Positions 1 to 64,000 of a stretch of 64,000 nt of DNA are shown here, one piece after another. Position 1 is the first letter of the stretch. Every line of letters begins with the position of its first letter. The stretch is from Methylococcales bacterium. Lineage in GTDB: Bacteria; Pseudomonadota; Gammaproteobacteria; Methylococcales; Methylomonadaceae. The notes beneath the pieces were generated by a model, which saw nothing but the letters and a program-made list of their open reading frames with translations, ran no database searches and was not told the origin of the DNA. A program made the position numbers and the translations under genes. The stretch is taken from the NCBI GenBank assembly GCA_030949405.1, contig JAUZSN010000002.1:2528553-2592552 (forward strand), written 5' to 3'.

Positions 1-997
1 CATTTGCCGTTAAGGCAATAATAGGGACTCTCTTTTTTTCCTGATTTTTTTCAAGCGCACGAATCGCTTGAGTCGCTTCATAACCATCCATGCCAGGCAT
101 TTGCAAATCCATAAAGATAAGTTGATACTGACTGGATTGATACGCATCAACAGCCTCTTGACCATTATTAACACACGTCGCCATAAAACCAAAATATTCT
201 AAAATTCCCATAATAACCATCTGATTAATCGCCGTATCTTCAACGATTAAAATATTTTCAGAACGGATATTAGTTTCTTGTTCTTCTTCTAACGCATCAA
301 TAGGGTCTATGGTGTCTATCAAGATGCTGGGTTCATCAACAACGTTCACCAATTTTGAAACCATATTATATAAATCTGATGAACGGGACGGTTTACGTAA
401 ATAGCCATCAATTCCCATCTGTTGTAAATTTTCGGTCTTAATATCCTTATCCAAGGATGACAATAAAAGTGTTTTTATTCCTTTTAGTTCAGGGTCTGAT
501 TTAATTTTTTTAATCAATTCAATCCCATCCATTTCTGGCATTTGATGATCAATAATAGCAACATCATAAGCATTACTTTGTTGAGCGGCTTTTTTTGCTT
601 CCTCTAAGGCTAAGGAACCTCTATTAACGGCGGTAAATGGCATTAACCAGTACTTAGCTAACCCACTCACTATTTTTAAATTAGTTGCATTATCATCAAC
701 TAATAAAACCCGAAAATTTTCCAATTTATGATCATCGATTTGCCCCAGATTTTCACCGAAAGGAAAGGTTAAAGAAAACCAAAATTGACTCCCCTCACCT
801 AGTTGACTTTTAATCCCAATTTCGCCCCCCATGGCTTCAACTAATTTTTTACAAATAGATAAGCCTAAGCCTGTTCCCATATATTTACGCGTATCGGAGG
901 AATCGACTTGCACAAACGGTTCAAACAAAGTGGCTTGATCGCTATCTTCGATGCCTATTCCTGTATCATTGACTTCAAATCGACACTGCATTTCATT
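1..997 (-). pseudogene. 3' part of IS-interrupted hybrid histidine kinase (end of HATPase, two receiver domains)
   Basis: This is the downstream piece of the kinase gene whose start lies at 3712; it runs off the left window edge. Reading leftward from the IS target site, the frame encodes the G1 box (NDTGIGI), the G2 region (GTGLGLSICKKLVEAMGG), then a first receiver domain (VLLVDDN, IIDHQMPEMDG) and a second one (ILIVEDTAINQ, FMDLQMPGMDG, VPIIALTAN) cut by the edge. Both receivers keep the phospho-acceptor Asp. Removing the IS and one copy of the ATT target duplication restores one continuous frame with the 2117-3712 piece (VINENNNEMQCRFEVNDTG), so this was a single gene of at least 863 codons. 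Without the N box and H box upstream, this fragment cannot be a kinase. It has no evident start of its own, so it is probably not translated. Confidence 0.9.
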
Positions 998-2116
998 AGA
1001 CTTGTTCTTTAAGAAGAAGTTAATATATCATGTTAAAATTCCATAGGATAGCCGCTAAAAAAGAAAATAAATCTTTTACACCTTCTTTTTTATTTCTAAA
1101 CTTGTCAACTAGGCATCTATATCTTTTCATTCCACCGATTACATGCTCAACAATGACTCTTTCACGACTCATCTCTTTGTTTTCTTTTTTTTGATTTTCT
1201 GTTAATGTTGGGTTTGGATTATGCTTAGATTTATTTGGTTTTTTATGAGGAATATTTACCGAATTAGTTTTATATTCATTATTAAACCCCAAATAACCTA
1301 AATCAATAAATATATTAAAATTACTAAACCAATTTAATTCTGGATTAAATTCTTTTTTAAACATTCCATAATCATGATTTTTACCTGGAAAATTAACCCC
1401 AATATATAAAATTAAATGACCTAAAGAAGCTATAGTGGTATTTTTAATTGTATGCTGTTTTTTTTACCACTGTAAAATTCATTTTGTTCTTCATAGTCAC
1501 TAGGGCGTTGTACAGCACGCTCTGTAGCATCTATTATCAATGTTTGAACTCCGCCAAAAGCCTGCTGCATTTCTTCAGGGGTTGAAAAACTTGTTGCAGG
1601 TAAAACATTAAATATATCTAACGTCTTTATTAAAATTGGAAATAATTTGTATACATGAGTATGGGCGCATGATTTATTCATATTAAAAGAAAACCCTAAG
1701 TGATCGAAAGTAGAATAGCACTTCATATAATTTAATATAAATAATAATTTGTCTGCGGGTGTTTTTAATGTGCTATCTAAACCACTACCGTATTTTCTTT
1801 CTTTATTTTCATGTTTTTCTTTTTGATCTTCAATAAGGGTCTTTTCAAATAGAGATAATAGTAAAATAAAATGTTCTGTTTTTAATCCTGTTAAAGCTCT
1901 TAACTGTCTATCATCATAAATTCTTGGTAAAATTTCTTTTATTTTCATGTTATACTTTGATTTTTATTTTTTATAGAAATTTATTATAAAGCTTATTTAT
2001 TATTTTTAATAATTTAATTTAAAGTTTATTTATTAGGCTGTATCAACTGATTGTGAATGTTATCAAGTATATATAAGCAATTGATTTTAATATATTTTAT
2101 TTAGAAGAACAAGTCT
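998..2116 (-). mobile_element. IS5-family (ISL2-type) insertion sequence, copy 1, 1119 bp
   Basis: The element has 12-bp perfect terminal inverted repeats (AGACTTGTTCTT at 998-1009, its complement at 2105-2116) and a 3-bp ATT direct repeat at 995-997 and 2117-2119. A 3-bp target site of form ANT is typical of the ISL2 subgroup of IS5. It carries one transposase gene split in two frames. It lies inside the HATPase domain of a hybrid kinase. A near-identical copy occurs at 32790-33906; this copy is the one whose transposase is still decodable. The boundary is firm because excision restores the kinase reading frame exactly. Confidence 0.95.
1020..1948 (-). CDS. IS5-family transposase, expressed by -1 programmed frameshift
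   Basis: DDE transposase of about 309 residues when both frames are joined. The first frame (1430-1948, 172 codons) holds the DNA-binding N-terminus and the first catalytic Asp (LIIDATERAVQRP). It ends just after YSGKKN. At 1457-1463 the minus strand reads A AAA AAC, a classic -1 slippery heptamer within an eight-A run. Slipping there continues as GKKKQHTIKNTT and then into the second frame (1020-1364), with the second Asp in FIDLGYLG and the Glu in SRERVIVEHVIGGMKR. No stop interrupts the joined frame. Two-frame organisation is common in several IS5 subgroups. The frameshift is inferred from sequence; I did not identify a downstream stimulatory structure. Confidence 0.88.
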
Positions 2117-3712
2117 ATTATTATTTTCATTGATAACCAACTTCAAACTCACCTCACCTTCCTCGGTAAATTTGATTGCATTATTCGCTAAATTCATGAG
2201 TACTTGTCGAATACGGTCAGGATCACCTAACGCGTAGTAGTGAGGTTCAGGTAAAGAAATCTCAGTCGTTAATTCAATATTTTTATTCGTTGCCGATTGG
2301 GTTAATAACAAGGTAATGTGTTCTAAAATATCATTCGGATTGAATTCATTTTCTTGAAAAAATATTTCCCCTACATCCATTTTGGAGCTATCAAGAATAT
2401 CATTTAAAATTAACAGTAACGTTTCACCTGAAACTTGAATGGTTTCGATGTAATTTTTTTGAATTTTATTAAGCTGCGTATTGGATAATAATTCAGTAAT
2501 GCCAAGAACCCCATTAATGGGCGTTCGTAACTCATGAGACATATTAGCCAGAAATTCTGATTTAACCCGCTGTGCTTCTATTTGTTTAGAAATATCACGC
2601 AATACAACGTGTATAATTTGTTTGTCTTGATAATCAAGTCGTGTTAACAAAACATCAACCCAGAAATCATCCCCATTTTTTTTACGATGTACCCATTCAA
2701 ATTGTACTGAGCCTTTTTGAAGGCACTCTGCAATTAACCTTCGTGCCTTTTCTCCAGATGATTGTCCATCGGGTTGTTTGGGAGGTGATAAATCACCAGG
2801 TTGAATCAGCATGGATTGTTTATCATCATAACCCATCATTTTGATCGCCTTTTCATTACAATCAATAAAAAAGCCATTTTCAATAAGAACAATTCCATAA
2901 CCTGATTGTTCAAACAAAACTTTAAAACGTTCTTTTTCTTGCTCTAACGCGTTGGCTTGTCGCGTGAGATTATTTAAATCCGCCCAGTAAATTTGCGCAA
3001 AATGAAGGGCTAAAAGGAGATAGGCAAACGCTCTTAAACAATGCCATAACCACCAATTGCCATCCCATAAGATTGACGCTTCAAATAAAACGCCTGCTAA
3101 ACCAAAAAGACAAAAATGATTCGAAAAATAAAAAGAATCAGGATGATGTTTATGATGGTATTTTAAAGCAAAATACCCCCAAGAAATAATAAAGCCCAGC
3201 CCACCGACTAAATTAAAAACTTTTGCACTTAACGTAAATTTTTTATCCTCATCAAGCATCGTCAATGACATCTCAGGGTAAACAATTGACCAACCGCTAA
3301 AACCAATCGTCGCCATTATTAACAGTATTAAATAGACTTTACGCCTAAATTTTTGAGACACCTCAGGGGTTACCCAAATTAAAGCCGCAAAAAAACCACC
3401 GATAAGGGTTGCCGAGGAATGCAGCCAAACAAAAGTTTGACCCGGTTGTACTTGAGAATGAGCTAAATCAAGCGTTCCCATGGAAATAAAACAAGCGATC
3501 AACCAAATATAATTCGTTTCCAAGCGTCCTTGCTTAATCATGGTCGTTATAAATAATGCCAGCATAAAAGCAATTAGCGCGCCCCCTCCTTCCAAAAAAA
3601 CATGAAATAGTGGGTAATTCCAATGAAAATTAGGGAAAAAATAAAAGATAATCCACCCAAATAACACAGGGGCAATAGCAAGTGAACTAGATGACCACAA
3701 CGATTTTAGCAT
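2117..3712 (-). pseudogene. 5' part of IS-interrupted hybrid histidine kinase (membrane sensor, PAS, HisKA, HATPase start)
   Basis: Start ATG at 3712. Residues 1-250 hold about seven or eight hydrophobic segments with HVFLEGGGALIAF and GTLDLAHSQ, resembling the MASE3 membrane sensor domain. A PAS domain follows (about 255-385), then HisKA with the phospho-acceptor His in SHELRTP (about residue 392) and the first part of the HATPase with its N box (NLANNAIKFTEEGEV). The IS inserts directly after this. The fragment frame runs about 30 nt into the IS and stops at 2087, giving 541 residues without G1/G2 boxes, so any product can dimerise and sense but should not bind ATP. The gene is divergent from moaB across 205 bp. 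Confidence 0.92.
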
Positions 3713-3917
3713 TAAAAAATCCTTTCAAAACGATGAAACTTACTCAATATATTGGGTGGATGAATGTTCTCACATTTTTCTTGAAAATTAAATAAAAGAT
3801 AAAAAATTACCGTTAAAATTCTTAAAATCAAACAAAACAAAATAATTTTTCGCATTTAGCTTTATCATAGATCATTCATCAATAATTTATTTGAGTTATC
3901 GACTTTTAGTGTAAAAA

Positions 3918-4439
3918 ATGAAACAAAAAAAAATATTTATCCCCCTAAAAATAGCCGTATTAACCATTTCTGACACCCGTACTGAGATAGATGATACCTC
4001 TGGAAAAACATTAGTTGAACGCATTAACAAAGCAGGCCATCACGTTATTGAAAAAACCATAGTGACTGATGATATTTATCAAATTAGAGCGATTATTTCA
4101 ACATGGATTGCCCATCCCGATATTAATGCCATTATCACCACAGGAGGAACGGGGGTAACGGGTCGAGATGGAACACCTGAAGCTATTACGCCCTTACTAG
4201 ATAAACAATTAGATGGGTTTGGTGAAATTTTTAGAATGCTCTCTTATGATGAAATTAACACCTCAACCATCCAATCACGCGCCATGGCAGGCGTTGCAAA
4301 TGCGTGTTATATTTTTTGTTTACCGGGTTCGTCAGGCGCGTGTCGAACCGCATGGGACAAATTAATACAGGCTCAACTGGACCATCAAACAACCCCTTGT
4401 AATTTAGTTCAACTAATGCCTCGATTATTGGAACGATAA
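3918..4439 (+). CDS. moaB: Molybdenum cofactor biosynthesis protein MoaB
   Basis: 173 residues, the full length of the MoaB/Mog fold. The signature TTGGTGVTGRDGTPEA (about residues 74-89) is the molybdopterin/ATP-binding loop, and LPGSSGACRTAWD near residue 135 is the second conserved motif. The family adenylylates molybdopterin or is a structural homologue of the enzyme (Mog) that does; MoaB and Mog cannot be separated by sequence reading alone, but the length and the SGACRTAWD ending fit MoaB. No other moa genes are adjacent. It is a single-gene unit in this window, divergent from the broken kinase gene. Confidence 0.9.
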   Translation: MKQKKIFIPLKIAVLTISDTRTEIDDTSGKTLVERINKAGHHVIEKTIVTDDIYQIRAIISTWIAHPDINAIITTGGTGVTGRDGTPEAITPLLDKQLDGFGEIFRMLSYDEINTSTIQSRAMAGVANACYIFCLPGSSGACRTAWDKLIQAQLDHQTTPCNLVQLMPRLLER

Positions 4440-5011
4440 TCTGAACTATGATTTAAAAAATGTAAAAATTATCATAAAAGATGGCTTCTTGTGGGTCACC
4501 GATTTTTATTTTTAATAACACATCAAGCTCTAAGGGTAAGAGAAACAAAGTATCCTGTAACCTTTATCAATGAATACTGGTATCATGTGTGAGTACATAA
4601 AATAAAAATACTGAGGTGACTAAATACCCTCCTCCCTCCAATAAATATGAATGAGTCTCTTCCATCACAACGTTATATTTTTCTTAATAAAATAACTACC
4701 CAGTGGGCTATTACACAAAGTAGAGGCGAATAGCCTTACAAAAAACGTAAATAAGACCTCTTAGAAATAAGAATTTAATAACATCCGAAATTTTATTGTA
4801 GGCTGGGTTAGTTTTTTACCATAGCAAAAAGCATAACCTAGAGAGACTCAATACGGGGTTACGTTATTTCGCAAGCGAAATAAGCCTATCCCCGCCTACA
4901 AAACCGCTTTTGACTTTGTATACGATTTTCGGAAATCATTAATTTCTTATTCCTTAAGATTTTAGCAGTAAATAATGATTCCCCAGCCCTTAGCCAACTT
5001 TTAAAATTATC
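4440..5011. other. 572-bp intergenic region with a palindromic repeat
   Basis: No convincing coding frame is visible. The stretch is AT-rich apart from a GC-richer block at 4797-4901 that has repeat-element character and is described separately. No promoter could be assigned with confidence for the acyl-CoA dehydrogenase gene at 5012. Confidence 0.6.
4797..4901. repeat. Imperfect inverted-repeat element (REP/MITE-like) with inner hairpin
   Basis: The ends are inverted copies: TTGTAGGC at 4797 onward pairs with GCCTACAA at 4894-4901. Inside, a perfect 9-bp stem (TTATTTCGC, loop AA, GCGAAATAA) lies at 4864-4883. The pattern of GTAGGCTGGGTTAG with CATAACC motifs resembles palindromic intergenic repeats common in gammaproteobacteria. 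Only one copy is seen in this window, so its repeat status is inferred from form. Confidence 0.5.
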
Positions 5012-6109
5012 ATGAACTATGACTTTAGCCAAATCCCCGCTCAAGGCGACAAATACGCATCACGCCTACGTCTTCGTCATTGTGGCAGGCTTCAATTTTT
5101 AAAACATGCCGTTTCTGTTGAACTCGGTGGACATGGCGATAGTTTTGAAGCATTAGTCATGGCGCATCATAGTCTTGGGAAACAATGTTTAGATAGTGGG
5201 TTAATCTTATCGATTAATGCTCATTTATGGGGTGCTATATTTCCCCTAATTACTTACGGATCTATTCAACAACGACAGCGTTGGTTACCTGCTTTATTAT
5301 CAGGTGAAATGATTGGAGGACATGCCATTACTGAGCCTCAAGCAGGTTCAGATATTAATGCCCTAACGACGACAGCAACCTTAACGGACAAAGGATTTAT
5401 TTTAAAAGGCCACAAACGATTCATAACTAACAGCCCAATTGCGGATACACTGGTTGTTTATGCTAAACTAGAAGGCAAGTTAACGGCTTTTTTAGTTAAA
5501 AATGATGATAAAAAAGTATTTTTTACTGATAATCATCAAATAACAGGCTGCAGCTCAGCAACAATGGGCGATGTCTTACTAGAGAGCTGCTTAATTCCAA
5601 GTGACCGAAGACTAGGGAAAATTGGAGCAGGGCCTTCAATTATACAAAATGCGTTAGAATTGGAACGTGCCTTTGTTTTTGCAGGGATCAGTGGCATTAT
5701 GAGTTGGCAATTAGAGACCATCGTCAAATATAGCCGCGAACGTCAAGTTAACGGGGTCCATTTAGGACAAAATCAAGCGATTAGTCATAAAATCGCAGAC
5801 ATGAAATTACGATTAGACACCATTAATTTATGGCTTTATGAATGTGCGCGTTTAAAAATGAAAAATAAACGCTTAACACTGGCCAGTGCGCAAACCAAGC
5901 TTTACGCCTCAGAATCCTTTTTGCAATCAAGTCTAGATGCCATACAAATTATGGGAACAAAAGGGCTTTTAAGCACGCATAAAATGAATAATTTAGTTCA
6001 TGATGCCCTTGCAAGCCGTTTATTTTCAGGTTCGTCTGAAATACAAAAAAACATGATTGCCGCCTTACTTGGAACAGGTGAGGGCTATCAAGGGCCGGAG
6101 AAAAAATGA
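5012..6109 (+). CDS. Acyl-CoA dehydrogenase family protein
   Basis: 365-residue flavoprotein of the acyl-CoA dehydrogenase fold: short N-terminal helical part, middle beta domain (GGHAITEPQAGSDINAL near residue 108, FAD/substrate loop), C-terminal helical domain ending FSGSSEIQKNMIA. The family removes hydrogens at C2-C3 of acyl-CoA and passes electrons to ETF. The catalytic Glu usually sits in a YEGT-type motif; here the matching residue is Ser (FSGSSEIQ). An ELER motif at about 216-219 matches the helix-G position used as base by isovaleryl- and long-chain-type enzymes, so activity is possible. The N-terminus is a little short for the family. The gene overlaps the next one by ATGA, suggesting coupled translation. 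Substrate unknown. Confidence 0.85.
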   Translation: MNYDFSQIPAQGDKYASRLRLRHCGRLQFLKHAVSVELGGHGDSFEALVMAHHSLGKQCLDSGLILSINAHLWGAIFPLITYGSIQQRQRWLPALLSGEMIGGHAITEPQAGSDINALTTTATLTDKGFILKGHKRFITNSPIADTLVVYAKLEGKLTAFLVKNDDKKVFFTDNHQITGCSSATMGDVLLESCLIPSDRRLGKIGAGPSIIQNALELERAFVFAGISGIMSWQLETIVKYSRERQVNGVHLGQNQAISHKIADMKLRLDTINLWLYECARLKMKNKRLTLASAQTKLYASESFLQSSLDAIQIMGTKGLLSTHKMNNLVHDALASRLFSGSSEIQKNMIAALLGTGEGYQGPEKK

Positions 6110-6423
6110 TGCTTCAATTCTTATTCATTCTATTATTGCTATTTTCACCTAACGTTAATGTTAACGCGGAAGGGAATCAATACTGTTCAGTGAATGGGAT
6201 AAAATTATATGGAAAAGTTCAATTTGTAAGTTCTTTTTCAGATATAAAAATTAAATATGTCAGTGCCTTCCCTGATTTAAAAGTACAATTTGTAAGCTCT
6301 TTTCCTAATCATTGCGGACAATGGCAACGTGTTCAATCATTCCCTGATTTTAAAGTTCAAGTCGTCAGTTCACTTCCAAATATAACCATTCAAGAAGTCG
6401 GCTCATTTCCAGGAATGAATTAA
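6106..6423 (+). CDS. Small exported protein with SFPD-type internal repeats
   Basis: 105 residues. A signal peptide (MMLQFLFILLLLFSPNVNVNA, cut near residue 22) is followed by about six degenerate 11-13-residue units built on V-x-S-F-P-D-x-K-V-Q (for example VQFVSSFSDIKIK, VSAFPDLKVQ, VQSFPDFKVQ, VSSLPNITIQ). Such alternating hydrophobic repeats suggest a short beta-strand stack. Two Cys (CSVNG, NHCGQ) could form a disulfide. I do not recognise a named function. The start codon overlaps the stop of the acyl-CoA dehydrogenase gene (ATGA), so the two are co-translated, although a functional link between an exported repeat peptide and a cytoplasmic flavoenzyme is not obvious. Confidence 0.75.
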   Translation: MMLQFLFILLLLFSPNVNVNAEGNQYCSVNGIKLYGKVQFVSSFSDIKIKYVSAFPDLKVQFVSSFPNHCGQWQRVQSFPDFKVQVVSSLPNITIQEVGSFPGMN

Positions 6424-6453
6424 AATAATGGTTAATTTTACTATTTCGTCACC

Positions 6454-7008
6454 ATGAAACCGTTAAAACCTATTCTTTTAATCGTTACTTTATTATCAAC
6501 CAGCGGTTGTGCAACCTTGAGCCGTGAAGATTGTATGCAGGGTGCATGGTTTGATCTCGGCCTTAGCGATGGTCGAAGGGGAAAAACCTTTACACGCTTA
6601 GGTCAACACCAAAAAGCGTGTTTAGACTATGGTATTCATATCGACAATGAGCAATATAACCAAGGACGTGATGTCGGCTTAAAAGATTATTGTCAGCTTG
6701 ATAATGCGATTGATATGGGGTTGAGGGGTCATCGTTATCAATCTGTTTGTCCCCCTGAAACTCATGCTGTTTTTTTGCGTTACAATCAAGCGGCCTATGA
6801 TGTCTACCGTTGCCAAGAAGATTTAGAGGGCCTAGACGATGATTTATATGATAAAGAAAATAGCTTGTTGAATAATAAATTAACCGATGATGACCGCTCA
6901 CAAATTCGTGTTGATATTCGTGATTTAGACCGTGAACGCCAACGAATTCGTGATGATCTTTATTCACGAGAACGCCGATTAGAATCCCTTATTAATCGAG
7001 GTTATTAA
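6454..7008 (+). CDS. DUF2799-like lipoprotein
   Basis: 184 residues with a lipoprotein signal peptide (LLSTSGC lipobox, Cys about 19). The mature part has tandem motifs of the DUF2799 family (W-x-DLGLSDGRRG, LDYGIHIDNEQYNQGRDVGL, YCQLDNAIDMGLRG) and four further Cys. The C-terminal third (about 115-180) is highly charged and probably a coiled coil with many Asp/Arg pairs. DUF2799 proteins are envelope lipoproteins of unknown role. It lies 30 bp after the small repeat protein and is convergent with yidD, 6 bp away. Confidence 0.8.
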   Translation: MKPLKPILLIVTLLSTSGCATLSREDCMQGAWFDLGLSDGRRGKTFTRLGQHQKACLDYGIHIDNEQYNQGRDVGLKDYCQLDNAIDMGLRGHRYQSVCPPETHAVFLRYNQAAYDVYRCQEDLEGLDDDLYDKENSLLNNKLTDDDRSQIRVDIRDLDRERQRIRDDLYSRERRLESLINRGY

Positions 7009-7014
7009 ATGACG

Positions 7015-7359
7015 TTAAAAAGAACAATCACAGGCACAAACATCACACGCACTATCAAAACTAGGCAGTGTATCTTTAGAAAAACAATTCTCCATACATT
7101 GACACGCACCATCGGATAAACAATCACACTGATCTATTCGACGGCGTTTTATTAACGTTTTATTCGCCTTTCGACAGCGTTCAAATTGTAAGCGGCTAAA
7201 ATAAAACCCCTTAAGACAGCCCTGATTTAACACCTTCAATTTAATCGCCTGCGAACATGAATCGCCGCCCTCTAAAACCGCATGAGCGCAACGAAAACCT
7301 TTGTAAGGGGATAAATAGCGTTGATAAATTTGAATTAAAAAAACGACAAGTGACTTCAT
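7015..7359 (-). CDS. yidD: YidD-family membrane protein insertion factor with Cys-rich tail
   Basis: 114 residues. The N-terminal 70 match YidD: IYQRYLSPYKGFRCAHAV, SCSQAIK, LKGFYFSRLQFERCRKAN. YidD is a small amphipathic protein of the inner face of the inner membrane that helps YidC-dependent insertion. Standard YidD is about 70-90 residues; here a tail of about 45 residues adds around ten Cys in CxC and CxxC spacings (QCDCL, ACQCMENC, CDVCACDC). This could bind metal; that is inference. yidD is normally in the rpmH-rnpA-yidD-yidC block, but here it follows a PrpB-like gene by 6 bp and is likely a paralogue outside that operon. Confidence 0.8.
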   Translation of the reverse strand: MKSLVVFLIQIYQRYLSPYKGFRCAHAVLEGGDSCSQAIKLKVLNQGCLKGFYFSRLQFERCRKANKTLIKRRRIDQCDCLSDGACQCMENCFSKDTLPSFDSACDVCACDCSF

Positions 7360-7365
7360 TTTTAC

Positions 7366-8229
7366 TTAGGCTTTAGTTTGATAACGTCGCTCATTATCAT
7401 AATAATCCGAAAAACCAACTGTCGTTGTTAACGTATCAAAATCTAATACCGAAGCAGGTGATTCGCCTCGTTTTAATGCGTTTAATGATCCTTGCATGGC
7501 CTGAATAGACACGTTTAATAAGGTCAACGGATAAACGGCTATTTTATAACCCATTGTTTCTAACTGTTCCGTAGATAACAACGGGGTTTTTCCATGCTCA
7601 ATTAAATTAGCAACTTTATGGCCGTCAACAGCATCACAATACTGTTGCATTTCATCAATGCTTTCAGGTGCTTCTAAAAAATTTATATCCGCACCCAGTT
7701 GATGAAATAATTGAGCGCGAGCAATGGCCTCCTCTAATCCATCGGTTGCTCGGGCATCCGTTCTAGCCATAATTAAAATATCGGCGCCTTCATCACGTGC
7801 ATCCACAGCGGCCTGTATTCGCATTGCCGCCTCATCTCGACTGACGACCGCTTTCCCTTGAGTATGTCCACAACGTTTAGGGGCAAGCTGATCTTCTAAC
7901 ATAATGCAGGCAAAGCCTGCTTGCGCGTACCCCTGAACCGTACGTTTAATATTAATCGCATTCCCAAAACCTGTATCACCATCGCCCCAAATAGGAATGG
8001 ATACCGCGCTACAAATATTTTGTCCTTGATTCTGCATTTCAGCATAAGAAATAAGCCCTGTGTCAGGCAAACCTAAGCGGGAGGCTGAAACCGCAAAACC
8101 ACTCATAAAAGCAGTTTCAAACCCTGCCTGTTCACATAATGTAGCTGAAAGTGCATCATGACAGCCTGGCATCACTAGGATATTAGGCTGATTAAGAAGC
8201 TGACGTAATTTCTCTGCGGCAGTGAGCAT
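7366..8229 (-). CDS. Isocitrate lyase/PEP mutase superfamily protein (PrpB-like)
   Basis: 287 residues, full length for the 2-methylisocitrate lyase/carboxyvinyl-carboxyphosphonate phosphorylmutase family. Visible landmarks are the metal-binding region DGDTGFGN, EDQ followed by the catalytic loop PKRCGHTQGK (Cys in KRCGH, as in lyases), ARTDAR, and NFLEAPES. The KRCGH motif favours C-C lyase activity over PEP mutase. No prpC or acnD is nearby, so a methylcitrate cycle role is not supported by context; oxaloacetate decarboxylase-like or other 2-hydroxyacid lyase activity is equally possible. It is divergent from the Lon-like gene at 8331 and upstream of yidD. Confidence 0.82.
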   Translation of the reverse strand: MLTAAEKLRQLLNQPNILVMPGCHDALSATLCEQAGFETAFMSGFAVSASRLGLPDTGLISYAEMQNQGQNICSAVSIPIWGDGDTGFGNAINIKRTVQGYAQAGFACIMLEDQLAPKRCGHTQGKAVVSRDEAAMRIQAAVDARDEGADILIMARTDARATDGLEEAIARAQLFHQLGADINFLEAPESIDEMQQYCDAVDGHKVANLIEHGKTPLLSTEQLETMGYKIAVYPLTLLNVSIQAMQGSLNALKRGESPASVLDFDTLTTTVGFSDYYDNERRYQTKA

Positions 8230-8330
8230 GGGTAATCCTTAAATTTTTTAAACGCAAGATCGCTCTAATTGAGAATGAATAATGCTAAAATAACACGCTT
8301 TCTATTAAATTATTAACTTTCCTTACCTTT

Positions 8331-10712
8331 ATGTCCTTTCATCTAAAACTTGATTCCAGCGCGTTAAAACTAAACGTCGCCTTAAACTCTACTAACTTTA
8401 AAAAAATTAAGACAAAGCAACAAGGGATTTTAGGTCAGCAACGCGCGCAAGAGGCCTTGAATTTTGGCGTAGCCATGAAAAACCCAGGCTATAATATTTT
8501 TGTCATGGGACAACCGAGTACAGGACGGTTATCCATGATTACCAGCGCGCTAAATCAACGTGCGGAACAACAGCCAACGCCTATTTCTTACGCCTATGTT
8601 GATAATTTTACGAAACCCCGTGAACCCGTGGCGATTAAGTTTCCCGCAGGCTACGGTGAAATTTTTAGTAAAGATATTGAAAGTCTAATTGATAACCTAT
8701 TAGCCACCTTTCCTGCCGCCTTTGAAAGCCCTACGTACCAACAAAAAAAGAGTGCGATTGAACGTCGCTTCAATCAACAATACAGCCGTGCCATTGATAA
8801 AGTAGATAAACAATCACGCACACTTAATGTAGCCTTATACCGAGAAGGCGATGGCATTACCTTTTTACCCATTCGTAAAGACAAATTATTAGAGGATGAT
8901 GAGTTTGCACTCTTACCACAAGAAGATCGAGAAACCTTTCATCGATATGTTGCTGAACTTGAAGAGTTTTTAAGTGAAACCTTATTAGAGCTTCCTCAAT
9001 GGCGACGCGCGATGGTCGAGGAAATTAAACAACTTGATAACGAAACCATCGACTATGCAGTTGCGCCCTTATTAGACGAGTTAACTAAAAAATATCAAAA
9101 CATTGATGATGTCATTAGCTTTTTAGCTGAAATTAAAACCGATTTAACTAGCACTATCACCGATTACTTAATGCCTTCGCGGACTTTAGAAGAAAATGAT
9201 TTAACCACGCGTCGTCTCATTTTAACGGAACAATACGTCCCCAATATTATTGTTGATTACGCCGAAAAATCGGGCGCACCCGTGGTTTATGAATCGCATC
9301 CCACCTATCAAAATTTATTTGGTCGAATTGAATATGTCAGTGACCAAGGAACCTTAGTCACCACTTATCGGCGTATTTGTGCAGGTTCCTTACATCGTGC
9401 TAATGGCGGGTATTTAATTTTAGACGCGGAAGAGGTATTAACCTACCCTTTTGTTTGGGAAGGGTTAAAGCGGGCATTACAAACAGGGTTAATTGAAATT
9501 GAAACCCCTTATTCTGAATTTGGTATTAATACCATTACTTTAAAACCTGAAGTCATTCCTTTAAATGTAAAAATTATTCTTTTTGGTTCACGTAATATGT
9601 ATTATTTGCTGGAAGAAATGGACAGCGAATTTAATGAAATCGTTAGGGTACTGGCTGATTTTGATGATGATATTAGTCTCAGTGATGAAAATATTCAGCA
9701 ATTTACGGTGTTAATGCAAACCCATGCGACTGATTTAGGAATGAAAGCATTAAGTCATACCGCATTGGAACGCTTAATTGAACACAGTTGCCGTTTAGCC
9801 GAAAATCAGCAAAAACTATCCGCCCATGTGAATGATTGTTTAGAAATCATCAGTGAAACTCGTTTTTTATCGGAACAAAGTACCACGGAATTAATTGAAC
9901 GTGAAGACATTCAACAGGCTTTAAATGCGCGTGAAAATCGCCATAGCCGTATCGCTGACGAAATTTTAAACGAAATGTTAGCGGGGACTATTTTAATTGA
10001 TACCTCAGGAAATGCCATAGGGAAAGTCAATGGCTTAACCGTGTTAGAAATTGGTGGCAGTTCTTTTGGCGCACCCGCTAGAATTACCACCACGGTTCAT
10101 CCTGGTTCGCGTGGGATTGTGGATATAGAACGTGAAGCTGAATTAGGACAGGCCATTCATTCAAAAGGGGTTTTAATTTTAACAGGCTACTTAGGTCATT
10201 GTTATGCTCAACAATTTTCATTAGCCATTTCTGCCAGTATCGCCATGGAACAGTCGTATGGTTATATTGATGGTGATAGTGCCTCCTTAGCTGAATTGTG
10301 CTGCTTAATATCAGCCCTGACTCGAACCCCAATAAAACAAAGTTTTGCCATCACAGGTTCCATTAATCAATATGGGGAAGTACAAGCTATTGGCGGGGTT
10401 AATGAAAAAATTGAAGGTTTTTTTAGATTATGTGTTGCAAGAGGAATAACAGGTCAACAGGGCGTTATTATCCCTGCCTCTAATCAACGTAATTTAATGT
10501 TAAAGCAAGAAGTTATTGATGCCGTAGAACAAAATTTATTTGGTATTTATGTGGTTCATAATGTGAATGAAACCTTAGAGTTATTAATGGGAGAAATTGC
10601 AGGGGATGTGGATGAAAAAGGAGAATACCCTAAAGATACCATTAATTTTAAAGCTATTTCACGGCTAAAAGAAATTTCTGAAATTAATGATGATGACGAA
10701 AAATCGGGGTAA
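8331..10712 (+). CDS. Large Lon-like ATP-dependent protease (AAA_32 plus S16 protease domain)
   Basis: 793 residues. This matches the LonB-like group that includes Pseudomonas AsrA and the shorter YcbZ. A nucleotide-binding motif GQPSTGRLS (about residue 63) is a Walker A variant with Arg in place of Lys, common in this group. The central part shows RANGGYLILDAEEVL and PLNVKIILFGSRNMYYLL (AAA features). The C-terminal S16 protease domain has the catalytic Ser in YIDGDSAS (about S650) and Lys in GGVNEKIEG (about K693). The family degrades or remodels proteins under stress. It is a single gene, 189 bp before sdhC. Confidence 0.9.
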   Translation: MSFHLKLDSSALKLNVALNSTNFKKIKTKQQGILGQQRAQEALNFGVAMKNPGYNIFVMGQPSTGRLSMITSALNQRAEQQPTPISYAYVDNFTKPREPVAIKFPAGYGEIFSKDIESLIDNLLATFPAAFESPTYQQKKSAIERRFNQQYSRAIDKVDKQSRTLNVALYREGDGITFLPIRKDKLLEDDEFALLPQEDRETFHRYVAELEEFLSETLLELPQWRRAMVEEIKQLDNETIDYAVAPLLDELTKKYQNIDDVISFLAEIKTDLTSTITDYLMPSRTLEENDLTTRRLILTEQYVPNIIVDYAEKSGAPVVYESHPTYQNLFGRIEYVSDQGTLVTTYRRICAGSLHRANGGYLILDAEEVLTYPFVWEGLKRALQTGLIEIETPYSEFGINTITLKPEVIPLNVKIILFGSRNMYYLLEEMDSEFNEIVRVLADFDDDISLSDENIQQFTVLMQTHATDLGMKALSHTALERLIEHSCRLAENQQKLSAHVNDCLEIISETRFLSEQSTTELIEREDIQQALNARENRHSRIADEILNEMLAGTILIDTSGNAIGKVNGLTVLEIGGSSFGAPARITTTVHPGSRGIVDIEREAELGQAIHSKGVLILTGYLGHCYAQQFSLAISASIAMEQSYGYIDGDSASLAELCCLISALTRTPIKQSFAITGSINQYGEVQAIGGVNEKIEGFFRLCVARGITGQQGVIIPASNQRNLMLKQEVIDAVEQNLFGIYVVHNVNETLELLMGEIAGDVDEKGEYPKDTINFKAISRLKEISEINDDDEKSG

Positions 10713-10834
10713 AATCTTAATTATTTCTAAAACTTAAGCGGTATAGGCAAAATCAGACTCACCCTGCGCCGTTTAAATTAAGTCCCCTTTTTTAATTTTT
10801 ATCCCTTAGCCTAAGAGAGTCACGCCTACGACGT

Positions 10835-10863
10835 TTAATTTAATTGTATTTGTCTGCTATAGT
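10835..10863 (+). promoter_or_regulatory. Candidate sigma-70 promoter for sdhC
   Basis: A good -10 (TATAGT at 10858-10863) lies 38 bp before the sdhC ATG, with a poor AT-rich -35 (TTAATT, 10835-10840) at 17-bp spacing. This is a pattern match only. Confidence 0.3.
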
Positions 10864-10901
10864 GTAGAGCGTATTGTTTTTTAAACTTATCTAAATTACT
10901 C

Positions 10902-11288
10902 ATGAGTAATCCTATGAAGCCATCAAACAGACCTCTTTCGCCTCATCTTCAAGCCTATAAACTCCCCTTAACAGGGATTATATCAATTACCCACCGAATG
11001 ACAGGAACGGTGCTTTCTGTTGGTTTACTGTTTTTTGTTTACAGTTTTTGTGCAATTTCAACAGGGACTGAAAGTTACACTAGTTTACAAAATTTAGTCA
11101 ATAACCCTTTTGTTTCGGTTATTTTAACGCTTTTTATTTATGCCCTATTTTTTCATTTTTGTCATGGCATTCGCCATTTAATGTGGGATGTAGGTTCAAC
11201 GTTTGATAAAGACACTATGGATAAATATGCCATCATCGAACTCGTTGCGTCCGTGATATTAACTTTTTTTGCATTAATTTTTATTTAG
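10902..11288 (+). CDS. sdhC: Succinate dehydrogenase cytochrome b556 subunit SdhC
   Basis: 128 residues with three transmembrane helices. Family landmarks are RPLSPHLQAYKLPLTG, SITHRMTG and the haem-ligand region FFHFCHGIRHLMWD. SdhC with SdhD anchors the SdhAB catalytic heterodimer in the inner membrane, binding haem b and ubiquinone (complex II). A second in-frame ATG (10914) gives MKPSNRPLS and is an alternative start. The next gene, sdhD, is 6 bp downstream. sdhA and sdhB, which normally follow, are absent here. Confidence 0.95.
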   Translation: MSNPMKPSNRPLSPHLQAYKLPLTGIISITHRMTGTVLSVGLLFFVYSFCAISTGTESYTSLQNLVNNPFVSVILTLFIYALFFHFCHGIRHLMWDVGSTFDKDTMDKYAIIELVASVILTFFALIFI

Positions 11289-11294
11289 GAGAGG

Positions 11295-11675
11295 GTGATG
11301 AATTACAAAACTCCATTAGCAACTATTTTAGGCTTAGGGTCGGCTAAAACAGGTCTCAACCATTGGTGGATGCAACGTATTACCGCCATTGCATTAATCC
11401 CTTTAACCTTTTGGGTGGTGGCCTTTTTCAAACAACTGGGTGATGTTAATCATACTCAAATGGTCACGTGGCTCAGTGAACCGCTTAATAGCTTATTGGC
11501 CGTTAGCTTTATTATTAGCGCCTTCTACCATGCGGCTTTAGGTTTACAAGTGGTTATTGAAGATTATGTAAAAAATGAAGCGTCTAAAATTACGGCAGTT
11601 TGGAGTGTTAAACTGAGCTTTCTATTTTTAGCTCTCGCCGCCTTATTATCATTATTACGCATCATTTTAGGATAA
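11295..11675 (+). CDS. sdhD: Succinate dehydrogenase membrane anchor SdhD
   Basis: 126 residues, three transmembrane helices. It shows the conserved QRITAIALIPLTFWV (quinone-site Arg/Ser region) and FYHAALGLQVVIEDYV, where the His is a haem ligand. It pairs with SdhC immediately upstream to form the complex II anchor. It ends 6 bp before an unrelated Trypco1-like gene instead of sdhA, so the flavoprotein and iron-sulfur subunits must be encoded elsewhere or the operon has been split. Confidence 0.95.
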   Translation: MMNYKTPLATILGLGSAKTGLNHWWMQRITAIALIPLTFWVVAFFKQLGDVNHTQMVTWLSEPLNSLLAVSFIISAFYHAALGLQVVIEDYVKNEASKITAVWSVKLSFLFLALAALLSLLRIILG

Positions 11676-11681
11676 CGCGCG

Positions 11682-12029
11682 ATGACAAATATGATTGAAT
11701 TCAAGTTGGATAATGGTGAGTCTGCGTTTATGCAGCTTGAAGAAAGCGAGGTTCAAACGCAAACACCGAAACAGGTTAGTCGAGGGGGCAGTCGACGTGG
11801 TCCAGAAGAAAGCGATATTATCACCGCGCCTCGTAGTTTTGATGATGCCATTAAAAGTATTGCGCCTATAGGTAAATCCTTAATAAGCTCACTAAAAGAT
11901 ATTAATACCCCTGATGAAATTAGTTTAGAATTTGCCATTAGTTTTAATGGGAAAGCGGGCGTTGTTTTTTCTTCCGTCGAAAGTAAGGCAAGTTTTAAGG
12001 TTAATATCAAATGGAAAAATCCAACGTAA
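11682..12029 (+). CDS. Trypco1/CU044_2847-like small domain protein
   Basis: 115 residues. The N-terminus IEFKLDNGESAFMQLEE, the central RSFDDAIKSIAPIGKSLISSL and the C-terminal pattern DEISLEFAISFNGKAGVVFS...ASFKVNIKWK match the CU044_2847 family, now described as trypsin-co-occurring domain 1 (Trypco1). This domain has been linked by comparative genomics to conflict and protease-containing systems with effector-associated domains; its biochemical role is unknown. Here it stands alone, 6 bp after sdhD and followed 10 bp later by a P-loop kinase gene. No trypsin-like protease or EAD protein is seen nearby. The family assignment is from pattern memory. Confidence 0.7.
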   Translation: MTNMIEFKLDNGESAFMQLEESEVQTQTPKQVSRGGSRRGPEESDIITAPRSFDDAIKSIAPIGKSLISSLKDINTPDEISLEFAISFNGKAGVVFSSVESKASFKVNIKWKNPT

Positions 12030-12039
12030 ACCCATAACC

Positions 12040-12630
12040 ATGATTAAAAAAACCTCACCTTGCTTACTCATTATGCGTGGGTTAAGTGGAAGTGGTAAGT
12101 CGTATTTAGCCGCTCAATTAGCTAAACTATTTTCTGCGACTCATTTTAATTCCGATATTATTCGCAAACAGCTTGCAGGTTACGCGCCTTTAACACGCAC
12201 TAAATCGGATTTAGGGGCAGGTATTTATACCCCACAAATGAGCTATAAAACCTATAAAGCCTTATTAACGAAAGCAGAATCCGTGCTAAGGTCGGGGCAG
12301 TCTGTGGTGGTCGATGCGACTTTTTTACACCCTAAATCGCTAGAAAAACAACAACAATTGGCCCAAAAATTGGCGATTCCTTTTGTTATTATCGACCTAC
12401 AGGTCTCTATGACTTGTTTACGTCAACGTGTAGCCCAACGTTTTTTGAGAGCCGATGACCCCTCAGAGGCGGATGTTGCGGTATTAGAGCAACAAGCCAT
12501 TCATTATCAGCCCTTAAACGCATCAAAAACGATTTTAATTATTCATAACAATGACAAGCATAACGTTGAAATAAACCGAATTAAAATCCAACTTATTGAC
12601 TTAATCCGTCATCAACGTAACGCCTTATGA
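12040..12630 (+). CDS. P-loop kinase (AAA_33/zeta-toxin-like fold)
   Basis: 196 residues from the ATG at 12040; the open frame extends further upstream but would overlap the Trypco1-like gene by nearly 100 bp. Walker A is GLSGSGKSYLA (about residues 15-25), followed by HFNSDIIRKQLAG, a catalytic/substrate Asp region VVVDATFLHP, and an Arg-rich lid LRQRVAQRFLRADDPSEAD. This is the C-terminal ATP-binding half of proteins often annotated as bifunctional aminoglycoside phosphotransferase/ATP-binding protein, here free-standing. Small-molecule kinase activity is likely, substrate unknown. It overlaps the next gene by 4 bp. Confidence 0.8.
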   Translation: MIKKTSPCLLIMRGLSGSGKSYLAAQLAKLFSATHFNSDIIRKQLAGYAPLTRTKSDLGAGIYTPQMSYKTYKALLTKAESVLRSGQSVVVDATFLHPKSLEKQQQLAQKLAIPFVIIDLQVSMTCLRQRVAQRFLRADDPSEADVAVLEQQAIHYQPLNASKTILIIHNNDKHNVEINRIKIQLIDLIRHQRNAL

Positions 12631-13436
12631 TTAATTGTTTTATTTTTACCGCGCTTCCCTGTGAAGCCAAAGCCTTTATTAGCCAGTTTAAATTAAAAAA
12701 AGACGCCAGCCATCATTTGTTTACGATTTACTCAAGTGAACACCTTAGTTTAACAGTGACAGGCTCAGGAAAAATAGCTATGGCAGCGGCCGTTGCTTAT
12801 ACCTTAGCCTCGCTTAAATCCGTAAAAAAACCTGTCTTGATTAATGCAGGCATTGCAGGCCATCAAACGGCCGCTTTAGGACAGCTTTTTAGTGTTCATA
12901 AAATTAGTGATGCCGATAATAATAGAAACTATTATCCCCAATCCATTATTCAAATTGATTGCTTAAGTTTACCCGTTATAACCGTCTCTAAGCCTGAGAA
13001 TCAGTATCAAACAACGAGCTTATATGACATGGAAGCCAGTGGTTTTTATGAAATAGCCGCCCGCTTTACCACAACGGAACTTATTCAAGTATTTAAAGTA
13101 GTCTCCGATAATCAAACGACGGGCATTGAACATATTAATGCAAAAAAAGTCAGTGCATGGATGTTAACGGTTATTGAAACAATGACAACAAGTATTCAGT
13201 CATTGCAAGCATTAGCCACCAATTTGAATCCTGCGATTTTAGACGATTATGAATGGCTACAAGCGCATTATTATTTTAATGTTAACCACAGCTATCAATT
13301 GAAAGCGCACTTACAACGTTGGAATGTGATCACCTTATCGGCTGACCTTAACCTTCAAGAACAACGATTTAACCACAGTAAAGACGTTTTGAATTGGTTG
13401 CAACAGAAAATTGACAACCAAGATTTTCGTTTATAA
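12627..13436 (+). CDS. Nucleoside phosphorylase/nucleosidase superfamily protein (MTAN-like)
   Basis: 269 residues. The N-terminus (FIFTALPCEAKAFI) and TVTGSGKIAMAAAVAYTL followed by INAGIAG are the purine-binding and phosphate/ribose region of the PNP/UDP phosphorylase fold. LYDMEASGFYEIA carries the ME motif that contacts the ribose, and FKVVSDN the catalytic Asp. The family cleaves N-glycosidic bonds of nucleosides such as methylthioadenosine, adenosylhomocysteine or futalosine; substrate cannot be told. The last 70 residues (LDDYEWLQAHYYFN onward) are an extra helical tail beyond the usual 230 residues. It is coupled by ATGA to the kinase upstream and converges on the SirB2 gene, overlapping its end by 6 bp. 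Confidence 0.8.
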   Translation: MINCFIFTALPCEAKAFISQFKLKKDASHHLFTIYSSEHLSLTVTGSGKIAMAAAVAYTLASLKSVKKPVLINAGIAGHQTAALGQLFSVHKISDADNNRNYYPQSIIQIDCLSLPVITVSKPENQYQTTSLYDMEASGFYEIAARFTTTELIQVFKVVSDNQTTGIEHINAKKVSAWMLTVIETMTTSIQSLQALATNLNPAILDDYEWLQAHYYFNVNHSYQLKAHLQRWNVITLSADLNLQEQRFNHSKDVLNWLQQKIDNQDFRL

Positions 13437-13793
13437 TAAGCCTAAAAAACCTTGTTTAGTCACGGCAACCGCCACAATATAACCATAACAGGTTAGCGCA
13501 ATAATAAAGGCGATCCCTTGTTTAAGACCTTTACCTCGCATGACCATAACCCCTAAACCGATATAAACGAATAAGGCAATAAGCTTAACCGCTATCCAAC
13601 TGTATTCACCACTTAACCATTGTCCTTGTATGACTAAGGTAAGCCCTGTCAACAGTAAAACAGTATCAATAATATGGGGGACTATTTTAAAAAACTTATG
13701 TTGAAGTAAAGAGGACTTTATCGCCAACAGAATGACACGAACAATAAAACTAAATAGGGACGTAAAGGCAAGCGTAATATGTAATGTAAGCAT
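13431..13793 (-). CDS. SirB2-family membrane protein
   Basis: 120 residues with four hydrophobic helices. The SirB2 landmarks are LHITLAFTSLFSFIVR, the central PHIIDTVLLLTGLTLV and KLIALFVYIGLGVMVMRG. The role of the family is unknown; it is often near heme/porphyrin or prfA/hemK genes in other bacteria. The ATG at 13793 gives the usual family start; an upstream GTG at 13841 would add 16 residues, and neither has a clear ribosome site. The 3' end overlaps the convergent nucleosidase gene by 6 bp. Confidence 0.82.
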   Translation of the reverse strand: MLTLHITLAFTSLFSFIVRVILLAIKSSLLQHKFFKIVPHIIDTVLLLTGLTLVIQGQWLSGEYSWIAVKLIALFVYIGLGVMVMRGKGLKQGIAFIIALTCYGYIVAVAVTKQGFLGLL

Positions 13794-13860
13794 AAATAAA
13801 AAGATGATTAAATTAAGAGAAAAACATTCCTGCGTAAACACACCGATTAGAGTTAATTAA

Positions 13861-14610
13861 TCATAATAACGATCTAATTTCAGCATGGTCGTTGATTAAT
13901 TTTTGCCTAAATTCTTCAACCCGTAATTCATTATCACGCGCGTCCCTTGCAATAGGAACGGTGATTTCACTGACAACTTTCATGGGTGAAACCGATAAAA
14001 AAACTAATTTATCCGCTAAGATAATCGCCTCACGTAAATCATGAGTGACAAAAAGTATCGTATGGGGACGTTGTTGCCATAAGGTCATTAATAAGCGCCT
14101 AACCTGTCGCGCACTAGGCGCATCTAAAGAAACAAACGGCTCATCCATTAATAAAATATCGGGATTAATAGCAAACGCGCGAATAATAGCAATGCGGCGG
14201 CTCATTCCTAATGACAACTGTTCAGGATAGACATGCTCTAAATGCTTTAGTTGCATAATTTCTAATAAACGATCAATCACCGCTTTATGATCCTCCCCCG
14301 TCAACACTAATTCAATATTCTCACGCACGGTACGCCAAGGCAGTAAACGGGGGTTTTGAAACACATAGCCAATGTTAGGCGACTGATGCGACTCCCCAAT
14401 TAAAATTTCGCCTTCAAAATCCGTATCTAACCCTGAAATCGTATTGAGTAAGGTCGTTTTACCACAGCCCGAAGGCCCGACTAAACAAACAAACTCATGA
14501 CTTTTCAAGACTAAATTAAGATCTTTAATCGCCGTATACGCCGAGGTCTTCGCTTTCGCTTGATAGGTCTTATGTTTTATATCAATTACGATATCTGTCA
14601 TCGTCGCCAC
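13861..14610 (-). CDS. NitT/TauT-type ABC transporter ATP-binding protein
   Basis: 249 residues. Walker A GPSGCGKTTLLN, Q-loop VFQNPRLLPW, Walker B ILLMDEPF and the switch His in FVTHDLREA are intact. The signature reads LSLGMSRR instead of LSGGM, a small deviation. The sequence resembles SsuB/TauB/NrtD ATPases of nitrate, sulfonate or taurine importers. It overlaps the permease gene by 13 bp, and the substrate-binding protein gene lies upstream of that, so the three form one importer operon. Confidence 0.9.
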   Translation of the reverse strand: MATMTDIVIDIKHKTYQAKAKTSAYTAIKDLNLVLKSHEFVCLVGPSGCGKTTLLNTISGLDTDFEGEILIGESHQSPNIGYVFQNPRLLPWRTVRENIELVLTGEDHKAVIDRLLEIMQLKHLEHVYPEQLSLGMSRRIAIIRAFAINPDILLMDEPFVSLDAPSARQVRRLLMTLWQQRPHTILFVTHDLREAIILADKLVFLSVSPMKVVSEITVPIARDARDNELRVEEFRQKLINDHAEIRSLL

Positions 14611-15356
14611 CGCTTCGCATGTCGATCTAGGGGTTTAAGAATAAGGAGTTCAATTAATTGAATCACCGTAACAAAAGCAACGGTATAAGCCAGAATACTC
14701 GCCACATCAAAAAGTTGAAAATAAATATGTAATTGATACCCCATCCCATTACTGCGCCCTAATAATTCAACGACTAAAATAATTTTCCAAATCAAAGCCA
14801 AACCCGAACGGGTTGCGGTCATAATAAAAGGGTGTAATTGCGGCCAAATCACATGAAACAAAATCTTACGTTTACTTAGCCGATAACAGTGGGCCATTTC
14901 CAATAACTCTTGATTTAAAGCCCGTGTTCCCTCACGAATAGTCACCACCACATTCGGCAACTTATTGATGACGACCGCAAAAATAGCCGCCGATTCAACC
15001 AACCCAAACCAGACATAACACAGAATAATCGTCACTAAGGCAGGAATATTTAAAAAAATAACCAACCAGTTATCAAAAAAAGCATCAAGCGGTTGATTTC
15101 GTCCCAAAATAATTCCAATCGCACAACCCAATAACATCGAAATTAAAAAGCTAGCCACCAGACGCAGTAACGTAATGCCTAAATGATAAGGAAGTTCACC
15201 CGAGATAATTTGATCGCCTAAAACATGAGCCACCGTCCAAGGCGGCGGCAAGGTATTATCATTAATATAAACGGCAAATCCTTGCCACAGTGCTAAAAAA
15301 ATAATTAAGGATAAAAGTGGAAAATAGTGTGTTAAATTTTTTGAAAACAATCGCAT
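14598..15356 (-). CDS. NitT/TauT-type ABC transporter permease
   Basis: 252 residues, about six transmembrane helices of the BPD_transp_1 fold. The EAA-type loop, which docks the ATPase, lies around EMAHCYRLSKRKILFHVIWPQLHPF (residues about 155-180). It belongs to the SsuC/TauC/NrtB family. It sits between its ATPase (overlap 13 bp) and its binding protein (40 bp). The substrate is not given by the sequence. Confidence 0.9.
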   Translation of the reverse strand: MRLFSKNLTHYFPLLSLIIFLALWQGFAVYINDNTLPPPWTVAHVLGDQIISGELPYHLGITLLRLVASFLISMLLGCAIGIILGRNQPLDAFFDNWLVIFLNIPALVTIILCYVWFGLVESAAIFAVVINKLPNVVVTIREGTRALNQELLEMAHCYRLSKRKILFHVIWPQLHPFIMTATRSGLALIWKIILVVELLGRSNGMGYQLHIYFQLFDVASILAYTVAFVTVIQLIELLILKPLDRHAKRWRR

Positions 15357-15396
15357 TCCGTTATAAAGGAGTTGAATTTAAAGAATGACCTCTAAA

Positions 15397-16356
15397 TTAC
15401 AATGCCCAAAAAGTTCCTGTTTGTAAATTTTCAGAATCACCCGTTAATTTATTATGACTTAATTTACGGAATAATTGATAAATTTTTTCAGCCGCTTGCT
15501 TTTCAGCCGCCCCCCAGTGTTCAATTTGCCCCGCACAATAACGTTGACGTAATTTAATTTGCGTATGAGTATCCTTAGTTTTAGTCAGTGGAATAATTTT
15601 TTTCCACGCGCTATCCTCTGTACACAGTTTGGCTTTGGCCATAGCCGTTAATTTTAAAAAACTATTAACCGCTTTTTTATGCTGATTGCCCCAACTTTCT
15701 CTAAAAACATACCCTAAGCTAGGCACTATTTCATGAATACCTAAGCTTTTCAACACCATTTTACCATCTAATAATTGCTGATAACCCTCGGCTTCAAGTC
15801 GGGCTGCAAAATGCCAATAGGTGATAATGGCATCCACACGAGAATTTAATAATTGCTGATTTAATAACGGCGGCGCGGCATAAATTTTAGTGACCTGATT
15901 ATTAATATCCAATGATTGTTGCTGCGCACTCGCTTGTAATAATAACCAATTTTTATCTAACTCGCCCCCCGCAATACCCAGTTTTTTATTGCTTAAATCC
16001 CTTAAATTTTTAATCCCACTATCGGCCGAGACCATCAAAGCCCCTGACGTGGAAGAATAAGGGTAAAAGGTGAAATCTTCACCCCGTGTACGTAGAAGTG
16101 AAACCCAAATCCAATCAGAAACAATCATATCAACCGCACCTGACTGGAGGGCAATTTTCCCTGCTTGTGGATTGGCTAATTTTTGAATTTGTAAATTAAA
16201 TTCGGCGGTTTCTAACCCCCCTTCATCGGTTAAAGCCGTTAGTTCCCAATTTACGGTACCAAATGCTAAGACACCTAGACGAATTAACGGTTTTTCTGAG
16301 GCCAAAGAAAAAGGAAGGTATAAAAAAAGAATAATAAAAAGTAGCTGTTTATTCAA
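15397..16356 (-). CDS. ABC transporter periplasmic substrate-binding protein (NMT1/SsuA-like)
   Basis: About 319 residues. The open frame can begin at a TTG at 16404, but an in-frame TTG at 16356 follows AGAGGT by 8 nt and starts directly on a good signal peptide (NKQLLFIILFLYLPFSLAS), so it is the better start. The mature part (PLIRLGVLAFGTVNWEL, LQSGAVDMIVSDWIW, SGALMVSADSGIKNLRDL) matches the NMT1/SsuA/TauA group of type 2 binding proteins. It captures the ligand of the importer encoded by the two following genes. The ligand is unknown; nitrate, sulfonates and other small ions are family possibilities. Confidence 0.85.
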   Translation of the reverse strand: MNKQLLFIILFLYLPFSLASEKPLIRLGVLAFGTVNWELTALTDEGGLETAEFNLQIQKLANPQAGKIALQSGAVDMIVSDWIWVSLLRTRGEDFTFYPYSSTSGALMVSADSGIKNLRDLSNKKLGIAGGELDKNWLLLQASAQQQSLDINNQVTKIYAAPPLLNQQLLNSRVDAIITYWHFAARLEAEGYQQLLDGKMVLKSLGIHEIVPSLGYVFRESWGNQHKKAVNSFLKLTAMAKAKLCTEDSAWKKIIPLTKTKDTHTQIKLRQRYCAGQIEHWGAAEKQAAEKIYQLFRKLSHNKLTGDSENLQTGTFWAL

Positions 16357-16516
16357 AATAAGGTGACCTCTGTTTTTTGCTAAAATAAAGGAGGGAGTAA
16401 CCAAACATTACCGCCTACCTAAATTCAAGTCATAAGATGATTTTTTTAGCGTTAAATCCCAATTTAAATAGTGTCGCCGATATACCCATATTTGAATTTT
16501 TTTAAATAATACGGCC

Positions 16517-18463
16517 TTATGTTGACGCGTTAGATTGACTAACCAATAACTCACCTTCTCGTGCCAATAAAGTTAAGGTGATTTTTTGATCCTCAATAAC
16601 GACCTCTTCAGCCTCTATATTTTTAAAATCAGCTAAAATAGGTTGCATTAATTTTTTTAATGAAACCGTTACCGTATGCGTTAAATCACTGTTATTAAGA
16701 GCGGTTATAACGGTTTCATTTTCATACTGACGACCATAAACTAACAACCCTTTTGAGGCCACTAATAAAGAAATTCTCTCCCCTTTATAACTAGCAGGAT
16801 ACTCCCGACGAAAATGAATTAAGCGTCGATAAAATGAATGTAAATCCTTATCTTGCTCATCACCCCATATCATAGGCATACGTGATGCCTCGTGAACATC
16901 AACATCCCCCTGATGAACATCCCATTCTTGAGATAAGCCAACTTCTGTACCATAATAAATAATGGGAGGGGCTTTTTGCGTAAATTGACAAAGGGCGGCT
17001 AATTTCAAGCGACGAATATCCCCTTTAGCCGTCCACAAAAAACGGTTCATATCATGATTATCCAGAAAAGTCGGTAATAAAAAATCTTTATCGGGAAAAA
17101 ATAAATCATGTCCTGTTAAAAAATGTTCAAAACTTGGGGCATCAATTGAATTGAAAATAAAAAAGTTTCGCGCCTCATGTACCCAAATAAAATCCAATAC
17201 CCCATCTAAACGCCCTTGATATTGTGATAAAAAGGGAGAGGTTTCAGTGATTTCACCAATCGTTAACGCATTAGGTGAGGTACTTTTAATTAAGGTTCGA
17301 TAATCACTCCAAAATGTTGTAGTGACACCTTGTGCATGATCCATACGGAAACCATCAATACCGACATCATCTAACCAAAAACGCGCACTCTCTATCAAGT
17401 ACTCACGTGCAGCAGGCGAGTTAGTATTTATTTTAGGTAAGGTCGGCTCTGCAAAAAAAGCCTCATAATGATCAGGCCAATTAATAAAATGAAACCAATC
17501 ACGATAAGGACTATTTTCATCACTAATCGCCGATTGAAAATACTCTTGTTCGTTAGAAACATGATTGGGAACAAAATCTAAAATAATGTGCATTCCCAGT
17601 GCATGAACTTCAGAGACTAAGGCTTTCATCTCCTCCATCGTGCCTAAACGTGAATTAACCGCACGATAATCAATGACATCATAACCATGATGCGTATTAC
17701 TCGGATAACAAGGGGACAACCACAATGCGGTAACCCCAAGATCATATAAATAGGATAACTTATACCGTAATCCTGCTAACGTTCCTCCGAGTATATCCGC
17801 AAAAGATAAGGCTTTACCTTCCCCATATTCTGCAAAAGATTGATTAGGCCCTGGATGAAAACGATCTAAAAAAACTTGATAAAATATAGCCCCATGCGCC
17901 CATTCAGGGGTGGTTGTATTATCAACTTGATAAACGAATCGAGTCGCCCTTCCCATTTCTGTTACGGTGTGCCGTTCATAATGCTCTAAGCCTTTTCCTT
18001 CAGAAGAGCGTTCATTGAACATACTTTCAACATTATCATGATTATTACTGGCTGAACTATCGGCAAAATAAACTTTTTGTTCGGTTTCAGACCATGCAAA
18101 AATAAAATAAGAAACCCGTGTGCCATCAGGAAAAGCGGGTAATGTGGCTTCAAAGTGATGCAAATACCCCCACGCATCCGCATTCCAGCTTACATCCGAC
18201 AATTTCGCATCAATAAGTGTTCCTTTGATGCAGCTATAAAAACTTTCTTTATTTTTAGTCGTTTCAATAATAGGATCGCCATCGGTTGAATATACAACAT
18301 AAACTGAATCTGCTAATACTTTTGCTCCAACGGTAATATGTAGGGTAACGGCATCACCAGGTCGTGGATTTTGCGGTGTAATTCGATTAGAGTGATCGAC
18401 ACCGAGTTCGGCTTCGAGTATAAATTCTGCGGATTCATGATCTATATTTTTGTAACTTGACAT
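16517..18463 (-). CDS. GH13 alpha-glucan hydrolase (neopullulanase/cyclomaltodextrinase-like)
   Basis: 648 residues. An N-terminal beta-sandwich (about 15-175) precedes the catalytic barrel. The four GH13 regions are visible: DFVPNH, DGFRMDHAQG (nucleophile Asp), IGEITE (acid/base Glu) and FLDNHD (transition-state Asp). A C-terminal beta domain ends the protein. There is no signal peptide, so it should act in the cytoplasm on imported or stored maltodextrins/glycogen fragments. It lies 65 bp downstream of a frameshifted GPH-type sugar/cation symporter gene in the same orientation, a pairing that suggests oligosaccharide uptake and cleavage; a link to the adjacent biosynthetic cluster is not supported by its enzymology. 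Confidence 0.9.
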   Translation of the reverse strand: MSSYKNIDHESAEFILEAELGVDHSNRITPQNPRPGDAVTLHITVGAKVLADSVYVVYSTDGDPIIETTKNKESFYSCIKGTLIDAKLSDVSWNADAWGYLHHFEATLPAFPDGTRVSYFIFAWSETEQKVYFADSSASNNHDNVESMFNERSSEGKGLEHYERHTVTEMGRATRFVYQVDNTTTPEWAHGAIFYQVFLDRFHPGPNQSFAEYGEGKALSFADILGGTLAGLRYKLSYLYDLGVTALWLSPCYPSNTHHGYDVIDYRAVNSRLGTMEEMKALVSEVHALGMHIILDFVPNHVSNEQEYFQSAISDENSPYRDWFHFINWPDHYEAFFAEPTLPKINTNSPAAREYLIESARFWLDDVGIDGFRMDHAQGVTTTFWSDYRTLIKSTSPNALTIGEITETSPFLSQYQGRLDGVLDFIWVHEARNFFIFNSIDAPSFEHFLTGHDLFFPDKDFLLPTFLDNHDMNRFLWTAKGDIRRLKLAALCQFTQKAPPIIYYGTEVGLSQEWDVHQGDVDVHEASRMPMIWGDEQDKDLHSFYRRLIHFRREYPASYKGERISLLVASKGLLVYGRQYENETVITALNNSDLTHTVTVSLKKLMQPILADFKNIEAEEVVIEDQKITLTLLAREGELLVSQSNAST

Positions 18464-18528
18464 ACTGTGTTTATATTTATAGTTATTTAATTATAGCGAA
18501 TGCTATTAAGTGTTATTCAAGCTTATGT

Positions 18529-19998
18529 TTATTTAATATTTCCGTTAAAATTTTTATCCGCTAATTGTTTTAATATCATGGCATGTCTTTCATGGGTTAA
18601 ATCATAATGACTACAACACCAATAGGAAGCAATCGTAAAGATAATAATAAAAAAACTATAAAAAAATCCCAGTTGAAAGACCGTACTTACATCAATATCG
18701 GTTACTTTTACATTTTCACCACTTGGGAAATGAATCATATCAAGGATAATACCCGCTGCCAATGTTCCTAATCCATCAGAACATTTACTTGCAAAAGAAC
18801 TCGCACCAAAAAAAGTCCCTCTTCATGTTTTTTCGTCGTCAATGCATGTTCGTCCGCAATATCGGCTAACATAGAACCAAAACTAACCGCAATTTGTACT
18901 AAAAATAATCCTTCAAAAAATCGAAAGTACATTAATAACCAAATTACTTCATCCGTTCCATTGTTTGGAAACCAACCCAGTAAGCGTAATCCTGTTGGTA
19001 AAATTAAAAATATAACCCAAATAACAAGACCATAAAGAACCGTTTCTTTTTTTTCCAAAACTTGATGAATGCGAGCGGTAAGAAAAACACCTGAAAAAAT
19101 ACCTAAAAAGATAATGCTGGATACAATTCCTATTTCAGACGCCGTTAATTCCCAAAAAAAACTCATCATAAAAAAACTAAGATTATTCATAATGCCGATC
19201 ATGACATAAGAAATAATAAGGCTCAGTACTAACCAGCGAAAAGAATGGTTTTCTAAAGCAACGTTTAATTTATAAAAATTACACTTAAAAATTTCTTGAA
19301 TAGAGGCCGACCTTTTAACAGGGGATGGAACCGACTTTAAATAAGCAATTTCATTTCTTGTTCCCCAAACTGAAATAAGAATACTCACCATCATAAATAC
19401 GCCAATAAAAAAGGCAAACGGTGAATAGGCCGCAGGATTCATTTGTCCATCAGGAAATTCAAGGGTTGGACTAAAAAACAGTTGAAACCCTAAGATTAAA
19501 ATAATGAGTATCCCAATATTAGAAAAAACATAACGAAAACTCACTAACTGTGTTCGCTCACTGGTATCATTACTCAGTTCAGCCCCTAACGACAAATAAG
19601 GGACTTGAAAAAAAGTCATCGCTAATCGGGTTAATATGGCAAAAAAAAGTTAACCATATCGCTAAAAAAAAATCTGAACCCACCAAAAAGTCGGGCGGTG
19701 AAAATAAACAATAAAAAGCAATAGCAAGCGGTACGGCTGAAAACAGCATAAAAGGGTGCCGCCGCCCCCATTGAGAATGCCATTGGTCGGAAAGAGTGCC
19801 TACCCAAATATCGCTAAACGCATCAAAAATTAAGGCGATAAATAAAGCAATTCCTGTGTAATAACCGGGTATACCTAATAATTGAGTGTAAAAAAAAAGT
19901 ACAAAAAGGCTGAAAGAAAGCGTAAACATACCTTCTGAAATTTGTCCGATACCGAAAAATAGTTTAGTTGGTAAGGATATGGAATGTGATGATGACAT
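18529..19998 (-). pseudogene. GPH/MFS transporter gene with two homopolymer frameshifts
   Basis: The three open pieces (19579-19998, 18768-19619, 18529-18762) join into one 489-residue, 12-helix transporter of the glycoside-pentoside-hexuronide:cation symporter group (FFGIGQISEGMF, IFDAFSDIWVGTLSD, WGRRHPFM, TFFQVPYLSLGAELSND). The first break is in an eight-A run (plus strand) at about 19641-19648, where one base fewer restores WLTFFAILTRLAMTFFQVP. The second is a seven-A run near 18812, where one base more restores GLFFGASSFASK. Start ATG at 19998 follows GAGAGAG; an upstream TTG at 20016 is less likely. It may export the cluster product or import sugars for the GH13 enzyme. Both breaks are in homopolymers, so sequencing error is a serious alternative to gene decay. 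Confidence 0.8.
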
Positions 19999-20012
19999 TG
20001 TTACTCTCTCTA

Positions 20013-21627
20013 TCAAGGTTCTGTTGCAGTAAACTTTTTATCATCATCATAACAAATATATTGTGCCGCACAACGACCTGATGATGCAGTTGTAATTAAC
20101 CCCCCCCCCCCGTGAATCCATTGACCTGCCATATAAAAATTCTTAAGTCCTGGTAAAACAGGCCCTGATTTTTTCACTTCCGCTTCAAGAGGTTCAACCG
20201 CATCAGAAAAAGGTATCCAGCCTAATAATGACCCCCCCATTGAGCCAATATATCGCGTAACCGTTAAAGGTGTAGAAACATTAGTCATTTCAATTTTATC
20301 AACACTTTCAGGGAATAGTAGATTAAACCGTTGGGTAAAAATCTCCGCGACTTTTTTTCTTTGCATCCTTATAAGCCCGACTTCTCTTTCGAGCCACATG
20401 GGTTTTAAGAGACTTCGGGTCATTATCTATTCTATCCAGATTTTCCCAAAATTTATAGTCACATAAGCAGGTCATAAAAACTAATGACTTTCCTTTAGGT
20501 GCAAGCCCTTTAAACATGTTACTCCGAACTTGAATTGAAAAACTATTATCTATAATCCCTGGTAGAGCAGCGACTTCCTCATCATTAAAAAAATAGGTTG
20601 TACAATGTATCTCATCACTTAAATCAATATCAACGCCAATAAACATTGACATGATTCCTTCAAAAACAATACCTTCCGGATCATTAACCGCTTTTTCGTA
20701 AAGCGCTTCAAAAACAGGCGAGGTATAACGATCATCCAGTAAATGTTTCAGTGTTTGATAGCCATCCATGGTTGAAACAATATGATCCGCATGAAAAAAC
20801 TCATTATTTGAATTCGATATACCGACCGCTTGATTATCTGTCACCAAAATTTTTGAAATTTTTTGTTCATAAACAATTTCCCCGCCTAACTCTTGATAAC
20901 GCTGAGCAATTAACTCTGAAATGCCTAATGAGCCTATTTCAGGACAGCCTGCCACTTTACGACCTGAAAAAGCAATATTGGTAATAAAAGGTAGCATTGG
21001 AAGGGTATCATGACTTAAATACAAAATATATTTCATCGCTTGACGAATAACCGGTGATTGAAATTCATCCGCAAAATCAGCCATTTTCGTTCCCCCTGTA
21101 CGCATAAAAAGTTTTATGAAGGGTAACAATTTCCAGGTTTGTTGAATCTTTTCAAGTAACGACAATAACCCATCAGGTTTTAAAACCATATAGGCATAAA
21201 CATCGACAAACTTCATAAACTTTTTTAATGCGGCACAAAACTCGGCAATAGGCTTTTCATCAATCGGCGAAATAGCCAATAAATGCTGTTGCAAGCGATC
21301 GGGGTCAACATAAAAATTAACCCGCGTACCCTCATCACAAACGACACTATTAAATAAATCAAAATGTTGAATTTTTTGATTTTGCAACGCGCCTAATTCA
21401 CGCCAAATTTGAGTAAATTTTTCACTTTCATCGCCACAACCTGCCATCCAACCGATGCAATAATCACAGCGATAATCTTTAATATCCCATGTTGTACAGC
21501 ACCCCCCAGGTAGATCGTGCATTTCAAAAATTCGGGTTTGATAACCATTCATCTGTAAATAACAGCCTGTGGCTAATCCTGAGATTCCTGCCCCGATAAT
21601 AATGGCGGTTTTTTTATCTGTTGTCAT
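20013..21627 (-). pseudogene. Phytoene-desaturase-like flavoprotein (PTM cyclase-like), one homopolymer frameshift
   Basis: About 537 residues if repaired. The N-terminus has the FAD-binding GAGISGLATGCYLQMNGY and PGGCCTTWDIKDYRCDYCIGW. The two open pieces are 20323-21627 and 20013-20423. They join at about 20346-20352, where a seven-A run (coding strand) with one A removed gives DAKKKVAEIFTQRFNLLFPE, matching the intact paralogue at 21674 through to its C-terminus (LPGLKNFYMAGQWIHGGGGLITTASSGR). It belongs to the CrtI/CrtH/retinol-saturase family; in PTM clusters such proteins reductively cyclise polyene chains. A 12-G run encodes the GGGG of the C-terminal FAD motif. 45 bp downstream of its paralogue and 14 bp upstream of the transporter ATG. 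Confidence 0.82.
20100..20111. repeat. 12-nt poly-C/poly-G tract inside flavoprotein gene
   Basis: Twelve consecutive C on the plus strand encode HGGGGL on the minus strand, where the intact paralogue has TTGGL. In its present length it is in frame. Runs of this size are prone to slipped-strand change of length. Confidence 0.9.
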
Positions 21628-21673
21628 ACGTTTATTAAAATATCATCAAATCAAAACAATTCAATTGAAAAAA

Positions 21674-23302
21674 TTATAGAGATTCTGTCGGCAAAGAAGC
21701 CACAAAGTCTTTATTATCATCTTTACAAATAAATTGGGTTACATGCCGTCCTGCGGCTGCAGCACGAATTAAGCCTCCTGTAGTCGCCCAAACCCCTGAA
21801 AGATAAAAGTTTTCAAGACCTGGTAATCCTACCCCATTTTTTTTCACTTCTTCCTCCAAAGTTTCGCCACCATCAACAAAGGGTTGCCATCCTAAGACCG
21901 TGCCATTGTAATTGCCTGTATATCTAACCTGCGTCATCGGAGTTGATGTATCCATGCAATCAATAGAGTCTTTTAACCCAGGGTGTTTTTTATCTAAATA
22001 ATCAATTAAAAACCGAGAAACGTCTTTTTTAGTGGAATGATAGGCTTTGCTTCGCTTGACATGCTTAGTGTAATACGTTTTATCCTTACGCTGCACTTCT
22101 CTTGATTCTGAACGATCTTCATTAAGCACGCGCCAAGGGTCTATATCACAAAAATAGGTGATATATAATACCGATTGCCCCTCAGGAACAAGTTCTGGAT
22201 AATAATCACTGCGTAATTGCACATTAATACTAGGATGGGTAATTCCAACTAACTGTTTACACTCATCTTCTGATAATAAATGTGAGCTACAACGATCAAA
22301 TTCCGACCATGCTTTATTTAACCCTAAAAACAAAATGAAATAACCCGGAAAAATCATTTCCTTTTCATTAATGGTTTTGGAATAAAGACGCTCATAGGTT
22401 TCACTTAAATACTGCCCTTTTAACATTTTATAATACGTCGTATAGCCATCACAGGCGGAAACAATAATATCGGCAAATTCTTGGCTACCATCGGCAAACG
22501 CAACCCCAATAGCCTTATCATTTTCAACTAAAATCGTTTCAACTTTTTTATTGTAATGAATTTTCCCTGCCAACGACTCATAACGCGCTGCAATTGAATT
22601 GGCTAACCCTAAAGATCCATGTTCAGGCACACCTGCCGACGCATTCGCATGACTGGCTAAGTTAAAATAAAACGGTAACACAGGAAAATTAGGCATTTTC
22701 TCAAAGAAAATGAAATTAAAGGCTTCGCGTAAAAAAGGATCTTGACATTGTGCTGAAAAGTCGGTCATCAACATAGAAATTGATTTCCGAATGACATTGA
22801 AATACGGTAAAAATTTTGCCATCATTAGCGATCTTTCCCAAAACCCCATAAGACCGACTGGTTTTAAAAAAGGATAAACCGCCAAGCATTTTTGAAACTT
22901 CCGAATGCCCTCACAAAACTCTTTAATAATTTTTTCATCCTTAGGGGCAACCTCCATTAAATGGCTGTAAAGTTTATCAGGGTTAGAATAAAAATGAATT
23001 TTGCGCCCATCAGGATGCTCTATGGTATTAAAAATTTCAAAATTTCTAATTTCCTTCCCTTGAATGGCTCCAAGTTCTAACCATATTTGGTGCATTTCAT
23101 TACCCGGTCCACTGCCTAATAACCAGCTAATACAACAATCAAAGGTATATTTTTTACGACGTTCCCACGCCGTACAACACCCCCCAGGAATTTCATGCAT
23201 CTCAAAAATTTCACTCTCATAACCATTCATTTGCGCATAACAGCCCGTGGATAATCCCCCTAGCCCTCCACCAATAATAAGCACTTTTTTTCGTGATGAC
23301 AT
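21674..23302 (-). CDS. Phytoene-desaturase-like FAD oxidoreductase (PTM cyclase-like)
   Basis: 542 residues from the ATG at 23302, which follows AGGTG by 6 nt; that ribosome site overlaps the PKS-NRPS stop. A Rossmann FAD motif (VLIIGGGLGGLSTGCYAQMNGY) and PGGCCTAWERRKKYTFDCCISW open the protein, and a C-terminal FAD motif (LPGLENFYLSGVWATTGGLIRAAAAGRH) closes it. The family includes carotenoid desaturases and isomerases, but no carotenoid genes (crtB, crtE) are nearby. Directly downstream of an ornithine-type PKS-NRPS, the better reading is a PTM-type cyclase (OX/IkaB/FtdB-like), which reduces the tetramate polyene and forms carbocycles. It shares the operon with its frameshifted paralogue. 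Confidence 0.85.
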   Translation of the reverse strand: MSSRKKVLIIGGGLGGLSTGCYAQMNGYESEIFEMHEIPGGCCTAWERRKKYTFDCCISWLLGSGPGNEMHQIWLELGAIQGKEIRNFEIFNTIEHPDGRKIHFYSNPDKLYSHLMEVAPKDEKIIKEFCEGIRKFQKCLAVYPFLKPVGLMGFWERSLMMAKFLPYFNVIRKSISMLMTDFSAQCQDPFLREAFNFIFFEKMPNFPVLPFYFNLASHANASAGVPEHGSLGLANSIAARYESLAGKIHYNKKVETILVENDKAIGVAFADGSQEFADIIVSACDGYTTYYKMLKGQYLSETYERLYSKTINEKEMIFPGYFILFLGLNKAWSEFDRCSSHLLSEDECKQLVGITHPSINVQLRSDYYPELVPEGQSVLYITYFCDIDPWRVLNEDRSESREVQRKDKTYYTKHVKRSKAYHSTKKDVSRFLIDYLDKKHPGLKDSIDCMDTSTPMTQVRYTGNYNGTVLGWQPFVDGGETLEEEVKKNGVGLPGLENFYLSGVWATTGGLIRAAAAGRHVTQFICKDDNKDFVASLPTESL

Positions 23303-23311
23303 GGTTTTCAC

Positions 23312-26300
23312 CTATATTTTTTTCAAAATAGTTTGAATTAAATCCGCATGAATTTTAGCATTTTCACCTAATAGCATATCTTCATGACGACCTGTACCCA
23401 CATAAAGTTCTGTTTGCGTCTTTGAACTGCCTTCCCAACTTTTAAGTTTATTTTCACGATGAGGATCGGCATCATTATTTTCAACAATATAATGCACGGC
23501 CGCATTGGTTAATTGTAGATTTTTTTGTTGATAACTAAAATCAATATAGTTATTCGCCTGTGCCATCGTGTGTTCTTCAACTTTATCAGACCCTGTATGC
23601 TTTTTAAAATGTTCACGTAATTCCATTTTAAAATCGGTCAATAATTCATCCGAAATTGTTAAATCATCGACAATTCGATAAGAGTCCATAATAATAATGT
23701 CACTGACTTGACGACCTTGTTTTTCTAGCTCTACGCCAACTTCAAAAGCAAGATTTCCACCTAAAGAATAACCAAATAATTTAATATCACCCTGTGGCTG
23801 TAATCCTGAAATTAACGACGCATACTGGCTGATTTTATCCTCATCTGTTAAGTAATTAAAAGATAATAATGAGTGGGGCGGTAAGTGGGCTGCCAGCGTT
23901 TCATAAACAATACTATAGCCCCCCGCTGGTGGAAAGCTAAATAAATACTGGGGATTATTAGGCTGTTCATTGTAACAAATATAAGGTAACGCCCCTTCAA
24001 TTTTACCTGTAATCACTTCTTCGACTGTTTTTGACATCCCTGCTAATGTTGAAAGCTTAAACAGTTGATTAACGGTGATTTTAATATTAAAAACATCCTG
24101 AATTTGAATCATTAATTCAATTAAATACAGTGAATTTCCGCCTAATTCAAAGAAATCATCATAAACCCCCACAGATTGTGTTCCTAGCATTTTCCCCCAA
24201 ATTTCAGCCATTTTAATTTCATACAAGGTTTCGGGGGCTTGAAAATTAGATGAACTAATTCGCTGTGGTTTAGGAAGGGCATTTAAATTAACTTTACCGT
24301 TATCAAGTTCAGGTAATTTATCAATTTGTTGAAAAAATTCAGGCATCATATAGCTTGGTAAATGTTCTGCAATATGACGCTGTAAATTATTTTCATCAAC
24401 CGTTGTATCCGCCATCACTTGATAATAAGCACACAAACACGGCTCTTGTGTTGCGTTATTTTGAATAACGATAACCGCTTGTTCAATATTTTGATAAGCT
24501 AACACCGTATTTTCAATTTCACTGAGTTCAATTCGATGCCCTCGGACCTTGACTTGCGTATCTTTACGTCCTAAAAAATGCAATTGACCTTGCTCATCCC
24601 ATTTAACAATATCCCCTGTTTTATAAAGATATTGCTCCGATTCACGGTTAAATGGATCAGGAATAAATAAAGCCTCTGTTTGCTCACTCTCATTCACATA
24701 CCCCTTACAAACGCCCGATCCCCCGATATAAAGTTCACCGACGATCCCCACAGGAACAGGGTTTAACGTATTATCTAAAACATAAACAGTATTATTTTCA
24801 AACGGGCGACCAATAGGGATACCCTCACTTAAATCATGTAGTGATGCAATTGAATCGGTGGTGACTTCAAAAAAAGTACTATCAATCGTAGTTTCAGAGG
24901 TTCCATAAGAGTTAAATATTCGAGCATCGGTCACGGTTAGCAACGCGTGATAATCTTCTAATGTCCAACGTTCTGAAGCGATAACCAGCATTTTGAATGG
25001 AAGTTTTTTACCTTTTTGTTGCGCATAACTCACCAGTTTACGAATAACAGTTGGAACAAATTCAGCAAAATCGACTTGATTAGTCTCAATAGTTTCCAAT
25101 AGCAACGGCATATTTAATACGCTATTACGCGGACAAAGTTGCAGCGTTTTACCATTACTCAACGCTCGAATCCAATCACCACAAAAAACATCAAAACTAA
25201 TATGCGCCATTTGCAGATGGACGTGCGTGTTTTCAAGTGTATATTGATTTTTCCACGCGGTTGCCATCGTCGCAATATTTTCTTGGGTCACCAAGACCGC
25301 TTTAGGGCGACCTGTTGATCCCGATGTAAAAACAATATAAGCCCCTTGCTCTGGACTAAGCGTTAGATTGAGATTCTCCTTGGAATGATCGGAGCCTAGT
25401 TCATCAACAGCATAGGCTTTAATTTCCAAGGTTGAGGTATCAACCGCATGACTTGCTTTTAATAAACAGCTCGTTGCAGAAATTTCAAGCATCTGCTTTA
25501 AACGCTCTATCGGTAAATCACCGTCTAAAACAAGATAACTTGCCCCTACTTTTAAACAAGCAAGTAAAGCGATTATTAATTTAGGCGATTTTTTCAGATA
25601 TAAGCCAACAACATCACCGTGATTAACCCCTTCCGCTTTGAGCGCGTGAGCCATTTGATTCGCATCAGCATTCAGTTGAGCATACGTTATCCCGTCACTT
25701 TCGCCTGAATCATTCGTCATTTGAACAGCCATTTGATTAGCCGCTGTTTGAGCAATGCCTTCAATGGTTTGATGAACAGAAATAAAATTTTGTCTATCTA
25801 TTGGAGCGGCTTGCGTCTCAACCCCAGACCATTGTTTTAATAAGGTTTGTTCATTAGGCGTGGGTAAATGATAAGTGGATACTGCCGTTTGAGGCGTTGC
25901 AACGGCTTGCTTAGCAATTTCTAAGAAATGCTCCGCCATACGAACAATGGTTGATTCAACAAATAAATCGGTGTTGTATTTAAACGTAGCATAGTAAACC
26001 CCTTTTTCTTCATAAACCGATAAGGTTATATCAAATTGACCTTCTTCCTCGGGCATTTGCAATAATTGCATAGGAAAACCATCATAATGCGCAACATTAT
26101 TTTCATCAATATGAGTCCGATCAACTTGATGATTGAGTAATACAAACATCACTTGAAATATTGCCGTACGACTGGGGTCATGTTCTATTTCTAAACGATC
26201 AACTAATAATGAAAATGGAAACTCTTGATTTTCCAACCCCATTAAAGTGGTTTCACGAACGTCTTTAAGTAAGGTAACAAAATTTGGGTTTTGATCAAAA

Positions 26301-29300
26301 TTAACCCATAAAGGCAATGGGTTCACAAAGTAACCATAAACCTCTGCAAACTCTGCCTGTGTCCGTCCTGCAACAGGACTACCAATAATAATGTCATTTT
26401 GCTGCGTGTACTTGTGCATCAATGTGTAATAAAGACTCAACAAGGCCATAAACATAGTGGCCCCTTCATTTCTAGCAAGCGTTTGTAGCTGTTTTGTTAA
26501 GTCTGCATTAATTTCAAAATTATAAGAGGCCCCATTATTGGTCATGACTAACGGGCGTTTTTTATCCGTTTCTAAGGCCAATTGAGGAATATTTTCAGGT
26601 AAACGATTACGCCAAAATTTATAGAGTCCTGACCCTCGAATACTATTAATTAAACGCGATTCCCATTCGACAAAATCACGATAACTGGCCTTAGGTCGTT
26701 CAATTTTGATAGTCTCTTCTTTGAGATAGCGAGCATATAAATCTTGCATCTCATTTAAAAATTTATAATTTGACCACGCGTCAGAAACGATATGATAAAT
26801 CGTAATCGCAAAATAATAACTGTCTTCGGCTTGACGATAAAGTCGAATACGTAACAATGAATCATTTTCTAAATCAAAAGGATGTTGATTATCTTCAATC
26901 ACCTGTTGACGAATACTTTCCCAATCTTGATTGGCCACATCAACTACGGTAAATTCAAAAGGTCGATGCGCATAGATACGTTGTACGGGCTCACCCTCCA
27001 CCACATAAAAATTTGCGCGTAACCCTGGATGACGTTGTACCACCCCGTTTATGGCTTTATCTAATATATCCAGTTTTAAGACAGATGGAATATGCATCAC
27101 GCCACCAATGTTATAAGCCGCACTGAGAGGATTAAGCTGATGGGTAAACCAAATCGCTTTTTGCCCAAAAGATAAAGGGTATTCATCTTCAATTTCAGCA
27201 TTACAACTCGTTGCGTTCGTACACAAACAATTATCATCAGTCTCTACCCCTACATCAAGACTCACTTCGTTTGCTATCGCTTTCGTTTTTGATGCCGCTA
27301 ATAAAATTATTTTTTCATTCAATTCTGCGGCTAACTGAGTAATATTTAAATTTCCCAATAACTTCACGACACTTAACCGTTCTCCAAAATGTCCTAACAA
27401 GCGATTATTTAATTCCACCCCCATAATAGAGTCGATCCCTAAAGCAACTAAGGTATCGGTTGCATTTAAATTCGCTATATCTGTACGTAGAATGGTAGCC
27501 ACTAAGGTTTTGAACTCAGTTTCAACTAAATTTTTTCGCTCATTGGCTTCACAGTTTAAATAGCACGATAAAAAATCACCCGCATCTTCATCCCTCTCAT
27601 CTTTGGTAACCAATTCTTTAAAGAGATGCGGTTTTTTAGGGTACCACGCCAACACTTTATTCCATTGAGCATCACAAACCGATAACTGGGGATTAGGCAG
27701 CGTTAAAATTCGCTCTAATACTTTAATGCCCGCATCGGGTAAAATGGGGGGCATTCCTCGTTGTTCTTTATAATGATGCCCTAAGCCCAATTCTTTAATC
27801 ATCCCAATGGCCCAAGGCCCCCAATTAATACTCAATGCAGGTAAGCCTTGACTACAACGGTAATGAGCGAGTGCATCTAAAAAACTATTCGCACTGGCAT
27901 AATTGACTTGTCCTGCGGTTGTGACTTGAGCGGCAATGGATGAAAACAAAACAAAATAATCTAAGGGGGCTTTCTTTAAACACTGATGTAACGTCAGTGC
28001 GCCAATTGTTTTCGTATCATAAACTTCATCAAAATCATCGGTTTCCATGGCAGAAATCAAAGTATCTTTAACCACCCCTGTACAAAAGAAAACGCCCCGT
28101 ATAGGCGGGTAACCTCGTTGAGCAAAATCATCAAAATAATAGCGTAGCTCGCGATCTTGAGTCACATCAATATCCGCTAAAATAACCTCAGCCCCCATCG
28201 CCTCCAATTCCTTAATGAACTTAATCCGTTCATACAAACGATGATCGCTATCAATATGCTGCCACGTTTCCCGTTTTGGAAATGCACTGCGCGTAATTAA
28301 TAATAAGCGTCGTGCGCCACGGTGAATTAAAAGCTTACAAACTAAATGTCCAATTGCACCAAATCCACCTGCGACTAAATAACACGCATCTGTTTTCAAA
28401 TGAACAGGAAAAGGACGTTTTAACGTTTCAGGGGCCACTAAACGATTGCTATAACGTCGCTGTTGTCGATAACTAATTTCTTCTTCGCTATCAAGCCCTA
28501 ACTCTAATATGACATTGTCACTATTTGATTCAGAATCCAAATCAATATGCGCACCCCAGTTTTCACACAGTTCATGTTGCGCTAAAACACGGCTAATACC
28601 AATCATAGAGGCGGCAATAGCATTTAAATTCTCAGCATCTTCGGTAACAACGTGTCCATTGCTACTTAGGATCCAAAGTTTGCCTTTAATTTCAGTTTCT
28701 ACAATAACTTTTGATAATAATAACAAGGAGTGTAAACGCATTTTTTTCAGTTGTTCAAGTTCTCTTGCACCCATTTCATCAAATGAAGGGGTCGCGTCTA
28801 AACCTAAACAATGAATAATGCCACTATCTGCACCATACTGTTGATAAAAATCGTGTACACATTGGCCTAGTTGCGAAAAATTATTAGTCCGTAAACTAGC
28901 CCGATTAAAATCCGTTGCCATGCTATAAGCTTGAGCGGAATTAACCAAACAAACTGCCGAGCCTTTGCCCCGTAGTTTTTCAGTTAATGTTTCAGCAATG
29001 CCTCCGTCATCCGCAAAAATTAAATAGGCTTTCTTCAAAGCCAGCGTATTAATTTCTCCTAGCTCTTGTTCCATCCATTGGGTTTGATATAACCAACTAT
29101 CAATCGTGTTCGTATTCATTCCCCCCGCAACGGAATCCACGGCTTGTGCATTAAATCCCTTTAAGACCCCTAAAACCTCACCTTGGTCATTACATAAACT
29201 TAAGTTACCAATAATCTTTTCTTCATCACGCGAAATGATTTCAGTTAAACACCAAAATTGATCGCCTATTTCTGCATTAATATTAATTTCGTTAATGGCA

Positions 29301-32300
29301 ATCGGCAATCGAACCACAAAATCTTCTGGTGCGGAAAGCCCCTCAATTTCATTAATCAATAAGGTTTGTAAACACGCATCTAATAAAGCTGGATGTAAGT
29401 GATAACCCGCACTATCTAATTTCGATGAAAGTACAATTTTTGCGAGTACTTGATTTTCACTTAAATAAGCCGTTTCAATAGATTGAAAATGATGGCCGTA
29501 TTGATAATCAAACTGAGCTAATAATCCATAACAGGTTTCTTTATCAATGGATTTATGACTGTTATTCCGTTTAGAATCAAGATTGATGGCAGGAGCTAAA
29601 TGTTTTACCCCACGACTACGAATAAAGCCACTAATATGCTGGTCTTCTTGTACCAACGGATCGTTTGAACTCTCGGTATCCATCGCCACAGAGCGACTAA
29701 TAATTTTAAGTTTTGATTGGGGTTCATCAATAACCAATTTTAAGTCAGGATTTTTATCATCACTGAGAAAAACACCTTTGTCTATTCTTAGGTTATCAAT
29801 ACTGTAAAAACCCGCGCCCCAATGCTGATTCAAGGCAGCATAGATCATTTCAATATAACCTGCCGCAGGAAATAAGCAGCTATCTTGAATAACGTGATCG
29901 TTTAGGTACGGATATTTTTCCAAACTAACATCACTATCCCATAAATTATAGGTTTGAGCATTCTTAACCCCCAATAAAGGCTGGTGTACTTCCCCTTGAC
30001 GTAACGTTTGATAAAAAGGCGTTTCATACCAATGCTTATCTTGTCGCCATTGATAACGGGGCATCCGTACAAAATGTCCATTAGGATACATCGTATTCCA
30101 ATCCAGCTGAAAACCTAAACCATTCAACGACGCTAAGACCCCATAAAAATCGGTTTGTTCTGGAAATTTACGACGAATGGAGTACAACACTCGACTTTCT
30201 GCCTCTAAACTGGTTGCTATTTCACCAATAGAAGCCGCAAGAACAGGATGGGGACCGATTTCAAGAAAATACTGAAAATCATCTATAAAAATAGCCGAAA
30301 TGGCTTTAGCAAAAGCAACAGGTTCACGAACATTACGCCACCAGTATTCAGCATCCCCTTCTTCACCCGTTATTTTTTCACCCGTGACGGTTGAATATAA
30401 ATCGGTATGCGCTACTTGAGGCGAAAGATCAGCTAACGACTCGAATAATTCATCCTTAATTTTTTCCATAATAACACTATGGTAAGGCACTTCGACGCGT
30501 AAAAATTTATTAAATATTTCTTGTGCCTGTAATTGTTGTGCAATGTTTCCCAAGGCATCCGCATCGCCTGTTAACGTGACGGCACCTGGGCTATTAATCG
30601 CACCAATAGAAACATTCGGCTCATGTGGAGCAAGGTAAGGCATTACCGCTTGTTCCGACAATCCTACCGCTAACATTTTTCCCATGCCGCGTGTTAAATG
30701 CTGCAAACGACTACGGTGAATAACAATTTTTACCGCATCTTCTAGACTATAAACACCCGCTAAGTAAAAAGCGGCTACCTCACCCGTGCTATGTCCAACA
30801 ATCGCTTTGGGCTGAATACCATAAGATTTCCATAACTCAGCTAAGGCAACTTGTACGGCAAAGTTAGCCGTTTGTGCCAACCAAGTCTCAGCCATTTTAG
30901 ACTGATCTTCTGAGGTAAATAATTCATCTTTTAATGACCAATCCACCCATTTTGAAAATTCATCATCAATTTTATCAAGGGTCTCACGATAAACAGGCTC
31001 AGTTTTATACAGTTCATGCCCCATTCCCCACCACTGAGGCCCCATTCCCGTAAATACCCAGACTAAATTTGATTGTTCAGTTTGAGTTTGCTCAACAAAA
31101 ACCCCTTCATTCGATTTTTCTGCGGTATAGTCCGCTAAACGACTTAAAAGCTGTTCTTTACCGTTATAAATAAAGGCCACCTTATAAGCATGTTGTTCAC
31201 GGACACAAGCACTGCTATACGCTAAATGATAGAGTTCCGTTTCATCCTTAAGCCCTTGAATATGCGTTTCATAAGCCTGTGCTTGACGAATTAACGAATT
31301 TTTATCATTGTGACTAATAACCAATAATTTAGGCTGTTGGGTTACGCTAATCTCAGCTTTCGGAGTGGGTTGATATTCTTGGAGTACGATATGAGCATTA
31401 GTTCCACCAAACCCAAATGAGTTAACCCCTGCAAGTGCTAAGCCTTCATGTTTAGGCCAAGGTGTTAATGTTGTTGGAATCGCGTAGGGGTATTGATCAA
31501 ATGCAATAGCAGGATTCGGATTAACAAAATGCAAATGCGGGGGAATTTGCTGATGTTTTAACGCCATCACTGTTTTTATAATTCCAGCTGAACCCGCCGC
31601 CGCTTCTGTATGGCCTATATTGGTTTTAACCGAACCGATAAAACAAGAGTCATCTGAGTGACGATCAATATTTAGTAAATTTCCAACAGACTCGGCTTCA
31701 ATAGGATCACCGACAGGCGTTCCCGTCCCATGAATTTCAATATATTGTATTTTTCCTGGCGAAACATTTGCCCGCTTATAAGCGGTTTTCATTAAATTTA
31801 ATTGGGCTTCAGAACTAGGAACGGTAATTCCATGGGTTCGTCCATCTTGATTAACCGCACTGCCTAAAATAACCGCATGGATATTATCCCCATCGGCCTC
31901 GGCTTGAGACAGTTTTTTAAGAACAAAAACCCCGACCCCTTCGGAACGAACATAACCATTAGCAGTGTCAGATAAGGCATGAGAGGAGCCTGTAGGCGAA
32001 AGAAAGCCGCCTTGTGATTCAGAAACCGTATACTGGGGCGCAAAATTAGCTAAAACGCCGCCCGCTAAAGCAATTTCACTATCACCTTGTTGTAAGCTAC
32101 GGCAGGCTAGATCGATACTCACAAGTGACGAGCTGCACGCCGTATCAACCGTTAAGCTTGGGCCTTTAAGATTATAGATGTACGAAATACGATTAGAAAG
32201 CATTGTCATCATCACCCCCGTAGCGGTGTGAGCATCAATATTATTAAAATTAGGGTTCGTAAATTGTAAAATCTTATAATCTAACGTAAAACCACCAATG

Positions 32301-32710
32301 TAAACACCGACCGCTTTACCGCTTAATTCCGACGGTTTTAGCCCCCCTTCTTCAATCGCTTCCCAGGTTACTTCCAATAATTTACGTTGTTGAGGATCCA
32401 TATAATCCGCTTCTCTTGGCGAAATACCAAAAAATAAAGGATCAAACTCATCTAGCCCATCAATATAGCCCCCCCATCGCGTATTTATTTTTCCCTTTTT
32501 TCCTTTTACTTTAGAAAAATAAGTTTCGGTATTCCAGCGACTTTTAGGGGTAGGCTCTAAGCAATCTACTCCGTCCTTTATATTATCCCAAAATTGATAA
32601 GGGTCATTCGCGCCACCGGGGAAACGGCAACCCATACCCACAATAGCAATCGGCTCATAATCTAGTTTTTCACGGGTAGAGTTTTCTGAATTGGAGTTTT
32701 GTTGAGTCAT
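23312..32710 (-). CDS. Iterative hybrid PKS-NRPS, KS-AT-DH-KR-ACP-C-A-PCP-TE, PTM-type
   Basis: 3132 residues from the ATG at 32710 (a TTG at 32734 is an alternative). Approximate domains: KS 20-445 (DTACSSSL, HGTGTPVGD, NIGHTEAAAG), AT 545-845 (GHSTGE; VPYHS, probably malonyl), DH 905-1195 (HVIQDSCLFP, DACLQ), KR 1440-1640 (VAGGFGAIG, NYASAN), ACP 1725-1795 (GIDSIMG), C 1850-2290 (YHIVSDAW), A 2310-2790 (FTSGSTGRPK, NSYGTSETT), PCP 2815-2885 (GGNSLYL), TE 2900-3130 (GYSLGG, GRHED). There is no ER or methyltransferase, so unreduced polyene chains are expected. Specificity residues read by hand give DVGEVASIDK, near the ornithine code. One PKS plus one ornithine NRPS module is the PTM synthase layout, in which two polyene chains are placed on ornithine and closed to a tetramate. 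The DH has Asp for Gly in HxxxG and the C motif is YHxxxDA instead of HHxxxDG. Confidence 0.92.
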   Translation of the reverse strand: MTQQNSNSENSTREKLDYEPIAIVGMGCRFPGGANDPYQFWDNIKDGVDCLEPTPKSRWNTETYFSKVKGKKGKINTRWGGYIDGLDEFDPLFFGISPREADYMDPQQRKLLEVTWEAIEEGGLKPSELSGKAVGVYIGGFTLDYKILQFTNPNFNNIDAHTATGVMMTMLSNRISYIYNLKGPSLTVDTACSSSLVSIDLACRSLQQGDSEIALAGGVLANFAPQYTVSESQGGFLSPTGSSHALSDTANGYVRSEGVGVFVLKKLSQAEADGDNIHAVILGSAVNQDGRTHGITVPSSEAQLNLMKTAYKRANVSPGKIQYIEIHGTGTPVGDPIEAESVGNLLNIDRHSDDSCFIGSVKTNIGHTEAAAGSAGIIKTVMALKHQQIPPHLHFVNPNPAIAFDQYPYAIPTTLTPWPKHEGLALAGVNSFGFGGTNAHIVLQEYQPTPKAEISVTQQPKLLVISHNDKNSLIRQAQAYETHIQGLKDETELYHLAYSSACVREQHAYKVAFIYNGKEQLLSRLADYTAEKSNEGVFVEQTQTEQSNLVWVFTGMGPQWWGMGHELYKTEPVYRETLDKIDDEFSKWVDWSLKDELFTSEDQSKMAETWLAQTANFAVQVALAELWKSYGIQPKAIVGHSTGEVAAFYLAGVYSLEDAVKIVIHRSRLQHLTRGMGKMLAVGLSEQAVMPYLAPHEPNVSIGAINSPGAVTLTGDADALGNIAQQLQAQEIFNKFLRVEVPYHSVIMEKIKDELFESLADLSPQVAHTDLYSTVTGEKITGEEGDAEYWWRNVREPVAFAKAISAIFIDDFQYFLEIGPHPVLAASIGEIATSLEAESRVLYSIRRKFPEQTDFYGVLASLNGLGFQLDWNTMYPNGHFVRMPRYQWRQDKHWYETPFYQTLRQGEVHQPLLGVKNAQTYNLWDSDVSLEKYPYLNDHVIQDSCLFPAAGYIEMIYAALNQHWGAGFYSIDNLRIDKGVFLSDDKNPDLKLVIDEPQSKLKIISRSVAMDTESSNDPLVQEDQHISGFIRSRGVKHLAPAINLDSKRNNSHKSIDKETCYGLLAQFDYQYGHHFQSIETAYLSENQVLAKIVLSSKLDSAGYHLHPALLDACLQTLLINEIEGLSAPEDFVVRLPIAINEININAEIGDQFWCLTEIISRDEEKIIGNLSLCNDQGEVLGVLKGFNAQAVDSVAGGMNTNTIDSWLYQTQWMEQELGEINTLALKKAYLIFADDGGIAETLTEKLRGKGSAVCLVNSAQAYSMATDFNRASLRTNNFSQLGQCVHDFYQQYGADSGIIHCLGLDATPSFDEMGARELEQLKKMRLHSLLLLSKVIVETEIKGKLWILSSNGHVVTEDAENLNAIAASMIGISRVLAQHELCENWGAHIDLDSESNSDNVILELGLDSEEEISYRQQRRYSNRLVAPETLKRPFPVHLKTDACYLVAGGFGAIGHLVCKLLIHRGARRLLLITRSAFPKRETWQHIDSDHRLYERIKFIKELEAMGAEVILADIDVTQDRELRYYFDDFAQRGYPPIRGVFFCTGVVKDTLISAMETDDFDEVYDTKTIGALTLHQCLKKAPLDYFVLFSSIAAQVTTAGQVNYASANSFLDALAHYRCSQGLPALSINWGPWAIGMIKELGLGHHYKEQRGMPPILPDAGIKVLERILTLPNPQLSVCDAQWNKVLAWYPKKPHLFKELVTKDERDEDAGDFLSCYLNCEANERKNLVETEFKTLVATILRTDIANLNATDTLVALGIDSIMGVELNNRLLGHFGERLSVVKLLGNLNITQLAAELNEKIILLAASKTKAIANEVSLDVGVETDDNCLCTNATSCNAEIEDEYPLSFGQKAIWFTHQLNPLSAAYNIGGVMHIPSVLKLDILDKAINGVVQRHPGLRANFYVVEGEPVQRIYAHRPFEFTVVDVANQDWESIRQQVIEDNQHPFDLENDSLLRIRLYRQAEDSYYFAITIYHIVSDAWSNYKFLNEMQDLYARYLKEETIKIERPKASYRDFVEWESRLINSIRGSGLYKFWRNRLPENIPQLALETDKKRPLVMTNNGASYNFEINADLTKQLQTLARNEGATMFMALLSLYYTLMHKYTQQNDIIIGSPVAGRTQAEFAEVYGYFVNPLPLWVNFDQNPNFVTLLKDVRETTLMGLENQEFPFSLLVDRLEIEHDPSRTAIFQVMFVLLNHQVDRTHIDENNVAHYDGFPMQLLQMPEEEGQFDITLSVYEEKGVYYATFKYNTDLFVESTIVRMAEHFLEIAKQAVATPQTAVSTYHLPTPNEQTLLKQWSGVETQAAPIDRQNFISVHQTIEGIAQTAANQMAVQMTNDSGESDGITYAQLNADANQMAHALKAEGVNHGDVVGLYLKKSPKLIIALLACLKVGASYLVLDGDLPIERLKQMLEISATSCLLKASHAVDTSTLEIKAYAVDELGSDHSKENLNLTLSPEQGAYIVFTSGSTGRPKAVLVTQENIATMATAWKNQYTLENTHVHLQMAHISFDVFCGDWIRALSNGKTLQLCPRNSVLNMPLLLETIETNQVDFAEFVPTVIRKLVSYAQQKGKKLPFKMLVIASERWTLEDYHALLTVTDARIFNSYGTSETTIDSTFFEVTTDSIASLHDLSEGIPIGRPFENNTVYVLDNTLNPVPVGIVGELYIGGSGVCKGYVNESEQTEALFIPDPFNRESEQYLYKTGDIVKWDEQGQLHFLGRKDTQVKVRGHRIELSEIENTVLAYQNIEQAVIVIQNNATQEPCLCAYYQVMADTTVDENNLQRHIAEHLPSYMMPEFFQQIDKLPELDNGKVNLNALPKPQRISSSNFQAPETLYEIKMAEIWGKMLGTQSVGVYDDFFELGGNSLYLIELMIQIQDVFNIKITVNQLFKLSTLAGMSKTVEEVITGKIEGALPYICYNEQPNNPQYLFSFPPAGGYSIVYETLAAHLPPHSLLSFNYLTDEDKISQYASLISGLQPQGDIKLFGYSLGGNLAFEVGVELEKQGRQVSDIIIMDSYRIVDDLTISDELLTDFKMELREHFKKHTGSDKVEEHTMAQANNYIDFSYQQKNLQLTNAAVHYIVENNDADPHRENKLKSWEGSSKTQTELYVGTGRHEDMLLGENAKIHADLIQTILKKI

Positions 32711-32789
32711 AATGATCTTATAGTTTGCGGTCAAAAGAACCGAGTGAACTGATGATATAAATAATTAAGTTGTCGTTTGCTTTACTAAT

Positions 32790-33906
32790 AGACTTGTTCT
32801 TTAAGAAGAAGTTAATATATCATGTTAAAATTCCATAGGATAGCCGCTAAAAAAGAAAATAAATCTTTTACACCTTCTTTTTTATTTCTAAACTTGTCAA
32901 CTAGACATCTATATCTTTTCATTCCACCGATTACATGCTCAACAATGACTCTTTCACGACTCATCTCTTTGTTTTCTTTTTTTTGTTTTTCAGTTAATGT
33001 TGGGTTTGGATTATGCTTAGATTTATTTGGTTTTTTATGAGGAATATTTACCGAATTAGTTTTATATTCATTATTAAACCCCAAATAACCTAAATCAATA
33101 AATATATTAAAATTACTAAACCAATTTAATTCTGGATTAAATTCTTTTTAAACATTCCATAATCATGATTTTTACCTGAAAACTAACCCCAATATATAAA
33201 ATTAAATGACCTAAAGAAGCTATAGTGGTATTTTTAATTGTATGCTGTTTTTTTTACCACTGTAAAATTCATTTTGTTCTTCATAGTCACTAGGGCGTTG
33301 TACAGCACGCTCTGTAGCATCTATTATCAATGTTTGAACTCCGCCAAAAGCCTGCTGCATTTCTTCAGGGGTTGAAAAACTTGTTGCAGGTAAAACATTA
33401 AATATATCTAACGTCTTTATTAAAATTGGAAATAATTTGTATACATGAGTATGAGCGCATGATTTATTCATATTAAAAGAAAACCCTAAGTGATCGAAAG
33501 TAGAATAACACTTCATATAATTTAATATAAATAATAATTTGTCTGCGGGTGTTTTTAATGTGCTATCTAAACCACTACCGTATTTTCTTTCTTTATTTTC
33601 ATGTTTTTCTTTTTGATCTTCAATAAGGGTCTTTTCAAATAGAGATAATAGTAAAATAAAATGTTCTGTTTTTAATCCTGTTAAAGCTCTTAACTGTCTA
33701 TCATCATAAATTCTTGGTAAAATTTCTTTTATTTTCATGTTATACTTTGATTTTTATTTTTTATAGAAATTTATTATAAAGCTTATTTATTATTTTTAAT
33801 AATTTAATTTAAAGTTTATTTATTAGGCTGTATCAACTGATTGTGAATGTTATCAAGTATATATAAGCAATTGATTTTAATATATTTTATTTAGAAGAAC
33901 AAGTCT
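32790..33906 (-). mobile_element. IS5-family (ISL2-type) insertion sequence, copy 2, 1117 bp
   Basis: Same 12-bp inverted ends as the copy at 998 (AGACTTGTTCTT) and flanked by an AAT direct repeat (32787-32789 and 33907-33909), again an ANT site. It differs from copy 1 by a handful of substitutions and two single-base losses. It lies between an ABC exporter gene and the PKS-NRPS gene, oriented with the operon. It supplies the last four codons and stop of the exporter gene. Each copy has its own target duplication, so the two are independent insertions. Confidence 0.95.
32812..33738 (-). pseudogene. Defective IS5-family transposase (copy 2)
   Basis: The first frame (33220-33738) is identical in protein to copy 1, including the first catalytic Asp and the A AAA AAC slip site at 33247-33253. 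Downstream, two single-base deletions (near 33147, a five-T instead of six-T run, and near 33178, CCTGAA instead of CCTGGAA) put the expected -1 product into a stop before the second Asp and Glu. Only a 90-codon piece (32812-33084) of the C-terminal half remains open. This copy cannot make a full transposase and would need copy 1 or another copy to move. Confidence 0.88.
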
Positions 33907-35525
33907 AATGATTTAATTTTTCCATCTTCCAAGCGTAAAACGCTGTCTGCACAATGAAAATAAGGTTCATCATGTGAAACAACAATAATGGTACGTCCTT
34001 GTTTTTTTAATCGAGGTAAGACGGTTTCATAAAAATATTGACGAAATTGAGGATCTTGATCAGCGGCTAGTTCATCAAAAATACAAATAGGATGGTTTCT
34101 GAGTACGGCAACAATAAAGGCTAATCGTTTTTTCTGTCCCGTAGACAGGTTTATATTGGTAAATGAATAATCATGAAATTGTGTCTTTTTTTCTAACTTC
34201 ATTTCTTTTAACCAATAGTTAACATCACTTTCATTTAAATCAGGTAAGCCATAGATTCTATCGAATAGATGAAAGTCCGTAAATACAATGGAAAATAACT
34301 CTCTATACGCAGGGTATTGTGAACTTTCAAGTAATTCACCATCTAAATAAAGCGAACCTTCTTCAGGTTGATATAACCCTGTTAAAAGTTTTAAAAAGGT
34401 TGACTTTCCACTTCCATTCCCACCCACAATAAATAACAAAGAGCCTTTTTCTAACTTAAAACTATGAGGGCCTGAGGTAAATAAGCAATCCCCTGAAGCA
34501 TCTCTATAATGAAATAAAGCGCCTTCCATTTCTAAGGTCTTAAACTCAGTACAAAGTGGATATTGATTAGCGTTATTACTCATCGACGAATTAACCGAAT
34601 CTACCTTAGCTTCTAGTGTGTATAAGCGTTCTATTGAGTTATTTGTTTTGGCAAACACAGGAATACCTGTGGCTAACATCACTAAAGGCCCCATAATAAA
34701 AATAATACTCGAGGTAATACTATGAATAACATCACTATGCGTCGGTGTAAGACTTGGTACGATGAATACGGTGACTAATAAAATTGCAAAAACGATACTA
34801 CTTGAAAAGATCATGTCAAAAATAAAGCTCAAATTAGAGCTTGTCATAATTTTTTGCATATCTTTAGAGACATTACGAAGTTGTAAATAAATATCATCGC
34901 TCTCACGCTGATTTAATTTTAACTCTTTAAATCCTTTTAGGACAGCATTAAAATAATTTAAAAACTCGCCTTCTTTTTTAGCGGTTCTTTCCATTTCCTC
35001 ATTCGTTTTATTAAATTTTTTCAAATAAATGGGGAGCATACATCCCACTAAAGAAAAAACAGCCACAAAAGCTAATGGTGACATGACGGTTAAGTACATT
35101 CCAGTCACAATTAACATCAAGCAATTTTGAATGGTATAAATGCTTTGAACCACCCCTTCGGTAATCATATTCGTATCTTGAATTAAGGCCGAATACATCC
35201 CAATGTCTTGATGCTCTTCCATAAAACGCAAGCTTGTATTACGGATTTTACCTGCTATTCTAATTTTTATTTTTTCTAAGCCATCTTCCACAGCATTTAA
35301 TGATTGTGACAATGCGTAATGCAGCGCGTAGACATAAATTAAAAACATGGATAATAAAAAAACCAATAAAACTAATTCCTTGGCCTTATCATGAACATTA
35401 TCAGCCGCCACATTAATGGCCATTAAAATTATCCCATTCGCCACCCCTGAGAGTGCTGCCATTGAAATAATCCACGTTTTAGGTGATTTTGTTTCTACTT
35501 GAATAAAGCGTGCTAATTTTATCAT
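33891..35525 (-). CDS. Cyclic-peptide-type ABC exporter (SyrD/PvdE-like), C-terminus altered by IS
   Basis: 544 residues: a transmembrane domain with about six helices (1-290) fused to an ATPase. Walker A GGNGSGKST, signature LSTGQKKRLAF and Walker B ICIFDELAADQDP match the cyclic peptide/siderophore exporter group (SyrD, PvdE). It probably exports the cluster product or a precursor from the cytoplasm. The last residues LDLFF and the stop come from the IS end. Joining across the IS gives the original end SLVKQTTT with a stop at 32765, 54 bp before the PKS ATG, so the exporter loses almost nothing but the operon is split. It lies 18 bp after its paralogue; the two could form a heterodimer. Confidence 0.9.
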   Translation of the reverse strand: MIKLARFIQVETKSPKTWIISMAALSGVANGIILMAINVAADNVHDKAKELVLLVFLLSMFLIYVYALHYALSQSLNAVEDGLEKIKIRIAGKIRNTSLRFMEEHQDIGMYSALIQDTNMITEGVVQSIYTIQNCLMLIVTGMYLTVMSPLAFVAVFSLVGCMLPIYLKKFNKTNEEMERTAKKEGEFLNYFNAVLKGFKELKLNQRESDDIYLQLRNVSKDMQKIMTSSNLSFIFDMIFSSSIVFAILLVTVFIVPSLTPTHSDVIHSITSSIIFIMGPLVMLATGIPVFAKTNNSIERLYTLEAKVDSVNSSMSNNANQYPLCTEFKTLEMEGALFHYRDASGDCLFTSGPHSFKLEKGSLLFIVGGNGSGKSTFLKLLTGLYQPEEGSLYLDGELLESSQYPAYRELFSIVFTDFHLFDRIYGLPDLNESDVNYWLKEMKLEKKTQFHDYSFTNINLSTGQKKRLAFIVAVLRNHPICIFDELAADQDPQFRQYFYETVLPRLKKQGRTIIVVSHDEPYFHCADSVLRLEDGKIKSLDLFF

Positions 35526-35543
35526 TATCTCAAAAAATTACCG

Positions 35544-37166
35544 TTAATGTTTTTCACTAGAAATAATATGTCCATCTTCTAGCTTAATAATTCGATCGGC
35601 TAAATGAAAATATTTATCGTCATGTGAAACAACAATAACCAGACGACCTTCCGCTTTTAAGTCAGGTAAAATTTCCTCATAAAAACGCTGTCTAAATTCT
35701 GGGTCTTGATCGGCTGCCAATTCATCAAAAATACAAATAGGTCGGTTTTTGAGTACCGCAATAATAAACGCTAAACGTTTCTTTTGTCCTGTTGACAAAT
35801 CTATATTGGTAAATCGTTGGTTTTCATAATGCGTTTTTTTATCTAATTGTAGACGTTTCAACCAATCATTAACCTCTGATTCTTTAACATCAGGTAAGCC
35901 ATAAACACGGTCAAACAAATAAAAATCGGTTAAAACAATAGAATAAAGTGCTTGGTAGCTGGGATAATTTTCAGGACTAATTCTCTCATCATCCACATAA
36001 ATATGCCCTTGATCTGAGTGATATAAGCCCATGAGTAATTTTAGAAAGGTTGATTTTCCACTCCCATTACCGCCCACTATAAAAATCATTTCATCCCGCT
36101 GAATCGTTAAATTATGCGGCCCAGATAAAAATAATTTATGTCCTTGCGGGTCTGTATAATGAAAGCGTAAATTTTCCAGGCGAATCGTATTAAAATGCTG
36201 ATATTTTTCAGGCTCTTGTGGCTTTTGGCTTTGAATGGAACTATCTAATTTTTCTTCAAGCCCATAAAGGTTTTTAATCGCTGATTCCGTTTTCATTACC
36301 ATACTTAAAGCCCCTGTAAACATACCCACAGGGCCAAAAATAAATAAGATGGTAGCAACAACTTTATGCGCTTCTGCTGATGTTGTTTCAATAAATAAAG
36401 GAAATAGTGACACCACTAAAAGCAATAACAAGTAAAAAACAAAATTTCCTAGCATGGCGGCAAAAAAGAGCCGGGTATTCGCACTGACTTTATATCGCTT
36501 CGCATCTTTAATTGACTGCGTTAAATGATTGAACATATCATCATTTTCACAGCGGTTGACTTGCAGCTCTTTAAAGCCATGCTGCATCGCCGTAAATCTA
36601 TTGAGAAACTCAGCTTCTTTCTTTTCAGCCATATCTAGCTCTATACTGGTTTGTTCATAGTGGCTAAAAAAAGTAAACACGCCAACACCAATCATAACCA
36701 GCGTTAGCATAAAACTCAATGGCGATAGCATCGCAAGGTAAATGCTACTAAAAAGCAGCACTAACAGGGATTGTGCGGCCATCACTATTTTCATGGCCGC
36801 TTGAGAGATTAAGGTAGAGTCTTGTGTTAAGGCGGTATAATTGCCTATTTCAGGATTATGCTCAATAAATCGTAAATCAACCCGTCGAATTTTATCGGTA
36901 ATCCGTAATTTAACGTGATGCAGGGCTTTTTCAACGGCATTAATTGATTTAACAAAAGCAATTTTTTGCGTATAAATAAAGAGTAGTAGGGCAATAATAT
37001 AAACAACAAATAACCGCGCACTTAATTCTCTATTGTAGACTTGTGCCGCCGCTAAGTTAATAATCGCTAATAGTAAACCATTGGCAATACCCGAGACAGC
37101 GGCCATAAATAGAATTTGCTTTTTAGGAGCTTCCGATTCACGCGCTAAAAAGTGAAATAGTTTCAT
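35544..37166 (-). CDS. Cyclic-peptide-type ABC exporter (SyrD/PvdE-like)
   Basis: 540 residues with the same plan as its downstream paralogue: about six membrane helices, then an ATPase with GGNGSGKST, LSTGQKKRLAF and ICIFDELAADQDPEFRQRF. The C-terminus (LEDGHIISSEKH) is intact. Its ATG directly follows the TAA of the acyltransferase gene with no spacer, a sign of coupled translation. Two consecutive half-size exporters suggest a heterodimeric pump. Substrate is inferred from the neighbouring megasynthase to be an amphipathic polyketide-peptide. Confidence 0.9.
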   Translation of the reverse strand: MKLFHFLARESEAPKKQILFMAAVSGIANGLLLAIINLAAAQVYNRELSARLFVVYIIALLLFIYTQKIAFVKSINAVEKALHHVKLRITDKIRRVDLRFIEHNPEIGNYTALTQDSTLISQAAMKIVMAAQSLLVLLFSSIYLAMLSPLSFMLTLVMIGVGVFTFFSHYEQTSIELDMAEKKEAEFLNRFTAMQHGFKELQVNRCENDDMFNHLTQSIKDAKRYKVSANTRLFFAAMLGNFVFYLLLLLVVSLFPLFIETTSAEAHKVVATILFIFGPVGMFTGALSMVMKTESAIKNLYGLEEKLDSSIQSQKPQEPEKYQHFNTIRLENLRFHYTDPQGHKLFLSGPHNLTIQRDEMIFIVGGNGSGKSTFLKLLMGLYHSDQGHIYVDDERISPENYPSYQALYSIVLTDFYLFDRVYGLPDVKESEVNDWLKRLQLDKKTHYENQRFTNIDLSTGQKKRLAFIIAVLKNRPICIFDELAADQDPEFRQRFYEEILPDLKAEGRLVIVVSHDDKYFHLADRIIKLEDGHIISSEKH

Positions 37167-37697
37167 TTAGGTTAATCGCCAAGTAGTTTCACTACGAATG
37201 ACATGAGCAGGTACTCCTACAGCGACAGAATTAGCAGGAATATGACCCGACACAACTGAACCTACCCCAATAACAACATCCGATTCAATATGACTGCCTT
37301 TGAGAATATTTACTTGCCGAGCCAACCAAACTCGATCGCCAATAACAATGCTTTTACTAGGATTAATATGCTTATTATTTGAATCAAAAATAGGATGATA
37401 ATCACTGGTACGAATATCGGTGGGGTCTGCAAATAAACAGTCTTTACCAATAGTAATATCCTTGCCATCATACGCTGATATAAATGACTTAAATATTGTA
37501 CAGCCATCACCTACTGTAATATGGCTATTATGACTTATCATACTAAAAGTGGTATCTGCATAAACGCCTTTACCTAGGATTAATTTATTATTATTACCAC
37601 AAATTACAATATCAATATTTTTAATAGTTGAACCCGCAGCAATTATTAAGCTATTATTTTTCCCTTTAATAATAATATTTTTGTTATTATTTTTCAT
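37167..37697 (-). CDS. Left-handed beta-helix acyltransferase (CatB/LpxA-like hexapeptide family)
   Basis: 176 residues built of hexapeptide-type repeats (for example GDGCTIFKS, IGKDCLFADPTDIRTSDYHPIFD, VIGDRVWLARQVNILKGSHIESDVVIGVGSVVSG, PANSVAVGVPAHVIR). The SDYHPI segment carries the His seen in the xenobiotic/maltose acetyltransferase group. It probably moves an acetyl or other acyl group from CoA onto a hydroxyl or amine, either tailoring the cluster product or a cell-surface sugar. The first 60 residues are Asn/Lys/Ile-rich. It is the first intact enzyme gene before the two exporters, in the same operon. Confidence 0.85.
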   Translation of the reverse strand: MKNNNKNIIIKGKNNSLIIAAGSTIKNIDIVICGNNNKLILGKGVYADTTFSMISHNSHITVGDGCTIFKSFISAYDGKDITIGKDCLFADPTDIRTSDYHPIFDSNNKHINPSKSIVIGDRVWLARQVNILKGSHIESDVVIGVGSVVSGHIPANSVAVGVPAHVIRSETTWRLT

Positions 37698-37793
37698 GAA
37701 GACCCTAATAAAAATATTTCTTGTAAATGTTATTTAAATATCAAGTAATTACAATCATCAGGCATGCATAAATTTAAGTTAAAACGTATAGCC

Positions 37794-38060
37794 TTAGTCA
37801 TCAAATGGATCTGAAACTTTTAATATATAATTTTCAACGTGACAATCGCTACCAATATTTATTTGGTTATTTTCACCTTGAATACGCATCGAAATTTTTA
37901 ACAATTGAGTATTTTCTTCAATAAGAATTTGATTGCAACCCGTCATATTAATAGTTGTTTTTAACAACGTTCCCTTACACGTTAAATCAGATAATGGGGA
38001 AACCTGAATTTTATTTAACCCATAAAAATTCTTAATAAGTTGCTGTGCTTTTAATAACAT
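37794..38060 (-). CDS. Short beta-helix-like protein, possible truncated acyltransferase
   Basis: 88 residues. The repeats GTLLKTTINMTGCNQILIEENTQLLKISMRIQGENNQINIGSDC resemble the first coils of the next gene (37697), which also starts with NNKLILGKG-type coils, but the protein stops before any catalytic His or CoA-binding coils. It may be a remnant of a second acyltransferase or a small independent beta-helix protein. It lies 14 bp after the methyltransferase-like gene and about 96 bp before the intact acyltransferase. Confidence 0.6.
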   Translation of the reverse strand: MLLKAQQLIKNFYGLNKIQVSPLSDLTCKGTLLKTTINMTGCNQILIEENTQLLKISMRIQGENNQINIGSDCHVENYILKVSDPFDD

Positions 38061-38074
38061 TTATTTTTGAATCT

Positions 38075-38830
38075 TTATAACGGTTTACGAAGAATGTGTA
38101 GCCCCGACATAAACGGTTTTTCACCCTTCCATTGTCCCTCAGAAGCCGTTTCATGCTGTTCTTCAAAGGGCATAACATGTCGACACATAAAGCCAGCATC
38201 AATTAAATTAAAGCGTTCTACTGTATATTGAATAGCATCACGCACCTGAAAATACCCAGCATCATCCACTAAAATATAGCCACCGGGGCGAACAAAAGGG
38301 ATCGCCAAAATAATATCAGACAAAGCATAATCATAGGTATGATCGCCATCAACCAAAAGAACATCAAAAAACCCCGCCACTTTCTTTTTTGCCTTTTTCA
38401 TGACCGCAAGTGAACTAAATTCTTCAAAAAAACTAAAATTTTCAACTAATATATTTTTAACTTCCTTAGTTGTATTGAATTCTGGGTCAATACAAACCCC
38501 TTGAAAATCTTTAAACCCCAGCGCTTTAATCGCACTATTAACAATCAATGCAGACCCTCCTTCGGCCGTTCCAATTTCAAGATAACGTTTAGGACAAGTA
38601 CCGTAGATAAAGCTCCACAAGAAAAGCCGTTGAGCAACAGGCATAAGCGACATACATAATGGACTTTGTAATGTTTCTATTAGGTTTTCAGGAACATTCC
38701 ATAACGGGGCATCTTTATGATATTCGGGTAACTCTAGACGTTGTTCCTCATCTAAATAATGCGTTTGTTTAGGGTATTCTGAATCAGCTGAATCAGCTTG
38801 ATGAAGCTGGTATTTTATAACATCGGACAT
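38075..38830 (-). CDS. Class I SAM-dependent methyltransferase (CmcI/Methyltransf_24-like)
   Basis: 251 residues. The SAM-binding motif is YLEIGTAEGGSAL (about residue 82), followed by GVCIDPEFN, the Asp motif FDVLLVDGDHTYDYALSDI and GGYILVDDAGY. This matches CmcI/rhamnosyl-O-methyltransferase-type enzymes, which methylate hydroxyls of sugars or secondary metabolites. It is the first gene of the minus-strand run that continues through the acyltransferase, exporters and megasynthase, so it is a candidate tailoring enzyme. A free-standing sugar methyltransferase is the alternative. Confidence 0.82.
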   Translation of the reverse strand: MSDVIKYQLHQADSADSEYPKQTHYLDEEQRLELPEYHKDAPLWNVPENLIETLQSPLCMSLMPVAQRLFLWSFIYGTCPKRYLEIGTAEGGSALIVNSAIKALGFKDFQGVCIDPEFNTTKEVKNILVENFSFFEEFSSLAVMKKAKKKVAGFFDVLLVDGDHTYDYALSDIILAIPFVRPGGYILVDDAGYFQVRDAIQYTVERFNLIDAGFMCRHVMPFEEQHETASEGQWKGEKPFMSGLHILRKPL

Positions 38831-38927
38831 AATAAATTAATTTAAACATAAGAAAAAAATATAAAAATCAACGGCATTTAAGACGTTACTTTTACACGCT
38901 TAATTGAAGACTCAATATCACTAAATC

Positions 38928-39443
38928 CTATTGTGAACTAACAAATGCTTTACCTTCTTCATAAAGCTCTTCAAAGTGATTTCTAGATTTTTTGGCATCA
39001 AAGGTTAAAAACGTACCCCCTGACTCAAAATGCCCAACAAACAACTTTCCAACGGCATACGTTGATGCCGCCCCAATAATAGCCGTACTAATTACGCCCG
39101 CTGTTTGACCCACCACAGGAATAGATTTAAGTAAGCTTGCAAGCGGTAATACCATACTGATAGCAACAGAACTACTAAGTAAGGTACTAATGAGAGATGA
39201 CGCTAAATTCTTATAGAATGGAACACCATAATCACGGGCTAAACGATGCAGTAATTTTAATTTAATGGCGGTTAATGCGCTAATATCAACTAAGGGAACA
39301 GGAATAAAACCAAGACCCGCTGCTATTATGGTATAATTTTTTACAGCCTCATGTGCGCCCCCCAGTCTCTTTACTCGAACATCTAAATAATTATTACCAC
39401 ATTCCATTTCAATTGCTTTTTCTTTATTTAAAATTATCGCCAT
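38928..39443 (-). CDS. DUF697/YcjF-type membrane protein, paralogue A
   Basis: 171 residues. The core GLGFIPVPLVDISALTAIKLKLLHRLARDYGVPF and the glycine/alanine-rich hydrophobic stretch (about 85-145) with ending HFESGGTFLTFDAKKSRNHFEELYEEGK match the C-terminal DUF697 domain of YcjF and of some GTPases, here without a GTPase. It is clearly related to the 191-residue protein at 43769 over its whole length. The ATG follows AAGGGG. DUF697 proteins are inner-membrane or membrane-associated with unknown biochemistry. It is divergent from the SPFH gene at 39939. Confidence 0.82.
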   Translation of the reverse strand: MAIILNKEKAIEMECGNNYLDVRVKRLGGAHEAVKNYTIIAAGLGFIPVPLVDISALTAIKLKLLHRLARDYGVPFYKNLASSLISTLLSSSVAISMVLPLASLLKSIPVVGQTAGVISTAIIGAASTYAVGKLFVGHFESGGTFLTFDAKKSRNHFEELYEEGKAFVSSQ

Positions 39444-39938
39444 GCTTTTTCCCCTTGTTAATTCTTCAACAATATCGAGGAATTATACATATCACAAATT
39501 TTAAAAGCAATAAAACCCGTATTTCTCATAAAATCTTGATTATTAACTAATTCTAAAACTCAAAAATAAAAGTTAAACAAATAGTTTTACAATTTACAAT
39601 TTTACGATTATTATGACAGAATAAGAATGGCTAGATACTAAAGGAATAAAAATATTTGCCAATTAACCCCATAATAGAGTCCTATTAAAACCATTTATAT
39701 TACAATTTCTTCTCAATTTTAAAATTTATTACAGCCTAGACCAAATTCAAAAATTAAATAGATGAACCGAGGTTTTCATAGATCAATACGACTATAAATT
39801 TATTGAATTATTAAAACAGGCGATCATTTATTCAGGTACTTTAGTTAATCTTGATACCCTACGATAACACTATACAAAAGCATTTTTATTCCTAAATTTT
39901 AGTGATGAAAGGACGTTTTTTTTGCGAGTTACTTTACA
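39444..39938. other. 495-bp AT-rich divergent intergenic region
   Basis: It separates the minus-strand DUF697 gene from the plus-strand SPFH gene and should hold both promoters. I see no credible coding frame, RNA fold or clear promoter consensus; the only short open frame (39353-39550) overlaps the DUF697 gene antisense and lacks support. Confidence 0.6.
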
Positions 39939-40991
39939 ATGAAAAATATATTTTTATTTGTTTTTTTAAAAAAAACAATCCACTTTTGTATTAAAATTTT
40001 CAGTCACTTTAGACACTGGGTTCGTGAAAAAATAGCTTATTTTGTCGTTGTTTTTTTAGCAATTACACTAGGGTTTGTCTTTTTCTGGCCTCAAATTGTG
40101 ATCACCATTGAGTCAGGTGAGGCGGGTGTATTATATAGGCGTTTCTTTGGTACGGTAACGGATAGAGTTTTCCCCGAAGGGATTCATGTTATTTACCCTT
40201 GGGATACATTAACCGTCTATAACCTTCGCATTCAAACTGTTTTACATGAATTTAACATTTTAACAAACCAAGGTCTGCCTATCACCATTAGTTTGGCGAT
40301 ACGATATCGCCCTGAATATGAAATGCTTGGTGTTTTACATCAACAAGTTGGGCCTGATTATGTTCAAACGATTATTATTCCTCAAGTGGAATCTGTTTTG
40401 CGGAAACGTTTGAGTCTTTATGACCCCGAAGATATTTACACCAATAAGCATAACATTTTAACAAAAGTGGTTGTTGAGGCTTTAGAAGAACTCGGAAGAA
40501 AATATATTACAACCAGTGGCATTATTATTCGTTCCATTATTTTGCCTGATTCTATTAAAGATGCCATTGAAAAAAAATTAATTGAAGAGCAAGCAGCAAA
40601 AGCCTATACGTTTACGCTACAAAAAGAAGAGCGGGAAGCTGAACGTAAGCGCATTGAAGCACGAGGCATTAAAGATTATCAAAAAATTATTGCTCAAACA
40701 CTTTCGGATCAGCTCATAAGATGGCGTGGAATTCAAGCAACACTAGAGCTTGCAAAATCTAACAACAGTAAAGTCATTGTTATTGGTGCCGGGAAAAATG
40801 GTTTACCCATTATATTAAATGATGGACCCTCTTCTAATGCGGTTAATACTAACAATAAACCCGAAGAAATAATAAACCCAAATTCAATACCCCCTATTCC
40901 TCCTTCCACAGAGAAAAATCAAAATAATACTGATTCCGAAATCTCTTTCAACCCCTCTGAAAAAGCCTCCTTAAAAGAAGATGCTAACTAA
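39939..40991 (+). CDS. SPFH/prohibitin (band 7) domain membrane protein
   Basis: 350 residues: an N-terminal membrane anchor (IAYFVVVFLAITLGFVFFWPQ, about residues 32-52), an SPFH domain (VTIESGEAGVLYRRFFGTV, GIHVIYPWDTLTVYNLRIQT, about 52-235), a long charged coiled coil (KKLIEEQAAKAYTFTLQKEEREAERKRIEARG split by the family pattern, about 205-245) and a disordered Asn/Pro/Ser-rich tail (275-350). SPFH proteins oligomerise into membrane microdomain scaffolds. The stop overlaps the start of the next gene by 11 bp, so the scaffold and the following receptor-like lipoprotein are translated together. Confidence 0.88.
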   Translation: MKNIFLFVFLKKTIHFCIKIFSHFRHWVREKIAYFVVVFLAITLGFVFFWPQIVITIESGEAGVLYRRFFGTVTDRVFPEGIHVIYPWDTLTVYNLRIQTVLHEFNILTNQGLPITISLAIRYRPEYEMLGVLHQQVGPDYVQTIIIPQVESVLRKRLSLYDPEDIYTNKHNILTKVVVEALEELGRKYITTSGIIIRSIILPDSIKDAIEKKLIEEQAAKAYTFTLQKEEREAERKRIEARGIKDYQKIIAQTLSDQLIRWRGIQATLELAKSNNSKVIVIGAGKNGLPIILNDGPSSNAVNTNNKPEEIINPNSIPPIPPSTEKNQNNTDSEISFNPSEKASLKEDAN

Positions 40992-43230
40992 AATTATTTT
41001 TTTTATTTGCTGTTTAGCAGGGCTACTTTTGAGCGGTTGTTTTGATGAGTCGTATCATGAAAAATCAACACACCGTGCTAAAATTGCTGAACAAAACAAG
41101 CAAGAACCCATTCTTATCGGCATTTCTTGGGAAGAAAATGATCAATCATTTTTAGACGGCGTAAATTTAGCGATTAAAAAAATTAATAATAGTGGTGGAA
41201 TCCTCGACCGTCCTTTAAAAGCTATTATTAATATCGATGAGAGTAAGTTATGGGATCCTACCTTGTCAGCAGGTGGCTATCAGGATATTGTTAATGATAT
41301 TGCCGAATCATTCACTAGTAATCCTAATATTGTAGCGGTTATTGGCCATATCACCTCAAAAACAGCCTTATTAGCCTCTGTTATTTATGAAAACAATGGC
41401 CTCCTCTTTTTAACCCCCAGCGCAACTAACATAAAATTAACAAATCACCAATTCAATTACGTTTTTAGAACCATTCCTAGTAATCGAGAAATGGGGGTGA
41501 ATTTAGCTAAGTATATTGCTGAAAAAGGGTATAAAAAAATAGCCTTACTCTACGACAGAGAGGTTTATGCTACCGAACTATCGAATACTTTTTCCTCTTA
41601 TATCAGTGAAAAGCATGGTGCCAAAATAGTCTATCGACAATCATTTTTTAGACATACACTTGATATAGAAAGTTTAGTCATTGAACTCAATAAAATACCA
41701 GCTATTGATATTATTTTTGTGGTATCAACCGATAAAGTCGTTACAAAAATCTATCAAAAAACCCGTGACATCGGTATTAGAACCCCCTTTGCAGGAGGTG
41801 AGGCCTTAGATGTCCCCTCTTTTTTAAAAATGGTTAAAGAATGGGAAAATGAAAAAGAGTTAAAAAAATCAATTGTCCCCACATTATTCAACCCTCTTCT
41901 CGTACAAAGTCAAAAATTTATAGCCCTTTTTAAAAAAGAATACGGTGAAGACTTACAACCTAATCAACAAACTGCTTTAGGCTATGATAATATCATTCTT
42001 TTAGCCCATGCGATTAAACGCGCCGAATCGACTGTTTCGCTTAGAATTGCAGACACCTTGCGTCACATGCCTCCTTGCCAAGGCATTACAGGAAAGTATC
42101 AGTTTTCAGAAGAAGGTGAGTTGATAAGTAAGCCTTTTTATTTTAAAGAGCTTCATCAAGGTAGCTATGACTACTTGCAGGTTAAAAATACAAAAAAAGA
42201 CGCTGTCATAAATTTTGAAATTTGCAATGAAATTGATAGAGATAACGATAATATTCCCAATAACCTTGATACTTGCCCAGAAAATACCGCCAAAGAAATC
42301 TCACAAGGTGTTTTTTTAACGGGCTTATTAAGAGGTTGTCCTATTGATAATGATCACGATACCGTCCCTGACTACAAAGATATTTGCTTAAAAAATACGT
42401 TAGAAGAAATATCTAAAGGCATCGATAGCCAAGGATGTCCTCTAGATTCTGATAAAGATGGAAAAGCAGATTTTGAGGATGCTTGTCCTAAAAATCCAGA
42501 ATTAATTGAATTTATTAGTGGACAAAACTGTGTTAAAGACAGTGATCAGGATGAAATTACCGACGATATAGATCAATGCCCTCAAAATACCAAGATAGAA
42601 ATTACAAAAGGGGTTAATAAAACAGGCAACAAACAGGGCTGTCCTATTGATACGGATTACGACAAACGTGCAGATTATATTGATCACTGTCCCAATAACA
42701 CAAGACCAGAAATAAGCCAAGGCGTTGATAATAAAGGCTGCCCTTCTGATAATGACCACGATGGTATACTCGACTATCAAGATCAATGTTTAAACACCCC
42801 CCTTAATATCCTCATTGATTCTCAAGGCTGTGGTATCGTCGAAAATAGCATTATGGAACACCCCTTGGCCTTGTATTTTAAACAAGGTCAGGTTACGCTA
42901 ACCCTAGAAGGAAAAGCCTATTTAGAGGCTTTATTAGGATATATTGAAAAAGATACCTTAAAAAAAATCAAGATTACTGTGCATAACCCGAGTCAAGATA
43001 ATAATTTCGATAACACTAATCATCAATCCTTATCTGAAGAACAGGCGACAACCATTGATACTTATTTACAAAACCAAGGGATTGCCTGTGAAAAAATTAT
43101 TCCTGTCGGAAAAGGCCCCAACGATCTTGTTACCGATAAGAGTCCTGAAGAACTTAAAAAAAACCACCGTTTAGAAATTATTTTAATCCAATTTAGAAAA
43201 AAAATACTTAGTCATGAAAAAGAGAATTAA
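40981..43230 (+). CDS. Lipoprotein fusing type 1 periplasmic binding domain, TSP3 repeats and OmpA-like domain
   Basis: 749 residues. A lipobox (LLLSGC) anchors it; residue +2 is Phe, which predicts the outer membrane. Residues about 40-400 are a Leu/Ile/Val-type receptor domain (ILIGISWEENDQSFLDGVNLA, AVIGHITSKTALLASVIYEN, FLTPSATN). Residues about 415-620 contain six thrombospondin type 3 calcium-binding repeats with D-x-D-x-D cores (DRDNDNIPNNLDTCP, DSDKDGKADFEDACP, DNDHDGILDYQDQC). The end (about 625-745) is OmpA-like (NHQSLSEEQATTIDTYLQNQGI, NHRLEIIL), normally a peptidoglycan-binding fold. I read it as a ligand sensor tethered between outer membrane and cell wall. Its start overlaps the SPFH gene. 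I know no standard family with this exact three-part layout. Confidence 0.88.
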   Translation: MLTKIIFFICCLAGLLLSGCFDESYHEKSTHRAKIAEQNKQEPILIGISWEENDQSFLDGVNLAIKKINNSGGILDRPLKAIINIDESKLWDPTLSAGGYQDIVNDIAESFTSNPNIVAVIGHITSKTALLASVIYENNGLLFLTPSATNIKLTNHQFNYVFRTIPSNREMGVNLAKYIAEKGYKKIALLYDREVYATELSNTFSSYISEKHGAKIVYRQSFFRHTLDIESLVIELNKIPAIDIIFVVSTDKVVTKIYQKTRDIGIRTPFAGGEALDVPSFLKMVKEWENEKELKKSIVPTLFNPLLVQSQKFIALFKKEYGEDLQPNQQTALGYDNIILLAHAIKRAESTVSLRIADTLRHMPPCQGITGKYQFSEEGELISKPFYFKELHQGSYDYLQVKNTKKDAVINFEICNEIDRDNDNIPNNLDTCPENTAKEISQGVFLTGLLRGCPIDNDHDTVPDYKDICLKNTLEEISKGIDSQGCPLDSDKDGKADFEDACPKNPELIEFISGQNCVKDSDQDEITDDIDQCPQNTKIEITKGVNKTGNKQGCPIDTDYDKRADYIDHCPNNTRPEISQGVDNKGCPSDNDHDGILDYQDQCLNTPLNILIDSQGCGIVENSIMEHPLALYFKQGQVTLTLEGKAYLEALLGYIEKDTLKKIKITVHNPSQDNNFDNTNHQSLSEEQATTIDTYLQNQGIACEKIIPVGKGPNDLVTDKSPEELKKNHRLEIILIQFRKKILSHEKEN

Positions 43231-43320
43231 AATATATAATAATTTATACTCCGGTACTTAAATAGAATAAATGTAATTAGTTATTTTTACACTCAAACCA
43301 ATTCAACTTAGAGTGATTTT

Positions 43321-43515
43321 ATGTTAGACCCCCTACTATTAAATTTTTTAGCCAGTATAACGATTGCTTTATTAGGTATAAATCGAAAAATGGGTTTTTG
43401 GGGGTATTTTTTTTCCTCGTTGCTTCTTGGCCCTTTGATGGGTATACTTCTCTTACTTGTGTCTAGTTCAAAACCAAGGCCACAGGTAAAAAAAGAACCC
43501 AATAAAAATAATTAA
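43321..43515 (+). CDS. Small two-helix membrane protein
   Basis: 64 residues: two hydrophobic segments (LLLNFLASITIALLGI and GYFFSSLLLGPLMGILLLLV) and a basic Lys/Pro-rich tail. A weak AGAGTG lies before the ATG. It follows the receptor lipoprotein by 90 bp and precedes a DUF697 gene, all on the same strand. An opposite-strand frame covers the same bases but encodes no membrane pattern. The function is unknown. Confidence 0.6.
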   Translation: MLDPLLLNFLASITIALLGINRKMGFWGYFFSSLLLGPLMGILLLLVSSSKPRPQVKKEPNKNN

Positions 43516-43768
43516 TGCTCTTTATTGCGCAAATTATAAAACCTCTACCTATCGCTTACATCAACTCAAAGCCACTAGATAAATAATGATGTAGCCTCTG
43601 AAAAGAAAATTACAGTTAAACCTTTACTGTCGGTCATTCTTGATGAATTAGGAATTTCTTAAATAGTACGATTAAGAACGCTACCCTTAAAAATCAAGGG
43701 TAAAAAATGTCAAACTAACTTACCTTTAAAAAGCCAAGTTATCTTAAAATCTGTAAGGAGAATATAAA

Positions 43769-44344
43769 ATGGCAGTTACTGCAAAAAAAAATACCGCAAC
43801 AAAACCGCAAGAAACTCAAGAAAAAGTAGAGACTAAAGCGACTGAAACGCCACTTGACTCTAGAGTAGCCCGTCTTGCAGAGACGCATGAAATTGTTAAA
43901 AACCATACCATGGCAGCCGTAGGTGTTGGTTTTATTCCTGTCCCTTTTGTTGATATGGGAACATTAACCGCAATCCAACTAAAAATGCTTTATAGCCTTG
44001 CTAAATGCTATCAAGTCCCTTTTTCAAAAAATTTAGTAAAATCACTAGTAAGCTCACTCTTAGGAAGCTCACTTGCTATTTCTATTGCCCTTCCCGTCGG
44101 TAGCCTCCTAAAAGCAGTTCCTATCATTGGCCAAACGTCTGGCATGATTAGTACGGCGTGTGTTGGAGCAGCCTCTACGTATGCTGTTGGAAAAGTTTTT
44201 GTTGCTCACTTTGAATCAGGTGGTACTTTTCTTGACTTTGATGTTGAAAAAGCCAAAGTGCATTTTAAAGAACTTTATGAAGAAGGAAAAAGCTTTGTTA
44301 GCACCAAAAAAACAACAGAAGTAGAAGCAGAAGTTAAAGCCTAA
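43769..44344 (+). CDS. DUF697/YcjF-type membrane protein, paralogue B
   Basis: 191 residues. After a Lys/Thr/Glu-rich N-terminus (about 1-35) it aligns throughout with paralogue A at 38928: GVGFIPVPFVDMGTLTAIQLKMLYSLAKCYQVPFSKNL, then SSLLGSSLAISIALPVGSLLKAVPIIGQTSG, then FVAHFESGGTFLDFDVEKAKVHFKELYEEGK. A strong ribosome site (AAGGAG) lies 8 bp before the ATG. The two paralogues bracket the SPFH and receptor genes, suggesting a shared membrane assembly. No GTPase partner such as YcjX is present. Confidence 0.85.
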   Translation: MAVTAKKNTATKPQETQEKVETKATETPLDSRVARLAETHEIVKNHTMAAVGVGFIPVPFVDMGTLTAIQLKMLYSLAKCYQVPFSKNLVKSLVSSLLGSSLAISIALPVGSLLKAVPIIGQTSGMISTACVGAASTYAVGKVFVAHFESGGTFLDFDVEKAKVHFKELYEEGKSFVSTKKTTEVEAEVKA

Positions 44345-44364
44345 ATCATATAGGATGTGCTATT

Positions 44365-45666
44365 TTGTTTGTTTTAAAAAATATTTTTTTAGTGGTATTT
44401 CTATCGGTTATTTCTGTAAAAGCCATTGCAAATATCACTATTTTAACGGTTGATAGCCAGCAAAAAACAGCCCAAGAAATAGGTTATCAATTAGGCATAA
44501 AAATTAAAGAAAATTTTCCATATATGGAATATCGTTATGATAATTACTTAAATTTTTTATTAAGCGATAGTCGTTTTAAGCAATTAAATGATCAAGCAAA
44601 TTTATTAAAACAACAACTTAACTCGGATAACCGTTTAGAAATTAATGCGGTTGCCGATGTATTAAGCCTAGTGAGTACCGATCGACTCGGTGACGGCAAG
44701 CTTTCTGTCAATGAATTTTGGTTATTACAATTTCTGAGTGATTTAACGACAATCAACAAAGGCGTTGCCATTTCAGTTTTTGATCCTATCCAGAAAACAC
44801 CTATTATTGCAAGAAATATTAATTGGAAAAATAATTCCGTTCTAAACCCTTTACATCTGATTACGATTTATAAATCAAAAAAAAATACCTTCGTGACTGT
44901 CGGTTTTGCAGGTATGCTAGGGGTTATTAATGGGTTTAATCGTCATGGTTTATTTGTTTCATTAATAAACTCATCGCCACAATTACAAACCGCCATTATT
45001 TCACAAAACCATCAATCAGTCGCATTCACACTTAAAAATACGCTCAAAAAAAATACGGATATTAGCACGGCAAGTCGTTTTTTACATGGCCGTCATTACC
45101 CACATGACCAACAAATTTTACTGGCTGATAAAAAAAACGTACAGGTGCTAGAAAGTCCTGCAAATATAAAAAAAGAAGGCACCGTTAGACTGTCTAATAG
45201 CCCTTTAGTGAATCGATTTTCAAGCTTTGAAAATAAATCAAATCAATTTATTTTGGTTGGATGTTTTGTATTGATTACCTCCCCTAAGAACTGTTACTCT
45301 AGTAACAATTATTATCGCTGGAATCGTTTACAACAGCTTTTAGACTCGTTTGACCCAAGTTTTCCGACGACTAACTTATTAACAATCATGCAGGATGATA
45401 ACAATCATCATCAATCTATCTTTAATGATAATGTATTGCAAACGCTTATTTTTATGCCTTTAAACCAAACGCTTTACCTTTATACCTATTCAAACTCTGA
45501 ATCATCAAAAAATGATTTTCAAAAACTACAGTTGATAGAAAATTTAGAGTCTAAAGATCTAGATCCTGAAATGTTGGTTTTTATTATAAGTGATATTATT
45601 TTAATAGCCTTGCTAGGCTCTTTTTTTTATTATAAAAAATATAAAAAGTTACGCATCAAATCATAA
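44365..45666 (+). CDS. C45/choloylglycine-hydrolase-like membrane protein lacking an evident Cys nucleophile
   Basis: 433 residues from a TTG start 9 nt after AGGA. A signal peptide (FVLKNIFLVVFLSVISVKAIA) precedes a domain like N-terminal-nucleophile hydrolases of the acyl-coenzyme A:6-APA acyltransferase/acid ceramidase-like group: ARNINWKN and VGFAGMLGVINGFNRHGLFVSLIN are its typical motifs. In active members a Cys starts the mature chain about 20 residues before the N-W motif; here that region is LTTINKGVAISVFD and has no Cys. A C-terminal membrane helix (MLVFIISDIILIALLGSFFYY) with a basic end anchors it to the inner membrane. It is probably exported with the active domain in the periplasm. 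It follows DUF697 paralogue B by 20 bp. Confidence 0.65.
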   Translation: MFVLKNIFLVVFLSVISVKAIANITILTVDSQQKTAQEIGYQLGIKIKENFPYMEYRYDNYLNFLLSDSRFKQLNDQANLLKQQLNSDNRLEINAVADVLSLVSTDRLGDGKLSVNEFWLLQFLSDLTTINKGVAISVFDPIQKTPIIARNINWKNNSVLNPLHLITIYKSKKNTFVTVGFAGMLGVINGFNRHGLFVSLINSSPQLQTAIISQNHQSVAFTLKNTLKKNTDISTASRFLHGRHYPHDQQILLADKKNVQVLESPANIKKEGTVRLSNSPLVNRFSSFENKSNQFILVGCFVLITSPKNCYSSNNYYRWNRLQQLLDSFDPSFPTTNLLTIMQDDNNHHQSIFNDNVLQTLIFMPLNQTLYLYTYSNSESSKNDFQKLQLIENLESKDLDPEMLVFIISDIILIALLGSFFYYKKYKKLRIKS

Positions 45667-45773
45667 ATGTGTATTTTAAAATTAAGTTATCGCTAAAAAG
45701 ACACCCCCTCTAATTCTTCCGTTCCCCTTTACTTATTATCAATGATAGCTATGACTACCCGCCCTTTTTATAT

Positions 45774-46340
45774 ATGATTCAAGAAACGATTGTAACGACG
45801 ATTAATCAACATGGCGTTACTCATATTGCCCCAATGGGGATTCATCACCTTAATGATGAGTTTGTTATTTTACCTTTCAAGCCATCAACAACTTTGGATA
45901 ATATTTTACGTTCAAAAATAGCGGTCATTAATTATTGCGATGATGTCCGTGTATTCGCAGGTTGTTTAACGGGGCGAAAAACGTGGGATTTACAGGCGGC
46001 TGAAAAAATTAATGCTTACGTACTAACGAACACCTTAGCCCATAGTGAATTAGAGTTACTACGTGTTGAAGATGATAAGGTTCGACCTAAATTATTTTGT
46101 AATTGTATCCATAGCGTCAATCACGCGCCCTTTAAGGGTTTTAATCGCGCTCAGTATGCTGTATTAGAAGCGGCTATCTTATGTAGTCGTTTAAAATGGT
46201 TACCCTTAGAAAAAATAGAAACCGAGCTTAATTTTTTACGAATTGGACTCGAAAAAACAGCGGGTGAGTCAGAATGGGAAGCTTGGGGGTGGCTAATGGA
46301 GTTAATTGAGCAACATAAAAATAAGGTTACAAAAACATGA
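45774..46340 (+). CDS. DUF447 family protein (methylotroph C1 metabolism)
   Basis: 188 residues with the DUF447 pattern: ETIVTTINQHGVTHIAPMGIHHLNDEFVILPFKPSTT, SKIAVINYCDDVRVFAG, NCIHSVNHAPFKGFNRAQYAVLEAAILCSRL. The fold is a flavin-reductase-like split barrel. DUF447 genes occur in methanogens and in bacteria with tetrahydromethanopterin-linked formaldehyde oxidation, where they lie with pterin and methanofuran genes. The stop overlaps the start of mfnB by 4 bp, so the two are coupled. The exact reaction is not known to me. Confidence 0.85.
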   Translation: MIQETIVTTINQHGVTHIAPMGIHHLNDEFVILPFKPSTTLDNILRSKIAVINYCDDVRVFAGCLTGRKTWDLQAAEKINAYVLTNTLAHSELELLRVEDDKVRPKLFCNCIHSVNHAPFKGFNRAQYAVLEAAILCSRLKWLPLEKIETELNFLRIGLEKTAGESEWEAWGWLMELIEQHKNKVTKT

Positions 46341-47023
46341 CAGGAATGCTTGCAAGCGTTAATAGTAAGGAAGAAGCCTTATTAGTTTTAAACGCAAATG
46401 TTGATATTATTGATCTTAAACAGCCCTCAAAAGGAGCCTTAGGCGCGTTAGAGGTTGAACAGGTCGCCGATATTGTTAAAGTGATTAAAAATCAATCGCT
46501 TATAAGCGCAACCATTGGTGATTTACCGATGCAGCCCGATTTAATTTTTAATGCGGTCCAGCTAATGGCCGCAACAGGCGTTGATTATGTAAAAATAGGT
46601 ATTTTTCCTCAGGGTGATTCAATGGCAACGTTAACAAAACTTGCCGAATTAAACCATTTAAATTTCTCATTAATTGCAGTTTTATTTGCAGATGCGTTAC
46701 CTTGCTTAAGTATTCTTGAAGTTTTAAAAAACGTAGGCTTTAAAGGGGTTATGTTAGACACAATGGATAAAAAATCAGGCTCATTAGTGCAACTTATGGA
46801 CTTAAAACAGATCACCAATTTTATCACTCAAGCAAAACAGCAACACTTATTATCAGGGTTAGCAGGCTCATTACGAGAAGTTGATATTAATAAATTACAG
46901 GCTTTAAATCCTGATTACCTTGGATTTAGAGGGGCATTATGTCAGCAACATAATCGTATAGCTCAATTAAATAATCCAGCAATCATTCGTATTCAACAAA
47001 TGATCAAACAATTAGCTTACTAG
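46337..47023 (+). CDS. mfnB: (5-formylfuran-3-yl)methyl phosphate synthase MfnB
   Basis: 228 residues of the DUF556/MfnB family. Landmarks are MLASVNSKEEAL, IIDLKQPSKGALGAL (with the Lys expected to form the Schiff base), SATIGDLPMQP, YVKIGIF, GVMLDTMDKKSGSL and LAGSLREVDI followed by GFRGALC. The enzyme condenses two glyceraldehyde 3-phosphate to 4-(hydroxymethyl)-2-furancarboxaldehyde phosphate, the furan precursor of methanofuran. In bacteria this gene marks the formyltransferase/hydrolase branch of H4MPT-dependent formaldehyde oxidation. It is convergent with the GGDEF gene, and the two meet at a hairpin. Confidence 0.92.
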   Translation: MTGMLASVNSKEEALLVLNANVDIIDLKQPSKGALGALEVEQVADIVKVIKNQSLISATIGDLPMQPDLIFNAVQLMAATGVDYVKIGIFPQGDSMATLTKLAELNHLNFSLIAVLFADALPCLSILEVLKNVGFKGVMLDTMDKKSGSLVQLMDLKQITNFITQAKQQHLLSGLAGSLREVDINKLQALNPDYLGFRGALCQQHNRIAQLNNPAIIRIQQMIKQLAY

Positions 47024-47027
47024 GTGA

Positions 47028-47057
47028 GTAAAAATAAAAATTAGTTTTTATTTTTAC
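47028..47057. terminator. Hairpin between convergent mfnB and GGDEF genes
   Basis: A perfect 13-bp stem (GTAAAAATAAAAA, loop TTAG, complement) lies 5 bp after the mfnB stop and overlaps the stop of the convergent regulator gene. It is nearly all A/T but long and symmetrical, with T-runs on both strands, so a bidirectional terminator is likely. Confidence 0.55.
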
Positions 47058-48351
47058 AATCATTTCCTTCTGGGTAAGAAAACAAGCAGCTTTGGTTTCT
47101 CCCTTTATCTTTAGCACAATAAAGAGCCGCATCCGCTCGATGAAGAACATCCTCATAGTCATTATCTTCTTTTGATAACGCTGCAACGCCAATACTTACC
47201 GTAACATGAACTTGATGAGTTCGATACTCAACCGATTCTTTCGCAATAATTAAACGTAAACGTTCGGCAATAACCAACGCCCCCTCCGCTTTCGTTGCCG
47301 GTAATAAAATTGCAAACTCTTCTCCCCCTAAACGAGCGGCTAAGTCGATAGAACGTAATGTAGCCGTTAGTGTATCCGCAAAATGACATAAAACCTTATC
47401 CCCTGTTGCATGTCCATAATTATCATTAACGTGTTTAAAAAAATCTAAATCTAACATCAGTAAGGTCGAAAAATATTCTTTCGAGCAATTTAATAATTCT
47501 GTTTCCTCTTCTAAACGCTCTAAAAAAACCCGACGATTAAAAAGCCCTGTTAACGGATCTGTATTCGCTAATGTTTGTAATTTTTTTTCCATATTTTTAC
47601 GGGAACTAATGTCTTCTTTAATACCAATAAAATGTTCAATAATCCCTGCTTTATTCAGTACAGGCGCAATATTCAGTTCTTCATGATATAACGTCCCCTC
47701 TTTACGCCTATTAATAATTTCACCTCGCCACGGTTTTCCTGATAATAAGGTTTTCCACATTTGTTGATAATAAGGCTGCGCTTGTTCACTGGATTTAATT
47801 AATTCAGAGGGTTTGTGTCCAATCGCTTCTTTTAAGCTAAACCCTGTTAATTTTGTAAAGGCAGGATTAGCCCATTTTATAGTGGCTTTACGATCGGTAA
47901 TAATAATCCCATTTGCCGTTGCATTTAAAGCCGCTACTAACAATTGGTTACGCTTTTCCATTTCTGATCGCTGTAGGGTGTAGCGAATAGTACGAATTAA
48001 GCTATCTTGACTAAAATCCCCTTTCACTAAATAATCTGCTGCCCCTATTTTTAGCGTTTTTAAGGCAAATTCGGTATCTGTTTGTCCTGTCAATACAATA
48101 ATAGGAATTTCAGGCGCGATAATTTGAGTGTTTTTTAGTGTGTTTAGTCCTATCGAATCAGGTAACGATAAGTCTAATAACACCACATCAAAGTGCTGAC
48201 CTTCTAATTGTATTTTTGCATCACTCAATGTTTCAACCCAATTGAGTTTAAAACAAACAACCTCAGTGTGTCGCAAACTAATTTGAACTAACCCAGCATC
48301 ACCTGGCTCATCTTCTATTAATAGAACCTTTATGGTTTTTACGCTACTCAT
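47041..48351 (-). CDS. Response regulator with PAS and GGDEF domains (diguanylate cyclase)
   Basis: 436 residues: receiver domain (1-125; acidic pocket IEDEPGD, phospho-acceptor in VVLLDLSLPDS, Lys in YLVKGD), PAS plus PAC (about 140-255; ITDRKATIKWANPAFTKLTGF), GGDEF domain (about 265-430) with the intact active motif RLGGEEFAI. It should make cyclic di-GMP when the receiver is phosphorylated. It overlaps the single-domain regulator by 8 bp. The upstream kinase is the probable phosphate donor. Confidence 0.92.
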   Translation of the reverse strand: MSSVKTIKVLLIEDEPGDAGLVQISLRHTEVVCFKLNWVETLSDAKIQLEGQHFDVVLLDLSLPDSIGLNTLKNTQIIAPEIPIIVLTGQTDTEFALKTLKIGAADYLVKGDFSQDSLIRTIRYTLQRSEMEKRNQLLVAALNATANGIIITDRKATIKWANPAFTKLTGFSLKEAIGHKPSELIKSSEQAQPYYQQMWKTLLSGKPWRGEIINRRKEGTLYHEELNIAPVLNKAGIIEHFIGIKEDISSRKNMEKKLQTLANTDPLTGLFNRRVFLERLEEETELLNCSKEYFSTLLMLDLDFFKHVNDNYGHATGDKVLCHFADTLTATLRSIDLAARLGGEEFAILLPATKAEGALVIAERLRLIIAKESVEYRTHQVHVTVSIGVAALSKEDNDYEDVLHRADAALYCAKDKGRNQSCLFSYPEGNDCKNKN

Positions 48352-48799
48352 AGTGTTTCCCCGTAGGTAAACGAACTAAGGCTAACCAATAATCAATCAA
48401 TCGATTAATGGCACTTATAAAGCTTGTTATATCAACAGGCTTAGTAATATAACCTGCGGCTCCTTGTTCGTAAGCCTTAATAACATCATTTTCAACATCA
48501 GATGTCGTTAAAACGACAACAGGAATATTTTTTAATGCGTTGTCTGCTTTTATTTTAATTAAAAATTCATGCCCATTCATACGCGGCATATTAATATCAA
48601 GCAGGATTAAATTAGGCCGTGGAACGCCTTTATATTTTCCGCATTGCTGTAAAAATTCTAAGCCCTCACAGCCATCAGTAACATGGTGCAAATGGGTATT
48701 AATAAGGTTTTCTTTAAATGCAACCTTAACTAAATAAGCATCCGCTGGCTCATCTTCAAGCAGTAAAATTTCAAACGAGGTCGGTGGTTGATTAATCAT
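48344..48799 (-). CDS. Single-domain response regulator (Rcp1/CheY-like)
   Basis: 151 residues, one receiver domain: LLEDEPADAYLVKVAF, phospho-acceptor Asp in LILLDINMPRMNG (about residue 68), Thr in VVVLTTSD and the conserved Lys in YITKPVD. It resembles the Rcp1 group that partners with phytochrome-type kinases. It lacks an output domain, so it may pass phosphate on or bind a partner protein. It overlaps both neighbours by 8 bp, forming a tight kinase-regulator-cyclase operon. Confidence 0.92.
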   Translation of the reverse strand: MINQPPTSFEILLLEDEPADAYLVKVAFKENLINTHLHHVTDGCEGLEFLQQCGKYKGVPRPNLILLDINMPRMNGHEFLIKIKADNALKNIPVVVLTTSDVENDVIKAYEQGAAGYITKPVDITSFISAINRLIDYWLALVRLPTGKHYE

Positions 48800-50207
48800 T
48801 AGAAAACCGACTATGGGTTATTTTCGGAAATTCTAAAACAACCGTAATCCCACCCTTAAGCGTTTCTTGTAAAAAAATACGTCCATGACACCCCTCGACC
48901 AGTTGCTTTACAATCGCAAGCCCAGTGCCTGTTCGTTCTTGCTCATCACAAACCTGCAAACGTTCAAAAATTTTAAAAACACGCTCATAATATTGTTTTG
49001 GAATTCCAATTCCATTATCTATAAAGTAATAATAATTTTTTCCTAATTTTGAATCACTTTTAATGTTTATAACAGGGACTCTATCAGGATGATGATAATA
49101 CAACGCATTATCTATGAGCATGACACAAATATCATACCAACGAGACTCATCAATCTTAATCGGTGGTAAGTCATCAAGGGTAACGGTCGCATTAAGAATT
49201 TTAATCGTATGAGCAAACTTTTGTAAAACTTTTTCTAAAACTGGGTATAATTCGAGATTTTTTGAAGGCGGTTTTAGCGTAGTAACCGTAAAAAAATGTT
49301 CAAGACCTTGAACTAAAGCACGCTGACGAATTGCACTTTGTTCTATAAACAGTAATGACATTTTTGCATCCTCTGTCAGTATTATTGAGGAAAGTTGTAT
49401 TTTTAAACGCTGTACAAAATTAATTAAACGTCGAGGCGGCTCTTGCAGATGATGAGCTGCAATCGTCGTGAAATGGGCTAATTCAGCATTAACTTGTTGT
49501 AAATGTTTATCCGCTTGCTCGCGCGCTAAAATTTCAGCCGATAACTGTTGCTGTGATTTTTCTAATTGCGCCATTAGCAAAGTCACGGTTTCAACGAAGC
49601 CATTATTTCCGTTAATATGCCGACGATAACTTAAGTTACCTGCTGCAAAATGGTGACTTTCCTTTTGTAATCGGCGTATTAAGTAGCAATTTAAGGCAAA
49701 TGAGAATAAAATAAAAAGAAGACTCTTTAATAGCGCTAAAACAATAATAGGTTGTGCGGTTTCATATTGATATTTTTCCAATAATTTAGTTGAAAAACCC
49801 CATTGTAAAGTACCATAATGAACGGCCTCATAATCCATTGATAATGAAGCGTCAAACATAGTATCCTTGGCTGTTTTCAGGGAGGTATCTTTCAAAATTT
49901 TTTGCTTTAACAACACAGTATCCCCTCCTTTCGCAATAATACGCCCATTATCATCTAAAAAACGTAAATAAATAAATAAATTTGTTTGTAATAGTTCGGT
50001 CGTAAGTGTTTCTAGGGCCGTAATATCATTCATTAATAACGCATTTTTAGAGCTTACGTGCAATAATTTTTCCACAACAATGATATGTTGCCGTAATAAG
50101 TTTTCATTAGATCGTTTCAGAGTCTGCAATACACCTATGATGAGAACACTTAAAATTACAAGCTCAATCAATAGTAGCCAAAAAAAAGTGTTACGATAAA
50201 AATACAT
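48792..50207 (-). CDS. Membrane sensor histidine kinase
   Basis: 471 residues. Two membrane helices (about 8-30 and 150-175) enclose a periplasmic sensor of about 120 residues, then a HAMP-like linker and coiled coil. The HisKA box reads AAHHLQEPPRRL (about residue 255), the form seen in bacteriophytochrome-type kinases (HDLQEPLR). The ATPase domain has an N box (NALYYHHPDR), G1 (DNGIGIP) and G2 (GTGLAIVKQL). It probably phosphorylates the two regulators encoded directly after it. The ligand is unknown. It is divergent from the ferritin-like gene over 355 bp. Confidence 0.9.
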   Translation of the reverse strand: MYFYRNTFFWLLLIELVILSVLIIGVLQTLKRSNENLLRQHIIVVEKLLHVSSKNALLMNDITALETLTTELLQTNLFIYLRFLDDNGRIIAKGGDTVLLKQKILKDTSLKTAKDTMFDASLSMDYEAVHYGTLQWGFSTKLLEKYQYETAQPIIVLALLKSLLFILFSFALNCYLIRRLQKESHHFAAGNLSYRRHINGNNGFVETVTLLMAQLEKSQQQLSAEILAREQADKHLQQVNAELAHFTTIAAHHLQEPPRRLINFVQRLKIQLSSIILTEDAKMSLLFIEQSAIRQRALVQGLEHFFTVTTLKPPSKNLELYPVLEKVLQKFAHTIKILNATVTLDDLPPIKIDESRWYDICVMLIDNALYYHHPDRVPVINIKSDSKLGKNYYYFIDNGIGIPKQYYERVFKIFERLQVCDEQERTGTGLAIVKQLVEGCHGRIFLQETLKGGITVVLEFPKITHSRFSND

Positions 50208-50562
50208 AGATCAGAACGTCCCTCAATTCTTATAATAGTGCAACATCGTTTAAAAAATTAAAGGATGTAATCTCCATAAGGATAAGAGTTTACATTTATA
50301 CCCCGTAAAAACAAACTATTTTTATTACTAACCCTGTCTATTAATTAACCTAAAATTGAGTTAATAAACGACTTTTTTTCACTATCGAAAATAAAAAGCG
50401 CAACAACCCAACTAAAAAATCACGTTGATTATTAGGTTGAATTTCGCTTTACAACGAGAATATAACGCTCAAAACTAAATTTTATTTTATCCCCTATTCC
50501 AAAAGTCTACCTTATTTTTTGCTATACTTTACTTTTCCTTCTATTTACTAAGGTTTTTTATA
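50208..50562. other. 355-bp divergent intergenic region
   Basis: It separates the kinase operon (minus) from the ferritin-like gene (plus). A TATACT hexamer at 50523-50528 lies 35 bp before the ATG at 50563 and is a candidate -10, but no -35 is recognisable. Nothing else, such as an RNA gene, is visible. Confidence 0.5.
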
Positions 50563-51453
50563 ATGCCCCTGAAATACCATTCTATTTTTACTGACTCTAA
50601 TGCTCAACAGCGAAAAGAAAATTTTGATGACTATTGGATTTTTACTCAACAGCATGGAGGCGAACTATTTGAAGATGAAAAAGATTTAGCTAAAAAACGC
50701 CAACGCTTGCAGTATTTTAAAGATAACCCCATTAAACTACGTACCCCTCTAAAAAATCCTGAAAGTTTTTATCGTAATTACGTTGAAATGCAAGATGATC
50801 CTAAGTCATTAGATAAAATGACGTTAATGCTGACAGGAATTTATAAATTTGCTCGCCACGAATGGGTGGGCATTAAAGGCGCGTGGGAAGTTTCCCCTTC
50901 GATGGCAATGGCCCCAACACTTCAAGATAAAATCTCTAGAATCCATTTAGCCGAAGAATTTTGCCATGTTCGCCTCTTTAATGAAATGCTGAACACCTGT
51001 GGTTTAGATAAGGTTGAATGGGTCCCCTTATCGCCTTTCAAAGAAAAAATTTATGAAGTCTTTCCTAAATTACCTGGATTTATTCTTAACTCCCCAGCGT
51101 TCGTTACCGAATTAATGGGCGTTACCTTTTATTTCCATTTACATAAACTGATTGATGAGGTCTTAGTTGATGAACCTGAAGTACGTGACCGATTAAAAGC
51201 GTTGTTAGATGAAATTACGATCGATGAAATTGCCCATGTAGGACAACGACGTAATTTTATTGGAGCCACTGGAATCAAAGTTTCAAAAATGTTAGTCAAA
51301 CCATTTTACACTTGGTTTTTTAAAGACATTCCTGAAGTGGCTGAGTTATTTAATGTCAAACAAATGATAAAGGATGGCGAATCATTCGATTTTAATGACA
51401 TTCCCAGTCACATGATTGAACGCAGCTGGATACCGTCCTATTGTAAGGTATAA
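50563..51453 (+). CDS. Ferritin-like, possible diiron protein of unknown function
   Basis: 296 residues, mostly alpha-helical. Two E-x-x-H type motifs, HLAEEFCHVRLFNEML (about residues 128-143) and DEITIDEIAHVGQRR (about 220-234), are arranged like the metal ligands of ferritin-like diiron proteins, with acidic residues in the helices before each. This suggests an oxygenase, oxidase or iron-handling role, but I recognise no specific family. It is a single-gene unit and ends at a strong hairpin shared with the convergent glycosyltransferase gene. Confidence 0.7.
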   Translation: MPLKYHSIFTDSNAQQRKENFDDYWIFTQQHGGELFEDEKDLAKKRQRLQYFKDNPIKLRTPLKNPESFYRNYVEMQDDPKSLDKMTLMLTGIYKFARHEWVGIKGAWEVSPSMAMAPTLQDKISRIHLAEEFCHVRLFNEMLNTCGLDKVEWVPLSPFKEKIYEVFPKLPGFILNSPAFVTELMGVTFYFHLHKLIDEVLVDEPEVRDRLKALLDEITIDEIAHVGQRRNFIGATGIKVSKMLVKPFYTWFFKDIPEVAELFNVKQMIKDGESFDFNDIPSHMIERSWIPSYCKV

Positions 51454-51466
51454 AACATCCTTCTCA

Positions 51467-51503
51467 AAAAACTTGACAGATCATTAACGTTTGTCAGGTT
51501 TTT
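51467..51503. terminator. Bidirectional terminator hairpin
   Basis: A 12-bp stem (AAAAACTTGACA paired with TGTCAGGTTTTT, one G-T position) with a 13-nt loop. A-run on one side and T-run on the other serve both strands. It lies 14 bp after the ferritin-like gene and overlaps the end of the convergent GT2 gene. Confidence 0.7.
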
Positions 51504-52317
51504 CAAAGGAATTTATTAATCGTTGATAGTACTCAAACGCGTCTTTTTTACCTCGCTTTAATGTCCCTTTTTGAAAAATAGTGGCTTTTTTAAGCAACAT
51601 TTCAATTGCATACCCCCTATCTTCCAAACTAAGCTTCCCACGATTGATACAATTTTCTAAAGCTTGAATTCTAAACCGATCCATTCCCCAGTATTGCTGT
51701 GATAACTGATCATCATGCCCCCCATATTTTTTAATTTGAGGCGATTCAATCAATAAAACAGGGTATTTTTCGGTGATTTTTAACCATAAATCATAATCTT
51801 CACAGGCAGGAAACGATAAATCGAATAACCCGACTTCGTTAAAAACATGACGATGAATCATAATTGAGGACGGAGACATCGCACACAAGGGTAAGCATTC
51901 TTTAAAAATCCATCCCCCTATTTTTTTATGCTTTTTCATTTGATTAACACGAACCCCATTGCGTATCCAAATTTCTTCGGTATGACAGACGTGATAATCC
52001 GTGTTTTTAAGGCTATTGACTTGTTGGAACAGTTTAGTTGGTAACCATTCATCATCAGAATCTAAGAACGCCAGCCAGTTTCCTTTTGCCTGATTAATCC
52101 CTGTATTCCGTGCCGCACTCACCCCTTGATTCGTTTGATAACTATAAATAACCTGTGGAAAATAGGTGGCAATCATTTGCTCCGTATCATCGGTCGAACC
52201 GTCGTCAACCACAATCACTTCATCGGCAGGGTAGGTTTGTGCATAAATAGAGTTTAACGCTCGCTGTAATACGCTAGCACGGTTAAACGTTGGAATAATA
52301 ACAGAAATAAAGGTCAC
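51484..52317 (-). CDS. Family 2 glycosyltransferase
   Basis: 277 residues. The GT-A fold is clear: SVIIPTFNRASVLQRALNSIYAQTYP, VVDDGSTDDT (nucleotide binding), NQGVSAARNTGI and the metal-binding LAFLDSDDEW. There are no transmembrane helices, so it acts in the cytoplasm, probably transferring a sugar in LPS, capsule or another surface glycan pathway. The acceptor is unknown. It stands 61 bp after dapB with a hairpin between them, so it is probably a separate unit. Confidence 0.88.
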   Translation of the reverse strand: MTFISVIIPTFNRASVLQRALNSIYAQTYPADEVIVVDDGSTDDTEQMIATYFPQVIYSYQTNQGVSAARNTGINQAKGNWLAFLDSDDEWLPTKLFQQVNSLKNTDYHVCHTEEIWIRNGVRVNQMKKHKKIGGWIFKECLPLCAMSPSSIMIHRHVFNEVGLFDLSFPACEDYDLWLKITEKYPVLLIESPQIKKYGGHDDQLSQQYWGMDRFRIQALENCINRGKLSLEDRGYAIEMLLKKATIFQKGTLKRGKKDAFEYYQRLINSFEKPDKR

Positions 52318-52332
52318 AAAAAATCAGATCCC

Positions 52333-52358
52333 AGAGTACAAAATAATTTTTGTACTCT
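52333..52358. terminator. Terminator hairpin downstream of dapB
   Basis: An 11-bp perfect stem (AGAGTACAAAA, loop TAAT, complement) lies 20 bp after the dapB stop. On the minus strand a T-run follows after about ten bases, so termination strength is uncertain. Confidence 0.5.
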
Positions 52359-52378
52359 TTAGGTTTTAAGTCGTCTTG

Positions 52379-53245
<867 letters not shown>

Positions 53246-53261
53246 TTATCCCGTTAATTTA

Positions 53262-54377
53262 TCAAAAAAAACTTTTAACACCATCGGTCCATGAATGTTC
53301 TTGTGGACTATGTTGTTTACCGCCACCCATCAGTGATTGGGCCAATTTTTCGACTAAATCTTTTTGATCTTTTGTAAGTTTAACAGGCGTTTCAATTTGT
53401 ACGCGACAAAGCAAATCACCCAAAGCCCCCCCCCCCCGAACAGGCTTAACCCCTTTACCCCGTAAACGAAATAATTTACCCGTTTGAGTTTCTACTGGAA
53501 TTTTTAATTTAACTTTACCATCTAAAGTCGGGACTTCGATGTCCCCTCCCAAACACGCCGTTGGAAAGCTAATGGGAACCTCACAATATAAATTAGCGTC
53601 TTCACGGGTAAAAATTGAATGCTCTTTAACTTGAACTTGCACATATAAATCACCGGCAGGCCCGCCTCGTTCACCCGCTTCGCCTTCACCCGCTAAACGG
53701 ATTCTATCGCCTGTATCAACTCCTGCTGGAATTTTAACCGATAGAGTTTTAGTTTCTTGAACGCGTCCTTGTCCATCACATTTACGGCAAGGGTCTTTAA
53801 TTTGCTTTCCTGACCCGTGACACGTCGGACATGCTTGTTGGACTGAGAAAAATCCCTGTTGCATTCGGACCTGACCTAAGCCATGACACATCGCACAACT
53901 CACAGGTGATGAGCCTTTTTTAGCCCCAGAACCATGACAGGTGCCACATTTTGATAATACAGGAACACGAATTTTAGTATTGGTCCCCCCCACCGCTTCT
54001 TCTAAGGTTAATTCAAGGTTATAGCGTAAATCAGAACCCTGTTGCACACTGCTACGTTGACGACCACCGCCACCGAAAATATCGCCGAACACATCGCCAA
54101 AAATATCCCCAAAACCATCACCGCCTCCCTGTCCTCCTTGCATAGAAGGATCAACGCCTGCATGTCCAAATTGGTCATACGCAGAGCGTTTTTTCGGATC
54201 AGATAAAATTTCGTAGGCCTCTTTTATTTCTTTAAACTTTTTTTCAGCGATTTCTGGCTTATCCGTATTTCTATCTGGATGATATTTCATTGCCAAACGA
54301 CGATAACTTTTTTTAATTTCAGCATCGCTCGCATTTTTATCAATGCTTAGGAGTTTATAAAAATCTTCTTTTGCCAT
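53262..54377 (-). CDS. dnaJ: Chaperone DnaJ
   Basis: 371 residues with the complete type I layout: J domain with the HPD tripeptide (KYHPDRN, about residue 33), a Gly/Phe region ([20 protein letters not shown]), four CxxCxGxG zinc repeats ([32 protein letters not shown]) and two C-terminal substrate-binding domains. It is the DnaK co-chaperone. dnaK and grpE are not upstream; a 251-bp gap separates it from sufT. A 12-G run (53426-53437) encodes RGGGALG near the end and is in frame. Confidence 0.97.
53426..53437. repeat. 12-nt poly-C/poly-G tract in dnaJ
   Basis: Twelve consecutive C on the plus strand encode the Gly-rich VRGGGALGD segment of DnaJ, where other DnaJ proteins usually have two Gly. 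It is in frame as given. Confidence 0.9.
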
Positions 54378-54628
54378 GTTTTTTAGTCCGTACCTTAGGG
54401 TCTGCGGTGTTAGAATTGAGTTGAAGGAATTTATTTTAAATTTCTAGTTATGATTTTCAAACATCATAATAAATAAAGCACTCTTTAAAAGTATGGGGGG
54501 ATTTTTTTAAACGTCAATGACAATAATAGGTTTCAAAGATTAACCCCGCTAAGTTTTCTCTATGACATACGATTAAAAAATAAAATGAGGATGCCTTATA
54601 AATAATGATGTTATTCTACAACATTTCA

Positions 54629-55186
54629 TTAAAATAAGCCTAATTGAACTTGGGCAGCCTCAGTCATCATTTCGCGAGACCAAGGGGGATCTAACACTAA
54701 TTCGATATTAACCGAACTGACACCGGGTAACGCTCGAATTGATTTATCAATGTCCCCCTGTAAAACAGGCCCCATCCCACAACCTGGCGCAGTTAAGGTC
54801 ATCATAATGTGAACATCATTTAATTTATCTTCATTGGCCGTCGGACTCACATTGCAATGATAAATCAACCCTAAATCGACGATATTAACGGGGATTTCAG
54901 GATCATAAACCGTTTTCATCACTTCCCAACAATTTTTTTCAACTGACTTTATATCGGTCTCTAAAACCAACGTATGCAGTTGATGCGGATCTTTTCCTAA
55001 GGCATCTGCATCAACCCCTGCAATACGAACCATGTGACCATGTTCGGTAATAACGGTATAATTACTGCCAAGGGATTGATGAATAGTCACCTCTTGACCT
55101 TGATTTAATATGCCATGATTACCATCAGGAATCATTACAATATTAACATCACGACTTAAAATAACAGCTTCTCTTGATTCTGACAT
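54629..55186 (-). CDS. sufT: Fe-S cluster assembly protein SufT
   Basis: 185 residues. The N-terminal half (about 1-70) is the small SufT-specific domain, and the C-terminal half is DUF59/PaaD-like: VYDPEIPVNIVDLGLIY (about 92-108) and LTAPGCGMGPVLQGDI, with the Cys expected to act in Fe-S maturation. SufT supports iron-sulfur cluster maturation of target proteins in the cytoplasm. Here it is the last gene of the ubiG-mupP-yciK-sufT run, 7 bp after the SDR gene, and no other suf genes are near. Confidence 0.93.
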   Translation of the reverse strand: MSESREAVILSRDVNIVMIPDGNHGILNQGQEVTIHQSLGSNYTVITEHGHMVRIAGVDADALGKDPHQLHTLVLETDIKSVEKNCWEVMKTVYDPEIPVNIVDLGLIYHCNVSPTANEDKLNDVHIMMTLTAPGCGMGPVLQGDIDKSIRALPGVSSVNIELVLDPPWSREMMTEAAQVQLGLF

Positions 55187-55193
55187 AAGGGGA

Positions 55194-55925
55194 TTACTCG
55201 TAGGAATAAGTTTGTGCGTCTAAGCTCTGAGCTGTCACCCCAATACTTTTATCGCTGAATAAATAGGTGTAAATTTCGTTTAAAGAATCCATTCTCGGTA
55301 ATTGAGTTTTATCTTCTGCGGGGAAAGATTTTTTGCGTAAAGGCGAATCTATCACGCCAGGAATTAAGCTATTCACTCTAATTTTTCCCGAACGTTCTAA
55401 TTCTTTCGCTAAGATATGCGCTAAAGCCTCTACCGCAACTTTAGAAACACCATAAGCCCCTGCATAAGCGTTCATTTTTTGCGCCGAAGAATCCGACGTA
55501 AAGACAATTGAGGCGTGTTCACTTTTTTGCAAAACGGGTAATAAAACGCGGGTTAATAAAAAAGGCGCATTTAAATTAACATTAAGGGCATCTCCCCATT
55601 CTTTAGTGCGGTAAGTCGCAATCGGAGAGTAGGCACTAAACTCAACGGCTGAATGCAATAATCCGTGTAACGCTCCGTATTTAGTTGCAATGGTCATTGC
55701 AAGCTCTTCGTACTGAACCTCACTCGACCCTGCTAAATCAAAAGGGTAAAGTATCGGCTCATTAAAACCTTGAGCGACAATTGCATCATAAACTTTTTCT
55801 AATTTAGGAATGCTTTTGTCTAATAAAATAACATGCGCGCCCTGCTCCGCTAAGGCTAATGAAGCAGTCCCACCGAGCCCACCCCCTGCGCCTGTAACTA
55901 AAATCACTTTATTTTCTAACAACAT
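55194..55925 (-). CDS. YciK-like short-chain dehydrogenase
   Basis: 243 residues, classical SDR fold. The cofactor motif is TGAGGGLGGTASLALAEQGA (about 10-29), and the catalytic Ser/Tyr/Lys are in SIVFTSDSSAQ and YGVSKVAVEALA. The N-x-N region is NVNLNAPFLLTR. It resembles YciK, an oxidoreductase of unknown substrate that sits beside ubiG and mupP in many gammaproteobacteria. Its start overlaps the end of the phosphatase gene by 10 bp. Confidence 0.88.
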   Translation of the reverse strand: MLLENKVILVTGAGGGLGGTASLALAEQGAHVILLDKSIPKLEKVYDAIVAQGFNEPILYPFDLAGSSEVQYEELAMTIATKYGALHGLLHSAVEFSAYSPIATYRTKEWGDALNVNLNAPFLLTRVLLPVLQKSEHASIVFTSDSSAQKMNAYAGAYGVSKVAVEALAHILAKELERSGKIRVNSLIPGVIDSPLRKKSFPAEDKTQLPRMDSLNEIYTYLFSDKSIGVTAQSLDAQTYSYE

Positions 55926-56584
55926 AATGCTTTATTTATCCATTCATTAATTTGTTTAGGTGATTGAACTAACGCATCCGCTTGCCATGTTTCGGGCTTA
56001 TCATCAACCGTTAAATAACCATAGATTGCGGCCAATGTTTTCATATTAACAGCACGTCCTGCTATCATATCGTGTTTTGCGTCGCCAATATAGACACAGT
56101 CTTTAGGGTTAACCGCTGCATGCGTGCAAGCAGTCAACATCGGTTCTGGATGAGGCTTGCTGTGGTTACAACTATCGCCACTAATTAAACAAGCGGCTCT
56201 ATCGGTAAGAGCGAGTGCCTCCATAAGGGGAACGCTCAAACGCTGCTGTTTATTCGTAATAACCCCCCATTTAAGTCCTTTCTCTTCAATCAAGGCTAAC
56301 GTTGCGCCCATTCCGTCAAAAAGCCCACCGTGGTGTAAAATATTAGCTTGATAATAGTTGAGTAACGTTTCTAAAATATTAGCTTTTATTTCTTCATTCG
56401 CATCAACATTAGCCTTATTAATCATCGCAACCGCCCCATAGCTAATATAAGGTCTGACTTTATAGGCTTCAACGGGATTAAAACCATGATGCGTTAACGC
56501 ATAATTTAAGCTCGCAATTAAATCAGGGGCCGTATCAACAAGGGTTCCGTCTAAATCAAATAAAACACATTTTAATTCAAACAT
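55916..56584 (-). CDS. mupP: HAD phosphatase, MupP/phosphoglycolate phosphatase family
   Basis: 222 residues. HAD motifs are complete: FDLDGTLVDTAPDL (nucleophile Asp), VITNKQQ, KPHPEPML and YIGDAKHDMIAG. Sequence alone fits phosphoglycolate phosphatase (Gph) or the N-acetylmuramate 6-phosphate phosphatase MupP used in peptidoglycan recycling. Its place between ubiG (3 bp) and a yciK-like gene (overlap) is the typical mupP context, so MupP is favoured. The symbol rests on this context. Confidence 0.85.
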   Translation of the reverse strand: MFELKCVLFDLDGTLVDTAPDLIASLNYALTHHGFNPVEAYKVRPYISYGAVAMINKANVDANEEIKANILETLLNYYQANILHHGGLFDGMGATLALIEEKGLKWGVITNKQQRLSVPLMEALALTDRAACLISGDSCNHSKPHPEPMLTACTHAAVNPKDCVYIGDAKHDMIAGRAVNMKTLAAIYGYLTVDDKPETWQADALVQSPKQINEWINKALCC

Positions 56585-56587
56585 TTT

Positions 56588-57292
56588 TTAACGAGGTCGT
56601 TTAAAAACGGCAATATAATTAACATCAATATCCGTCCCTAAGTGAAGCTGCTTCGTTAACGGGTTATATTCAATCCCGACCATTCCTTGCAATTCTAATC
56701 CTGCGGCACGAGCAGACTGACTTAATTCCGATGGTTTAATAAAGGTTTTATAATCATGCGTCCCTTTAGGTATTATTTTCAATAAATTTTCTGCCGCAAC
56801 AATCGCTAATAAGTAAGCTTTCGGTTTTCGGTTAAGGGTTGAGAAAAAAACCATCCCGTCGGGTTTAACTAATTTTGCACAGGCACCAATAATCGAACCT
56901 GGGTCTGGCACATGCTCAAGCATTTCCATACACGTAACATAATCAAATTTCTCAGCATGAGTTTCAGCTAAACTTTCAACACTTATTTTTTGATAGCGTG
57001 CATTAACGCCTGATTCTAATCCATGCAAATCGGCAACATCAATTAAATCCTCGCTTAGATCAATTCCTAAAGCCGTTGCCCCATTTTTAGCTAACCCTTC
57101 GGTTAAAATCCCTCCGCCACAACCGACATCAACAACCTGCTTGCCATCCAGTTCAGCATGTTCTTTGATGAACTGTAATCGCAACGGATTCACGTCATGT
57201 AAGGTTTTAAAATCACCTTGAGGATCCCACCAACGTTCGGCTTGTGAACCAAACTTATTAATTTCGTGTAAATGTACGTTATTTGTTGTCAT
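56588..57292 (-). CDS. ubiG: Ubiquinone biosynthesis O-methyltransferase UbiG
   Basis: 234 residues. The N-terminus EINKFGSQAERWWDPQGDFKTLHDVNPLRL is diagnostic. The SAM motif is VVDVGCGGGILTEGLAKNGA, followed by GIDLSEDLID and CMEMLEHVPDP. UbiG performs both O-methylations of ubiquinone synthesis in the cytoplasm at the membrane. It heads a four-gene minus-strand operon with the phosphatase, SDR and sufT. Confidence 0.96.
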   Translation of the reverse strand: MTTNNVHLHEINKFGSQAERWWDPQGDFKTLHDVNPLRLQFIKEHAELDGKQVVDVGCGGGILTEGLAKNGATALGIDLSEDLIDVADLHGLESGVNARYQKISVESLAETHAEKFDYVTCMEMLEHVPDPGSIIGACAKLVKPDGMVFFSTLNRKPKAYLLAIVAAENLLKIIPKGTHDYKTFIKPSELSQSARAAGLELQGMVGIEYNPLTKQLHLGTDIDVNYIAVFKRPR

Positions 57293-57461
57293 AGTTATAT
57301 CGTGTTTAATTGCGCTATAGTTTACTATATTACTAGGTTATTAGTCTTAAAAAAATTTCAAAATAAAAATGAAACCTAATCCGATTATTTTGGCGTTAAA
57401 ATTAAGTCTTTTTTCACTCAAGTCGTCGGCGACTCACCCCTTTGTATTTGACTTAAGTTCA

Positions 57462-59519
57462 CTAATCGTTTAATTCTTTTCTAAGTAAAACATAAAGTTT
57501 ATTGGTGATAATTTCATGGTCATATAAATCTTTTAAGGTGCCATGCTGTGCTGTATGTAAAAAAGCCTTTGCGGTCTGAGCATTGAGTTCATCTAAAAAA
57601 TCCCGATTAGAGCTAATTTCCTTTTTCATTTGTTCAATGGTTTTAACTTTTAACCCTTGATAAATCAAAATAACATTTTCAATCGCCTCGGGGTCACCAA
57701 AAATTTCGACCAGCGGCGAATTTTGTAATTGTGCCATTTCATTAAGCACCTTATTAATCAACGTATATTGCGTTTGATAATACAAATAAAGCTCTTGTGG
57801 CTGCCGATTTCTTTGCTTTATCCTGTTAATTAGCGAACTAAATCCTGAATTAAAATAAGCATTCAATGAGGTTAATTTAGGCTGATCTTGCTCGACGCGT
57901 TCCGTTTGCGTTTCTAAAATAGTTAGATTTTTTTTATAAATATTTTCATTAATTTCATCACACTGAAACATGCGTTTTAATTCTCTTTTTTGAATACCCA
58001 GTGTATAAATCCGCAAGATATTTTCAACCACATGGGTGGCACCTATGGTCTGCTGTTGACCTTGTTTACACGCGTCTTCATATCGCGCTGAATAATCTCT
58101 CATAAACAGGTTATATTGCGATTGACTAATTTGGTGATGCTCATAAAAACCTTCAATTTTGGTCACTAAATCATGATAAATTAAAGCTTTACTTTTATAG
58201 TAACTTAATTGCTCATAAGGTAATAGCACATCAATTTTTAAAAGACGAATCACAGAACCGATTGTCGTTGCTTTGATAAGTAACGAAAAATAAATACAAC
58301 CAATCGTAATCGCGGTAATAAATTCTTTAATCGAAAAATCATACGACCAAGTAGGCAGGGTTAGATCGTCTGGAATTAACAAGACCATGATAACGGCAAT
58401 CGCTCCCCGCAGACTTCCCCATGATAATAAATGCTGCCAATTCATTGAAATATTTTTTTCAGATTTTATTTGGTTCGCAATTCCCACTGAGACATAAATA
58501 GAAATCGCTCGTGCCAGCATAACCACGGTAATAATCACTAAAATAGGTAATAAGGTGACTTTTAACGAAATCGTTAATCGCGCAAATAATAAGCCCATTA
58601 AAATAAAAACTAATGAATTTGCTAAAAAAGCAAAATAGCCCCAAAATTTTCCCATGTATTCTTCAACATTCGCCGACATTTTAAAACGCCCGTGATTACC
58701 AATGACTAATGAGGCAACGAGTGTTGCAATGATGGATGAAATATGAATTTCCTGCCCCGCAATACTCCATTTTCCTGACATCAACTCGGCTAATAAAAAG
58801 GTAAAATGAGCCACTAATAACGTCAGTGTAATTTCCAAGTCTTGATGGCCTTTAACCCATTCAATCAGTTTTGAGAATAAAAACCCCATAAACAAACCAA
58901 AAATTATCCCACTGAGTATCATGCTAAAAAATGAAATAACGCCACTAATAACCGTTGAATAGCCATGATAGCCATGAAGCATTACTTCTAAAAGCACTAA
59001 AAATATCGCGAAGGCCGTTCCATCATTAAACAGACTTTCCCCTTCAAAAATAAGCGTTAACCGTTTAGGCGCTCCATATTCTTTAAACAGAGCTAACACA
59101 GCGACAGGATCGGTTGCCGAAATAATCGCGCCAAACAATAACGTCACTAAAAGTGGAATGTCATACCCTAATAATTTAAACGCCCAGTGACCCAGATAAC
59201 CAATTAAAAAGGTAGAAATCAATAACCCAACAATGGCCAATAAACTAATAATAAATTTATTTTCCTGAATGTTACGAATTTTTATATTGTAAGCCGATTC
59301 AAAAATCAACACGGGTAAAAATAAAAAAAATAATAACTCAGGCGTGAGATGAAAACTGGTCACAAATGAAAAGGTGTCCATTTCAGACAACGGAACCAAA
59401 CAGGAGCCTGCAATAACTAACAAGACGGTGTAAGGGATTTTAGTTTTTAAGGCTAAAATATTAATTCCAAGGGAAATTAACATCAGCGTAAAAACAGATA
59501 AATAAACATCAACGTCCAT
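57462..59519 (-). CDS. CPA1-family Na+(K+)/H+ antiporter (NhaP-like)
   Basis: 685 residues. The first 410 form about twelve membrane helices with the ion-binding motifs SATDPVAVLALFKEYG and FEGESLFNDGTAFA. The last 270 are a hydrophilic, charged helical domain, probably regulatory, longer than in minimal NhaP. The protein exchanges monovalent cations for protons across the inner membrane. It is a single-gene unit divergent from the exported protein at 59724. The exact ion cannot be told. Confidence 0.9.
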   Translation of the reverse strand: MDVDVYLSVFTLMLISLGINILALKTKIPYTVLLVIAGSCLVPLSEMDTFSFVTSFHLTPELLFFLFLPVLIFESAYNIKIRNIQENKFIISLLAIVGLLISTFLIGYLGHWAFKLLGYDIPLLVTLLFGAIISATDPVAVLALFKEYGAPKRLTLIFEGESLFNDGTAFAIFLVLLEVMLHGYHGYSTVISGVISFFSMILSGIIFGLFMGFLFSKLIEWVKGHQDLEITLTLLVAHFTFLLAELMSGKWSIAGQEIHISSIIATLVASLVIGNHGRFKMSANVEEYMGKFWGYFAFLANSLVFILMGLLFARLTISLKVTLLPILVIITVVMLARAISIYVSVGIANQIKSEKNISMNWQHLLSWGSLRGAIAVIMVLLIPDDLTLPTWSYDFSIKEFITAITIGCIYFSLLIKATTIGSVIRLLKIDVLLPYEQLSYYKSKALIYHDLVTKIEGFYEHHQISQSQYNLFMRDYSARYEDACKQGQQQTIGATHVVENILRIYTLGIQKRELKRMFQCDEINENIYKKNLTILETQTERVEQDQPKLTSLNAYFNSGFSSLINRIKQRNRQPQELYLYYQTQYTLINKVLNEMAQLQNSPLVEIFGDPEAIENVILIYQGLKVKTIEQMKKEISSNRDFLDELNAQTAKAFLHTAQHGTLKDLYDHEIITNKLYVLLRKELND

Positions 59520-59723
59520 TATTATTCCTAAACGAAAAACCAGTGAATCCTAATTGAAAGACAACCCTTCAAAGCACTCTATTATAGACCGATATTCGCT
59601 ATTTAGGGGGACTTCAAAAATTGATTTTTTAGCTTAGTGTTTGTAATCAAACTTTGATGCCGTGATAATAAACCCTAAACCTATAATTAGCCCTCTCTTT
59701 CAAATAATTTCCGAAGAAAAAAT

Positions 59724-61004
59724 ATGAAAATCACCTTTAATTTAATCTTTCTTTTAGTTTTAGGGTTTTTAACCAGCTTCCCCATTTATGCCACAACCGC
59801 TGCCACTAATATCGAAGCGATTACGCAAGCCACGACTTACGCAAAAAATGCCCTTAAAAATGCAGAATCAGCAAAAGCCGAATTTAATCGCGCCCTTGTT
59901 TTAATCAATCAACTCAAAAATAACTGTAAAGTCTCAAGTAATAATAACTGTGAAGGCTTAAATACCGAACTAAAAATGTTAAACGATACTTTAGTTAAAA
60001 CCAATAAAGGCTTTAATGATGTTAGAAATGAGGTTGTTAAGGCGATTGGAACGGTGGAACTGGTTGCTAATCGGGCTAATTTAATGCTCACAACCTATGA
60101 AAGTGTTTCTAATCCTGATTCCATGAGCAGTTATATTGCAGGTTTGCATACACTGGCCACCACAACGGTTGAAATCGGTAAAGAGATTAATCTTATTGAT
60201 GATGACTATATTTTGCCCGCCTATAGCCGAACGAGTGCTGAATTGGGCTTTTTAAACAGTGATTCAAGCTATATCCCACAAGGTAACGTCGCTGTTTATC
60301 CGTGGAAGCGTATTGGTTTACAAGCCGATATTAGTGGGGGGAAAATAGATGGGGATACGACGTTTAATTATGGCGGCCATCTTTTTTGGCGTGATCCAAA
60401 AAGCCACCTGATCGGCGCGACTATCGCGAGTATTAATCGAGCCGATGAAAATGATGTTCGCTATGGCTTAGAAACTGAACTTTATAATTTACACCCTGAT
60501 TGGACACTTCGCTTAGAAGGCGGTTATCAAGTAGGTAATGCAATTTCCAGTGTCTATGGCAGCATGCTAACCACCTGGTATCCTCGATTTAACTTGGATG
60601 CTAAAAATTATGGCGAATTAGCGGATGTTTTAGCCTTAAAGGGCGGTGTTTATGCCTATAAAAATTACGTCGTGGGGACATTAGGGTTGGAGCTTCAAAT
60701 GCGGGATGTCGTTACTTATTTTAAAAACTATATTCACCGCCAACACAATAATCCATTGGCCTATGCGTTAACTGAAATGCTATCAATGCCTTTTCAAATA
60801 TTTCCAAGAAATTCAACTTTTTTTATTAATGGTGCGCTTGGAAGTAATGATCTTGATTATGTGATGATGGGGATTAATATTTATTTAGGGGAAACCCCAC
60901 AAACGGCCCGTCATCAAAAAGTTACGGCGAAAGCGTTAAAATATAAACACCGTTATCAATTTGTTGAAAGCTCGTTATTTGTTGACTCTGTTCCAAAGCG
61001 ATAG
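59724..61004 (+). CDS. Unknown exported protein with coiled-coil N-terminus and beta-rich C-terminus
   Basis: 426 residues. A signal peptide (KITFNLIFLLVLGFLTSFPIYA) is followed by a helical region (about 30-150) rich in Ala/Lys/Asn (ATTYAKNALKNAESAKAEF, LKMLNDTLVKTNKGF) with one Cys pair. From about residue 160 the sequence alternates like outer-membrane beta strands (RIGLQADISGGKIDGDTTF, YGGHLFWRDPKSHLIGATIAS, WTLRLEGGYQVGNAISSVYG). The end is basic and not a typical outer-membrane Phe. I recognise no family. It could be a periplasmic or outer-membrane barrel protein with a periplasmic stalk. Confidence 0.75.
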   Translation: MKITFNLIFLLVLGFLTSFPIYATTAATNIEAITQATTYAKNALKNAESAKAEFNRALVLINQLKNNCKVSSNNNCEGLNTELKMLNDTLVKTNKGFNDVRNEVVKAIGTVELVANRANLMLTTYESVSNPDSMSSYIAGLHTLATTTVEIGKEINLIDDDYILPAYSRTSAELGFLNSDSSYIPQGNVAVYPWKRIGLQADISGGKIDGDTTFNYGGHLFWRDPKSHLIGATIASINRADENDVRYGLETELYNLHPDWTLRLEGGYQVGNAISSVYGSMLTTWYPRFNLDAKNYGELADVLALKGGVYAYKNYVVGTLGLELQMRDVVTYFKNYIHRQHNNPLAYALTEMLSMPFQIFPRNSTFFINGALGSNDLDYVMMGINIYLGETPQTARHQKVTAKALKYKHRYQFVESSLFVDSVPKR

Positions 61005-61070
61005 AGGCTGTAAAAGTATTCATGAAATATAGAAACATTCGAGTTTGTCCCCTTGTAACAGATTGATGCG

Positions 61071-61098
61071 TGGAGTCCAAAACATGTTTTGGACTCCA
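61071..61098. repeat. Perfect 28-bp palindrome
   Basis: The sequence is identical to its reverse complement over 28 bp (half-site TGGAGTCCAAAACA). It lies 66 bp after the unknown exported protein gene and 5 bp before a CRISPR-repeat-like unit, between convergent genes. It may act as a terminator or as a protein-binding or cruciform site. Confidence 0.75.
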
Positions 61099-61103
61099 GT
61101 AGC

Positions 61104-61133
61104 TAAAAACACCCCCACGTTCGTGGGGAAGAC
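61104..61133 (-). repeat. Solitary type I-E-like CRISPR repeat unit
   Basis: On the minus strand this 30-bp block starts GTCTTCCCCACG, then AACGTGGGGGTGTTT, closely resembling type I-E repeats with the CCCCACG-CGTGGGG stem. There is only one copy, no spacers and no cas genes, so it is not an array. A chance hairpin or terminator is the alternative. Confidence 0.5.
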
Positions 61134-61261
61134 ACTTTAATAAATCAACAACTTAGCTAAACCGCTGCGATTTTTCCAACGCCTAATTGTAACTCAAACA
61201 ACCCAATTAAGAAACATGAAAAAATTAAATTATCGACATTTTTCATGCACGCGCCTTACTT

Positions 61262-63181
61262 TTATTCACCAATATTCACCACAACTTTCCCCATACTCGT
61301 CGATTTTAATGACGAAGCCTCAAACATTTGTTTAAATCGAGTCACTTCATAATCTTGCTCTTTAAACAAATCTTGTGCAAACGCATACGCTAATGATTGA
61401 TAAATTAATTCAGCTTCAAGTGTATAGCTTGTTTCCGTTAAATTAGAAAGTGCAAATTCAACCCGATCACTGCCCCCTATAAAATTTTCATCAGATACAG
61501 CCGCACCTTGTACTTGAATTTTATTAGGCACAGTTGCTTTATCAAAGCCTTTAGGTAATAAACGATTATCTTTTACATAACTTTTGGCTCGTAATAACGT
61601 ATAAGTGACTTGATTTTTATAATCTTGCATAATCGCTTCATAAACTTGAACCTGCTCAGGAGATTCAATCCGTTGGTAATGCGGCTCATATTGCCCTTGA
61701 TCTTTATCTGAATCTAATTCAACCACGCTACCATCAGGGTTTACTTTCCCCGTTTCAAAAACAATATTTTCGTCAGCATCTCGCACAGTAACATGGAGAA
61801 TCACTCTTCGTGATGGATAACCTGTCGGTAATTTATGCCCTGTTTCACTGTTAATATTTAAACTAAATTTTAATTGTCCCGCGTTTAATGAGGTGTTTGT
61901 TATCGCCAATGTTGCCGAATTATTCAATAATTTTTCTGCATCCGATAAACTATTAGAAAAATCAGTAGCCTCAACGCCTAAAGGCTCTCTATATTCTTGT
62001 AAAATAGAGAGCATTAAACGATTTGCCCCTAAAAAATTGTGTTGGGCAAAATCATCACGCTTAGGATTATCTCTCGGACGACTGGCAATCGCAACGCCAT
62101 CTGCTCGCTCCATATGACATTGCTGACAGCTTTTTGTTTGTGCAAAATCACTGTTTAGCCATTCACTATAGACCATTTGTTCAGGAAACTCATCTGCAAC
62201 TGTCTGACTTAAAATAGTTCCATTTTCATCAGCATAAGGGGTGGTTAAATCATGGCAACTCGCACATAACTCCGAGGTTTTTATATGCTCACTATAGACA
62301 GGGGTAAAATTAGCCATATTCCGCATTGGCATCGTATTAACATTTTGATACGGACCATAAATAAGTCTCTCGGTACTCGTTGGATAGCTATCAATAGCAA
62401 AATGTCCTGAATAACCTGCGTCCGTACCAAAAGGCGCGTTCGGAGAAATTTGATGACATAAGGAACAACTCACGCCATTAGTTGATAAATCAAAATAAGG
62501 ATTATCTTTATTCAAAATACCCTCACCAAATACCGCTTGGATAGGATCATGTTGCTTTCTTGCTTCTTCATTTGCCATGGGAGCATGGCAGCGTGTACAT
62601 TTATCTTGAATCGTACTCTTTAATTGCGGGGTTCTATTTATCTCACTTTTAACTTTTGCCTGCCAAAATGGATCACGGGTTGAATTTGCCATCATACTGG
62701 TTTGCCATGATGAAACAATAGACACATCTTTACCCGTATCATCCTCCAATTCGTTGTGACATTGAGCGCAAATTCCCGAGCCACTAAAATGTTGTGAGGT
62801 AAAAATAGTTCGCCCAAGAGGGGTATTGCTTACTTTTAATAAATTATTGACTTGAAATAAATTATCGCCTAAATATCGCAGATCAGCAGCATAGTTTTCC
62901 GTACCGACAGTAATATTTGAAAGATGAAGGTTTAAATTTATACCCGTAGGTACAAGTGCAGCATTAGCAACTGTATTAATATGAGGGATCGCACGATTTA
63001 ATCTAAGTTTATTAGGGGATAAAAGCGTTAAATCAGCTTCGTAAAGCTGTTCTTGGTACTGAATAAAAGGAATAGTCAGCCGATTAGTTTCTAAATCAAA
63101 ACTAGCATCGGCTAAACAATTTCCCATGAAAAAGCTTAAACTCATGAATCTTAAAATTTGTATTTTCATTAAACCCAACAT
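61262..63181 (-). CDS. Exported pentaheme c-type cytochrome
   Basis: 639 residues; the second in-frame ATG (63169, MKIQILRF) gives the better signal peptide. Five CxxCH haem sites are visible: CAQCH (about 137), CTRCH, CSLCH, CASCH and CQQCH, all in the central 230 residues. Nearby His residues (DPIQAVF, GHFAIDSYP, MRNMANF regions) may give distal ligands. The C-terminal 200 residues are beta-rich without haem sites (GHKLPTGYPSRRVILHVTVRD). Likely periplasmic or surface-exposed electron carrier or oxidoreductase; multihaem cytochromes are frequent in methanotrophs. Partner and redox role are not known. The gene follows a surface-type discoidin protein gene. Confidence 0.85.
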   Translation of the reverse strand: MLGLMKIQILRFMSLSFFMGNCLADASFDLETNRLTIPFIQYQEQLYEADLTLLSPNKLRLNRAIPHINTVANAALVPTGINLNLHLSNITVGTENYAADLRYLGDNLFQVNNLLKVSNTPLGRTIFTSQHFSGSGICAQCHNELEDDTGKDVSIVSSWQTSMMANSTRDPFWQAKVKSEINRTPQLKSTIQDKCTRCHAPMANEEARKQHDPIQAVFGEGILNKDNPYFDLSTNGVSCSLCHQISPNAPFGTDAGYSGHFAIDSYPTSTERLIYGPYQNVNTMPMRNMANFTPVYSEHIKTSELCASCHDLTTPYADENGTILSQTVADEFPEQMVYSEWLNSDFAQTKSCQQCHMERADGVAIASRPRDNPKRDDFAQHNFLGANRLMLSILQEYREPLGVEATDFSNSLSDAEKLLNNSATLAITNTSLNAGQLKFSLNINSETGHKLPTGYPSRRVILHVTVRDADENIVFETGKVNPDGSVVELDSDKDQGQYEPHYQRIESPEQVQVYEAIMQDYKNQVTYTLLRAKSYVKDNRLLPKGFDKATVPNKIQVQGAAVSDENFIGGSDRVEFALSNLTETSYTLEAELIYQSLAYAFAQDLFKEQDYEVTRFKQMFEASSLKSTSMGKVVVNIGE

Positions 63182-63225
63182 ATAAGTAAATTATAAAATT
63201 AAACTATTCATCAATATTCTGAAAG

Positions 63226-63288
63226 ATTTCACATTTCACATTTCACATTTCACATTTCACATTTCACATTTCACATTTCACATTTCAC
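63226..63288. repeat. Tandem repeat, nine perfect copies of a 7-bp unit
   Basis: ATTTCAC is repeated nine times without error (63 bp). It covers the last three codons and the stop of the discoidin-domain gene and most of the gap to the cytochrome gene. As seven is not a multiple of three, copy changes would shift frame but only after the stop. Confidence 0.95.
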
Positions 63289-64000
63289 TTGTTCTACTCG
63301 GAGAAACTTCATAGGCTTTAATTTCAATTAACCCTGTATTTCCGCCCGTACTAGAAACGACATCTAAGCGAATAGAGCTTGTTTGACGATTAAGAGGAAA
63401 TTGATGCGCTTGGGTTGTGTTGGGTAAATTAAACGATAATACCTCACCGCTATCTGTTGTAATCGTAAACGTTAAAATTTTTGCGGTGTCATCACCCATT
63501 GAACGAGAAAAAACTTCGATCGTTTCAATTTGTTTTGATTCTGCTAACGTTATTTCAATAAACGCATTATCGCCATCATTATTTGATGACCACGCTGTAG
63601 AATTAGATCCATCAATAGCACTATTTGCCCCCCACGTTTCATTATTAGCCGCCCCTGAAAAATTACTACTGACGGCTGTGATTGTTGCGCCATTATTAAG
63701 TGAAAGTAAATTATTATCCGTAATTGTTCTCCCTGTTGTTTTAAATGTTGCCGCCGGTGACCAATATATTTTTCCTGTCGCATCTGTCCCTTGAACACGG
63801 TAGTAATAAAGTGTATTTTCTTCTAGTTTACTTAATATCGGGTTATGGTCAATAATTACGCCCCCATTCATACTAGGGTCGATTGCAATTTTACCAAAAT
63901 CAAGGGTTTTTCCATACACGACTGAACAGGCAAGTGGAATACTACTGACAAACGTTAATCGTGCATCGGTTGCCGTAATATCAACAATACTCGGTGCGGC
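63278..64000 (-). CDS. C-terminal part of a surface/exported protein with FnIII-like and discoidin (F5/8 C) domains
   Basis: The frame is open to the right window edge, so the start is outside; the visible part is 240 residues. It begins with an immunoglobulin/fibronectin-III-like segment (PSIVDITATDARLTF, YGKTLDFGKIA, LEENTLYYYRVQGTDATG) followed by a discoidin-type carbohydrate-binding domain (NETWGANSAIDGSNSTAWSS, AFIEITLAESKQIETIEVFSRS, TSSIRLDVVSSTGGNTGLIEIKAYEV). Such domains bind surface sugars or matrix. The stop lies in a 7-bp tandem repeat. The neighbouring multihaem cytochrome in the same orientation suggests a joint cell-surface role, which is inference. Confidence 0.85.
   Translation of the reverse strand, partial: AAPSIVDITATDARLTFVSSIPLACSVVYGKTLDFGKIAIDPSMNGGVIIDHNPILSKLEENTLYYYRVQGTDATGKIYWSPAATFKTTGRTITDNNLLSLNNGATITAVSSNFSGAANNETWGANSAIDGSNSTAWSSNNDGDNAFIEITLAESKQIETIEVFSRSMGDDTAKILTFTITTDSGEVLSFNLPNTTQAHQFPLNRQTSSIRLDVVSSTGGNTGLIEIKAYEVSPSRTSEM

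Follow-up and report, generated by a model that had tools for sequence, protein, structure and literature searches.

A recurrent gene set of a prohibitin-like SPFH protein, a DUF697 protein and a cyclic-peptide-type ABC exporter, and its possible role in handling NRPS/PKS products

INTRODUCTION

The way in which Gram-negative cells release large NRPS/PKS products without suffering harm is largely unsolved. The locus described here raises the question of what a group of envelope genes does beside a polyketide–peptide assembly line. It lies in a 64,000-nucleotide stretch of contig JAUZSN010000002.1 from a Methylococcales bacterium, referred to below as the window, in which an earlier note, made from the sequence alone, had proposed a cross-envelope system between positions 38,928 and 45,666.

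RESULTS AND DISCUSSION

The envelope genes adjoin a PKS-NRPS and two exporter genes

The genes listed in the earlier note were all confirmed by Pfam and hydropathy analysis. Just beyond the first DUF697 gene, on the strand opposite to the SPFH gene, lie a PKS-NRPS gene and two TIGR01194 exporter genes that were absent from that note. The region is composed as follows:

23312..32734 (-): PKS-NRPS, 3140 aa, KS-AT-DH-KR-carrier-C-A-carrier-TE (Pfam)
33891..35525 (-): ABC exporter 1, cyclic-peptide export type (TIGR01194, 292.6 bits, cut-off 286.2)
35544..37166 (-): ABC exporter 2, cyclic-peptide export type (TIGR01194, 323.3 bits, cut-off 286.2)
37167..37697 (-): hexapeptide acetyltransferase-like protein (NCBIfam WbbJ/WcaF-type matches, all below curated cut-offs; kept in L023)
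37794..38060 (-): 88-aa protein without an NCBIfam family (kept in L023)
38075..38830 (-): SAM methyltransferase, Methyltransf_24 (Pfam; 75% identical in L023)
38928..39443 (-): DUF697 protein a, divergent copy (Pfam, 41.6 bits, cut-off 27.7)
39939..40991 (+): SPFH protein, prohibitin-like (Band_7, 96.5 bits, cut-off 23.6)
40981..43230 (+): lipoprotein with Leu/Ile/Val-type binding domain, TSP3 calcium-type repeats and OmpA domain (Pfam)
43321..43515 (+): 64-aa two-helix membrane protein (hydropathy; family c7)
43769..44344 (+): DUF697 protein b (Pfam, 49.6 bits, cut-off 27.7)
44365..45666 (+): C45/acid-ceramidase-like protein with C-terminal membrane anchor (C45_proenzyme, 76.6 bits, curated cut-off 85)

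A multidomain assembly line, exporter and tailoring genes stand together in the window, the combination by which an NRPS/PKS cluster was recognized, and the two TIGR01194 genes found in this genome (E ≤ 1e-60; 26 of 40 first-look candidates scored) are both inside it. At the same-genus locus L023, the genes for SPFH, binding protein, small protein, DUF697, methyltransferase, 88-aa protein, acetyltransferase, two ABC proteins and a PKS follow each other on one strand throughout. This module-side PKS shares 85% identity over 706 aa with the N-terminal part of the window PKS-NRPS, and the counterpart of exporter 2 is 79% identical. Both window ABC proteins, scoring over the TIGR01194 cut-off and lying beside a PKS-NRPS, resemble the SyrD/PvdE/YojI-type exporters; to our knowledge, no known cluster of that type has been described as having its own prohibitin-like SPFH protein, DUF697 protein and binding lipoprotein.

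The gene set recurs around related SPFH genes

Relatives were collected by SPFH sequence alone, the best 80 of the 214 loci obtained were studied, and neighbour families were delimited by unbiased clustering around these loci. The earlier note had made its proposal depend on conservation of the neighbourhood in at least one other genome, and such conservation is evident: the next same-strand ORF 3′ of SPFH encoded a binding protein in 63 of the 80 loci, the two genes overlapping or lying ≤20 bp apart in 54 of the 63, while 68 loci contained a binding protein and 12 were without it. The binding lipoprotein or a relative of it is thus usually found directly after SPFH. A TIGR01194-type exporter lay within approximately 10 kb of SPFH in 36/80 loci, a count that leaves out L047, L054, L057 and L069, which carry other ABC exporters according to the family scan. 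Clustering gave an ABC exporter in 40/80 loci, 37 of the 41 clustered proteins matching TIGR01194 (E ≤ 1e-55), and in four loci the ABC protein ahead of SPFH was of another type, with CydC/CydD as best matches. The TIGR01194-type gene was immediately 5′ of SPFH in 17 of 79 loci, within 20 bp or overlapping in 11 of them. DUF697 was present in 37/80 loci by clustering and in 39/80 by HMM.

NRPS/PKS genes occurred within approximately 10 kb in 23/80 loci under a strict rule, which leaves out L030, where a KS the size of FabF stands by itself, and L107, which has no more than a lone adenylation domain. They were found in 18 of the 36 loci with a TIGR01194-type exporter versus 5 of the 44 without one. 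A phosphopantetheinyl transferase was detected in 13 and a thioesterase in 11 of the 80 loci, and the assembly lines varied, some showing just KS-AT, some just C-A and some both in the stretch covered. No strict NRPS/PKS, TIGR01194-type ABC, phosphopantetheinyl transferase or thioesterase was nearby in 36/80 loci, many of which are on short contigs. A C39-peptidase-type ABC family (c17, one member scanned) was found in five of the 80 loci, suggesting that something other than an NRPS/PKS product may be transported in some cases. The simple ORF caller overlooks genes in GC-rich DNA, such as the exporter and DUF697 genes on plasmid pTM3 (recovered by HMM), so these counts may be low; the 80 loci also include near-copies (L061, L062, L063 and L070; L057 and L069; L060 and L072; L096 and L098).

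The linkage was also seen at the level of genomes. In a sample of 276 genomes of the same class, TIGR01194 was present in 7/9 SPFH-positive versus 8/267 SPFH-negative genomes (Fisher p 9.8e-9; 6/8 and p 1.4e-7 if the window's genome is excluded), and Condensation domains in 6/9 versus 35/267 (p 4.6e-4). SPFH and exporter were on separate contigs in four of the seven genomes holding both. Among 19 matched plasmid records, six were examined; all six had a TIGR01194 match (E ≤ 1e-50) within approximately 20 kb of SPFH, over the curated cut-off in four, five had DUF697 within 5 kb, and four had NRPS genes or domains nearby. Their annotation includes the terms “cyclic peptide export ABC transporter” and “prohibitin family protein”. 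On the Tistrella plasmid pTM3, a DUF697–exporter–SPFH trio adjoins a cluster which, from its location and module count, is probably the didemnin cluster.

Several carrier genomes are rich in Condensation domains, which would allow a chance neighbourhood in genomes crowded with natural-product clusters. This explanation is hardly credible, as the counts of co-occurrence and of adjacency already contradict it: of the 39 carrier genomes searched for TIGR01194, 29 contain just one or two such genes (E ≤ 1e-60), yet one lies near SPFH in the 36 loci mentioned above. Furthermore, ten paralogous SPFH loci used as a control lacked the linkage (0/10 with NRPS/PKS, DUF697 or binding protein, and one of ten with a weak generic ABC match only), and the arrangement is repeated in several separate bacterial phyla and on plasmids. 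In the SPFH tree, whose branches are long and whose deep forks are uncertain, the linkage is widely spread. SPFH, DUF697 and a TIGR01194-type ABC protein form a recurrent gene set, often near NRPS/PKS genes, in many lineages. The cross-envelope system of the earlier note therefore stands as a real conserved envelope gene set, but not as a free-standing one, since the ABC exporter and NRPS/PKS genes are its recurrent partners.

Many matches come from genera that are filamentous or sheathed (Thiothrix, Leucothrix, Crenothrix, Sphaerotilus, Beggiatoa-like bacteria, Electrothrix). Together with the OmpA domain of the window lipoprotein, this would suit a variant of the cross-envelope assembly, in which the NRPS/PKS product is a structural envelope compound put in place by the module during surface or sheath biogenesis. 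We regard this as very unlikely, because matches also come from Azospirillum, Skermanella, Pseudoalteromonas, Delftia and Tistrella, and the neighbour on pTM3 is probably the cluster for didemnin, a secreted compound. Two other readings were rejected: the six proteins searched matched no PADLOC family at E ≤ 0.001, which speaks against anti-phage defence, and phage records gave no match, which speaks against carriage by phages.

The SPFH protein and the binding lipoprotein

In the SPFH protein, a basic N-terminus precedes a single membrane segment (residues ~28–58, hydropathy), and the SPFH domain (56–230) comes next, thus the large domain of the protein is probably periplasmic. Its best solved relatives are prohibitins (profile match to prohibitin-2 2.4e-25, to HflC 5.6e-5). 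The SPFH domain and the single N-terminal membrane segment are shared with the prohibitin, HflK-HflC and flotillin scaffolds; the difference lies in the genetic partners, which are here an exporter, DUF697 and a binding protein, and a Pfam scan of nine window genes, comprising the SPFH gene and those around it, gave no FtsH or NfeD partner. The overlap of the SPFH gene with the receptor lipoprotein gene, already reported in the earlier note, amounts to 11 bases.

The receptor starts with a hydrophobic segment ending in LSGC, and its domains score over the Pfam cut-offs (Peripla_BP_6, 97.2 versus 31.7 bits; five TSP_3 stretches, 45.3 versus 25; OmpA, 42.8 versus 27.2). The PBP-TSP3-OmpA lipoprotein is therefore real in the window, but it is a minority form: in a Pfam scan of 74 homologues, Peripla_BP_6 was found in 71, TSP_3 in 10 and OmpA in only 7, so that a peptidoglycan tether cannot be general. 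The binding domain resembles the Leu/Ile/Val-type proteins 4mlc/4q6b and LivJ/LivK (TM-score 0.90–0.91 by target length, 30% identity to 4mlc/4q6b), differing from all of these in its fusion to TSP3 repeats and an OmpA domain. The structure of 4q6b, one of the nearest solved relatives, was determined with leucine. Ser126 is kept in 57/74 and Thr149 in 54/74 homologues, and the stretch aligned to the amino-group-binding Glu of LivK is variable. Among the recurrent neighbour families identified, from a scan of part of the ORFs, there was neither a permease nor an ATPase of a branched-chain amino-acid ABC importer.

An amino-acid-type binding fold could also belong to a sensor, that is, the lipoprotein could be a receptor for an amino acid, a peptide or the product, with SPFH and DUF697 relaying a signal that tunes synthesis or export. 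Some loci have further binding proteins (SBP_bac_5 domains in 9/74 receptor homologues; family c13, whose scanned member is an SBP_bac_3 protein, in 6/80 loci), and at locus L044 DUF697 is fused to a binding protein; both observations fit such a role. Even so, sensing appears improbable, as the 74 binding proteins yielded 10 Pfam families without a kinase, GGDEF or regulator domain and the commonest partners are enzymes and exporters.

No GTPase partner seen for the DUF697 proteins of the window

The two DUF697 proteins of the window are clearly related, as had been noted earlier, with 61% identity over 164 aa. A pair is unusual elsewhere, however: 32 of the 37 DUF697 loci (clustering) have a single copy. 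DUF697 is paired with a GTPase in YcjX/YcjF-like systems. The missing GTPase partner of the earlier note was borne out by a crude motif screen, which detected a GTPase-like ORF in 1/37 DUF697-bearing loci and none in the window, and such a pairing was rejected. The predicted model of DUF697 protein b has five helices (mean pLDDT 80.8), and none of its 170 Foldseek matches reached E ≤ 0.001, giving no known fold.

A possible export platform

The recurrence of the gene set across phyla beside peptide/polyketide exporters and assembly lines suggests an apparently dedicated export or handling unit. Considering these results, we lean, with a little more confidence than doubt, towards the view that the module is a dedicated membrane platform that exports or otherwise handles the product of the adjoining PKS-NRPS. 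From the observed linkage of its genes we infer the following mechanism. The SPFH protein, like prohibitin and HflK/C, would assemble into a ring- or cage-shaped complex at the periplasmic side of the inner membrane, and together with DUF697 and the small membrane protein it may gather the ABC exporter and perhaps also the membrane-associated synthase. The exporter would then deliver the product to the periplasm beneath the cage. The lipoprotein, anchored by its lipid in the outer membrane and by its OmpA domain on peptidoglycan, would bind the product or its peptide or amino-acid part and so carry or buffer it towards the outer membrane. The leucine in the 4q6b structure and the L044 fusion of DUF697 to a binding protein are in keeping with this mechanism as well.

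The linkage data are also compatible with self-protection, where the SPFH cage and DUF697 would shield or repair the inner membrane of the producer and the lipoprotein would mop up periplasmic product, the ABC protein exporting independently. SPFH proteins guard Bacillus membranes against bacteriocins and immunity genes are frequent neighbours of exporters, which lends this explanation some weight. We consider it unlikely nonetheless, although a serious competitor, because the binding domain is of an amino-acid class and no obvious antibiotic sponge, and the diversity of the neighbouring assembly lines would require a generic target.

Returning to the export platform, a described parallel comes from a balhimycin producer, where a paraslipin, an SPFH protein, was identified with a Tba-TID mutant, suggesting its closeness to the glycopeptide exporter Tba, and was read as a possible membrane microdomain (PMC11960670). 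The likeness consists in an SPFH protein close to the ABC exporter of an NRPS product; the producer is, however, an actinomycete, and the passages concerned describe no in-cluster SPFH gene, DUF697 or binding lipoprotein (PMC11960670). No description of the gene set was found in the full-text literature, searched by titles and abstract openings and with subscription papers mostly outside the search, and the export/handling module is apparently undescribed so far. Tentatively, and at less than an even chance, we propose a wider version: a phylum-spanning platform with a prohibitin-type periplasmic cage round the cyclic-peptide ABC exporter, a DUF697 partner and a lipoprotein carrier, which would serve chemically unrelated NRPS/PKS cargos, probably including didemnins, and would represent a new export machine instead of exporter accessories.

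A three- or four-gene module recurring beside an exporter in many phyla offers a testable handle on the exit of such products from Gram-negative cells. It also suggests what DUF697 proteins and one branch of the prohibitin-like SPFH proteins do in the cell, can serve as a marker for locating uncharacterized clusters, and links an unstudied methanotroph-type cluster to the probable cluster for didemnin, a compound of medical interest.

The C45-like and the small membrane proteins

The C45-like protein has hydrophobic segments at both its N- and C-terminal ends and resembles the C45/acid-ceramidase-like Ntn hydrolases below the curated score (76.6 versus 85 bits, C45_proenzyme/NF040521). The membrane-anchored hydrolase-like protein of the earlier note thus keeps its anchor and its C45 resemblance but probably not its catalysis, as the nucleophile is gone: the position of the nucleophile Cys is Gly133 in the window, followed by Val, and Gly in all eight module-linked homologues, in contrast to Cys in the two closest references (L120 and L121). 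The more distant reference L123 aligns a Cys one residue later, in a column with Ser/Thr in five of the eight module homologues and Val/Ile in the other three, including that of the window. Judged from this alignment, catalysis via another residue is unlikely in the window protein and may occur in some of its relatives. Periplasmic maturation modelled on PvdQ, which performs such a step in pyoverdine synthesis, was accordingly dropped, and the window protein might contribute by binding instead of cleavage.

The tiny membrane protein of the earlier note was recovered as the 43321–43515 ORF, with two hydrophobic segments. Homologues were located in L021–L024 and L027, that is, in 4/4 same-genus loci examined and 1/5 others, and family c7 is represented in 11 of the 80 loci.

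Organization of the window locus

The six genes that the earlier note had read as a candidate cross-envelope system lie where it placed them, and their domain assignments proved sound. There is an 11-base overlap between the SPFH gene and the receptor gene, the DUF697 pair is clearly related (61% identity, 164 aa), and the tiny gene encodes a product with two hydrophobic segments, which is conserved in relatives. Opposite-strand genes follow directly beyond 38928, the limit of the region then considered, and the locus consists of the following features:

38928–39443 (−), first DUF697 protein
39939–40991 (+), SPFH protein
40981–43230 (+), binding lipoprotein (receptor; Peripla_BP_6-TSP_3-OmpA)
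43321–43515 (+), small protein of 64 aa
43769–44344 (+), second DUF697 protein
44365–45666 (+), C45-like protein
Directly beyond 38928 (other strand), methyltransferase, 88-aa protein and acetyltransferase-like protein
33.9–37.1 kb (other strand), two ABC exporters matching TIGR01194, the cyclic-peptide export ABC family, with 292.6 and 323.3 bits (cut-off 286.2)
Beyond the exporters (other strand), PKS-NRPS of 3140 aa (KS, AT, DH, KR, carrier, C, A, carrier, TE)

At E ≤ 1e-60 the genome yielded no TIGR01194 genes other than these two ABC genes (genome positions 2562464–2565661), with 26 of the 40 first-look candidates scored. Two transposase-like ORFs, recognized by eye at 32812–33738, separate the ABC pair from the PKS-NRPS gene and look like an insertion, since in the congeneric locus L023 the PKS comes immediately after the ABC pair. 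After the PKS-NRPS gene lie two CrtI/carotenoid-isomerase-like oxidoreductase genes (19579–23311), the second of which seems broken (overlapping frames 20013–20423 and 20323–21627) and adjoins a short MFS-like fragment. The module itself is followed at 45774–47023 by DUF447 and 4-HFC-P synthase genes (methanofuran-type cofactor), which fit a C1-metabolising host.

Conservation in the same genus and in other phyla

The gene neighbourhood is conserved elsewhere, both in same-genus loci and in loci across several phyla. Of 60 related genomes, nine contained SPFH orthologues (E below 1e-40), among them four of the five from the same genus. In L023 (genome G002) the genes for SPFH, binding protein, small protein, DUF697, methyltransferase, 88-aa protein, acetyltransferase, ABC, ABC and PKS follow each other on one strand, with neither the C45 gene nor a second DUF697 gene. 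This order shows that both halves of the window locus form one unit; the window has this set divided into two divergent blocks, each with a DUF697 copy, an arrangement that inversion and duplication would leave. In another congener (L021) an ABC exporter gene directly precedes SPFH, while L022 and L024 had no exporter or NRPS/PKS next to the module other than a FabF-like gene.

A profile built from the SPFH alignment retrieved 214 relatives from genome contigs, and the best 80 loci were studied with flanks of up to 10 kb, their neighbours being grouped by clustering without prior choice. These 80 loci came from Methylococcales, Thiotrichales, other Pseudomonadota, Thermodesulfobacteriota, Nitrospirota, Planctomycetota, Verrucomicrobiota and a few others. 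The binding protein was present in 68 of them, an ABC exporter in 40 (36 of TIGR01194 type), DUF697 in 37 by clustering or 39 by HMM, phosphopantetheinyl transferase in 13, thioesterase in 11, the small membrane protein in 11 and the C45-like protein in six. NRPS/PKS genes were found under a strict rule in 23/80 loci (15/46 among those of at least 15 kb), namely in 18 of the 36 with a TIGR01194-type exporter versus five of the 44 without. The next same-strand ORF after SPFH encoded the binding protein in 63/80 loci, the ORF directly before it a TIGR01194-type exporter in 17/79, and the gaps at both junctions were mostly 20 bp or less. However, 36 of these 80 loci lacked strict NRPS/PKS, TIGR01194-type ABC, phosphopantetheinyl transferase and thioesterase genes alike, and in four the ABC gene before SPFH was of another type. 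Ten paralogous SPFH loci, together 182 kb from the same genomes and relatives, lacked NRPS/PKS, DUF697 and binding protein genes; their one ABC match was weak and generic.

Plasmid loci and genome-level co-occurrence

A tblastn search of plasmids gave 19 records, mostly from Azospirillum, six of which were examined. A TIGR01194 match lay about 20 kb or less from SPFH in all six (over the curated cut-off in four), DUF697 within 5 kb in five, each with a single DUF697 match per record, and NRPS genes or domains nearby in four. No NRPS was found near SPFH on A. brasilense p1 and the Rhodobacteraceae plasmid, the latter carrying a large gene annotated as a 4′-phosphopantetheinyl transferase superfamily protein. 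The annotated order in Skermanella mucosa is cyclic peptide export ABC transporter, prohibitin family protein, MbtH family protein (opposite strand) and three NRPS genes, with DUF697 nearby; in Azospirillum argentinense it is NRPS, TauD-type dioxygenase, ABC, ABC, hydrolase, DUF697, small protein and prohibitin family protein. Three genes are adjacent on one strand of Tistrella mobilis pTM3:

669.6–670.1 kb, DUF697
667.5–669.1 kb, ABC
666.5–667.4 kb, SPFH

They adjoin the only NRPS cluster found on this plasmid, whose record is unannotated (674.9–724.4 kb; 14 Condensation matches, some being pieces of one domain, and two KS domains). It is probably the didemnin cluster, which lies on pTM3 and has eleven NRPS and two PKS modules. 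No binding protein lies beside SPFH in five of the six plasmid loci, and in L143 there is one at a distance of about 9 kb; thus, SPFH, DUF697 and ABC are the most widespread core, to which the binding protein is very often added in the non-plasmid groups.

Among 276 genomes of the class, TIGR01194 (E ≤ 1e-60, at most four candidates scored per genome) occurred in 7/9 genomes with the SPFH family (E ≤ 1e-40, an in-frame stop being spanned by three of the nine matches) versus 8/267 without (p 9.8e-9, or 1.4e-7 with the window's genome left out), and Condensation domains (E ≤ 1e-60) in 6/9 versus 35/267 (p 4.6e-4), all p values ignoring kinship. In the seven genomes with both, the exporter was on the SPFH contig in three (about 4, 11 and 44 kb away) and on another contig in four. 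Among the loci from this draw, L132 again has an NRPS gene immediately before SPFH and the binding protein, and L139 had no recognised partner.

Properties of the proteins

The SPFH profile matched prohibitin-2 (2.4e-25) far better than HflC (5.6e-5). The model of the binding protein, a confident one (mean pLDDT 89.8), was nearest to the solved chains 4mlc and 4q6b, the latter solved with leucine. Ser126 and Thr149, conserved in 57 and 54 of the 74 homologues, presumably correspond to the Ser and Thr that bind ligand in leucine-binding proteins, while the stretch that we align with their amino-group-binding Glu is variable; this combination points to an amino-acid-like or peptide ligand. An SBP_bac_5 domain is present in nine of the 74 members. 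The predicted DUF697 model has five helices and no solved structural relative of it was found; in L044 DUF697 is fused to a binding protein. As for the hydrolase-like protein of the earlier note, the gene and its C45 resemblance stand, although the window protein is below the NCBIfam cut-off. The nucleophile position is Gly in 8/8 module-linked homologues and Cys in L120 and L121, the two nearest references (a third and more distant one, L123, has its Cys aligned one residue further on); therefore the window protein is probably a non-catalytic member.

Proposed function

In the loci compared, the genes for the SPFH protein, the binding protein, the exporter and DUF697 were seen to be linked, ordered and tightly coupled, and to go with genes for natural-product synthesis. 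In the mechanism we propose, an inner-membrane SPFH cage would gather the exporter and its partners, and the product would enter the periplasm there; the lipoprotein, which lipid and OmpA anchors would place at the outer membrane in the window, would bind the product and then pass it on. In L028 and L029 an RND pump lies close by, together with membrane-fusion and outer-membrane proteins, as we name them from sequence resemblance, and such a pump would provide the last export step in some genomes. The main rival is that the module serves self-protection, which the same gene linkage also supports. Within the export reading, we file the module as exporter accessory machinery, a known kind; the bold reading would make it a new secretion platform. 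The component families are known, while their combination and consistent partnership look new: no title or abstract opening listed by full-text literature searches describes the SPFH-DUF697-exporter set in NRPS/PKS clusters, and the main text of a methanotroph secondary-metabolite study contains none of the terms SPFH, band 7, exporter and transporter (PMC11964084). With a Tba-TID mutant, one study identified a paraslipin near the glycopeptide exporter Tba and suggested a membrane microdomain (PMC11960670).

Other neighbours of the module

A lipoprotein-like family (c10; about 370 aa, QMLLN motif; the scanned member had no Pfam match) lies beside the module in 10/80 loci (L030, L032, L061, L063, L070, L071, L093, L096, L097, L098). 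In L047, L052, L054, L057 and L069 (Electrothrix, Mariprofundaceae, a Magnetococcales MAG, Pseudoalteromonas) the module adjoins an ABC family of the C39-peptidase type together with a partner of 171 aa, which may be a version for peptide export; the binding protein has several TSP3-like motifs in four of these five. In L050, L056, L065, L068, L071 and L075 (Thiothrix, Leucothrix, Crenothrix and relatives) the genes after the module encode a binding protein (c13; SBP_bac_3 in the member scanned) and a membrane protein resembling ammonium transporters (c8), and some loci have P-type ATPase-like proteins (c18). Three consecutive binding-protein genes follow SPFH in the Desulfobacterota-type loci L073, L074, L088 and L100. 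Family c26, found beside the module in L073, L074, L081 and L109, has a Beta-lactamase/serine-hydrolase domain in the scanned L074 member (E 7e-45) and could be a periplasmic activating enzyme. The neighbour families c24 (resembling histidine methyltransferase by eye), c32, c33 and c34 are common to L061, L062, L063, L070 and L141 (uncultured Methylococcaceae and Thiothrix fructosivorans), possibly as a larger shared cluster. The SPFH matches L030–L109 often came from Beggiatoa-like, Thiomargarita-labelled, Thiothrix, Leucothrix, Crenothrix, Sphaerotilus, Electrothrix and Desulfonema taxa, which are filamentous or sheath-forming bacteria.
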